From Chaetoderma sp. LZ-2023a (taxonomy: Eukaryota; Mollusca; Caudofoveata; Chaetodermatida; Chaetodermatidae), in contig CM067360.1 in the NCBI GenBank assembly GCA_034401795.1, forward strand, positions 55,461,268 through 55,525,267: a stretch of DNA of 64,000 bases. The letters run 5' to 3'. Below are positions 1 to 64,000 of this stretch, piece after piece. Under the pieces are notes generated by a model, which was not told the origin of the DNA, made no database searches, and saw only the letters and a program-made list of their open reading frames with translations. A program made the position numbers and the translations under genes. Position 1 is the stretch's first letter. Every line of letters begins with the position of its first letter.

Positions 1-1694
<1,694 letters not shown>

Positions 1695-1696
<2 letters not shown>

Positions 1697-2459
1697 CCAT
1701 TGATATATTTAGATTCTCAACAATGAGTCGTTATAATCCATTGCATTGCCATCCGTGTCTGCTCTGTTTATTCTACAATTTTGATATTTGCCTTTAGTTG
1801 TGTTTGCCCTTTCTTCCTAAGTAGACTATATTAGAGTGTAGCTCGGAATGACATAGAACGCGCCCATCACCGAATTGGCTATTTATTGCGATTACTGTTC
1901 TTCAATTATTCAATGTCATTGCGGCCAAATTTCTTTGGATTGCGACTGGAAAATCGTTCAGCAACGGCCTTCTGAAAATACAATTCTCCTTTCACTTGTT
2001 CCAGACAAGATATTTTTTTAGATTAGCGGCCAGAATGTCATTGGGTTGGTAATTGAAATGTGTCGTTGAGTTTCATTAAAAGGTCGCTTCTCGCAGCAGA
2101 ATACTTAAAAATAACATTGTCAAGATTGTATACTCTTAGAGGCTTAAATTGTGGGCATAGATGTAATGGGACGAAATACATCTTAACATATTGTGGATTT
2201 GGGTACGAATGGATATGATCACAGTACTCATGTCGGCGGTCATTGTTGTCTCTATTGTTTGCAGGATGAGAATTACATCTTTAATAAACATCACTCAATC
2301 TATAATCGATGAGTGTATTGAACCTTTAAAAACAATCATAGTCACTCCCATATCTATTTTGATAGAGAAGGATAGCTCGTAGATAAATATGGCATTATGC
2401 CATATGGCACTATGCCAAGTTACAAGGACCAACGTCGAGTAATATTATGCAAGAGTTAG
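1695..2459. other. Non-coding duplicated segment
   Basis: No coding feature. 1755-1930 matches 19020-19205 in copy 2 (shared 'gtttattctgcaat', 'gaatgacatagaacacgc'). The small ORF at 2191-2382 lacks domain features. Confidence 0.5.
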
Positions 2460-2699
2460 TTGAACCCTTTCACGACGAAGCCGGCCAAAGCCGGCGTCTG
2501 TGGTGGTCTTAGGGAATGTCCATTTGCCGGCCAAGAGATGACTATTTTTTATAATTTACCACTGGAATGATTGGCTCGATAACCGAGCCAGTCATTTCAG
2601 TGGTAAATTTTCAAAAATAGTCTTCTCTTGGCCTGCAAATGGTTATTCTGTAAGTAAATATTTTAAATTTGTGACCAAACTTAGTCATTAAAGGGTTAA
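2460..2699. mobile_element. Hairpin MITE, family C (complete copy)
   Basis: Termini read 'ttgaacccttt' on the left and 'aaagggttaa' on the right, an imperfect terminal inverted repeat. Inside, 2523-2582 and 2584-2640 are long inverse complements of each other ('gccaagagatgactattttt' against 'aaaaatagtcttctcttggc'), so the element folds into one long hairpin. There is no ORF, so it is non-autonomous. Partial relatives are at 580-750 and 24060-24170. Confidence 0.75.
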
Positions 2700-4643
2700 A
2701 CACACTAAAATGCCTAATACGCGTAGTTAGCATGTTGTGAACGTTGGGCATTTTCTCTTATGTAATCAATTGAAACGAAGATGAACGTGGCAGTGTAAGA
2801 TTGAAAATAAGCTGGAAATTCCCATTTTTGACTGTGACGTAGTTACAAACCAGCGCGTGCAGGTGCGTCACACGCGGTGTTCCTTAACTCCTTTAGTGGG
2901 GTGCGAACATGATCTTGAGAATAGGAATGTTACATACTGATATAAATTGCGCTTAAGATGATATGAGAGTTACGGGTAACATTAGGAGTAGGAATGTGAG
3001 CGGTATTCTAGTTTGAAGAACCTGATAATAACAAACTTGTCTATCAAAGTTGTGAAAACAGTGAATTCCGTTTAGTTCTTTGGGGAGAGCTGATACGAAT
3101 TTTATTGGTTGCAATTGAGAACTGACCATTGATCTATGTAGTATCAGAACTCTGTTTGATGTCATGAGAGAAGACTATATATGGTCCAGAAACAATATAA
3201 AAGCAGTATTCAAATAATGTTCAAGCACTGATCATCTTCTCCCCGATTCGTACCGAATGGATTTAAGTAGGTATGATATGATAGAAGTAGGTAGGCTATA
3301 AAGCTGATCACATTATCGTAGAAACAAGTCAATTTGTGAAAGTCTCTGTACATTTTGTATAGAGTTGTTAATAACTCTACTTCGAAACTCCATTGCCTTA
3401 CTTTAATATAATTATATAATCAGTCCAATTGGTTGTATTTGTCTTCAAATGCCGTCAAAGAGGAGCAACACCTCTCTTAACAGGATGGGCCCGCTAGTCA
3501 TATAGAAGTATTCTTCACCACCATCAGACAAAGAAGGGGAGCCGACTACTTCATCGTTCACCACTATAGACGATATCCTATGTTTCAACAGCTTACCTCC
3601 AGTAGCGACCGATTGAACAACTAGTATAAAAAAGCACCTTTTGGAATTTATCGTCCCCAACCGACTGGAGACGAGATTCGAAATCTTACATGGCCCGTGA
3701 CCTCGACTGAAGACAGACTGTTTTCTTCGATACGATGATTTTATTCCACTTAAGTTAATATAATTCTTTTATTTTGTGAAGTTGAATGAGGGATACAAAT
3801 CCATGTTTGTGATACAGTAAATCAATGCTTGAAGACGCTAATAAATTCCATCGTGTCCCTTTTAATTACAAGACTATTTTTCCTGTACGATTTGAGGCAG
3901 TTATACACAATGTCCTCCACGTACGTCATCACCAGACACAGCATGGCATCTCACCTTATGGTATATCAATATAAAGTAGTTAGATGATAGCTTGTGGTTG
4001 ATCATCACGCATAGCGGACGCTTGAAGACTATGAGACGGAAGTTAAGTACAGAGTCTGGAGATATTGTCTTTGATCGAGGGTTGACCGGCGGCACTGAAG
4101 TTAGAACTAGAACGGAAATTGACTTATTATGGGATGCCATTATCACGCTCTAATAATATCACGCCGGATTTGTAAAAGGCCGTGTGAGTATATTCTTGCT
4201 GTAATATGAGAGATGCCTGTCAATAGATCAATATAGTCAGTGTAATCATGTTAATGTATCCTGGAGGACTTGTTGAATTAACATGGTTAACAATGACAAA
4301 TCATATATTCAATTCTCTTCTTTGTTTATGTATGTTATCTTAAAGCAGGTAGCAATGCTCCTAATCACATCATCGCACAGCAGAAAAAGGGGTATATATA
4401 TGCGGTGCATCTCCCTGTGTTACTAGGAGCCTATAAAGCTCTATTTTAACAAAAATTCATAGAGATTGTAACTGGAGTCACAAGATGGTGGCCGCTACAC
4501 AGTCAGGTGGACTCTCAAGAGAAAGTGCATATTTTTAAGAGTTCAAAATCTCCTTGAAACATAGACTCACAAGACAGATTATACAATAAGAAAAAATTAT
4601 CAATGCATATGGGCGACCGGGACTGGTAATCACACGTCAATCG

Positions 4644-4644
<1 letters not shown>
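2700..4644. other. Non-coding duplicated segment
   Basis: No gene is supported. 4030-4220 matches 20690-20890, 48950-49165 and 60250-60410 (shared 'gtctggagacattgtc', 'attatcac.ctctaataatatc', 'cttgctgtaatatgaga'). Small ORFs in this interval have no recognisable domain. Confidence 0.5.
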
Positions 4645-4740
<96 letters not shown>

Positions 4741-4755
4741 TGTGTGCGTGCGTCT
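4645..4755. repeat. Microsatellite (TG)n-(TGCG)n
   Basis: About 25 bp of TG followed by about 80 bp of TGCG with a degenerate right end. It is the source of artefactual CVRA and ART repeat ORFs on both strands. Confidence 0.97.
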
Positions 4756-4904
4756 GTGTGTATGATGTGTGAGGGTGGGTGGTTCAGCAGTAGTACCCAT
4801 GAGATTGTGATCCAGATGCAAGAAATGACTTCTCGTGTACTTCTGGAGATAAAGATTGAGAACTAGTTGGTTGTGAAATCATTGTGTTTTACTCACTTTC
4901 TACT

Positions 4905-5232
4905 GCGCGTCCATAGCTAAGATCGATCTCTGAACTCTCTGACTATCAATTTCCAGAAAACTATGCAGATAAGCTGTTGAAAATTTTGAAACTAATTTGA
5001 CTTGGTGCTGCTGCTGCCTATGACGGCAACAGCGCCCAGTTAAATTAGTTTCAAAAATATTCAACAACATGTTTATTAAATAGTAGAGCCATACAATTTG
5101 TACAACGTGTTGGACTATTAAGAGTTAAAGACGGGCCGTATAGTAACAGTTTATGACGTGATAATTATGACGTCATCCTACACGCCGCTTAGCTGATTAT
5201 GGCGTCATATGACGTCATTACTCTGGAAAGGT
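4905..5232 (+). mobile_element. MITE-A copy 1 (5' truncated)
   Basis: Shares the family core: 'ctgactatcaatttccagaa', then a hairpin made of 'gttgaa.attttgaaactaatttgac' and its inverse complement around a 'gctgctgctgcc' loop side. The right end is 'ctggaaaggt' at 5223-5232. Two TGACGTCA palindromes lie in the right third (about 5168 and 5211). The left terminal repeat is absent. Confidence 0.8.
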
Positions 5233-6744
5233 CCATTGCAATTAGTAATCATTTTGGAACATGGTTCATCATTGCTTTGGTAGAATTTATTAACTGAAAA
5301 TAATCACCATGATGGCTGCACAAATTTGGGAAGACTGCACACTTATTATATACACTGTGGCATGAGGAAGTAGAGGAAATGAAAGCATTTTCATGGTACT
5401 ATCTTTGCGGTACGAAGTTTACTACCCTTCATCCTTCAATACAACTATGATAATCTCATTACGACATACAAATTGTTCTTTTAAATTAGGTTCGCAATAT
5501 TACTTATTTCTGAAAACTTATCGTAATATTTAATAAATTCTTCCTCTTATTGCTATTTTGAAATTGAGGCGATGAAATTTCAGTAATATACTGATTGACG
5601 GGGACATTGCACGTGACTAATAACAATAAACTTAGTGTATTGGTTAATCCAACCAAGCAGTGGCCGCTCATGAGAGAAAAGCCATGGTGTTTCTTATTTT
5701 GAGCCAAACTAACATCGAAGCAGATTAATATAAGTCAATAGCCTTCTTTTGAATCTTCCAATAAAAGTGTTATTCAAGAAATCCTGATTCCAAAACTTTC
5801 GTGAAATCTTAGAAGGCTTTTAGCAAACACACCCATTCAGAATGTGAGTGACGTCACCAATACCATACATGGCATAAATCAGTAGCCTTCGATTTGCGAC
5901 GTTATATTTTTATGACAACGCTGATTATGACAATAAGATGTAACGTTTGAAATTGCGAATAGCTTATGGCTTTTCACATGACATGTATTCCTTTACTATG
6001 GAAATCGCCAAGCAGGATATCAGAACAGCTTACCAAACTAAATTTATCCGCCATTTCCTTTTATTAAAATGGCTGTTAATGCAATTTTCGCACGGACAGG
6101 TTGATTGCTATATTATTATCAGCAGAAGATGCGGGATTCTAAATGGCACAGCCTCTTTTCCTAGTACCGGTTACATAAGACTGTAGCCATTGTGGAACCG
6201 TCATACATGGGTCAATTTCAGGACCACGTACCAAATGGTGTCAGAGGTCTTTGTCAGCAAATACTTGTGTTATACCTACGAATTTGTTTATTATTAAGCT
6301 ATTTTCAGTAGTGGCAACTATAATTGTGATTAGATACATAGATAAAAGCAATGTGTGTGCTTCATTAGAATGTGAGAATCACTCGTGAATCATATCAACC
6401 CCTCAAAAATGCCTTTGTCAGAAACCAAAACATAAAAATTTGTAGATGATATAACTTATATAATCAGCATCTCTAATAAACAATAATGCCACAATAATCA
6501 GTGCCATGTATGTGGGAATGGCCAAACAGAGGCTGTAAGATTTCCTTCCATCGTAAAATTTGTAGTAGACAGAAATATTTTCAAAAACTCATGAAGGAAA
6601 CTTTTTATCAAGACCGTCACAAGACATAAATATAGCCATTCTTTAATATGTGTGACAATCACTCCAATAGAGTTATCGCCCCTGTTATAGCTCTTCTTTA
6701 ACATTATCTTGCGAAACGGGCAAAACATTACAGTGTAACTATAT
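5233..6744. other. Non-coding duplicated segment
   Basis: No gene. 5640-5700 matches 21515-21580 (shared 'gagagaaaagccatggtgtttct' with one gap region), and 5345-5420 matches 21235-21300. The small ORFs at 5947-6186 and 6498-6728 have no domain signal and are not conserved in the paralogous segment. Confidence 0.5.
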
Positions 6745-6745
6745 A

Positions 6746-7081
6746 ATCGAAATTTTGGCTAAGCTCCACCCGCAGTTCGCCGTGTTGGGATCGAGCGATC
6801 GCTGAACTGGCTGACTATCAATTTCCATAAAATTATACAGGTTGAATATTTTGAAACTGATTTGAATGAGTGATGTTGCTGCCTATGGTCGCAAACATGC
6901 CTGGTTAAATTAGTTTCAAAATATTCACCAGCATCTTTATTCATTTTAATTATAAAGAAACACAATTCGTACAACAACGATTAGTCCGTCATCAATTAAG
7001 CGTTCGTGACGAACTTATCTACGTCATCCATGACCACAGTTGATTATGACGTCATATCATTGATTAATAAACTGGAAACGT
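6746..7081 (+). mobile_element. MITE-A copy 2
   Basis: Left part 'ttttggctaagctccaccc', central hairpin arms 'gttgaatattttgaaact' and 'agtttcaaaatattcacc', right end 'ctggaaacgt'. The hairpin loop side is diverged. It lies left of a landmark (7160) shared with copy 2, where the MITE lies right of that landmark in the opposite orientation. The two are therefore independent insertions. Confidence 0.8.
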
Positions 7082-9727
7082 TCATTAGCTGATGTTTGTG
7101 GGTTTCCAATCTCCCGAGTCATTCATCCCAGGACAACATGAGTTCGGCATATCCCAATATCAGTCCCTTTAGAGTTAATGGCAACTAATTAATCCGGTCG
7201 AATTGCGTTTCTCTGAATGAACTATGTCAACCAACATTATGCTAACAATGTATGCAATACATGACAAAGTGAATTTGGGTTACATCGGGGAAGAATCTGT
7301 GTAATATGTTTCAGTGTTTTGATAGAGCTTATGATAACCATTATCGTTATGGGAAACTGTGGGTAGACACATGTTAGATGCACTACAATGGCATCATCCT
7401 AAGTATCTTTGTCTCGAAGCGAAGAAGAATGGTTTCATTTATCAAAAACTCACTTCTCAAGTGTCTTTATGGCGGTCTATTGTCAGAGGACAAGAAAGAA
7501 ATCAATACTACTATTCAATCTGTTGTGTTATCAAACATGCCACACTTTATTGTATCATTACATTGTTCAGTACCTATCCGGGTGGTGCCATTTAAAATTA
7601 CATCATGTACAGCTTTATGTCGAGCAAAAAGTCCCATAACTGGTATGAACGTTACACCGTACTGTGTCATTATGATATCATTACAGTGATTATCTCTTAA
7701 TGAGGCAGTGGCAAATGGTCACCAGATACACATAGTGATTTATATGGCACAGACACTAGTCAAGATATAGACATCTAGCTATGAGCCATTATGAGATGTT
7801 ACATCAGAACTCATTGGACAACATCAACCTTGTGAAGTGAATATTCCTGATTTGGTCCTTCTTCGACGAGTCATGTAGGTCTATTTTCTCCTCCTAGCTG
7901 CACTAATAGAAAATGCATTACAAAGCAAATTAGCCATATCGTCTTATTGATTGTGTTTAAGTCACATTTCTTATTTTGAATTTATATGAATGTTGTTGCT
8001 ATCGATGGAAACTGTATATCATATTTCATACTAGAAGCCATGCTTCTAGGAATTCAAAGGAGAATGCGCAGAAATGTCCAGTACCTCTCATATGCAGCAG
8101 AACTTAGATGTGTTCTGATTTGCGTTTGATAATGCAATGAATTTCTTAAGGGTTTAGAGGAAATGTGTTATTAAAATTGGCTAATCCACCGTAACACAAA
8201 GAATAATAGAAAACATTATGCAACTTATTGGACTCATCCCTCGAATTGTGATGGATAGGTAATTCAATGCCTTCATTGCTAAATCATATACTGGTGTAAA
8301 GGACACAATCTTTAAAATAACCCAAGTCTTTACGTTACCAGTTCTTATATAGTTAGCTACTGTTAACCTCCGTTAACTACAGTTAACCCCACCCCAACCC
8401 ACACACCCATTTCTTCATACATATTTCATTATAAATATTATGGATACAACATTTCGTGAGTTTAACCACACATGATGTTTGTAAACAAAAGACATTACAC
8501 AAGCTTGTGTAAAAATTCAATACTATGTAAAATAATACTTTGGATAAAATTACACCAACTTCAAAACAAAGTTTTCAATGTTAACTAAAAACCAAGCATT
8601 TGAACTGAACTGAAGATATTTATGCACGGGGACAAATTTTGAAGTGATGAAGATTTGACAATGTGGATGCCGATCGATCGTGAGATTTTGAGATTTTGAG
8701 ATTTCTCTAAATTATTTTTATGAAATCCGACACACTCTTATAGAGAATAGTCAATAACGTTTATTGGTGTTCCTATCACTTAGATTAGTCGGAGGTCATG
8801 AGGCAATGTAAACAAAGCAGGCAGTAACATTAGATTGTTCATTTAACGTAGGTAATCTAATAAAGTGCATTTTGGGATTTGGCAATCTGTATCATTAGTT
8901 TCTGTAATTATATGACTATTGATTTGTTTTGACCACATTTTGCTTGAGAGCTCATCAACATGGTGAGAAATGTCAACCAAAAACGTGACTACTACTGCGC
9001 TATAATACCATAGAATGAGTGTAAAAAAACCAAATTCGTGAAAATTGCTACTCACAAAATTAAACACCCGGAACATATGCTTGCTTTCTCAGGTTCGATG
9101 ACATATGCATGGACCATGGCAAAACCCTGTCTGATTGACTGACTGACCAACTGAACAACCAATTTTACTGACTGTCTGACCACCAGAGGGACTGACTGTT
9201 TGATCTGCTATACAACTGACAGTCTGACCATCTGGAAGACCGACTTATGGTACCTACGTGATGCAACTTAGAGCCAATAACTATGAGATAATTAATGCTA
9301 TGCACCATAGATACGATATGTTCACAAGGACGAAACTATTGTACTCCTGGTTATAGAGAGCAATTGTATGGCAGTGATGTAATTTTCCCCATGTTAATTT
9401 GATTTGCGGTGTGGTAATCAGTGCTTTGCTTCACATTGAAGGCGTGCAGATGTGGATTACAATCGTCTAATACTATAATCCCTGAGCTATGTCACATCTT
9501 TTGACACAAACATGTGAAGATGGTGATACATATGTAGTCATTACAGAATGAACACCGTCTAGCTTAATTTATCATGGGGATCATCGGTCTTCGGATATTG
9601 TCACAAGGCATGGAGTCCATGCGCGGGACACGACTTGTTCCTTGAGAACATACATGAAGTGTCTTCGAGTCAGTTGATCACATGTCCACCAGTGTTTGTG
9701 ATCCACCTTATTAAAGTAAGATAATAG
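7082..9727. other. Non-coding duplicated segment
   Basis: 7160-7235 matches 22345-22425 (shared 'taatggcaactaattaa'), 7350-7640 matches 22980-23270, and 7735-7890 matches 23390-23535. The overlapping ORFs at 7359-7689 fall in the duplicated block, but no common reading frame survives in the paralogue, so I do not call a gene. 9120-9245 is a degenerate CTGA/CTGAC tetranucleotide tract. Confidence 0.5.
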
Positions 9728-10092
9728 ACCTTTCTACTTTATCTAACCAGCATGTGACGTCATAATTAACTACGTGACGTGAAGAATGACATCATAATCA
9801 ATGATAAGTACGTCACGAACCCATATTTGAAGACGGACCATGCGTTGTTCGAATTGTATGGCTTTACTATTTAATAAATATTCTGTTGAATATTTTGAAA
9901 CTACTTTGACGGGGCGCTGTTGCATAGGCAGCAACAGCCAACACCCAGTCAAATTAGTTTCAAAATAGTTCACAGCTTATCTGTATAGTTTTCTAGAAAT
10001 TGATACTCAGCTAGTCCAGGGATCCCAACACGAGCGAGGTGTGCGTGGCTCTTAGCTAGAGGTGGGCGAGGCTTAGCAAAAACTGGAACGGT
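9728..10092 (-). mobile_element. MITE-A copy 3 (reverse)
   Basis: Inverted copy: starts 'acctttctac', has 'tgtgacgtcataattaac' with a TGACGTCA motif, the hairpin 'gttgaatattttgaaactactttga' to its complement at 9945-9975, and the end 'ctggaacggt' at 10083-10092. Confidence 0.85.
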
Positions 10093-11235
10093 CCATTACT
10101 ATCATCAGCCAAATACATAATTGGACTCTAGCTCTGTGGCCACTATGTGTTCTGTGACACAATGTTGCTACGTGCATCGGGATCAAGGACACTTCGCAAA
10201 CGTTAATACAATTTCCGCTAGGAGCGTTGAAAATTTCGAAAATATTTTGTTAAATTGTATTTGAATAATTTACTAGACAACAGTTTCGGTGACATATGGT
10301 AAAATTGTTTTAGTCGTTAAGTAAATGATACTTTCACGACAGTTGTGAGCGATTAAACCCAATAACTTCATGAATACATGGTACAGATCATGGATATTAT
10401 GTTATTCAATGAGAAACTATTCCCTAAAGTCAATGCGTTGCCAAGCCATGGCTATTTCTTGCTGCCACGATCAGCAATTCAATTTTCAAAGACTGATTGT
10501 ATTGGCTGAGTGATAACCAGGTTTCGCACTGCATTTGTGTTGCTAAGGCGATTGTTGCTGGACCATGCCATTTGCTAACTTATTCGATGTTGAGTACAGC
10601 TTTGCGCCCCTTTTTTGTCCAACACTAGCATTCAAAATATGGATTCGGAACTCCAGATTGGTGAAGTTTGGCAACATTTATTCTGGTGTTCTCAAACTTC
10701 AGAACTATATTCTCACTCGGTAATTTTGAGTTACGAGGAGTATTTGTGGTCAACAGGATATATATGTTGTTTACAAACTTGAACTCTTGTTGGGATTAAG
10801 TCTGATTTGAGGGATGCCTATGTCTGGTCCACTGAAAGTGATAAAAAAAAACCACGTCAAATTATGGTAAGTCTACATTATTTGCAAGACATCCTTCTGG
10901 ATACCACTTTGCATTCTGAAGAAAATCTTCGAAATAAATTTCATCACCACTTGTTGAAGTACCGATCAGATTCGGTCCAAATAGGTCCGTGAAGTAAAGA
11001 TTATGTTGGATCTGAGTGAATTATTACCGACCTCCTAAACGATGTTGCATTCCGAGTCCTGAAACGAGACAAGCTGAGTGATGCCATTTCAATTCTTATT
11101 CAATTACTGATAGACATTCTCCAGACATTTGATTGATTGTGTGTCCTGGTTCTGGCAATAATTTATCAAGCAATCTGTCACTCGGGATTTCTATTGACGT
11201 ATTTATGTCTATTTCTGTGCAAATTAAAAGGAAAA
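10093..11235. other. Non-coding duplicated segment
   Basis: 10395-10560 matches 26400-26555 and 52560-52700 (shared 'aatgagaaactattc', 'catggctatttcttgct', 'gagtgataaccaggttt'). The ORF at 10807-10992 is short, with no recognised domain. Confidence 0.5.
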
Positions 11236-11327
11236 CAGACAGACAGACAGACAGACAGGCAGGCAGGCAGGCAGGCAAGCGGGCGGCAGGCGGACAGTCA
11301 GTCAGTCAGTCAGTCAGTCAGGCAGGT

Positions 11328-11358
<31 letters not shown>

Positions 11359-11415
11359 CATGCTTGCAGGAAGGCATGTCAACATACCTACATACCTACT
11401 GACAAGCAGACCAAC

Positions 11416-11464
<49 letters not shown>

Positions 11465-11848
11465 TGCAGGCAGACAGGCAGGAAGACAGGCAAATAGGCA
11501 GGCACGCAGGCAGACAGTCAGGCCGGCAGCCATGCAGGCAGGCAGGCAGGCAGACAGACAGGCAATCAGGCAGGCCGGTAGGCCGGTAGGCATACATACA
11601 GAGACAGACAGGCAGGCAGGCGTGCAGGAAGGCAGGCCAACATACCAACCTACCGACAGACAAACAGACCGACAGAGAGACAGACAAACAGACAGACGAA
11701 CATATAACCCGGCAAGCTGGCAGGCAGGCAGAAAATCGGACAGGCAGGCAAGCATGGCGGTAGGCAGGCAAGCATGGCGGTAGGCAGGCAGACAGGCAAG
11801 CAAGCAAGCAAGCAAGCATGCATGCAGGCAGGCAGGCAGGCATGCATG

Positions 11849-11888
<40 letters not shown>

Positions 11889-12024
11889 CATGCAGGCAGG
11901 TATGCAGGCATACAGGCAGACATTCATTCAGGCAAGCAGGCAGGTAGGCAGGTAGGCAGTCAGTCAGACAGTCAGTCAGTCAGGTACGCAGGCAGGCAGA
12001 CAGGTAGGCAGGCAGACAGTCTGG
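11236..12024. repeat. Tetranucleotide array, CAGG/CAGA type
   Basis: About 790 bp of interdigitated GGCA and GACA units with interruptions (GCAT, GTCA). Every long ORF here (up to 179 aa, CLPA/CLSV repeats) is a product of the repeat. The homologous position in copy 2 (27360-27815) and copy 3 (53445-53790) also holds a tetranucleotide array, but of GGAC/GGAT type. Confidence 0.95.
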
Positions 12025-12928
12025 AAAACACAAAGATCGAGATAGACATCTTGCAAATATACTATTGGAAGACGTTATATATTTTGTAAATATGGGACCT
12101 GCGAACTTGCTACCAGTCAGTGACCGTCGAGACACTTGGGACTCTATTATTTGCAGATGACCTTTGACCCGGAGAGCCTAAACCTTTATGACCATGACTT
12201 TGCCATGCCATCTTTGATATGAATATTCATTAGGTTGTCGTCCTAGTCTCATCATAATGTCATCTATTGATCTTCGGACTAGCCTAATATAGCGAGCCGT
12301 ATTGCCATAAGCACCAATAGTGGTAATATTTTTATTAAATTCTAAATGTCAAATTCACCGACTTTTATATCCAGAGCAGCTCTGGACATACCCGCTATAT
12401 AATAGTGGTATATGTGCGTGTTACGCAATACCAAATCTAATGCTGTATCGTTTGTGTATCTCTATCTATGTAATACAAAATTTGTTACAGGGAGGAACAA
12501 CCATATGTGAATAATGGACAGATGGGCGTATTGGCATGCATTATATAAATGCTATTATTCATCGTTTGTTATCACATTTATCTATAAGCCAATTGAGATT
12601 GCAATCGATGGAAGGAATTGGTTTCAGCTTGGTTGCTGTTACTATTTCAAGTTGATTACCATATTCAGTAGCATAATATCACGCATGTTCCGACTCTGTC
12701 CGTAGCGTACATTTACAACTTGGTTATAATCAACATTTATGACCATGTATGTCTAATCCTAAACGAATTTGACAAGTATAATTTCAATTTCAATTACATG
12801 TAGCAAATTGCGCTTAACCTCTATATTATGTTAGGAAACTGTTTTATTCAGCATCGTGGATTTACCTCTGAATTAACCCCCTCCGTTTAGTATGATTTCA
12901 CAATCAAGTCAGCAAGAGATTGATAATG
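12025..12928. other. No gene seen
   Basis: The small ORFs at 12320-12705 have no domain signature. Nothing else is recognised. Confidence 0.4.
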
Positions 12929-13323
12929 GACTTTTACATTTTTAGCTATGTCCCACCCATCTCTAGCTAAGTTCCACCCACACGTCGCTCGTGTTGGGAT
13001 CGATCGATCTCTGAACTCCCTGACTATCAATTTCCAGAAAACGACACAGGTAAGCTGTTGAATATTTTGAAACTAATTTCACCGGGTGCTGCTGGTTCCT
13101 ATGGCAGCAACACCGCCCAATTAAGTTAGTTTCAAAATATTCAACAGCATGTTTATTAAATAGTAGAGACATACAATTCTTACAACGTGTCGGACTATTA
13201 AGAGTTAAAGACGGCCCTACTAGAATCATTTATGTTGTAATGATTATGGCATCATTCTACGCGCGGCTTAGCTGATTATAACGTCAGGTGACGTCAACTC
13301 ACCAATGGATACTCTGGAAAGGT
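12929..13323 (+). mobile_element. MITE-A copy 4
   Basis: One of the most complete copies: 'tagctatgtcccacccatctc' (with short text variation), 'gatcgatcgatct', 'ctgactatcaatttccagaa', hairpin arms at about 13056-13090 and 13115-13145, 'acaacgtgtcggactattaa', a TGACGTCA at about 13289, and the right end 'ctggaaaggt' at 13314-13323. Confidence 0.85.
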
Positions 13324-13761
13324 GAATTAAATGCATGTATATCTTGAAGAAGATAGTGCTACACATTTAATCTGCAATATCATGTAAGGCTGTAATCTAA
13401 GATGTTATATTATGCAGCAGATGCGATATTCACAAGGAACCATAATATGGTTAACAAACAGGTTCTTTATGACATCAAACTTAGTCATGGGATTTTGACT
13501 CACACGGCCATATTAGTTCCTGGGAAAACCTGGAATGCCATATGCATACGTGCCGGGCCAGAGATCAAGCCTGTAATGGCGGTTGATGCGTGAAGAATGT
13601 TAGTTAGCAATGCCTAAGTTGAATATTCTTTATTATAATTGAATCATCTAAGCGCAGACGTAAATCCGTGAGCGCTTGTCAAGCAAAATTGATTTGATTC
13701 TACCATTCTATCACGTTGTGGCATATGTATGTTGTGTGTCCTTTAAAAGTGTGGGGATCGT
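13324..13761. other. No gene seen
   Basis: One 63-aa ORF (13402-13593) without domain features; otherwise featureless. Confidence 0.4.
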
Positions 13762-14572
13762 GGAGATCCGGAGCCATCGTTGTCCATCTTATCTTATGGC
13801 ACATGCGTTCTCTCGCCAGTACATTTATATATGATCCAGAGACATCATTGTTCATCTTATTTTATAGCACATGCGTTCCCTTGCTACTACATTTATATAT
13901 GATCCAGAGACATCAATGCCCATCTTATTTTATGGCACATGCCTTCCCTTGCCACTTCATCTATATATGATCCAGAGATATCATTGTGGTCATGCGTTCC
14001 CTTGCCACTACATTTATGTATGATCCAGAGATATCATTGTCCATCTTATTTTCTGGCACACGCGTACTCTTGCCACTACATTTATATATGATCCAGATAC
14101 ATCATTGTTCATCTTATTTTCTTCCACATGTGTTCTCTTGCCACTACATTTATATATGATCCAGATACATCATTGTCTATCTTATTTTATGGCACATGCG
14201 TTCCCTTGCAATTACATTTATATATGATCCAGAGGCATCATTGTTCATCTTATTGTATGGGACATGACCTCCCTCATCACTACAATTATATATGATCCAG
14301 AGACATCATTGCCCATCTTATTTTATGGCACATGCGTTCCCTTGCGATTACATTTATATATGATCCAGAGGCATCATTGTTCATCTTATTGTATGGGACA
14401 TGACTCCCCTCATCACTACAATTATATATGATCCAGAGACATCATTGCCCATCTTATTTTATGGCACATGCGTTCCCTTGCGATTACATTTATATATGAT
14501 CCAGAAACATCATTGTTCATCTTATTGTATGGGACATGACTTCCCTTACCACTACATTTTTTATATATGACA
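13762..14572 (+). repeat. 68-bp minisatellite, about 12 units
   Basis: Unit runs 'atgatccagagacatcattg' - 'catcttattttatggcacat' - 'cccttgccactacatttatat'. Units are contiguous, with one truncated unit near 13975. A two-unit (about 136-bp) higher-order repeat recurs at about 14262-14395 and 14396-14531, distinguished by 'gtatgggacatgac'. A single diverged unit lies at 28635-28680 in copy 2. Confidence 0.93.
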
Positions 14573-14800
14573 GCTTATGGAACATTAAGGGGAATTGAAT
14601 AATGTTATTTGATAATTAAGAGGTAGAGTGTGCATATAATGTAGCGAATTAAACGTTATATACATGAATTAAGACTACAACTGTATGTATCTGTTTTGGC
14701 ATATGCTATTTAAAAAGTAACGTCTTTGAGCACCAGAAAATATTGGTCAAAGCTATATGCATGTTTATTTTGTCTAAAGTAAGCTTGCGTGTACAAATAG

Positions 14801-15183
14801 ACCTTTCCAGTTTTAGCTATGTCCCTCCCATCTCTAGCTAAGCTACACCAATACATCGATCTTGTTGGGATCGATCGATTCCCGTACGCTCTGACTATCA
14901 ATTTCCAGAAAACTATACACGTTGGCTATTAAATATTTTTAGATTAATAAATTATTTGACTGGGAGATGTTGCTGCCTATGGCAACAACAGCGCCCAGTC
15001 AATTTAGTTTCAAAATATTCATCAGAATGTTTGCTAAATGGGAAAGACATACAATTCGTACAACTATTACACGTGAAAGACGGACAATATCGAATCACCC
15101 ACGACGTTTTGAATATGACGTCATCATACACGTCATGTAGCTGATTATGACGTCATATAATGGATGGATAAACTTGGAAAGGT
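14801..15183 (+). mobile_element. MITE-A copy 5 (near complete)
   Basis: Left end 'acctttccag' (14801-14810) and right end 'cttggaaaggt' form the terminal inverted repeat. The flanks extend the inverse match ('aatag' left, 'tcattag' right). The left hairpin arm is partly lost, the right arm is intact at 14990-15030, and two TGACGTCA sites lie at about 15117 and 15148. Confidence 0.88.
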
Positions 15184-16560
15184 TCATTAGAAAAATCGTG
15201 TTAGAAAACATAGCCCGGGAACCAGGCATTTAGTGCATTATGTTGTGCTAGATTGCAAGCAGATGGAAAGTAAATCGCCGTAATGACACAGCTGTATCAG
15301 TAATGAATCTCGATGCTTGAGCTTTAACATCGAATCTCAATCAATCGTCGGCTTGCTTATTAGCTTTTTAGAAAGATGGTGAGAGCTTGGGTGGGGCTAC
15401 GTGGAGCACATCAAGATCAATAATACATCCAATCGCATTATACACGTCTCCTTTATTGCTTCCATTCGTCTTATTCCACTAAGGACATGTTCCATGACTT
15501 TGGCTGCATATATAATAATGACATTCGTACAATGTATCTGAATAATTTCCCATCTAGTGTCAAATGCCAATGCGTTCTCTGAATAGTTTACTGGCTGACA
15601 TCTAGAACAGATTACTGTAAGATGTGTCATTATCCAACAACAGAGTGCAGCAACAGTAATATGAATACAAGTCGACCTATATAGAGACGGCTTAGGGCAT
15701 AGCATTGGTATCTGTCCAGGGGTGTACCTATGCTATTTGACAAAGGCAATTACACTACTTTAGTGATGATAATTGGGTGTTTTCTGAAGCTGAAAGGCGC
15801 GATCACTTCTTCCAGCTACAATCAGTTATCTTCACCATTCTCCACGGCGCCTGGTCCTTTGTGAGCATCCGAACCCCACTTATGTTCTTTTCTGTCGTAA
15901 GTGGTACCAGGATACGTTTTTAATTAGGTCTGATCTAACAAAAACACGTAGCGAGTTGGTGTTATGGTGGCCTTTGCTAACCGATGTGAATCCATTAATG
16001 TACCTACTATGAAAATAAACGTTTCCTATCTCATTCAACCCGCTCGTCCCTGACAACACGAATGCAATGTAATGTAGTAATCAATTACAATGGTGTGTGC
16101 AAAGTTTGTGTCAATACCCCTGCACAATAGGTAAGTTGACCTTCAGAATACAGCATGTATGTGATTCATCTAATGTTCACGCATTGTCACATAGCTCTTA
16201 GTAAGTTGAGTCTTGAAGTGAGTTCAATAAGGTATTGATTTGGGAAATAGTTGAAAAATATACACTGTAGTTGCGAATTAGGGTGGCTCACAACTAAGAA
16301 GTGTATAATATCTCATGTGGTGGGTCAAAATATAAAATTGGGACGTGTAAATTTAACATGTGATTCTCTACTACACCCTACAAAAGTAATTACAATTTAA
16401 AATATTAATTAAATCGGCGATTCAGTTTCGTTTAGTCATTACTATTATCATATTGCATGAAATGTAAAATCATGTTGTTCGGGAAAATGCAGCAATTCAA
16501 ATATTTATACCGACTTGCTGTGATAGTTCATGTAACTAAACCGTCGCTCATTGCATAATC
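15184..16560. other. Non-coding duplicated segment
   Basis: 15225-15430 matches 29690-29885 and 54545-54740 (shared 'ttagtgcattatgttgtgct', 'taatgaatctcgatg', 'aatctcaatcaat'). 15545-15605 matches 30030-30090 and 54850-54905 (shared 'ctagtgtcaaatgccaatg'). 15810-15870 is one copy of a dispersed fragment also seen at 28690-28735, 51600-51660 and 56310-56365. The ORF at 15397-15705 has no recognised domain. Confidence 0.5.
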
Positions 16561-16569
16561 GAAGGTACT

Positions 16570-16890
16570 ATCTAACGGTTCCTAGCAATGGCCCATCCAG
16601 GTCTAGGTAAACTCTGTATTTTACACGCGTTGGAATAGATTTGACACATTGAAATCTGAATTCATAGAATATAAATATCACGGCACCTATACAAGTCTGC
16701 TGTAAAATAGTTTTGAACCTAATTTGACTGGTAGCTGTTGCAACAGATCCAAAATGAATTAATTCCAAAATATTCAAGGCATACAATTTGTTCATGTTCA
16801 TGACAGACTTGATTTTGGTGATGGAGCTATGCCATTTCAATTGTGAGATCAGCTAATTAGTGTCGTAATTGATTATGACGATACTCGAGT
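16570..16890 (+). mobile_element. MITE-A degenerate copy
   Basis: Traces of the family: 'gcccatccaggtctag', 'acacgcgttgg', 'ttttgaacctaatttgactg', 'ttccaaaatattcaa', 'tgattatgacg'. Boundaries are uncertain and the hairpin is decayed. Confidence 0.5.
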
Positions 16891-17750
16891 GGGAGATTGG
16901 ATCCATTCATTGCTTTAATGAAATCATTCTACGAGTGCATCGCTCGTCTAGTGTGTTTCCTTCAGCAATTTCCTCCAGCAAAAACGATGACAAACACTGC
17001 CTTTCCATGGGCAGAACACATTTGTTTGATTGGCTTAATCTTGGCTGCTTAATCAACGTTAATTTGTATAATGCGTATTCCCAACAAATATTGTTATCTA
17101 AGACAGTTATATCTTTCATGAAAACCAACGAATTAATTTCTGCCGTGAAGATTTGTTTTATCCCATTTTACGAAGCACTCGACTAATACCTCAATTTAAA
17201 CAGATCTGATACTCGGTATGCTTCATTTGACCTACTTGAAGATAGCATAATTCAAGATTAGAAATCGTCCTATTGCGTGATACCATCTTGATGTCTTTGT
17301 TTTCCAATAAAGGGAAGAGATATATGCAAAACAATTTAGTTCCCTAAGCCAGATAAAAGCCCAGACAGCCTGGACGTGGACAACCACATCACTCATGTTA
17401 TTATAGTCTGATAAAGGTGGAATAAATTTCCGACCCTGTTCTCAAGACATCTGAGAGAAACCTCAAAATGTATTCATGCTTGAAGCTTGTTGGAAGTCAA
17501 CATCGAAAGTCATCAATTCAAAACGTATATATGAACAGCCTTGATGCAAGCGACGAGGCTCCGTATCAGAAGAAGCATTGCTAATAAGTATGTCAGTTTC
17601 TTTTATTGTTATTAAAATAATTTGTGTCTACGGCAGATGCACTATCAATAGGTAATTTCGGTATTATGAAGGGCTCGCAAAGGAAAGGTTCTTACACAGG
17701 CATTATGTCTGATACATTTCAAGTATATGTATCTATGCCTATGTTAATAC
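16891..17750. other. Non-coding; start of copy 2
   Basis: From about 17275 it matches 245-420 in copy 1. The two overlapping opposite-strand ORFs at 16869-17186 have no domain signature. Confidence 0.45.
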
Positions 17751-18100
17751 ACCTTTCCAGTATTAGCTATGCCCCGCCTATCTCTATTTAAGCTCCACCC
17801 ACATCACGCTCTTGTTGGGATCGATCGATCTCTGAACTCCATGATTATCAGTTTCCCGAAAACTATACAGGTAAACTGTTGAATATTTATGGCAGCAACA
17901 GCGCCCAGTCGAATTAGTTTCAAAATATTCAATAGCAGGTTTATTAAATAGCAAAAAATACAATGTGTACAATGTGTCAAACTATTAAGCGTTAAATACG
18001 AACTATGTCGAATCACTCATGACGGCACGATTCTGACATCAGAATATACGTCACTTAGTTGATTATGATGTCATATGATAGATGGATAAACTTGAAAGGT
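17751..18100 (+). mobile_element. MITE-A copy 6 (left hairpin arm deleted)
   Basis: Left end 'acctttccag' and right end 'cttgaaaggt'. The sequence jumps from 'gttgaatattt' directly to 'atggcagcaacagcgcccag', so nearly all of the left hairpin arm is gone while the right arm remains. This is the kind of deletion expected from a long hairpin. Confidence 0.85.
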
Positions 18101-18287
18101 GAACTAAAAACGAAATACAGTAGTGTGTAGTGTGAAGAGCAAGAGACAGATCATGCATGCATATGCCATGATGACAGAGGTGTTGATCTTGATAATATAA
18201 AGATATTCCAACTGAATAGTATTCTGTATAAATGAGATTGAACACGCACAGTTTATTCTTGGGAGAAATTATTTGAATTTAAGTGGC

Positions 18288-18467
<180 letters not shown>

Positions 18468-19218
18468 GTGTTTCATCCAAGTCGACATTCTCGTACTTGT
18501 TAATAGATTGTAATACTTTAAACGTCTTGATTATACCAATCAAGAAAAGGCTATGGAAATCTTAGCACATGGATATTTTTATTATCACGTTAGATTACGG
18601 CTTGATCGATAATAAATCTCATTAATGGCGCGGCTGTATCCGCAATGCATCTCCCAATCAGTTATCGACCATTAGTCTTCTCAGGAGAAGTGCGAGATGG
18701 GCATGTGAGTGGAATGTCATTGAGTGCAACCCGATCAATAATTCATCTGAACACATCAAAAGAATTGTCCATTATTGTGGTTCATAAGCTGATTTAACCC
18801 AGAGATACACCCACGTTCTCTCGCATGCACGTCCTTGGGTGTGGTATCTTAATAACTATTCATTTACTGGCGCTTTATAATTGAGATATTAGCAGATGAG
18901 AAGCTAGATGGATATATAAATAAAACATGTTTATAGATATACATTAGGTATATACATATAAATGATGGATATATTTGCCAGATCAACTGGCAATCACAGC
19001 AAAATATATTGCAATGCTTTCTTTGTCTGCTTTGTTTATTCTGCAATATCAGTTATTTTCATCCTGCTGTGTTCGCCTTTGGATCAAATCCCGTAAGTAA
19101 AATGCAATAGTGTATAGCCTGGAATGAAATAGAACACGCTCATCGCTGGATTTGCTATTGCCTGTATCTATGCGCGATGATAACTCTGCTTCCATTGTAT
19201 AATGTCGTTTTAGCTAGG
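18468..19218. other. Non-coding duplicated segment
   Basis: Matches 1100-1930 in copy 1, and its first part matches 59510-59620 more weakly. No gene. Confidence 0.5.
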
Positions 19219-19615
19219 GGGTCCATTTCCAGCTACACCACGCCCATTTCTAGTTAAGTTCCGCCCACCTTATGCGCATGAGGGAATCGATATTCACACT
19301 TTGGAGCCTCAATTACCAGGATAACAATTGTGAAGTAAGCATAGAAGGAAACTGTTGAATATTTTAAAACTAATTTGCCTGGAAGTTGTTGCTGCTTGCG
19401 GCACAAACATATTCCTGTTAGATTAGTTTCTATATATTCTTCAAAATGTATTGTATATTAAATTAATCTTAAACTCAACAAGGATATATAATACACATAC
19501 CTTTGCGACGGACTATTTCCGCATTTATAACGTACTTATAACACGTTGATTGTAATGTCAGCTAGCATGTGACGTAGGCCCCTATTATATTATGATGTTA
19601 TATAACTAAGAGACG
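19219..19615 (+). mobile_element. MITE-A copy 7 (diverged)
   Basis: 'ggtccatttccagctacacc' is the left terminus, followed by 'cgcccatttctagttaagtt', hairpin remnants 'gttgaatattttaaaactaatttg' and 'tagattagtttctatatattc', and a right part rich in 'gacgt' motifs. It is clearly older than copies 4-6. Confidence 0.65.
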
Positions 19616-20035
19616 ATACCTCCATCTCTATGGACTATTATAAACACACTCGCATAGGAACAATCGTCTGAAAACACAATTCCCCTCTCAGCAATTGTAG
19701 GGCTAGAATACAATTTAGATTAGCGGGAAAATGTTGGCGAGTTGATAATTACCCAGTGTCATTGAGTTAAAAATAGCTTCAACTTACTGGAGTCTTGATA
19801 TCGAATTCCTGAATTTCCTGGTGGAGCCCATTTGAAAAGTTAAAAAACTGATTGGTCATCAAGTAAGAAAAGAAATATTAAAAATAATTGTTTATAGCTA
19901 TAGGCATTGCTATTGCTAGCGGTTTTATAGGGTTGGCACTGGATGACATCTTGACAGACATTTGAAGGTTTACAAATTGGACAAATGACTGCCAGTCATA
20001 TGCAATCATAAATGTATGGTTAGACCAATGGGGGA

Positions 20036-20243
20036 ATCCGGTTTTAGCTATGCATCTCTCATCTCTAGCTAAGCTCCACCTACGCTTTACTCGTGTTTTG
20101 ATCGATGCTGCCCTCACGGAATATCAATTTCCAGTAAACTCCAGGTAAGTTGTTGAATATTTTGAAGCTAATTTGCAGCAATAGCGCCAAGGCAAATTAG
20201 TTTCAAAAAATTCAGCAGAATGGCTATTAAATAGCAAAGACAG
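20036..20243 (+). mobile_element. MITE-A copy 8a (truncated)
   Basis: The left two-thirds of a MITE-A ('ttttagctatgcatctctca', 'cagtaaactccaggtaag', hairpin with a shortened loop). It stops after 'ctattaaatagcaaagaca', where the next copy begins without a gap. Confidence 0.75.
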
Positions 20244-20578
20244 TTTTGGCTATGCCCCGCCCATCTCTAGCTAAGCTACACCCACACCTCGCTCGTGTTT
20301 GGCTCGATCGATCTCTGAAATCCTTGACTATCAATTTCTAGAAAAGAATACAGGTAAGCTGTTGAATATTTTGAAACTAATTCGACTGGGCGCTGTTTCT
20401 GCCTATTGCTACCTTTCTTAAATAGTAAAAAACATACAATTCGTACAACGTGTCTGACTATTAAGCGTTAACGGGCGTAAGCGAATCATGCATGACTTCA
20501 TGCTTATGACGTCAGCAGACACGTCGCGTTGTTGATTATGACGTCATATAATTGAATAAGGAAATGGGTTCATGAATT
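20244..20578 (+). mobile_element. MITE-A copy 8b, abutting 8a
   Basis: Restarts at 'gttttggctatgccccgccc' and runs to the right-end region near 'aaggaaatgggttcatg'. The hairpin right arm is deleted. Two TGACGTCA sites at about 20507 and 20540. Confidence 0.75.
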
Positions 20579-22465
20579 GTTGCAAAGGTTAATCATTTCT
20601 GTCATGTCTCTTTGATTGTACAAATATCCCCTCCACCGGCAACCCAGCAACACAGTATTATTGTTCAGAGGACGTGATTGATAAACACACACGCGGATAT
20701 CGTAAGAATATGAGAAGGAAATTAAATACATTGTCCGGAGACATTCTTATTGATTAAGGGTCGATTGGCGGTACTCAAGTTAGCACGAGGTTAAATATAA
20801 TGGAACTCGCCTTACTATTATCACACTCTCATAATATCTCACCATTAATAAAAGGCTATGTAATGATATGCTTGCTGTAATTTGAGATATTAAAGCTAAC
20901 AGCCTTCATAGTCCATGCGTTCAAGTGCCACAGAGGAAGTGCCTTGTACTTCTTGGATTAACAGGATTAACAATGAAAAATCAGATTCGGGATCCATTCT
21001 CTATCCATAAATGTAACAGAACTGTTGCACCAAGAGAAGGAAAACGATATACACAGTCTCTGTAGGTTAATACAGAGCTCTATGACAACAGTCGACCAGC
21101 CTCCACAACTATTCATACAGGAGTTGCAATATAGGTATCGCTGTGATATTTAGGTGAGCTTTCAGATTTGTGTGACGTCAGTATGCAATATATATGTTGA
21201 AAGGTCCACGCCTGTGGACACACTTTGCACAATCTCTATCCGGAATGAGAAGTAGAAGGAAAGAATGAGTCGTTTTTGCTGTATCTTTGCTGTACATGTG
21301 TGTAACCATCTTCCATCATATAGTTCAATTATGCCAATGTCTTTACAACATGCTAAGTATTCTGTCAATTTAGTTTCTCAATATTAATTATTTCTGAAAA
21401 TATTAACCGCTTTCCTGTGTCTTTATCTTCAAATGGAGATCTGAGAACTTTCGTAATTTACGGAATAAGAACTTTGTAGAGGCACGAAGTCAATAACAAT
21501 AAACGTACCATATTATATTAGTTACATCAAGCAGTACCTGTTACTTAAGAGAGACCATGGTGTTTCTAATCTTGACTATAAGTAAAAGTGAAACAAGTGA
21601 ACGTACTACACGCTCGCTTGTATCTGGCCAGAATAGTATTATGACCAATATTTCAGAAACGTTAACAAACACACTCATTTGGAATGTGAGAAATGTCGCA
21701 ATTCCCCCCTTAATATGAGGGAAAATGACATTCACCCATCTGCCCATCTGTCTGCCCATCTGTTTATGTGTCCAACTGTCCATCTGTCAATCTATCCGTA
21801 TCTCTGTCTGGCTATATTCACTGAATTCAATAAAATTTGACATGTGAGCTACACAGCTGATTTCCGATCGCAAGACAATATTTATATGCGCCCTCAAAAC
21901 CGAGGAACAGGGACGAGGTCAAAATGTCAAATATCATAGAAATTTCATCAACCATGCGATCACCTATAACATTTGGTAGAATTCAATCAACTTTGTTTTC
22001 TGAGTTAACATACGATTGTGGACTGCTGCATGACCTTCTTATCGGTTTCGGTCCCCTGTACTGCGAGTGAGGGAAGGGGCAGATTTCCAAGTTTGGGGAG
22101 ATAATGGGGATTTACTCTGGCATGCCATCGACAGCACGTTCTTGTTTTGATATTGTTGTTGGTGAAGACTGTTACAGTCTTTTCGTTATATAAGATATCA
22201 CACATAAAAGTAATCGTTTCTTACTATTTTCGCCGCGGAGGTTAACGAGATTATGACCACGCTTAATGATAGTCTTTGGTAAGATATCCCAGTGACTGGT
22301 GATTATACACGTTCAATCTACTGACCGGTACATGTGGGATCAGATGAATAAGACATATCCAAATTCCAGTCGCTTTACAGCTAATGGCAACTAATTAAGC
22401 CAGTTGAATTGCTTTTCTATGAATGAAGCAATATTATGCAAGGCACAGAAGTTCAGCAATCAATT
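20579..22465. other. Non-coding duplicated segment
   Basis: Colinear with 4000-7240 in copy 1 (matches at 20690-20890, 21235-21300, 21515-21580 and 22345-22425). Small ORFs, including 80 aa at 21541-21783, carry no recognised domain; 21722-21800 is a degenerate CTGCCCAT tract. Confidence 0.5.
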
Positions 22466-24340
<1,875 letters not shown>

Positions 24341-24720
24341 ACCTTTCCAAGGTTATCCCCATCGGTCCTATGACGTCATATGGCGTAATAATCAACTAAG
24401 TGGCGTGTAGGATGATGTCATAATTATGACACGCCATCAATGACTCGATATAGTCCGTCTTAGACGCTTAATAGACGGACACGTTGTACGAATCGCAAGT
24501 TTTTGCTATTTCATAATCATGCTCTTGAATATTTCGAAATCAATTTGACTGACATAGGCAGCAACAGACCCAGCCAAATTAGTTTCAAAATATTCAACAG
24601 CTTACCTGTATAGTTTTCTGGAAATTGATAGTCATGGAGTTCAGGGATCGACCCAACATGAGCGTTATTTGGGCGGAGATTAGATAGAGATGGGCGGGGC
24701 ACAGATAAAATTGAAAAGGT
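24341..24720 (-). mobile_element. MITE-A copy 10 (reverse, complete)
   Basis: 'acctttccaa' at 24341 and 'ttgaaaaggt' ending at 24720 are the two terminal repeats. Contains 'ctatgacgtcatatgg', a hairpin with shortened left arm, and 'agatgggcggggcacag'. Confidence 0.88.
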
Positions 24721-27359
24721 ACCTTTAGAATCAATCAGATACATATTAGACACCTATACCACGCTAAATGCTAGTAACGACCAATCTACACGTATCCCGT
24801 TTCCTCTGATTGCGTGCGTCATAACACGGGTATTTTATTGGGATGTGGTATTTATACAAGTGTAGTGTTTATTGCGAATTGTATAATTGTAACATATGGC
24901 AATGAAAAATGTTAGATACATTATATCACTCAGACAATCAGCACACATAAAACAAGTTATTACATTTCTGCTACACGATTGAGTTAATATCAGTATTTTA
25001 GACAAAACTCGTCTGTATCAAGATGATAGAGTGTTCTCGTTCAGCCAGCCAGCCAGTCATTTAAGCCAGGATTGAAAGTATGTTCATTTCCAAAGATTAT
25101 CATTATTATCTAGTGCCATATCAGTTAACCCATTCACATTGCCTCAGCTGTGTCTTAGAACAAATACTAGTCAAAGCGAGCAGTGTAATATATGACACCG
25201 TTATACAATGTGGGACAGTCAATATATTCACAGTATGCTCAACTTAATAACAAAGACAAAATTAAAATCTTACTCATCAACTGGTCCATTGACGAGGAAT
25301 AATGCATTAAATGAGCACATTGAATATAGGTGCTGGCTGACTGACTGCCTGAACTGTTGGCCGACAGATAGACGTATATTTGTTCTGAGTAGCAACTAAA
25401 AACAAAAACCACGAGATAATTGATCATATTTAGATATAGTTATGATGTCCGTCGATAACAAATAATTGTACACCGTGGTATATATAGCAATTACCTGTCA
25501 ATGCTATAATTTCCCTCATGGTGCTGTAATTTGCTGTGTGGTAATCTGTGCTTTGCACGGCATTGTTGGCGTGATGAGCAATATTACCATTAACTCATAT
25601 CATAATACATGAGATTTGTTACATCTGCTGACACAAACGCGTGAAGATAGTGATAGATATATAGCTATTACACAATGAACACAGAAACCGTTTAGCTTTA
25701 TTTATCGCCCCAACACTGACATGGTCGCTGACAGGCGTATTCATGTGTCGGATATGTTACATCTGATAATTATTGCTTTTTAAAATCTGAACATATTGGT
25801 CTTCGAATCATGGTCAAGAACTTGTGTATACAAACATTACACATTAACCGTATTTTTGTAATAAATAGATTGTATATCACCATGAAGAACACCGTTTCCT
25901 CATCTATTGGTATGCATGCACATGATAGGGCCCGAGATCTCGCTTGTCATTGATACCATAAAATGATCTTAGGGAACCACCTCATACTAATACGAAAATA
26001 TTTAAGACCAGTCACAGCCACATACTTAATACTACCTGACTCTATCTCAAATTATGGGCTCATGTAATCCTTGTTCGCCAGAATTTGCGATTAGGAAAAT
26101 ATATTACTGTATTCTGCATTATGTCTTCCCCGATACAATGTTTATAAGTATGACTTAGTCAAGGACACTGGCCAGACATTAATACAATGTCCGCCATGAA
26201 TGTGTTGCCAATCTCAATGATAGGCCTATTCTGCTAAATTGTCTGCGAATAATTCATGAAAGAACAACTCTCAATCAGACTTCATAAAATGTTTAACTCT
26301 CTATGGGGCATACCAGGAGGTAAATGATCCTAGTATGGCAGGCTTGAATGTGTTAAGCTAAACAACTGTGCGAATATATGATACATAGCATGGGCATTCT
26401 GTTCTTTAATGAGAAACTATTCTTCATTGCCATTGCATTGTCAAGACATGGCTATTTCTTGCTGGCACGAGAAGTAATGTAATTTTCCATAGGCATGTTG
26501 TATTGGATGAGTGATAACCAGGTTTAGCACTATATTTATGTTGCAATGCGGAGCCTTAGTATTGAATCACTATTATACTGCGCGTTTCTTTGCTACAGAT
26601 CATTGTGGTAGCGTGATATGATAAACATGGACACATATTATGTCATCAGAAGTAACCATTATACAGCTTTGTGGACTAGAGGTCAAAGGTGAGGGTTGGC
26701 ACGTGGCTTTTGTTATCTATAGACACTTTATGGTCCAACAATAGAGAAATTATAAAAGTAATCTGATTGCAAATAAATTCAGAGCACCAGTTCGGCGAAG
26801 ATAAGCAACATTTATTCCATGTTGTTAAATTCCAGACTTCAAATTTCTGTAGATAACATTGAGGTCTGGATACAGTTTGAGAAAAGACAATATAAATTGT
26901 CTTCTTAAACTTGAACCGTTGCCAAGATTAAAATAATTTGATGAATGCATATGCCTGCTCAAGAGAAAGGTAGACACAAATATAGGCACAATATGTTTAA
27001 CTGTGTTTGATTATTTGTCTTATGCACATCAAGCTCAGACTATGGTAACACTTTGCATTTAGAAGAAGCGAATATTGGGAAATGAATTACGCTAGACCTC
27101 CTCGAGGTAAAGATCGGATAAGGTCTGATTAGGCCACCGAAGTAAAGACACTATGAGCTCTGAGTGAATTGAAACATCAAAGAGATGTGGTACGCTTTTT
27201 GCATCAAGCTGTGCATTTCAATTATTATTCAATTACTCATATACTTGATCCAGACATGCTCATGGATTACTCGTTTTGATGTTGCCCTCATTTATCTAGC
27301 TTGCTATAACATGGGATTTCTACGACGTTTGTTGGTGTTCCCATATAAGGGTGACCCAG
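24721..27359. other. Non-coding duplicated segment
   Basis: 25490-25640 matches 9360-9510. 26040-26300 matches 51315-51560 (shared 'attatgggctcat', 'tgcattatgtcttc'). 26400-26560 matches 10395-10560 and 52560-52700. 26890-27240 matches 53010-53395. No gene is supported. Confidence 0.5.
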
Positions 27360-27815
27360 AGTGAGACAATCATGCAGATAAACGAAGAGACAGGTGGAGG
27401 GACGGGCTGTTGGATGGACAAACACACGGACTGGCAAACGGACGAAGGTACGAACGGATGGACGGACTGACTGACCGACGGATGGACTAACTGATTGGCT
27501 GACGAACGGACTGCCTGACAGATGGACGGGGGATGGACGTACAGGCGGATGGACGCACGTACATATTGACGGACGAACGAACGGACGGACGAATGGACGG
27601 CTAGATGAATGGATGGATGGATGAATGGATGGATGAATGGATGGATGGATGGGTGGATGGATGGCGGATGAACGGACGGATGGATGGATGGACGGCCGAC
27701 ACGAGAGACGGACGGACGGATGGATGGACGGATTGGACGGACGGATGGCAAGACTCCTAGACAGACGGACAGACGGCAAAACGGACGGACGAATGGATGG
27801 ATGGATGGAACTATG
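27360..27815. repeat. Tetranucleotide array, GGAC/GGAT type
   Basis: About 455 bp grading from degenerate GGAC/TGAC units to regular GGAT. Artefactual PSVRP/HPSI ORFs of up to 163 aa arise on the minus strand and must not be called genes. Confidence 0.95.
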
Positions 27816-27863
27816 TTTGACTTGCTATCAGGATGATTATCTTAGTGACTTATTGTGTGCATT

Positions 27864-28028
27864 CCCCTTAGATGAAAAGACTCCTTTCATATGTGTTGAG
27901 TACCGTTAGTCCAGATTATCCCTTAGATGGAGAGACTCTTTTCATAGGTGTTGAGTACCGTTAGTCCAGAGTATCCCTTAGACGAAGAGACTCTTTTCAT
28001 AGGCGTTAAGTACCGTTAACCCAGATTA
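27864..28028 (+). repeat. Three 60-bp direct repeats
   Basis: Unit 'cccttagatg..agagactc' - 'tttcataggtgttgagtacc' - 'gttagtccagattat' occurs three times in succession. The paralogous position 53860-53930 has one diverged unit, so the triplication is local. Confidence 0.85.
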
Positions 28029-28804
28029 TTTAGGAACATTATGAATAATGCTTATACTAGCAACGGCAGCAACGGTTTTCAACAATTTAGATTTTTAACG
28101 TTATTAGGCTATTTGTGTTATATAATGGAGATTGGTGAAATTTTATTAATTCCCACGAAACACCACCTGCTACAGCGTAATTCTTTTATTGTTAATTTAA
28201 TCAGTATACTTTAATTGAATACAGCATGTGGTAGGCTAAAAAGAGATAACGTGTCAGTTTGTGTATAAATGTTAAAGCTACACCGATAGAATCAGTATTA
28301 TTTTGATAGTCGAGGAATCCGAGAGAGGTAATCAATATCATGGCGTTGGACTCCACAAGATTTAATTGATTATTTAGGATAGATCTTTATCTAAAATAAA
28401 TAACCCTACTACGAAATAATTAAGTTATATATGATTGACACATGTTGCCGATTAATATGGAAACGTGTCCATATGGCAAGCTCGCATGCTTGCTTCTGTG
28501 CATATCAACGAACATGATGGTATAAGATGTTGCTGTTCGGTATATCAATACTTTTAAGAAATGCCGTTTTAAACATAGATACTGGTCTTCATTCTATCAA
28601 GCTATGTTAGACCTAGGTGATTTGCGCAGTGAACTCATCCAGAAGCATCATTGCCCATCTTATTTTATAACGCATGCTTCTATCAGCTGCAGTCAGTTGT
28701 ATTCACTCTTCGCCACTGTGTCGTGATCTTTGCGAGCATTCTAAGCTCCGGTAGATTTTTCGGTCTTAATGCTCTTAGATTGCTTGTATATTGCTTGCTT
28801 GCTT

Positions 28805-28805
<1 letters not shown>
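28029..28805. other. Non-coding; holds the single minisatellite progenitor unit
   Basis: 28635-28680 is one copy of the unit that forms the 13.8-14.6 kb minisatellite ('catcattgcccatcttattt'). 28690-28735 is the dispersed fragment also at 15810, 51600 and 56310. No gene. Confidence 0.5.
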
Positions 28806-28849
<44 letters not shown>

Positions 28850-28900
28850 GGAGAGAGAGAGAGGGAGAGAGAGAGAGGGAGAGAGAGAGAGAGAGAGAAC

Positions 28901-28932
<32 letters not shown>

Positions 28933-28945
28933 GGGGGGGGGATGG
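28806..28945. repeat. (GA)n microsatellite
   Basis: About 140 bp of GA with GG interruptions and a G8 run near 28935. It yields ERER and LSLS artefact ORFs. A related GA tract sits at the paralogous 54063-54135. Confidence 0.97.
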
Positions 28946-30379
28946 GGGATGCAGGGAGCGAGGGAGAGAGATGGAAAGAGGAGGTTGCGGTGTTGATGCA
29001 AATTGTTCAACATATGGGTCAATGTGTTGTAAAAGGGGTGATGATCTAATGTGCATATTAATCAGTCGTCCAAGCGGAGTACGTAAATTAACAGTTTAAA
29101 CATGGCCATTGAGTGGTAAGTCAGGTAATGCCTATTACTTCATACTAACTATAATTAATAAAACAACTAGTAAATTACTTTAATCAGGATTTAATTAATC
29201 TGGCTTCAAATTTGGAAATTGACATTGATTACTATTACCTCTGCTTAAGTTGAGTTTTGACTAAGTTTGAATAATGTGCCCTTTGTGATCAGCAGAAGAG
29301 AGCGCCATGCTATGTTTCTAAATACACAATGTATACAGTAAGGCTATGTTCGATAAGAAGATTCGTGGAACAAAAAGATGAACATGAATAATATAATTTG
29401 ACAATCCAGATGCTGAGTATGGTTCGAAAGTTTGTAATTCATTTTTAATCTTGAACTAAGCGTACAATCGCAAGCATCTCTTTTTGTAGACAACGTATGA
29501 ATAACATAAAGTCTTTCAGTAACAATATGGACGCACACTACTATCTTTCTGCCATCCAGTCATTCGCTAAATATACATACATGTTCAATCCATATCGATT
29601 TTCTCACACTTGTTAGCAAGCCTTTTTATCTAACATGTTTCCCTGTGCGCCAATTTGTAACTCAGCAGTGCAAAATAGAGCGCCACAATCGCTCATTTTG
29701 TGCATTATGTTGCGCTGGGTTGCGTGCAGATGGGAAATAGATCACAGTAATGGCACATCTGTATCACTAATGAATCCCTGTCCTTGAACTTTAACATTGA
29801 ATCTCAATCAATTACCGACGTACTTATAAGGTTTTCCTTGGGAAGATTGCGAGAGGCTTGCTGAGTTTGCGTGGACGACGATGTGATCAATCAGGTAGCT
29901 AAGCAGGTTAGGAAGGTCTCCTATGTAAGTCTCAATGTATTGCTTCTATTCATCTTATTCAATGCAAGAACATGCTTCACGACTTTGACTGTTAATAGTA
30001 TAATGAGATTCCTGCAAGATAGCTGGATAAGTCCCCGTCTAGTGTCAAATGTCAATGCGTTCTCTGAGTAGTATACTGGATAACATCTCATTTATAAGAG
30101 CCTATCTTTAAACATTGCCGTTCTTGTTCAACTGGTGAACAGCCGTTTGTAAGATCATTACTTGGGAAATAAATACACGTCATCATTTCAATCTTTCATA
30201 GACACTGCTTTTACGGCATATTATTACCTCCCTGCCTAGAACTATGCCTACCATATGCTATCTACAGTGGCAATTCCACAATTCCGTTCGTAGCAGACGT
30301 GATTTCACGAGTGTACCTTCTATGATGTAATAAACATGTCTTAGCTCAATCGACTCTTTTGTGCCTGCCACCATAGACC
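28946..30379. other. Non-coding duplicated segment
   Basis: 29280-29500 matches 54140-54330 and 29560-30300 matches 54410-55100, colinear with copy 3. The ORF at 29871-30071 has no domain. Confidence 0.55.
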
Positions 30380-30473
30380 GCAACAACACTCAGTTATATT
30401 AGTATAAAAATGCGCAACAGTTTATCTGTATAGCTACCTTGAAACCAAGATTCTGAGAATTCAGTATTCAAAG
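30380..30473. repeat. Hairpin family B fragment, split by the Gypsy insertion
   Basis: 'cacccagtt.tattagtat.aaaatgcgcaacag' style text followed by 'accttgaaa' and 'gagaattcagtattcaaag'. It continues after the retrotransposon at 41363 with 'cctataaattg' and 'gggcggagcatggctag'. The uninterrupted equivalent is 55195-55360. Confidence 0.65.
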
Positions 30474-31768
30474 TGTGACGTAGTAACTTTATACTTAGAA
30501 AAACTTTAACAATAATATCCAAAGGAGAAAAAACAATTTGATTGTCGAAAGAAAATTCAGTTGCTAGAGGTCACCGGTTCTTAATGAATCCAATTTGTCT
30601 TAACTATAGGCGTGAGTGACGGGGGATGGGAGTAATAATATAAAAATTAAGTTTAAGTAAGAATTTTAATGAATGAATTCTCTCACCATTTGTCCACTGT
30701 TCCACAACGAATATCTATACAAATAAAATACGCAAAATTTTTCCAAAGAATAACCCAATGAAACAATTACCAGGATCTCCTGAGATCAAAGCTGAAAATA
30801 GAATGTGACTGATCACAACCTTACCTATAAAATACCCTTAACCCTTATAACCACCCAGAGGGACGTAGCCCAAAGAAAAAATATTCTTTAATAATATGGA
30901 AAATTCCAAATTTCCTCAGAATAATTAGCATAAAATATAATGCCCTAAATACATTTTACAGATATTTAAATTTCTTACCTAATTTCAGACATAGTATTTA
31001 TGTGAAGTCCGGTAAGTATAAAGTTCTTTTATATGGAATTGTCCAAATACAGATTAAATTTAACACAATACCAGAAACAAATCCACGAACATTTCTGACG
31101 GTTTCATAAATGACATTACTAAAGAACCATGTCTCTGAAAAATCCCATACACTATCCAGGTAAACACCCCATGAACTGCTTCGTGTTAACATCCAAGTAA
31201 ACACCCCATGAAACGGCTTCAGGTTAACATTCAGGTAAACACCCCATGAACTGCTTCAGGTTAACACCCAGGTAAACACCCCATGAACTGATTCAGGTTA
31301 ACACCCAGGTAAACACCCCATGAACTGCTTCAGGTTAACACCCAGGTAAACACCCCCAAACTGTTCCTCCCATATACGCGCTCAAAGTCCGAACTGCCTC
31401 ATCATCTGCCGTCAATTGACCAGTATCCAAACTACAGGCCAAATCTACAAACAGGATTCCATACTTATATTCACAGAATCATTCCTTCAAAGTTGACTTG
31501 TCAGTTGGATATGAGTGAATGGCTATCTTAAACCATCCTTCAAACAACACACAACTTTCTAGCGGTCCGGCTAATCAGAAGCGAACCTGAGTTTCGCGTG
31601 CAAAAACAGCGGGAAATACATTTCATCTGACTACGTGCCAAATTAAAGTTACCCTTAAAGTTATCCTTCCCTAACATATAAAAGAAATTTATAGAAAAAC
31701 CTAACCATATCCCAAAACACAACCTGACTGAGACAAGTGATTTTGACACAGCAAATCAATCTGTCACA
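30474..31768 (-). repeat. 3' LTR
   Basis: 1,295 bp, nearly identical to 40057-41358. Ends TGTGAC/GTCACA. Lacks a block of about 50 bp after 'aaatacgcaaaat' that the other LTR keeps, and has one more copy of the internal 37-bp repeat. A TATAAAAG box (minus strand) lies at 31026-31033. Confidence 0.95.
31152..31357. repeat. 37-bp tandem repeats inside the 3' LTR
   Basis: Five full units plus a partial one of 'aggtaaacaccccatgaact' - 'gcttcaggttaacaccc'. The other LTR has four full units plus a partial one (40779-40947). Confidence 0.92.
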
Positions 31769-33051
31769 ATCGTCCCAACCGATTTTATTGTCGTCCCGAC
31801 AATAACCATACACACAACCTTCACTATTGAAATCAGCAGAGAAATTCATAATAAATAACCTAACGCATTCATATACACATCAGTTATTTTCCAAGACTGA
31901 AAGAAATATGAATTTTTGACTTTACAAACACTACATCGCCCGTTGACCTTCCCAGATGATATAAGGATGCAGCCCAGGCTAGATGCCCTTCCACACATGT
32001 GAGATTCTATAAACTAGACAAACATGCACCAGACTGCGATAGGAGACCCTTTTCGGTCACCATCCTATCCAGCCATATAACTTCACACTGTATGGGCCTA
32101 TTATGGTTTCCCATCACAAGTGCTACTGTGGGCCACACCACCAACACTTCACACTGTAGAGGGCCTATTATGGTTTCCTTCTAAAAATGTTACTATGAGG
32201 GTGCCCCACCATTAAAACAGAAATAACATGAAGACATCTCACACATGAATTGAAATATTTTCCGAAAGAATCATAATTATAACTATTAGTTCAGAGGACC
32301 TATAACTAGAAGTACCTATCTTAGTTCAGGGATACCATGACTAAAAGTTCCAGGAATAATATATTATTCAACATCTGCGCCAATCAAAGACGGATCCATA
32401 CACACCTTTCCAACCTACCTCACAGAACCACTACTATGAATTTCACTACCTTTCAGTAGAGCTCGTATAAAATAAATATAATAATGATGATATTTAATAA
32501 TCATCAACACTATATAACTTATCAGTGACCTGGGATTCATTAGTATCTCGCAAAGGATTCAATAAAATAATAATAAAAAAATATCAGAACCGTTCAGAAT
32601 AAACATTTATCCTATGGAAAGATTCCCATTACGATGGTTATCTGAGTATAATTATAATCAAATATTCTATACATTATATTATTATAAAATACAAGACTGG
32701 AGCGGACATCCACATGCTTAAATCGGAATTATCCCACTGACCATATTCACCCGATGCCAGGATACCACCCAAGCATCGTGCAAGCGAGCAATTCACCAGC
32801 CCATATATGATAAGATAGAAGCCTCCCAAAAAGCATACTTTTATCTACATCACACTTTACATAATCTAGTAATCTGAATATATATAAGCTTCCATTCGAA
32901 ACGACCTAATTCGGACAATACCCAGAATACACCCGAAAAAAATTGTGCATGCGAGTAGTTCACCTGTCCGTATCCTAGATAAAATCAATCTTAAGAGGAA
33001 CGAGATTCCTCCCATATAATTCGATCACTAACTGTACACTAACACTGTTTA
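31769..33051 (-). other. Element 3' untranslated tail, no env found
   Basis: About 1.28 kb between the kinase stop and the 3' LTR with no convincing ORF in either strand. It contains two 66-bp direct repeats (32081-32146 and 32147-32212, 'cttcacactgta' start, 'gggcctattatggtttcc' core) and a second looser repeat pair near 32785 and 32945 ('gtgca.gcgag.a.ttcacc'). The polypurine tract next to the LTR is weak and cannot be assigned with confidence. Confidence 0.55.
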
Positions 33052-34208
33052 TTAGATGTTATAAACACCTGGTGCAACTTGGCACCAGTCACTGTCAACA
33101 TGCTGACACTTTTTGTTCACATGTGAATTCAAATCCATTGTTTCTGTAGGAACTAGACCAAATGGAGCAATACTAATGTTAGTATTGCACCCTTGGTCCA
33201 TCTTTGAAATAACTGGGACAGACACTACTTCCGAAATCTGACACCTTTCACGGACTGCGACTTCAAGATGCCTCTTTAGAGATTGGATGGCTGAACCCCA
33301 TTCCAAAATCCATTCATTCTTATGACCTAATTGGAACAGAGCTTCTCTAAAGAAATGACGACACTTCTTATAATCTGGTTGTTCTGAATATTCCAATTGA
33401 TGTACATGTGACAAGAACTTCAATAAATACGAAGGGGAATTACCTTTGGGAAAACCAGCTGTCAATGATGATGGAACCGATGCACGAAATTCTAACTTTA
33501 CTTTCAAACAGTACCCTAACTTTTCCAAATCCCCTCTACGAGATGGAATGACACCCTGATCAGCATCACAGCTAGAACATTTAAGAGTTCCACCCTGAGT
33601 TTCTTTTGAATCTTTCTTATACACCACATGATAACCTTCCTTAATGAACGGATGTGCACAACCATAATCTACCAGATATACTTCATGTTCTCGGAGTTCA
33701 CCATTAACGAATCCTAGCATGGTGTTTAATGCTTTGATGTCACCATGGACAATTCCATTAGTATGTAGATACTCTAATGTGTCTAACAATCGAATACCAA
33801 GTATCAAAACTACCTTTTCTGGTAAACATTTCTTCGTTGATTCCAGAATCTTTTGGAGACCAATGCTTAAATGTGGCATTACCAGAAACCGAAATCTTAC
33901 GTCACCCTTAAAATGAATACCTGTAGAAAGAATTTCTGGTACACCCAAATACTTCATCTTATGAGTCTCAATCCATTTGTCGATTGCTGATGAATGGGAC
34001 AAACGATGACATGCATTTTATTCACAGAATAAGGGACTTTTATCCATAGGACCATCTTTGATTACATATGAGGTTGTATTAACAACAGGCTTAGAAATCT
34101 CATCCGAGGCTAAATACCCCACACCAAAAGCACCCTTACCATTTGATTACCAATAATCCATTGCTTCTTTTTCACATCACATAATACCTCTCCGATCTTT
34201 AATGGAGA
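33052..34208 (-). CDS. VRK/CK1-type protein kinase domain carried by the retrotransposon (one frameshift, one stop)
   Basis: A kinase domain with all family landmarks. The open part (33052-34017) contains IVHGDIKALN, with the catalytic Asp at about residue 88 and the metal-binding Asn at 93, VYLVDYG (DYG in place of DFG, as in vaccinia-related kinases), and PSRRGDLEKLGYC, the subdomain IX block typical of VRKs. KYLGVPEILSTG and FRFLVMPHL match the VRK N-lobe/hinge pattern. Upstream, 34024-34140 read in the same frame gives the glycine-rich loop GKGAFGVGYLAS, the beta-3 lysine in YVIKDGP and a PLFCE helix-C segment. A TAA at 34018-34020 interrupts it. Before the loop, KIGEVLCDVKKKQWIIG (34160-34200) is in the integrase frame; loss of one G near 34137-34141 explains the shift. 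No introns. I infer a cellular VRK mRNA captured by the element. A CK1-like origin is the alternative. Whether it ever phosphorylated a target is unknown. Confidence 0.87.
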
Positions 34209-34607
34209 AACCTGACTTGGCTTTTTCTTAATTCTTACAGCTTCCATCATCCTAGGCCTTATTGCAGCAGATTGTGGTAGATTATACGGATTACTGTGTT
34301 GACCTGCTGTGCTTCTAGTGGACTGACGAGGATCTACACTCGAGCCTACATCTTCCGAAACTTCTGAGCTCACAAAGGTTGGCATCTCTGTCACACTCGA
34401 AACTGAATCTTCCATTTCTGGCACTACACGATTTAACTCATCAACCACCTGATTCACATTCCAGAACTCCGAATCATCATCTTCCCCTTCAGTCTCACTC
34501 TCCTTCTGCAAATACACCATTGATACCTCATCTGCAACATCATGATCGGTTAATTCTACAAATTCCTTTGAATCAAGTAACTCCTTTATATGGAGACATA
34601 TCTGAAT
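34209..34607 (-). CDS. Acidic, Ser/Thr-rich linker between integrase and kinase
   Basis: Open reading frame continuous with the integrase C-terminal domain upstream and with the first kinase residues downstream. It is rich in D, E, S and T (for example ESETEGEDDDSEFW and SSEVSEDVGSS) and ends in a basic stretch RIKKKPSQVS just before the kinase. No recognised domain. Its uninterrupted frame is the main evidence that the kinase was part of, or processed from, the Pol polyprotein rather than an independent gene. Confidence 0.65.
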
Positions 34608-35849
34608 AGGATGCCACAAAGAGCTAATTTCATAAATTGGACCGTTAGGATCAATTCTACATAACACTTCAAAGGGTTCAGACTTCCAATCATCTTGAAT
34701 CTTACTTCTACCTCTGACACCTCTATTTTTGATGAAAACCTTTGTTCCTGGAGTAAGAACACTCTCTCAGACGAACTGAGTATGTCGTATGGCTCTCTCA
34801 TCTGCTTTCTTTCTAGACTTTGCCCATACTAATAGAAGAGTCTCGTATAACCGCTATCTATGATCCCTTACCCAATCGTCAATATCCGAAGGAACTGAGG
34901 TGACCTGTGGAACCAAAATGTCATCAACAGGTAAATGAGGTTCTTGACCAAATAATAAGAAGAAAGGTGAATATCCTGTAGAAGCATGAGGAGTAACATT
35001 ATTAGCAAGAATTAACTCCTGTAGATATTTTCGCCATCTAACTTTCCGTTCTGGAGACAAAACACGAAGTAGATCATGAAAGGTACAATTAAACCTCTCT
35101 GTTTGACCATTACCCTGTTGTCTATATGGTGTAGTTCTAGTCTTCTTAATATTATACAAATTACATAATTCAGCTATAATCTTAGAATCAAAATCCTTTC
35201 CTTGATCGCTATGGATAGATAAAGGAATACCATACTTAACAAACCAATTGGAAACTAAAGCTTCTGCTACTGTCTTAGCTTTTTGATCCTTTGTGGGAAT
35301 ACACTGTACGAACTTGGTAAAGACATCTGTCATTACCAGAATATCCTCTTTCCCATCACTGGACCTCTCTATCTTAGTGAAGTCAATAGCTAAAATTTCC
35401 AAAGGGTTTTCTGCAAGAACATGTTTCATAGATGTCTTAACCTGAGGACTGGCTTTCGCAATAAAACATCTTTGACAATCATGGCAATGGCACTCTGCTT
35501 CAAGGTACATACCAGGCCAATAACAACGAGATCTTAATAATAACCAAGTACTTTCTTTTCCTTGATGACCCAATTCATCATGACAACCTTTTAAAACTGT
35601 TTTTCTGAGAAAGGTGGGAAGTAGTATTTGTCTTATCTGTTCTCCATGTACCCAAATGATTCTATACAATACTCCAGAAATACTTTGAATTTGATCCCAT
35701 TGCTGTACCAACTTCTTAACATTTCTAGATTCGTGGTTTAACATTTTCTTGGTTGGTTTCTGAGAATATTTCCGAAAATGAATTAACCTAGAAATATCAG
35801 GATCTAATTGCTGGAATTTTACATAATCAGAATTATCATATCTGGGCAA
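34608..35849 (-). CDS. Retrotransposon integrase (pol C-terminal part, two nonsense codons)
   Basis: Catalyses insertion of the cDNA into the genome. The 331-aa open part has the zinc-binding HHCC module (His90 and His95 in HDELGHQG; Cys125 and Cys128 in CHDCQRC) and the DDE core: Asp156 in LAIDFT, Asp215 in HSDQGKDF, Glu251 in NGQTERF, a D-35-E spacing. A TAG at 34854-34856 stops it. The same frame then continues through a TGA at 34767-34769 into a C-terminal domain with VLTPGTKVFIKN and GPIYEI, the usual Gypsy integrase tail. So the full protein ended at least at 34608 and probably ran on into the linker and kinase. The upstream join to RNase H is frameshifted near 35820-35860. Confidence 0.93.
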
Positions 35850-36529
35850 ACTGTAACAATCTCATTTATAGATACATGCAATTTATTTGAAAAATCACCC
35901 CCAGCCTGACAATCCACCAAAACCTCCTCCCTCAATTTACATGGTATAGAAGTTGGAATAGTAATCATTTCCTCATTCAGAATGGCTATACGATGATAAT
36001 TAGGAATTCGGCTTAATGCATCAGCATTTGTGTTGGATTTGCCTGAACGATACACAATTTCATAATCAAACTGGGCTAATTGCGCTACCCACCTCATCTC
36101 TGTCGCACCAAATTTAGCAGTCTTGATATATGCCAAAGGATTATTATCAGTAAAAATTGTAAATTTTGATCCGATCAAATAATCCCTAAATTTTTTGGCC
36201 CATTTCAAAGCTAAAAGTTCTAGTTTTATTGAACTATAGTTAGCATCATTCCGTTCTGAAGGTTTTAGTCCTCGGCTAGCATATGCAATTACAACAGTTC
36301 GCCCATTCTGTTTTTGTGAAAGAACAGCCCCCAATCCTTTGAAACTTGCATCCGTTTCCACAATAAATGGTAGGGAAAAATCAGGATAACATAATAAAGG
36401 ATCGGATGTTAACATTTCCTTTATATCCGCAAATGCTTTATCACATTCGGCATTCCAATTTTCTTTAAAGGATTTTTCGTCAGACCGCTGTTTCTTATTT
36501 TTCTTACAACTTCCTAATAACATATTCAA
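35819..36529 (-). CDS. RNase H domain of pol
   Basis: Degrades the RNA strand during reverse transcription. Catalytic residues are visible: Asp60 in VETDASFKGLGAVLSQ, Glu104 in KLELLALKW, Asp128 in FTDNNPLAYI and the last Asp in NTNADALSR. The N-terminal part (AFADIKEMLTSDPLL) is the RT connection segment. In frame with the RT C-terminal fragment at 36554-36853, separated by a single TAG (36554-36556), so this is one ancestral protein. It ends in a frameshift overlap of 31 nt with integrase. Confidence 0.93.
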   Translation of the reverse strand: MNMLLGSCKKNKKQRSDEKSFKENWNAECDKAFADIKEMLTSDPLLCYPDFSLPFIVETDASFKGLGAVLSQKQNGRTVVIAYASRGLKPSERNDANYSSIKLELLALKWAKKFRDYLIGSKFTIFTDNNPLAYIKTAKFGATEMRWVAQLAQFDYEIVYRSGKSNTNADALSRIPNYHRIAILNEEMITIPTSIPCKLREEVLVDCQAGGDFSNKLHVSINEIVTVCPDMIILIM

Positions 36530-36553
36530 AGGTTTTGCAACTTGGGCGAATCC

Positions 36554-36853
36554 CTACAAAAACCGACAGAAATATGAAGCTAAACCAAGAAAAGATCTTA
36601 ATTCCATTTCCGATTTGGGAGTTTGCCAATCCTTTATACAAGAGATTTTATCAGGATCTGTAGATATACCAGCACTCGAAATAACATGACCTAAGTATTT
36701 TACGCTTTCCTGAAATAGAAAACATTTCTTAGGTTTCATTTTGAGGCCAAATCCTTCCAACCGTGCAAATACCAGATTTAACCTTCTTACCATTTCCTCA
36801 AATGAGCTTCCAAATACCAGAATATCATCTATATAAACAATCAATGACAGCAA
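36554..36853 (-). CDS. Reverse transcriptase, C-terminal fragment with the YIDD box
   Basis: Carries the catalytic VYIDDILVFG motif, followed by GLKMKPKKC and KYLGHVISSAGI (palm/thumb motifs D and E of Gypsy RTs). It is out of frame with the N-terminal RT piece: an indel of one base near 36845-36862 shifts the frame just before the YIDD box. Ends in TAG after SYFCRFL, where Gypsy elements normally read on into the connection domain. Confidence 0.93.
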   Translation of the reverse strand: MLSLIVYIDDILVFGSSFEEMVRRLNLVFARLEGFGLKMKPKKCFLFQESVKYLGHVISSAGISTDPDKISCIKDWQTPKSEMELRSFLGLASYFCRFL

Positions 36854-38150
36854 ATTCCCCTAAACAAGCATGCATCATCCTGGAAAACGTCGCAGGAGAA
36901 TTGCATAGGCCCATGGGCATTCTGGTATACTCATATAAACCAGAGAATCCCACACGGAAAGCCGTTTTTGGGATATCGTCCTCTTCTATGGCACATTGAA
37001 GAAATTCATGAGCCAAATCAATGGTTGAGAAGTATTTTGATCCTTTTAGGGCATCAAAAGCCTCCTCAACCCTTGATAAGGGATGGGCATCTTTAACGGT
37101 TTTAGAATTCAGGAGGCAAAAATCTCCGCAAATTCTGAGTGTACCATCCGGTTTCTTCACCAAAACTACTGCAGATGCATAGGGAGACTTACTAGGTCTA
37201 ATAATTCCCGCTTTCAACTGGGTGTCTATATATTCTTGTACTTGTTGCATTTGATTAGGAGGAATTCGTCGGTGAGGAAGTCGGATTGGTTTTGAATCTG
37301 TCAAGGTAATGGAATGTTTAATTATATTACAGTATTCCAAATCATGATCCCCTTTACTGAAAACATAATAAAACTTCCTTAACAATACTCGTAATTGTTC
37401 CTTCTGACCTGCAGTACGATTTTCCCCTACATGTAACTGGGAAATAAGATTATCAATATCTGATTCAGAAGGAACAACTACATCTGACTGTGACTTGACA
37501 TTACTGTTATTTTCTTGTACAAGGATATTTCTTCTCCATAAACCAATTCTTTGTCCCCGATGTAAGTATATATCGTCATCGGAAAAATTTGCTACTCTAA
37601 CTGGTGCATAACCATTCGTCACTTGAACCAAACCAGGACTAACTAAAATTCCATTTGGAAGATGACTTAATACACTAGAATGTTCCACCAAGGCATGATA
37701 ACAAGCAACCTTAGGACATTTCATAGCTGAACCTGAAATAATCCGGGAAGTCCCTGCTGGAACACAAATAGGATATCTTCCGGCTACGCGAACAACACCA
37801 ACTTTTGAATCATTTATCCCGGGAGTCACTCCGGGTAACTCTCCGAACAAAGACAGTACCTGTAAACAGGATTTCTGTTCCTGAACCTGGACTAAGTTTT
37901 GAATTTGACCAGGATTGTCCAACATGACCTGATGAAAAAAACGTAGGATATTACTTCCCAAAACTCCAGGTAATTGTTGCTTCCTTTTGGAGATATGCTC
38001 CCCAATAGGATCTTTAACAACTAAAAAACCCATTTTGTTAAAAATGATACTTGAAAGCCTGATATCAGTTTCAAAATATCCTATAAAGGGAAGTTCCATT
38101 CCATTGGCTACAGAAACCGTAATTAAATCGGATACATCAGTGAGTACCAC
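36825..38150 (-). CDS. Protease C-terminal part and reverse transcriptase N-terminal part
   Basis: 441 codons, opening at GTG because the true upstream frame is broken. The first 100 residues are the C-terminal half of an aspartic protease and its exit (FIGYFETDI, PGVLGSNIL). A spacer of about 200 residues follows, then RT: LVKKPDGTLRICGDF (motif 1-2), FSTIDLAHEFLQ with the motif A Asp at about 378, and MPMGLCNSPATF (motif B). The last ten codons (after GEF) are out of frame because of the indel before YIDD. Closest in layout to Gypsy lineages of marine invertebrates, which is a general impression only. Confidence 0.92.
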   Translation of the reverse strand: MVLTDVSDLITVSVANGMELPFIGYFETDIRLSSIIFNKMGFLVVKDPIGEHISKRKQQLPGVLGSNILRFFHQVMLDNPGQIQNLVQVQEQKSCLQVLSLFGELPGVTPGINDSKVGVVRVAGRYPICVPAGTSRIISGSAMKCPKVACYHALVEHSSVLSHLPNGILVSPGLVQVTNGYAPVRVANFSDDDIYLHRGQRIGLWRRNILVQENNSNVKSQSDVVVPSESDIDNLISQLHVGENRTAGQKEQLRVLLRKFYYVFSKGDHDLEYCNIIKHSITLTDSKPIRLPHRRIPPNQMQQVQEYIDTQLKAGIIRPSKSPYASAVVLVKKPDGTLRICGDFCLLNSKTVKDAHPLSRVEEAFDALKGSKYFSTIDLAHEFLQCAIEEDDIPKTAFRVGFSGLYEYTRMPMGLCNSPATFSRMMHACLGEFAVIDCLYR

Positions 38151-38295
38151 CTCTTTACTTTTAAGATATTGATTGTAAAATGACTCCGTGACAGTGGAGG
38201 TACCCCTTCTATATAAATAATCCCTTCAGAACACTGTCCAATAGCATTATCCATAATTTTATTTGGCATATATTTATCATCACCCACTGTTTGAC
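38151..38295 (-). pseudogene. Protease N-terminal remnant lacking the DTG active site
   Basis: From the right, one frame reads GQCSEGIIYIEGVP, a normal lead-in to a Gypsy protease; the next frame picks up STVTESFYNQYLKSK, which normally follows directly after the catalytic Asp-Thr-Gly-Ser. The join is near 38195-38207, and the DTG itself is absent in all three minus frames. So a short out-of-frame deletion removed the active site. Confidence 0.7.
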
Positions 38296-38776
38296 TCACA
38301 ACAATGGTTTTTTTTTGTTTAACTGATCGTACTCAGATCGGGATGGATCACGCTTTTCTTTATACTGATTTGGAGGGTATCTACGATTGCTACCTTCACC
38401 ATGATGATTATTATCTTTATGTCTTTGAAATTGTGGACAACGATTCCTCAAATGATCAGCACTTCCACACACAAAGCATCTATAATCATTATTCCAATGT
38501 TGCAAACGCTGCTCTGGATGATTTACAGCTTGAAGTATAGCCTCCAGCAGACAGTGCATGGGACTCAATGTAAGCCTCTACATCAGCAATCCACTCATCT
38601 AATGGCACCTGCTTCTGATCACCGCTGAACCTGCCTATCTTTCGCTCAGGGGCTAGATACACTATCCGAGGCTGACCAACATTCTCACTCTCAATTTTAA
38701 TTCTAATATTCTCCTTTTCCTCTTTCAAAAGTCTCAACTCCTCCTTCAGTTTTAATATTTCATTAGCTTCAGCCAT
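38296..38776 (-). pseudogene. gag remnant: coiled coil plus zinc knuckle, core deleted
   Basis: Starts at an ATG (38776) with a charged coiled-coil segment (residues about 5-30), then GRFSGD and PLDEWIADVEAYI, the start of a Gypsy capsid domain. Near 38545-38570 the frame jumps to a second ORF that already contains the nucleocapsid zinc knuckle CFVCGSADHLRNRC (CX2CX4HX4C) and a basic tail. A capsid normally needs 200 or more residues between these points, so most of it is deleted. No particle could be made from this copy. Confidence 0.8.
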
Positions 38777-38859
38777 GACAATACTTATAGATATATCCTA
38801 AGAAAATATCTAAAATTCTAAAAGTGAAGATAATGTAAATACTTCCAAGAGACAGAATC

Positions 38860-39570
38860 TTATCTACTTTCCCTAGCAAATACATGCATTAATGAATTTA
38901 ACCATTTCTGTTTTACTTCTGACTTAGCATGCATGCCATCGTAAAGTCTAGAGAAATGATACGAGGTTACCATCCTTTTATAACTCCCACCAAAAATCTT
39001 CTTATAATGAGTATGGACAATATCTTTATGCCAAAATACAGTAAACACTCTATTCTCTGCAAGATTTTCTGAGACTATAAAGTCATTCACCTCAGTCACC
39101 CTGTCATTCAATTCCTCTTGATATTGTAACAACTCTGATTTTGAAAATAAAGACTGCTCTAATTTTCCTTTATCCACTTGGGATTTAATATGTTCCAGAA
39201 AGGAAAATGGAGGAAAGGTAATCAACCCAAAATACACATTAGGTCTAATAGACTTTATCTCTTGTTTAAATTCTACTAATCGAGTGCACAATTCTGCTGC
39301 AGAAACTGTGGATAGAATTATCTCTTCTCCATCTTGCTGATACCTACAGCTCAACAAATCATTGATTCCTACACACACCGTAAGATAGATAGTATCGTCA
39401 ATGTTGGTATTTAATTTAATAAATGACACAGTCAATTTTCTAAGGGATGTAACCATAGCTCCATGCCTTATGACATAATCTACATGAAAATCTGGTTGAG
39501 GATAATAATTGAAATTATTTCCTCTGGAATTCACACTCAAAACAAATTTATTCATATGAACATCGTTCAC
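38860..39570 (-). CDS. SGNH/GDSL-esterase-like ORF upstream of gag
   Basis: 236 codons, intact, on the coding strand of the element, between the leader and gag and 83 bp from the gag start. First codon is GTG at 39570; the first ATG is residue 6 (39555). It shows VCVGINDLL at 65-73, which fits SGNH block III (GxND), and YDGMHAK with Asp211 and His214, which fits block V (DxxH). FHVDYVIRHGAMVTSLRKL resembles the region around block II. The block I nucleophile (GDS) is not recognisable, so activity is doubtful in this copy. SGNH domains are known in some non-LTR retrotransposon ORF1 proteins (for example CR1); position before gag in an LTR element is unusual. Alternative: an unrelated fold with chance motifs. 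Confidence 0.6.
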   Translation of the reverse strand: MNDVHMNKFVLSVNSRGNNFNYYPQPDFHVDYVIRHGAMVTSLRKLTVSFIKLNTNIDDTIYLTVCVGINDLLSCRYQQDGEEIILSTVSAAELCTRLVEFKQEIKSIRPNVYFGLITFPPFSFLEHIKSQVDKGKLEQSLFSKSELLQYQEELNDRVTEVNDFIVSENLAENRVFTVFWHKDIVHTHYKKIFGGSYKRMVTSYHFSRLYDGMHAKSEVKQKWLNSLMHVFARESR

Positions 39571-40036
39571 TATGAATCCAGGAATCGTACTTCTATTTAC
39601 ACATTCATTCTATCCTAACAAGGTTACAAGGAAGAACTAATTCCAATAAAAAAATGCATGAAATTGATGATGACAATTCACTGTATGGAAGTTACTACCT
39701 AGTATATTAATTTATAAAAAATTAACTTACTAAACAAACGAGATCTTATCACTTATCTTATAACTTGACACAGCTTCTGGGGCTCAATGCTCACCAATCA
39801 CCATCTGTACACAGCCATACCTAGATACTGTATCAGTGGTGTTTGCCTTTTTAACCTCTCTTAATGACAAAAATGTCAACTGTAAAATTGTGAACAGTCA
39901 CCAGCTAAATTCCAACTCTAGAGAAATCCCCAATAATCACTTCATTTAAAAGAAATCCTAACAAAAACTTATATATCCAATAAGACAAATTTCAACACTT
40001 TTTCACCCTATTCTGACACATTTTTAACAACAATTC
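39571..40036 (-). other. Element 5' leader, non-coding
   Basis: About 470 bp between primer-binding site and first ORF; no ORF or hairpin of note. Confidence 0.5.
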
Positions 40037-40054
40037 ATCCTAGTCAAAGCGCCA
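40037..40054 (-). promoter_or_regulatory. Putative tRNA primer-binding site
   Basis: Two bases inside the 5' LTR the minus strand reads TGGCGCTTTGACTAGGAT. A start with TGG (complement of tRNA CCA) at this position is expected for Gypsy elements. I cannot assign the tRNA by eye. Confidence 0.6.
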
Positions 40055-40652
40055 ATTGTGACGTAGTAACTTTATACTTAGAAAAACTTTAACAATAATA
40101 TCCAAAGGAGAAAAACCAATTTGGTTGACTAAAGAAAATTCATTTGCTAGAGGTCACCGGTTCTTAATAAATCCAATTTGTCCTAACTATAGGCGTGAGT
40201 GACGGGGGATGGGAGCAATAATATAAAAATTAAGTTTAAGTAAGAATTTTAATGAATGAATTCTCTCACCATTTGTCCACTGTTCGACAACGAATATCTA
40301 TACAAATGAAATACGCAAAATACTGAATATATTACATAATTCCTTAAACACTTAACATGCAAAAATAATTTTTTCATTTCAAAGAATAACCCAATGAAAC
40401 AATTACCAAGATCTCCTGAGATCAAAGTTGAAAATAGAATATGACTGATCATAACCTTACCTATAAAATACACTTAATCCGTATAACCACGCGGAGGGAC
40501 GTAGCCCAAAGACAAAATATTCTTTAATAATATGGAAAATCCCCAGAATAATTAGCATAAGATATAATGCCCTAAATACATTTTACAGATATTTAAATTT
40601 CTTATCTAATTTCTGACATAGTATTTATGTGAAGTCCGGTAAGTATAAAGTT

Positions 40653-40660
40653 CTTTTATA
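40653..40660 (-). promoter_or_regulatory. TATA box of the 5' LTR
   Basis: TATAAAAG on the coding strand, conserved in the other LTR at 31026-31033. Confidence 0.5.
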
Positions 40661-40778
40661 TTGAAATGTCCAAATACAGATTAAATTTAACACAATACCA
40701 GAAGCAAATCCAGGAACATTTCTGACGGTTTCATAAATGACATTACTAAAGAACCATGTCTCTGAAAAATCTCACCCA

Positions 40779-40947
40779 CTATCCAGGTAAACACCCCATC
40801 AACTGCTTCAGGTTAACATTCAGGTAAACACCCCATGAACTGCTTCAGGTTAACACCCAGGTAAACACCCCATGAACTGCTTCAGGTTAACACCCAGGTA
40901 AACACCCCATGAACTGCTTCAGGTTAACACCCAGGTAAACACCCCAG
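40779..40947. repeat. 37-bp tandem repeats inside the 5' LTR
   Basis: Four full units plus a partial unit; one unit fewer than in the 3' LTR. Located downstream of the LTR left end and upstream of the TATA box in transcription direction, so in U3, where such repeats often act as enhancers. Confidence 0.92.
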
Positions 40948-41362
40948 AACTGTTCCTCCCATATACGCGCTCAAAGTCCGAACTGCCTCATCATCTGCCG
41001 TCAATTGACCAGTATCCAAACTACAGGCCAAATCTACAAACAGGATTCCATACTTATATTCACAGAATCATTCCTTCAAAGTTGACTTGTCAGTTAGATA
41101 TGAGTGAATGGCTATCTTAAACCATCCTTCAAACAAACACACAACTTTCTAGCGGTCTGGCTAATCAGAAGCGAACCTGAGTTTCACGTGAAAAAACAGC
41201 GCGAAATACATTTCATCTGACTACATGCCAACTTAAAGTTACCCTTAAAGTTATCTAGCCCTAACATATAAAAGAAATTTATGAAAAAACCTAACCATAT
41301 CCAAAAACACATCCTGACTGAGACAAGTGATTTTGACACAGCAAATCACTCTGTCACAATAG

Positions 41363-43150
41363 CCTATAAATTGATTCCAGCACTAGGAAAAGTATAAATG
41401 GGCGGAGCATGGCTAGAAATTGGCGGAGTATAGATAGAAATGGATGTCTCTATATTCACACATTACGTGACTCAACACGGGTTCAGCTTTAAGCACCACA
41501 ACTCCTCCCACCTCCAGATTAGCATAGCATAGACGAGCTACCACAATGCTAAAGCCAAGGGTAGCTGTATAACATGATTCAAATTATTTATTAATAGATG
41601 ATACTTAAATTTATTTAAATGCGTAATCAAAATTAGATACCAAAATCTGTAAAATCTGCAATGTGAAAGGAGAGATACACGCAGACCTTCTGTGTTTCTG
41701 GATATCTACTGCTAAGAACAATCACTATGAGAAACAATAGGCTAGCAAATGATACCCACACAACATTAACTAATGCCAATCTAGCTAAAGCACTGTGAAG
41801 AATAGTTCACATGAACTCGTTCATGAAATCTTACATTAACAAGTCACATATCTGTCATCAATATTTACAATGCAAAATGACATCATGGAATCATCGTAGT
41901 AACTATTTCCTGGTCAGAGGTGTCCACCTGATAGTGGTGTGTATAGTACAGGGAGCGGTTAATGGCATAGATAATTCAACCTGGTAAAGTGGATATTCAT
42001 TATTTGGTACCTTTTCAAGACCTCAAGTGCGTCTGCTTTCTTAAATTAATATCACAGAAAAGGCATAATAAAACGTGTTGCGATATATCCTGCATATGAT
42101 AAAATTATGCTGCATATTCTGAAAAATCATTTAGTGGAAGGTTCATACAGACGCTGAAGTCAAATTGGTTTCTGAATATACTGCATAATACATCTCGTTA
42201 GAATTTAGGGACGCGGCCATCCACGGGGGACATGAATCATTTTTCTGGAGGAGATAGCGTGGTCTCATTACAGGGGTGGTATCACAAGTTGATGATAAAA
42301 AGTCATTTTATAACAAACACGATTGTCATAGAATGTGGGGATTTCATTGCAGATGAATTTGTCCCATTAACAGTATTATTCGACAATAAACAGGCATGAG
42401 TAGCGTGCTGAATTCCATTTCATAATTTGTGAATATTTGAGAAAAATTTTGTACAACACTTAGAAATGTAGAAATCCGTGCATGATTGATGAGAACTTTA
42501 ATTCATTCATGTTGCTGTCTTTTTATTTAACTAAGCTTTGCCTTAAGCTTATGGTGTCATGTTGCACATACCTCAAAACGTGCTCCAAAGTCCCCATTCC
42601 ACACGCTCATGCATAATCATTTGGTTGACATCATATTCAGTAGGTCCGTCATGTACATTCATGAAAAATTTATGCCAATCTGACATACTGATTGTCGATG
42701 TCAGGGCTCATAACATCGTGTATCATTTTATTGTCGCATGGGCGTGTTATCTGATACCAAACTAGAATCTCAGATAAATTAAGTGTCACTGTCTGGTTTG
42801 TTAATCATAATCTCTGTCGATGCAATAGCATTATCGTGGTAGGATGTGCCATGTATATAGGGTGTATTGCTTTATATGATCTGTACGTATTCGTATTCAA
42901 AGCTGCGCCATTGGTTTTTAAATCGATCATCTAGGCAAGTGTTACATGTAAACACGAATCACGCAGAAACAATATCATAGTTTGTCATAGATACATTGTA
43001 TTTCTAAATTAATCTCGTATTTTACATGACCCCAACGTAGCTGTCATGATGCAAATACGCCACATGTTAGTTGATGTCACAATCAAAATGCCTTATATTC
43101 GTATGATGAATATTGAAAAGCTAATCAGGAAATGTACGAATTGTATGTTT
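41363..43150. other. Non-coding duplicated segment
   Basis: 41363-41590 matches 55285-55500 (right half of the split family B fragment and following text). 41840-42020 matches 23260-23520 and 55755-56030. 42400-42770 matches 61990-62370 (shared 'ttggttgacatcatattc', 'ccatgtatcattttattgtcgc' with changes). Small ORFs have no domain. Confidence 0.55.
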
Positions 43151-43159
43151 TTGAAACAT

Positions 43160-43340
43160 TTATTACTTACTAAATATCATGTTTAATATTTCGAAAAATG
43201 GTTTGCTAATTAATAACAAAATATTCAACAGCTTACATACATAGTTATCTTGAAAGCTAGATTCTGGAAATTCAGGTTTCATAGCTTCAAATAGATTTCA
43301 ACACGTGTAAGAAAGTGGATAGATTGTCTCTAGAAATACG
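43160..43340. repeat. Hairpin family B copy
   Basis: 'aaatattcaacagcttacat', 'ttgaaagctagattctggaa', 'attcaggtttcatagcttca', 'gatttcaacacgtgtaagaa'. Related copies at 56430-56640, 60690-60870, 55195-55360 and the split copy at 30380/41363. Confidence 0.6.
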
Positions 43341-43642
43341 CGCGGCTTTGTTAAGAATTGGATGGGCATAGTTAGTAATGGCTACCTCTATTTTGTGGTA
43401 AAACCTCTGGGAATAGGCAATGGTATCAGAAACATGTTTATATATTATGTTACGAATAGCTGCAAGAGCAATAGTATTGCGGGCGTGATTGAATTATCGA
43501 ATGTGAGAATATCGATTTTTAACATTACACGCGACTCCTTTAAAATAAAGCTATTCTCCATTATGTTCTTCTGCTGACTTCATTTGAATGGCCAAGTTCA
43601 GTTTATATAAGACAGTTTAATGCAATCCTCTCAAGAGCAACG

Positions 43643-44010
43643 AACTGTTCCATTTTTAGCCATGCCCCGCCCATCACTAGCTAAGCTCCACCCACACCTC
43701 GCCGTGTTGGGATTGATCGATCCTCCAAATGCCTTAGCTATCAATTTCCTGAAACCTATACAGGGAAGCTGTTGAATATTTTGTAACTAATTTGACTGAG
43801 TGCCCAGTCAAATTAGTTTCAAAATATTCAACAAAATATTTATTAAATAGTAAAAGCAAACAATTTGTACAACAACGCATAGATGGTCTTCAAATATGCG
43901 TTCGCGACGTATTTATCGACGTCATTCATGACGTCATTCATTATGATGTCAATGTACACATCACGCAGTTCATTATGTCGTCATATGATGTGTGGGTACT
44001 CTGGAAATGT
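43643..44010 (+). mobile_element. MITE-A copy 11
   Basis: 'tgttccatttttagccatgc', 'cacccacacctcgcc', 'tatcaatttcc', then a compact hairpin 'gttgaatattttgtaacta' / 'tagtttcaaaatattcaac' with only a few bases of loop, TGACGTCA at about 43929, and right end 'ctggaaatgt'. Confidence 0.82.
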
Positions 44011-48940
<4,930 letters not shown>

Positions 48941-49732
48941 TGCAACAGTAGAATGTGGGAATGGAATATAGGCCATTGTCCGGAGACATTGTCGATGAAC
49001 GGTGAGGTAGCGGGTGGGTTGGGGTGGGGTGAGGAGGTGGGGGCCTGTTTGTCGATCGTTAACACCGAATTTAGACCGATATTAATCCTAATGGAAATTG
49101 GCTTACTGTATAATACCCTTATCATGGTTTAGCAATATCTTGCTGGATTTATGTGTTTGCTGTATTGTAATATATTTACTTATTGTTGATTACCCCCCCC
49201 CCCCCACCCCACCACCCACCACCGCATTACTAAGTTAATACTTGCTTATGATTGATCTACTATGAAATAGGAATGGTAATGGAATGTCGATGCAAGAGAG
49301 GTATATCTATGTTATAGTGTTCAGAAATCAAGGTCTATCAGCCACATGGTTAGCATGGAATATTCAGCAATCTAGCTCCAATCTGTGTTACTGTTTTCAG
49401 ATTCGCACAACTCATAAGCAAAGAACCAAGAACATTTGTCATTCAGTAAGTCTCTTAGGAAATATTTGTAATGTTTGAGGGTTAATATGGGGTTCACCAA
49501 TTACTAACGGTATTTATGAATAAGTTCACTGGCTCATGGCAGATATTATGATAATTGAAATGTACGGTACAAAGAAGACGGGGTCGTAAGCGTACATAAA
49601 AAATTCTACTCTTCCTGATATTGTTGGTGTGAGGCCTTACCAGGCGCACCTAATGGACTAGAGAAACTCTCACTTTCACTTTGTATCTTAGAGCGTATTT
49701 GCCAGTCTACAACACTCTAAGCACCCATTGCA
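48941..49732. other. Non-coding duplicated segment
   Basis: 48955-49165 matches 4040-4220, 20700-20890 and 60260-60410. 49640-49732 matches 61230-61335 (shared 'ttagagc.tatttg' and 'ctaagca.ccattc'). A C12 run lies near 49194-49205. Confidence 0.5.
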
Positions 49733-49906
49733 CACTATTAGCAACAATGCAAGTGTAGCGCAGATCGCTCAGTCGGGTACGAACCGACCCGGCTTTGCAG
49801 CGTATGAGATGACCCAATCTGAGATGCCCTAACCACGCCCCCCCCCCCGTTGGGTCTAAAGACCAGCGCATGTAGCCACAGAAAAGAGAGTAATAAGAAC
49901 GCCTAC

Positions 49907-49918
49907 TGCGCATGCGCG
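49907..49918. promoter_or_regulatory. NRF-1-like motif
   Basis: TGCGCATGCGCG, a full match to the palindromic NRF-1 consensus, about 220 bp upstream of the TATA box below. Confidence 0.4.
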
Positions 49919-50138
49919 CCAATAAGAGATAGCCTACCTACGTTGTATAGAGAGTGTGGGGAATAGCATTCTTATGTATATAGTTGCCTGTATTTTGGAG
50001 AATATTTAATACTAGGCCCTATTCAGCCATCTTGGTATAAATCATTACCAGGCTTCGCTGAGAAAAACGAATCCGTTTACCAAACTGAAATCGGTCCAGG
50101 AATGCGCGATGATTAGTTGAGCTCTGCTATGGTGACTG

Positions 50139-50176
50139 CTATATAAGGAGTCGCACTAGCAGAATTCTTCAGTCGG
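50139..50176 (+). promoter_or_regulatory. Core promoter candidate: TATA box plus TTCAGTC initiator
   Basis: CTATATAAGG at 50139-50148; TTCAGTC at 50168-50174 puts the initiator A about 31 bp after the first T of TATA, the classic spacing. No protein-coding gene follows within the window. Confidence 0.45.
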
Positions 50177-50880
50177 GTCTGGGTGTCTGCCCAGTGCGGA
50201 AGACATTCCTATAGTTTACTATACACCAGCATGAGCCGTATCAGCCAATGAAGCCGGGCTGGGAAGAAGCCGTCGACGGAACATCGTCAACATCAGTTTT
50301 GGAACCACTGTTCAGGGGTAATATAACAACTACATATCGGTCACCCTCACCAATTAAATCGCCGTGGCCTATCGGTGACGTCAATCCTTTGGTCGATAAC
50401 ATCCGAAACATCATGTAAAACGATTGGCCTGTTCTGATAACTCGTCAAACCTACCGCACCACGCCAAAAAGTGGTCGATAGAACCATGCCCATATCGCGT
50501 GCCTCTTCAATGTTTTGCCCAATGTTCTTACTGCGAACATTGCTTTGGGTGCTGCTACTGAGCTAGGCGGCGCTGATCGTCTTGTAACCACTATAAACTC
50601 AGCCTCTTCAACCTATAGAGGCATCTTCAACACAGCACCAATTTCTTGTGTGAATCAACCACTGCTGTAAATTATACTGTTTAACTTTTGTGCTAATATG
50701 TTGGTGCCAATCGCTACTGCCACAATGAGCACTGCTTCCTGAGGACTGCACCAACATGCACCTGGGCAAACCTGCGCTGATGGCTAACAGGCGGCAACAA
50801 CCTACTATAGTTTTATCACGAATAAATCTTATAGTAGTGTTCTGCCTGGACAGGGTGTATGAGTCTTCTTGGATAAAACT

Positions 50881-51110
50881 CCAATCCATTGAATTACATT
50901 GGATGTCCTTGAAATAAGAATAATCAATGGCATTTCTTATTCAATTATCCATGGACAATATCCAGCAATGCAAATCAATGGGACAATATAGCATCAGGTT
51001 TGCTAGAGCCCAAAATTTCTTTGTTATGGACTTATCTATGGGATTTGGAATGTGTGTGTAAGATATATATGAAGGATGTCAGTATTAAAGATAATGTTGA
51101 CCATGGACGT
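50881..51110. other. No gene seen
   Basis: Short interval between the insertion and a MITE fragment; the ORF at 51000-51254 runs into that MITE and is an artefact. Confidence 0.35.
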
Positions 51111-51130
51111 TTATTAAAAAAATGGATGGT

Positions 51131-51285
51131 CATATTAGTCAAATTAGTTTCAAAATATTCAACAGCTTACCTGTATAGTTTCCTGGATATCGAGTTTCAG
51201 GGAGTTCAGGGTTCGATCGATCCCAACACGAACAACGCGTGGGAGCTTAACTAGAGACTGGTATGGTATAGCTAAACTTTGATTC
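51131..51285 (-). mobile_element. MITE-A fragment (reverse)
   Basis: 'gtcaaattagtttcaaaata', 'acagcttacctgtatagttt', 'gatcgatcccaacacgaac', 'gggagcttaactagag'. Only about 40% of the element remains (one hairpin arm plus one flank). Confidence 0.75.
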
Positions 51286-51571
51286 ATGGTTTCCTAGTTA
51301 CATACCTCGTACTAGCTGTCTCAATTTATGGGCTCATTTAATCCTTGCTCGTCTGCATTTGCGATTGCCAAAATATATTATCGCATTCTGCATTATGTCT
51401 TCACGAAATAATGTTGATAAGTGTATCATAGTCAAGGACACTGGTCAGACATTGATACAATATCCGGCGGCTGAGTTGCCAATTGCGATGATATACTGCT
51501 AAATTGCCTGGGATTAATTGATGAAAGAAAACCCCTAACATTTTCCAAACTGTTTTACTCGTTATAGGGCA

Positions 51572-52495
51572 TGATGGTTACTGTATTTTACGGCTATAGT
51601 TAGTAGAATCATTCTATAGCTGCAATCAGTCCTTCTTTGCTTCCGACCTCTGTGTCTTGTCTTCAGACAAAATCTGGAGGTTCTTGCACCCGCACTTGAT
51701 GTCTCCATCTCTGCAGACTTCATTGTCGAGACTCTTACTCTCGACTTGGTGTCTGCAAACAGTAGTCTCACTAGTCACAGCACATCTTCATTGTAACTGG
51801 CCTGGTGTAGTATATCTAGGATCTTTGAACGTGTAATTGCGTCGAAGGCCCGTAGCATCTCAGTGCCCATTTTGTGGAAATCCCACTGTTTGGACATGAC
51901 CCAAGCATGCATTGCGTATATACAATCTCTCCCCAGCTGCTTCCAGTGAAGTAATCGATCTTGTCTCGGATGCGGCATAGAGTAACATTGGATAGTATCT
52001 TCCGTATGTTGTTGAGCAGCACAATGAGCCATACATTGGTTCGGGGCCGGATGTCTTCTTGGTCTTGGGTAACGTAATACGGTTGTCTTGGCCTGCAGAA
52101 TCGATGGTTGTGCGCAAATGTTATTGATTAGGTGTGTGATTAGTTTGGCGATGATGTCACTTGCGTATTTGAATAGCTCATTAGTCACGTCATCATGTCC
52201 TCTAGACCGGTGTACATTGATTGGTGTTATGTAGTCAGTAATTCTCAAGGCTCATGCTGTCGAAAACATTTAGTGGCTGTCAACGGTGGCAGGGATTTCA
52301 TGTGCTACAGAGTCTGTTTGATGAACAGAATGATCTTTTAAGCGTTCGCTGATGTGGCGCAGGATACTATTGCAGTCCTGCATAGTTTGCTGCGATATTC
52401 CATTTGGCCAATTTGATAGATGCGCAGCCGTAATGCTTTCCACTCTTCTGATACCTAGTTCAGTTGTAGTTTTTTTAGACCTCATATGGCGTTGG
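51572..52495 (-). pseudogene. Non-LTR (LINE) reverse transcriptase fragment
   Basis: Minus-strand pieces in three frames form one decayed RT: RSRGHDDVTNELFKYA (fingers), LLNNIRKILSNVTLCRIRDK, then AFDAITRSKILDIL with the motif A Asp, and VRLLFADTKSRVRVS. The order matches non-LTR RTs with several frameshifts. The YADD box is not seen, so the fragment ends early. It interrupts copy 3 of the duplicated segment, whose colinearity with copy 2 resumes at about 52500. Confidence 0.6.
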
Positions 52496-53444
52496 TAGCT
52501 GGTAATTCCAAATATTGAATGAGTTAAGCTCAATAACTGTGATATATAGCACGGATATGCCGTTCTCAAATGAGAAACTATTCTTCATTGCCATTGCATT
52601 GTCAAGTCATGGCCATTTCTTGCTCGCACATGAAGTAATGTAGTTTCGCTTATTATATTGGATAAGTGATAACGAGTTTTAGCACTATATTTATGTTGCG
52701 TTGCAAAGTCCTATCATTGAATTATAGCGCACTAGACGTTTATCTTCTACGGACCATTATGGTAGCGTGCTATGATAAACATGGACACATAGTATATAAC
52801 CAGTGCAACTATTAAAGAGCATTGTGTACTAGAGGTCAAAGTTGAAATTTGAAACATGACTTTTGTTATCTCAATTTACATAGAGCACACATTATCGGCA
52901 CTTTATGGGCCAACAACAGGGAAACTCTAAAAGTAGTCTGAATCCAAATAAATATTTATTCAGATGTTGTCAAATTATAGACCTCAAACGTCCCTAGGGA
53001 ACATTGCAGTCCGGGGAATGTTTACGATAAACAGTTTAAATGGTGTTCTTAAACTGGAGCCATTGTCAAGATTGAAATAGATTTGATGAACGCATACGTC
53101 TGCTCTAGGGAAAGGTATACACAGATATACGTGAAATAGCTTTAAGTGTGTTTGAGAAGTATTTGCCACGTGCACATTAAGATCAGACTACTGTAGTACT
53201 TTACATTTTGATGATATAGCATATTAGGAAATGAATTACACAAGAGGTTATCGAGGTAAATATTGGATAAGGTCTGATTAGGTCACTGAAGTAAAGATAT
53301 AGTAGGTATGAACTCTGACTGCACTATTATTGAATCGCTAAAGAGATGTGGTACACATTTTGCATCAAGCGATATGTTTCAATTATTATTCAATTACTCA
53401 AATGATGAAACAGTCATGAAGATAAACGGAGGCACGGCTGGAAG
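52496..53444. other. Non-coding duplicated segment
   Basis: Colinear with 26340-27260 in copy 2 (shared 'aatgagaaactattcttcat', 'gataaacatggacacat', 'gataaggtctgattagg'). Confidence 0.55.
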
Positions 53445-53790
53445 GCCGAATGGGTGGATGGATGGATGGATGGACAGGCGTTTGGATGGTTGGATGGATG
53501 GACGGACGGGTGGATGGAATGACGGATGGACGGCGAGACGGGCGAATGGATGGATTCATGGATGAATGGAGGATAGATGGACGACTAGATGGATAGAGGG
53601 GTGGTGTGTGTGTGTGCTGCAGTGGGTGTGGTGGGTGGGCTGATGCGTTGGTGGGTGTGTGTCTTGGGTAGTCGGGTGAGTGGGTGGGTGGGCGGCCGGG
53701 TGTGTGTGTGGGTGGGTGGATGGATAGATGGATGAATGGATGCCTGAATGGATGGATGGATGGATAGATGAGTGGATTAATGGATGGTGG
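53445..53790. repeat. Tetranucleotide array, GGAT/GGTG type
   Basis: GGAT/GGAC units, a GGTG/TGTG middle (53600-53720), then GGAT again. Homologous in position to the arrays at 11.2 and 27.4 kb. Confidence 0.93.
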
Positions 53791-54062
53791 ACTGTAATGC
53801 AGGCGTCAGAATGATCTATGTTAGATTTAATATCAGGATGATTAGTTTAACGACTTATTTCTCTTGGATGAAGAGACTCTTTCCTACGCATTTAGTAATG
53901 CCAGTTCAGATTATTCAGGAAGTGTATGAATACTACGTATACTAGTAGTGATAATACTGTTGCACTTGTAAGCCAGTGATGTTTTTCAGTAATTTAGATT
54001 ATTTTTAAATTAGGCTGTTTGTATAATACATTCTCACGAATACACCACCGGTTGCACACACA
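53791..54062. other. Non-coding duplicated segment
   Basis: 53860-53930 is the single-copy equivalent of the 27864-28028 triplication. Confidence 0.5.
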
Positions 54063-54065
54063 CAT

Positions 54066-54098
<33 letters not shown>

Positions 54099-54135
54099 GG
54101 AGGGAGGGAGGGAGATAGAAAGAGAGAGAGAGAGA
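54063..54135. repeat. (GA)n microsatellite
   Basis: GA with GGGA interruptions; paralogous position to 28806-28945. Confidence 0.93.
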
Positions 54136-55868
54136 TATGTGATCAGCAGGGGTAGGGCATGCTATGTTTCGAAATGCTCAATGCATTCAGTAAGTGTATG
54201 TTCGAAATGAAGACACATGTAAAGAAAATAGGACCATGGATAATTTAATTTGATAGTCAAGATGCTGAGTATGGATTGAATGATTCTAACTAATGTTTCA
54301 TAATCTTGAACTAAGAGTGCAATCACATGCATATCTATTTGGGGACGACATATAAATAACATAACGTCTTCGAGTAACAATATGGAAGAACGCTACTCAC
54401 ATACTGCCATCCAATTATTCGCTAAACAACATACATGTACCATCCAAATCGATATTCTCTCACTTGTTAGCAAAACCTTTTTATCTAACATATTTCCATG
54501 TGCGCCAAGCAGTACCTTGGCAGTACAGAACAGAACACAGCAATCATTCATTTAGTGCATTAGCTTGTGCTGTATTCGCGGGCAGATGGGGAATACATCT
54601 CTAGCACTAATGAATCACTGTCATAGAACTTTAACATCGAGTTTCAATCAATTACCGACTTTCTTATTATGTTTTTTCTTGGTAAGATTGGGAGAGCCCG
54701 GTTGAGTTTGCGTGGATGGCTATATGATCAATTACATATCTGAGCAAGTCAGTAAGGTCGCCTATGCAAGTCTCCATTGGTTGTAAGGACATGTTCCATG
54801 AATTTTACCGCGAATAGAATAATGAGATTCCTGCCATGTAGCTGGATAATTTCCCGTCTATTGTCAAATGCCAATGAGTTCTCTGAATGTTGTGCTGGCT
54901 GACATCTCAACCGAGAACATCTTTCTTTTTGGACATTTCGTTTCCCAAGGTCATCAACCGTTTGTAAGATTATTATTTGGGAAATATATGCATCTCATCA
55001 TTTCAGATTTTCCTAGTCACTGCTATTATGGCATAGTATTAACTCTCTGTCTAGGATATTAGCTATCATGTGGTATCTACAGTGACAATTACATAATTCT
55101 GTTCGTAGCAGATGTTATTCCACGAGTGTACCTACTATGATGTAATACGCATTTTTTTAGCTCAACCGACCGTTTTATGTCTAACAACATAAGCAACAAT
55201 AACACCCAGTCATATCAGTATCAAAATACGCAACAGCTTACATGTTTAGTTACTTTGAAAACGATAATCTCAGTTAATTCAGGATTCAAAGCATATAAAT
55301 TGCTTCCAACACAAGGAAAAGTAGAAATGGGTGGAGCATAGCTAGAAATGGGCAGAGAATAGCCACAAATTAAGTGACTCAACACGGGTTCAGCTTTAAT
55401 CACCACAATTTCTCCCACCCCTAGATTAGCATGCCATGGACGAGCTATCACGATGATAAAGCCAAGGGTGACTGAGTGTGGTACATAGCATGATTCAAAT
55501 CTATGTATTAATTGATGACGCTTAAAATTTAGACATGCGTAGACAAAATTAGATACAACAATCAGGTAAATGTGTTTTGAGGATGGAGACATGCACAATG
55601 TCATTCTGTGTATTGGGATATCTACAGCGTAATAGCTATTAGCAATTCTATGTTAGCACATGAAACATACACACAATTGGCTAACACCAATCTATCTATG
55701 GTACTGGGAAAAATAGTTGTGTTTCACATTAACTCGGTCGTCAAATCCTCTTAAATTAACAAGTCACATATCTGGCGCCAATGTTACAATGCAAAAGGGC
55801 ATTATGGAATCATCGCAGTGTCTATTTCCTAATGACTTGGCAACAGGGGAAGTGGTCACCTAATACTC
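54136..55868. other. Non-coding duplicated segment with uninterrupted Gypsy target site
   Basis: Colinear with 29280-30473 and then 41363-42000. 55275-55300 reads across the point where the Gypsy element sits in copy 2 ('gattcaaagcatataaattg'). 55195-55360 is hairpin family B. The 127-aa ORF at 55221-55604 runs through that repeat and is rejected as a gene. Confidence 0.6.
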
Positions 55869-56270
55869 ATAGTGATGTGTATAGTACAGGGAGTGGTCAA
55901 TGACATAGATGTATATGACAACTGTTAAACACCTAGCTATCGGGCATCGTCAGAATAATTACGCAGAACCCACTGGAATATCGTGTAAGGCGCATATTCC
56001 CGGTTTATTGCCTTCAAGCAATCATGTGAGGCTACTTTATTTTTTATTAGTATCTATATTATAATATATATATATATTAATATAGATACTAATAAAAAAT
56101 AAAGTAGCCTCACATGATTGCTTGAAGGCAATAAACCGGGAATATGCGCCTTACACGATATTCCAGTGGGTTCTGCGTAATTATTCTGACGATGCCCGAT
56201 AGCTAGGTGTTTAACAGTTGTCATATACATCTATGTCATTGACCACTCCCTGTACTATACACATCACTAT
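55869..56270. repeat. 402-bp palindrome with perfect arms of about 192 bp
   Basis: Left arm 55869-56060 and right arm 56079-56270 are exact inverse complements, joined by 18 bp of TA-rich sequence (centre at 56069/56070). Only the left arm continues the paralogy with 7735-7890, 23390-23535 and 41940-42030, so the right arm is the new inverted copy. Confidence 0.97.
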
Positions 56271-56430
56271 ATATACTGTATTCTGCGGCTGTAGTAGTAG
56301 AAACATCCTACAGCTGCAATCAGTTCATATTCGCATTTGGCCACTGCGTCTTGTTTTCAGCCAAAGTCTTTATATGTCGTACATCTAGTGTGGCGAACAT
56401 CCATTAATAAACATTAATACACATGTTGAA
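56271..56430. repeat. Dispersed fragment shared with the LINE remnant
   Basis: 56275-56400 matches 51582-51690 ('cagctgcaatcagt.c', 'ctgtgtcttgt.ttcag'), the left edge of the LINE fragment. Also seen at 15810 and 28690. Confidence 0.6.
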
Positions 56431-56640
56431 TAGTTTCAAACAAACTTGAGTGGGAGCTGTTGCTCACCATTCAAATTAGTTTCAAAATATGCAACAGCTT
56501 ACCTACATAGTTACCTTGAAATTTTAAATTCTGAGAATTCAGGTTTCAAAGTTTTAAATCGATTTCAACAAGCGTAACAAGTGGGCGGATCTGAGCCACA
56601 AGTGGGCGGAGCTTACATAGAAATGGGTCCCTCTATATTC
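56431..56640. repeat. Hairpin family B copy
   Basis: 'caaattagtttcaaaatatg', 'cagcttacctacatagttac', 'gattcaggtttcaaag' type text, then two 'agtgggcgga' boxes. Best preserved member of family B. Confidence 0.6.
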
Positions 56641-57667
56641 CGTTAAGTCACTGTTTTATAAGCAATGGCAGAAGAAACACCTTTTAGAAAATATATTTCG
56701 CGGCTATCGCGATAAGCTGAATGAAAAATGTCCTCGTACCATAAGTGGGAGAGAATCAACCCATTCGAGAATATTGATTTGTTAGCATCTCATGCGATTC
56801 CTTTAACATGAAGCTATTCTACATAATGTTCTCGCTCGTGCTGACTTCGTTTGAATTACCAAACCCAGGTTATATATATGGCTGCCAAAATGAGTAATGC
56901 AATTCTCTCCAGACTGATATGCTTGAAGTGGTGAAAATTTTGCCTTCACGCTCACAATCGCATTACAATTCAGAAGGTTAGAATTGAATTACACCATACT
57001 ATCTGTCGCTCTGCTAATTGCACGATGCTTGCAAGTAAGACTGGCCATAGATACAAACTATGCAGGAGACACAGGACTTGACTTGAAAAATAATATTTGA
57101 AGAGTGAATCTGCGCTTTGGAAAATTAGCAATTAATGGCCATTTGTGCCTCAGCAAGCAAGCAAACGTAACAAGCCACTAAGTGAAATCACATTTCAGAC
57201 ATTTTTCTCAAAAGAGAGGCTGACATAGAAATAGGCTTGATTAGTTGATTAAGATGTGTTTGAAAAATATGTCAAATTTCTGAAAATATGCTACTGTATT
57301 ACGTTGCATTGATGGACAATTACGGAGACTCTCCTCGAAGGAAGGGTTGAATTATAGCTGGCTCAACTAACACTGACCAGCTAATGAGATGTGGTACACA
57401 TATTGAAACACACCAGACAATCTCCGTCTTTCCTTATTCAACTATTCAGAACATGCAAAGATTATTCTTGATTAACTGTCATTCGTATGCGACAATCTAG
57501 CTTCATTTTCTCTTTCACACAAGACATTTACTGTTGTTTCTTTGAGGGCTTGAATGTACTTGTGCAACATGGAGAGGACAGTGGTAGGGGAGACAACCAT
57601 CCATATGATCATATAACTAAGTGAGAAACACAGTCAGAGATACTTTAAATTCATATCCGTAGGCTAT
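56641..57667. other. Non-coding duplicated segment
   Basis: 56760-57230 matches 62985-63450 at roughly 90% by eye and 43490-44350 more weakly. No gene. Confidence 0.55.
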
Positions 57668-57785
<118 letters not shown>

Positions 57786-58715
57786 ATATCGGAGAGCTGA
57801 AAGCCCTGAGCAAATTAATCGTGTTGATCACTTATATCACCAGACGCTTCTCTCCCAGGATATTATTTGTTTGGAAAGGCCACGAGCTGTATGCATAGTG
57901 TTAATAATAAGAGAGATGTTGGGTGCTGTCAAAATGTTGAGAATTGTATTCAACAACGTCGTCTTCCGACATTAGTATCAAATTTCTATGCAAAATAAAT
58001 TTGACTAATACTTCACGTGCAAAAGAGATACTATTCGATCTTCATGGAGACAGCCAGTATCAAGTTTTAAGACAGTGTGAAAGTATATGAAATCATATAG
58101 CTAATGGGTTGCGATACGTGATAACGATGGAACCAATAATACTTTTCGCTCTATATGTTCAGACATTCTCTTCTTCTACTTCATTTTCTCGTGTCTGGAA
58201 TCAAATCTAGGAGCGCCGCAGTACCTGGTAACAATTCTCAGAATCCGAGTTTCAAGACAATCATATAAGTATGCTGTTGTATTTTTTTAAACTGATTTGG
58301 CAGGAGCCGCTCCCAGTCGAATTAGTTTCAAAATATTCAAAAGAATAATTATTAAATCAAGGATTTTGTTGATTTTTACCCTTTTGGTTCAAAGGGTTAA
58401 TTATACAGTGACTATCTGATAACTGGTAAATGCTGAAATGTTCCTTGTTGATGTTTGTTGTGTCCTGGTTCATATGGCATACAACTAAATACATATACGC
58501 GAACCATACAATTCATGCACTTGAAATTATTCACTAAAGGCAATAATGAGTTGATGTTTGTGGGTCTCGTGTTCATCAGTGCTATGCTGTATGTCTATAT
58601 CTCGGTGCATAAATTCAGGAAGTTGTCGACTCAGAGCATTTAGATTTAAGATTTCTCTGTGGGAGGACTCGCAGACTCAGATGGCTTGGAATTGCCAAAA
58701 TGTCATCACCATCTC
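57786..58715. other. Non-coding duplicated segment
   Basis: 57800-58240 matches 63520-63960 closely and 44890-45170 more weakly. 58268-58350 is a MITE-A hairpin fragment ('ccagtcgaattagtttcaaa'). 58450-58480 matches 45335-45365 ('tgtttgttgtgtcctggttc'). Confidence 0.5.
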
Positions 58716-58840
58716 ACATACACACACCCACCCACCCACCCACCCACCCACCCGCCCACCCACCCACCCGCCCACCCACCCACCCACCCACCCACCCACC
58801 CACCCACACACACACACCCACACACACACACACACACACC
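58716..58840. repeat. (CCCA)n-(CA)n microsatellite
   Basis: About 85 bp of CCCA then CACA. Artefactual PTHP and VGGW ORFs result. Confidence 0.96.
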
Positions 58841-61679
58841 ATCCCCCTCGACACCCCTCTTTCCCCACCCGCAAGTAAGTTAGGCCCGTATGGCTATGTG
58901 TATTGTGTAGACAAGCTAACAAGTGGCATAATTTAATAGAGATTATTGTATCTGAGGTGAACGGGGAATGGATACAAATTGTTCAACAGATGGCCCAATG
59001 ACATTGTTCAAAGCTGAAATCCAAGACTGTATTATGTCAATCCAATACAGTTATTGATTGGGCTGATTAAAGAGCATATCAGCCGGCTTAGTGAAGTAGT
59101 TAAGATTATTTATGCGGATTGCCTGCCAGATAATGATTGATAGCTTTAAACAGGCAAAATCAATATAGCAGCTGTCGCATATCGGGGTATTGTGAAATGC
59201 ACGTGGAACCATATTGCCTCTATGTGGCAAATGTGTCAGTTAATCTTTGAATTTCATAACCTATGCTTTCTTTGATCTGAGCTATGAGGCAACTGTCTGA
59301 GAATACTCCTATTGTTTTAGCAGCGCTATATTGTAAATGCACACGTATCAGCTAGAAGACAAAGAGAATGAATGTTGTCAAAGATCAGCCAAATATGGTT
59401 ACAGTTCCTTGTATGTTCAATACAAATCGATATTCTCACACTCCATGACAACTTATTTTACCTAATCTGTCTCGATGTTGCCAAGCAGCAGAATGAAGAA
59501 TAACGGTAGAAAATTAAGAACGTGGATCTTTCAGTTATCGCTTTAGATGGCGAGGATATATCGGTAAATCTCAGTAATGGCCCAGCTACCTCGCTAACGC
59601 ATCTCAATGTGCAAACTTTAACATAGAGTCCCAATGAAATATTTGCTAGCTTATTTTGCTCTTCATGATAAGGGTGGGATGGCCATCAGGGTGGGAGGCG
59701 CATAGAGCCCCGGAGTGCATCGCGGTCAGTAAGACATTTGATACCAGCATACACTAATCAATTATTATATCTCATAGACTAGGAATAAAACAGGAAAAAA
59801 GATCCACGACTGCCTCTATGTATGACTTTGTTTGCGATTTTAAAATAATAACTACATCCTCCGTCAATTGTTCTCAAGGTAGCAGATGATCGTCTGCATG
59901 CATAAGAACATACATTTTACTATGCATCTGTTAACACAGCAGTCTACATCAAGCAGCATTGTTTCTGCATATAACAGACCCAGTTTGTAGGTAAGCCACT
60001 TCCAAAATTGTCCGACATTTATCCACGATGTTTGGCTTGAATTAGAGATGTTGACGGATAAATTCTCTAAAGGCCAATCAAATCTGTGAACTCTGTTTAG
60101 ATTGTAAAATACTGTTCTTGTAGTATCCGATACAGCTATAGCTAATTATGTGGCATTATTAAGCACAGCGGGACAGCGAATTATTCTATGCCAATGTGAT
60201 GTCGGTATAGGTTGACAGATTGGAATGATGTACACACCGAACACGCACTAGGAGAATAGGAGAAGGAAATTAAGAACATAGTCTGGAGACATTGTCATCG
60301 ATCGAAGCTAATTCTGATGGAAATTGACTTATTGGTCCATGCTTTATTATAATCTCGCTAGATTAATAAAATAATAGTTTGGAATATGATTGCTGTAATC
60401 TGAGATGTAGACCTAGTGTTGTGTTACAGTAATGCATATATTTGATGTACCTTGAAATCGGAATGACTATAAATTATAGAATACAGAGATACGGCCTATG
60501 CATCCATGGTTGAGTGTTGAGAAAGCACTGTCTATGGATGTGTCCGATCTGCTACTTAATTATAACTTCGTACTCAATTACGTCATATGTATGCTGAAGT
60601 CACAATTATAACTAAAAGAAGGTACCTTAAGTATGCGTATGTTATGTCTTTAATGGATTTAATAATTAAATCAAAATTTTGGTGAAAATTTTAAACCTTA
60701 TTTGAATGTTCGCCACTACTATCACAGGTAGCAACATCACTCAGGCAAATTAATTTCAAAATATCCAACTGTTAACCTCTATAATTCTCTCGAAAATGAA
60801 TTTCCCAGATTCCAGAACGTAGAAAGAAAGTGGGCGGAGCTTACGAAGAGATGGGCGGAGCACACCTAAAAATGCATCTATCTATTAGATGTGTCATTGC
60901 GAGGATGATCTGCATTGGACAATCATCTATCTATCTAGGTACCTGTTTTCCATCCACATTCCAGTAAGCAATAATAAAGGGTTTCATTCATTAGGATTAA
61001 TTCATAGGCAGTCTTTCTAGTGTTTGTGAGTTAATATGGAGCTCAGTAATCGCAGATGTTTGACGCTATGCGCATATGTCCATTGGGTATTGAGATATTA
61101 GAATACTTGACTATTATATTACAAGACAGCGATGTGGGGAAATGAAAAGGTTTTCATACCTGATGTTGTTGTGGTGGCGTTCATTCAAGATGTACCCAAT
61201 GACGTGCTAATCATATTCTGGCTCTACTAGCTAGAGAGAGTACCTTACAAGTTGTGGAAAGCAAACACGGGCACATTTTCACTGTGCACCCTAGAGCTTA
61301 TTTGATAGGCAACAGTAGTCTAAGCATCCATTCAAGCTGGAAACAACTATAAGATTGAAAGATTAATTTGTCATCAAGGTCAACGGCATACATAGAAGTA
61401 TGTCCATTTCATTGCAACCATAGTTTTATAGTTTGCCTATCTTAGAGTACTTATCCACTTTGCATTGGGCAGGGCCGGCATGTCTTCTCTGATGGGACTG
61501 TTCTGAATTGAATTACCATAACTGTCCTTGAACAAAGGATGTTATTAGCACTGAGGAAATTAGTATTGAATCTTTAAGTAGAACCCTATCATGTTTTGGA
61601 AATGACACTCGTAGGCACGCACACCCAGATGCAATGCATATACACACGCACACCCACGCACGCATGCACGTACACATAC
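58841..61679. other. Non-coding duplicated segment
   Basis: 59515-59640 matches 1120-1240 and 18555-18660 weakly. 60250-60410 matches the 4.05, 20.75 and 49.0 kb landmark. 60690-60870 is a family B copy with two 'gtgggcggagc' type boxes. No gene. Confidence 0.45.
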
Positions 61680-61830
61680 ATGTGGGTGGGTGGGTCGATG
61701 GATGGATGAATGGGTGCTTGGATAGATAGATGGATGGATAGGTGGGTGGATTAATGGATGGACGGATGGATGGATGGACGGATTGACAGGTGGATAATGG
61801 ATAACAGATGGATGGATGGCAACACAGGTA
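61680..61830. repeat. Tetranucleotide array, GGTG/GGAT type
   Basis: 'gtgggtgggtgggtcgatgg' then GGAT/GGAC units with interruptions. Confidence 0.9.
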
Positions 61831-62984
61831 TCAGAAGGAACAATGTTATATGTTCTTCAAAAATGGTCCTCGGCATCAAATTCATGCCAAAACAAACACG
61901 CTCTGAATAGAAAATGGAGTTTTCTTTGCATAATAATTTGGGTTATTAACATAATATTTGTCAATAAACAGACATGAACTGCGTCTTTAATTTAGTTTCA
62001 TAATTTGCGAATACTTGAGGTAGTGTTAGAAAAACACCTGATTGGAAAATAGATTAATACACTGTAAAGCTACATGCACGCGTAGAAATCTGTCCATTAC
62101 TTATTGATCGAGTGGACAACCAATCCATTCCTGCTGATGCCTTTCTATTTAACTATGCGATGTCGTAAGCTGGCGGTGTCACGTGCCCCACATCTTCACA
62201 CGGCACCAATGATCTGCATGTAGAATATTTCCCTTGGTTGACATCATATTCGGCATGTTCTTCATGTACATCCATAAAAATGATTTCAAGCTGCCATATT
62301 TATTGCCGATGTCAGGGTTTATACCATCGTGTATCATTTTAGTGTCGCCTGGGTACGCTGCCTGTTGGCAAACTAGACGATCAGAGGAATTAAGTATAAT
62401 TGTCTAGTTTATCAATCATATTCCTTGTCAATATCATATTACATACAATGATAGGATATGCATATATTGGTGCAAAGATGTGCTATTGGTTTTGGAATTA
62501 TCATGGGTGTTGGTGGGGTGGGGAGTGGTGGTGGCAAGAACTGTAAGCATGAATCACACAGAAGTAATACTAATAATGACAATCATATTTTGAGATAGAT
62601 ATGGTATATATCGCCTTTATGATTACTATAGTCATATCTTGTTGACACAATATCAAAAAGAAGGAACGAAAAACACTTTCCATCTCCATTGGCCATATAC
62701 TGTTTTATTATAGCTGCTTAATGTACCACAATCCAAATGAACCATATCCTATGGGTCACAAAGACATCTCGTATGGATACCTGTTACTACATAACTCTGT
62801 ATTGCGTACTTACACTTTTCCAAGTTCTGGTGTATGTCAATATCTGTCTCTCTTCGACATCGATATCATGCGTGATAGTAGGATACTCTGTACCTGTGGA
62901 TAACATTTCCGACGACTTATGACGTAATTAAATATACAGTGGCTATCGCGAGTAGCTGCATGAAAAATTTCCTCGTACCATGTG
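61831..62984. other. Non-coding duplicated segment
   Basis: 61985-62400 matches 42405-42790. ORFs at 62721-62922 lack domains. Confidence 0.5.
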
Positions 62985-64000
62985 TGAGAGAATCACCCAA
63001 TGTGAGAATATTGATTCGTTAGCATTTCGTGTGATTCCTTTAACATGAAGCTATTCGATATAATGTTCTCGCTCGTGCTGACTTCGTTTGAATTACCAGG
63101 CCCAGGTTATATATATGGCTGCGAAAATGAGTAATGCAATTCTCTCCAGACTGATTTGCTTGAATTGGTGAAAATTTGGCATTCACGCTCACAATCTCAT
63201 TACGATACAGAACGTTAAACTTGAATTACACCATACTATCTGTCGCTCTGCTAATTGCACGATGGTTGCAAGTAGGACTGGGCATAGATACAACGTATGC
63301 TGGAGTCACTGCGCGTGACTTGAAAACTAAGATTTGAAAAATGAATCTCCACTTTGGAAAATTGGCAATTAATGGTCATTTGTGCATCAGCAAGCAAACA
63401 TAACACGCATATTAAGCGAAATCACATTTCAGATATTTTGCGCAAAAGAAAGCCGGGCGTAGAAATATGCTTATTAGTATCAGTATATTGAGTATATCAC
63501 TACTAATAATAATGTTAGAGATGTGATAGTTCTAAGCAAACTAATTGTGTTGATCTCCGCGGATCACTGGACCCTTCTCTCCTGCATATTATTGGTTTAG
63601 AAAGGCCATGAGCTATGTGCATAGTGTCAATAATAATAGCGAAGTCTTTGAAGGCTGGTGCCGTCGAATGGTTGAGAATGGTGTTCAACAACATTGTCAT
63701 CCACCATTGGTATCCGATTTGTATGCAAAATAAATGTGACTAATACTCCAAGTGCAAACGAGATACTATTAAGTGTTCTTTGATTACCTTCGTGGCGACA
63801 GCAAGTTACAAATTCTAAGACAGTGTGAAAGTATGTGACAGTATATGTCTAATGCTATGTACTACGTGGTAACGATGGAAGCAGCAATATCTTTGGCTCT
63901 ATTTGTTCAGACATCCTCTTCTTCTGCTTCCTTTATGGTGTCTGGAGTCAAATCCAGGAGCACCACATTACTTCGTAAAGATTTCAACACTTTGAAGCCT
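62985..64000. other. Recent partial duplicate of 56.76-58.24 kb
   Basis: Matches 56760-57230 and 57800-58240 in order, with the (TAC)n tract and about 0.3 kb of flanks missing. The right edge is cut by the window. Confidence 0.6.

Follow-up and report, generated by a model that had tools for sequence, protein, structure and literature searches.

A VRK-type protein kinase behind the Pol integrase in a Gypsy retrotransposon lineage of Chaetoderma, probably captured once and kept under selection

The locus studied here raises the question whether a VRK-type protein kinase lying behind the integrase of a Ty3/Gypsy retrotransposon belongs to a lineage of mobile elements or is a stray gene copy within a single dead element. 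The window, i.e. the whole stretch of 64,000 nucleotides that was analysed (C2:55461268-55525267), was compared with the 2.44 Gb genome of the same species and with protein, structure and viral contig collections. The features of the element are listed in Table 1.

Table 1. Features of the retrotransposon in the window, in window positions
Feature	Position	Strand	Basis or remark
Whole Ty3/Gypsy element, decayed	30474-41358	-	10,885 bp; LTR pair, target duplication, empty site
5' LTR (sense = minus)	40057-41358	-	TGTGAC...GTCACA ends
3' LTR	30474-31768	-	LTR pair comparison
5' ORF, 249 aa	38860-39609	-	Upstream of Gag; GIND and DGxH motifs
Zinc-knuckle part of Gag	38296-38577	-	Pfam match below cut-off
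Reverse transcriptase, first part	36825-38225	-	Pfam RVT_1, E 3.7e-11
RNase H	35819-36553	-	Pfam RT_RNaseH_2, E 4.8e-31
Integrase, H2C2 and DDE core	34854-35861	-	Pfam rve, E 4.6e-14; H2C2, E 1.1e-14
Integrase C-terminal part and acidic Pol tail, to HSNPYNLPQSA	34266-34766	-	Pol matches; end point counted by hand
Junction zone, Pol tail to VRK N-terminus	34206-34265	-	Read from alignments
First kinase residues PLKIGEVLCDVKKKQWIIGNQM	34140-34205	-	Frame of the Pol tail; comparison with VRK N-terminus
Kinase N-lobe, P-loop GKGAFG and VIK lysine	34021-34140	-	Frame differs from that of the tail in the window copy
Main kinase ORF, 321 aa: HGDIKALN, DYG, SRRGDLE	33052-34017	-	About 21 codons lacking after GYC

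On the minus strand, the Pfam matches follow each other in the order reverse transcriptase, RNase H and integrase, as is typical of Metaviridae (Ty3/Gypsy), and the LTRs show the TG...CA ends and the short target duplication of this group, here the 4 bp AAAG/ATAG with one mismatch. The two LTRs are separated by 53 substitutions over 1248 aligned bases, corresponding to a K2P distance of 0.044; an age estimate from the raw blastn identity of 88.8% was dropped in favor of this substitution count. A diverged duplicate of the flanks (54138-55910) retains a site without the element at about 55290, and comparison of the flanks with this duplicate gave a K2P of 0.248 over 1726 bases. Since the distance between the LTRs is so much smaller than that between the flanks, the element was inserted after the flank duplication. 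LTR dating of five other copies led to two plausible values, K2P 0.028 (896 aligned bases) and 0.021 (343 aligned bases), and to a doubtful third of 0.012 over only 252 bases; the remaining two copies were unusable.

The original prediction placed a VRK-type kinase downstream of a DDE integrase, on the same strand and inside the LTRs, and the Pfam and VRK1 matches agree with this. Compared with solved structures, the kinase ORF matched VRK1 with an E-value of 2.6e-52, and its best protein match was a VRK1-like protein of Crassostrea virginica with 42% identity. The VRK catalytic motifs HxDIKxxN and DYG are present, as is the exact SRRGDLE block. The kinase domain had also been called complete, which does not hold for the window copy: the frame changes within the P-loop, where the pol frame stops at ...QWIIGNQM and GKGAFG is read in another frame, a stop is found at 34018-34020, and compared with VRKs the sequence after GYC is short of about 21 codons. 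By our own reading of the match coordinates, other close copies carry about 63 nt more than the window copy behind GYC. The predicted structure of the kinase reached a mean pLDDT of 51.5 and was too poor for use.

The window copy is dead, with stops and frame changes in both pol and kinase, including two stops between the integrase core and the tail ORF. For the time since the insertion, a simulation of decay yielded about 1.1 new stops for the kinase ORF and about 4.0 for the pieces of pol, and by our own reading one stop is seen in the kinase and three in pol. As simulated and observed numbers are alike in both parts, kinase and pol of this copy probably decayed together.

We also assessed the region joining integrase and kinase. 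Integrase C-terminus, acidic stretch and first kinase residues had been predicted to share one open frame, and this frame is indeed found as a 218-aa ORF at 34110-34766. Of the 120 related Pol proteins listed, 95 matched it with an E-value of 1e-3 or lower, and the acidic stretch was therefore dismissed as a special feature of the element: it is the ordinary Pol tail of the clade. These 120 proteins were listed out of 415 found by an integrase search, the best of them sharing 51% identity with the window integrase. In the eight alignments shown, the Pol tails are of the R-[RS]-x-R-x-x-A-G-x-H-S-N-x-x-x-L-P kind and are followed by a short further stretch; the VRK-like residues of the window copy start about 20 codons behind the HSN-type tail motif by our own count. 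Neither BLAST with the window kinase nor a VRK profile revealed a VRK match in any of the 120 listed Pols. A search for long proteins with a window-type kinase yielded three hits among 1093 candidates, none with Pol domains in the Pfam list. This absence of a Pol-kinase protein is weak evidence, since gene catalogues usually mask transposons. In viral contigs no relative was found with kinase, VRK alignment or RNase H queries, and the integrase query gave a single weak match (L001).

Searching the genome with the kinase gave 76 matches from 91 candidates. Besides the window there are ten close copies, whose kinase is 90-93% identical to that of the window over the first half, and all ten carry integrase and Pol tail upstream of the kinase. 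Tail and kinase lie in one open frame in seven of them (L011, L012, L013, L015, L017, L019, L020), and in two of the ten (L013 and L015) this frame also includes integrase residues; several copies with an open junction have stops later in the kinase. The other three (L014, L016, L018) show a frame change as in the window copy. Seven distant loci were tested (L029, L030, L033-L037), in which the main kinase match is 37-61% identical to the window kinase. The order integrase, tail, kinase is present in all seven, and in L029, L034 and L037 one open frame runs from the tail into the kinase start. L035 and L036 are nearly identical and perhaps represent one insertion on two contigs, so that perhaps six insertions were sampled. 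At five further distant places an integrase lies upstream, judged by position alone. A search for further elements with the same Pol-kinase junction, proposed as a check of the original prediction, thus led to ten close copies and seven distant loci, so that the absence of any such element, which would have refuted the prediction, does not apply. The seven open junctions among the close copies support its suggestion that the kinase may be expressed as an extension of Pol.

One distant match (L083, C9:121182464) is an uninterrupted frame of 340 aa, perhaps an intronless copy. Its sequence resembles a casein kinase 1 rather than a VRK.

To trace the origin of the kinase we turned to the VRK gene of the host, located at C15:79995580-80065575. 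Unlike the uninterrupted kinase of the elements, this gene consists of at least six exons spread over about 70 kb, in line with the predicted acquisition of a spliced VRK transcript. The host VRK shares 60% identity with its C. virginica counterpart (128/213), 58% with a mammalian VRK1 (121/209) and 46% with the window kinase (98/213 compared columns). In a kinase tree with one distant VRK-like protein (P0123) as outgroup, the 18 element kinases form one clade with a support of 99, or of 94 once the host gene is included. They are placed inside a clade with mollusc VRKs, supported by 94, or 97 when the host gene is added. The node uniting the host gene with the element kinases alone has a support below 50, and L033, L034 and L037 sit on long branches. 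The simplest reading of these sequences is a single capture of a spliced VRK transcript.

Selection on the kinase was assessed by dN/dS according to Nei-Gojobori, with codons of in-frame matches compared by position, pieces of one copy in different frames combined in one row and stops excluded. A comparison of kinase dN/dS among copies had been proposed beforehand, and the ratio was below 1 in every computable pair. Between close copies the median was 0.57 (below 1 in 55/55 pairs), a value that includes post-insertion decay, which raises dN/dS. Close-distant pairs had a median of 0.28 (range 0.16-0.42; below 1 in 68/68 computable of 77 pairs) and distant-distant pairs one of 0.33 (18/18 computable of 21), ratios of distant pairs being rough because dS is high. 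For the integrase, the function of which is beyond doubt, we obtained 0.57 between close copies (51 of 55 pairs computable, 43 of them below 1), 0.16 for close-distant and 0.15 for distant-distant pairs; it is cleaner than the kinase only between distant copies. The corresponding values of the Pol tail were 0.76 (45/55 below 1), 0.38 and 0.39. The 3' non-coding stretch gave no alignment in six of the seven distant loci, and the integrase aligns in all seven.

Functional residues are largely kept as well. The catalytic Asp is present in all 18 element kinases, the DYG Asp in 17 and Asn98 in 16. The exact SRRGDLE block is found in only 10 of the 18 loci, including the window, and is altered in the other eight; L034 has lost both DYG and SRRGDLE. 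A cruder comparison agrees with the dN/dS values: the window kinase keeps 40 of 48 residues that are invariant in 21 VRK representatives and 19 of 38 near-invariant ones (Fisher p 0.0012 for invariant versus near-invariant retention), with 19/61, 17/66 and 17/90 kept at less conserved positions. That the kinase was kept under selection in many copies suggests that it is useful to the element.

We determined the occurrence of the kinase among relatives by an integrase search of the genome, in which the best 120 of 14,966 candidates were scored, leaving 118 places after merging. At 86% integrase identity or more there are 13 places including the window, and among the matches listed the kinase is present at 11; as for the remaining two, L041 has an inverted kinase start and L040 shows no downstream kinase match. 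At 63-85% a listed kinase match is present at five of 12 places, and six of the other seven were inspected, with kinase pieces in L046, L050 and L051 and none in L047-L049. Among the matches listed, the kinase accompanies 2 of 66 places at 57-62% and none of 27 below 57%. Because only 2 of these 66 places match, elements of this type live without the kinase, and the capture therefore took place on the branch leading to the group of the window, the alternative being a loss of the kinase from sister families. Ordinary Pols of the clade share RNase H, integrase and the kind of tail with the window element, but a VRK match was found in 0/120 listed relatives and in none of the five loci L042-L045 and L052. 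In the latter, with integrases at 60-62%, the Pol tail is open over 289 or 300 aa and is not followed by a kinase match. At least 19 places at 59-60% have Pol frames of 1494-1495 aa, one with an internal stop; L043 is among them. Members of this sister group, e.g. C15:123313938 and C5:15453798, have near-equal scores and come without listed kinase matches, and the group looks recently active. A few residues at the end of the Pol tail of L042 and L052 (DTNKDQWKLD in L042) bear a faint likeness to the N-terminus of VRKs, which may be due to chance or may be the remnant of a lost kinase.

From these sequences we consider it very probable that a mollusc-type VRK1 was captured once, long ago, joined to the end of Pol and subsequently held under purifying selection in several families. 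A spliced mRNA of the VRK1 would have been attached to the pol gene of such an element of Ty3/Gypsy type immediately after the conserved tail end, at the point where related Pols carry their own short stretch. The lineage would later have split into several families retaining the kinase behind the integrase, with purifying selection acting on it during their spread. The kinase would be translated as a C-terminal extension of Pol and enter the particle together with the integrase. It could phosphorylate BAF and thereby keep new element DNA accessible until it is completed and integrated.

A published account of BAF (PMC4063967) states that the protein binds and compacts foreign cytoplasmic DNA, impedes poxvirus DNA replication and associates with retroviral pre-integration complexes. 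According to the same account, the poxvirus kinase B1 phosphorylates and inactivates BAF, blocking its antiviral effect, and VRK1 phosphorylates BAF in mitosis. It also reports that BAF guards retroviral DNA against autointegration (PMC4063967), and a simple gain from its removal is therefore disfavored. Action on BAF is the most likely role we can offer for the kinase, and we put it forward tentatively. Equally tentative is the wider proposal that this Gypsy lineage may encode an active VRK as a C-terminal domain of Pol, package it and disarm BAF on its own DNA, as an independently evolved counterpart of B1.

There are two main alternatives to BAF as the target. If the fusion was kept, the kinase might also act on nucleosomes at the integration site instead of on BAF, which we regard as somewhat unlikely. 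Such a target fits the arrangement in two of the ten other close copies, where the kinase follows the integrase within a single frame, and the best matches among solved structures are VRK1 chains, including 7tan_K, presumably an entry of a nucleosome complex. VRK1 has a basic C-terminal tail. The second alternative, phosphorylation of the element's own Gag or integrase, by which the kinase would time assembly or disassembly of the particle, appears unlikely: wherever the frame is open the kinase lies in cis with the integrase, but the VRK substrates known to us are host proteins. Independent captures of VRKs by several element families are quite improbable. The support below 50 for the node of host gene and element kinases and the three long branches would allow for them, but the element kinases are monophyletic with 99 and 94, and close and distant loci alike have the join after the same Pol tail. 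Finally, a processed VRK pseudogene that ended up in a single dead element by accident, or that was a passenger of no use to its carrier, is hardly credible and, as the single-element event that the original prediction had named as its alternative, was rejected. Although the window kinase is broken and related families lack the kinase, the same order recurs in ten close copies and seven distant loci, the host gene falls outside the one clade formed by the 18 kinases, and dN/dS lies below 1 with a close-distant median of 0.28. One stop is seen in the kinase, where the simulation gave about 13 in the ORF at 0.5 neutral substitutions per site and about 1.1 for the time since the insertion.

In the open-licence literature we found no VRK or other kinase in a Gypsy Pol. 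The capture recalls retroviral oncogenes, where a spliced cellular kinase was likewise taken up by a reverse-transcribing element. Captured retroviral oncogenes replace viral genes and their carriers are mostly defective, whereas the present element has reverse transcriptase, RNase H and integrase, and several families have the kinase in common. LTR retrotransposons of bdelloid rotifers have likewise acquired an enzyme gene behind pol (PMC5408684). According to the main text of that work, their additional ORF3 encodes a GDSL esterase or a DEDDy exonuclease and does not depart significantly from neutrality, and a kinase is not mentioned there (PMC5408684). In contrast, the kinase described here has a dN/dS below 1, and it is not a separate ORF behind pol, the tail-kinase frame being open in seven of ten close copies. 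Poxviruses with B1, related to VRK1, provide a further case of a mobile genome with a VRK-type kinase (PMC4063967). B1 is a free kinase of a DNA virus, whereas the present kinase lies behind the Pol of a retroelement.

Captured genes in LTR retrotransposons are already known, and selection on them has seldom been shown. In the present case a signalling enzyme whose animal counterparts act on BAF and chromatin was retained behind the integrase across several families. Disarming of BAF by a retroelement in the manner of poxviruses becomes testable, as does a role of BAF as a barrier to retrotransposons in animals, and the natural fusion of integrase and kinase offers material for studies of integration.

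The element further contains the 249-aa 5' ORF, for which Pfam and PDB searches gave no useful match. Its GIND and DGxH motifs presumably recall SGNH hydrolases. In the genome, 595 candidates were found for this ORF, of which 150 were scored, and it also occurs beside families lacking the kinase; its predicted structure, with a mean pLDDT of 35.8, was too poor for use. At L085 (C2:408213-409154) an element-type 5' ORF directly precedes a kinase fragment, perhaps representing an element copy with an internal deletion.

During mapping of the window we noticed several repeats. An old duplication relates 26344-27242, 29284-30473 and 41361-41972 to 52515-53403, 54138-55291 and 55290-55910 with 72-75% identity in blastn pieces, and preserves the insertion site in its empty state. 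Copies of a dispersed repeat, about 300-400 bases long and roughly 69-86% identical, lie in both orientations at eight places (4921-5217, 12918-13341, 14796-15155, 17742-18103, 20240-20555, 22456-22841, 24323-24736 and 43636-43990). The window also contains a tandem array at 13765-14570 with a period of about 68 bases, as given by the spacing of self-matches, and a near-perfect palindrome at 55869-56270, where 402 bases are 99% identical to the reverse complement of this same stretch.
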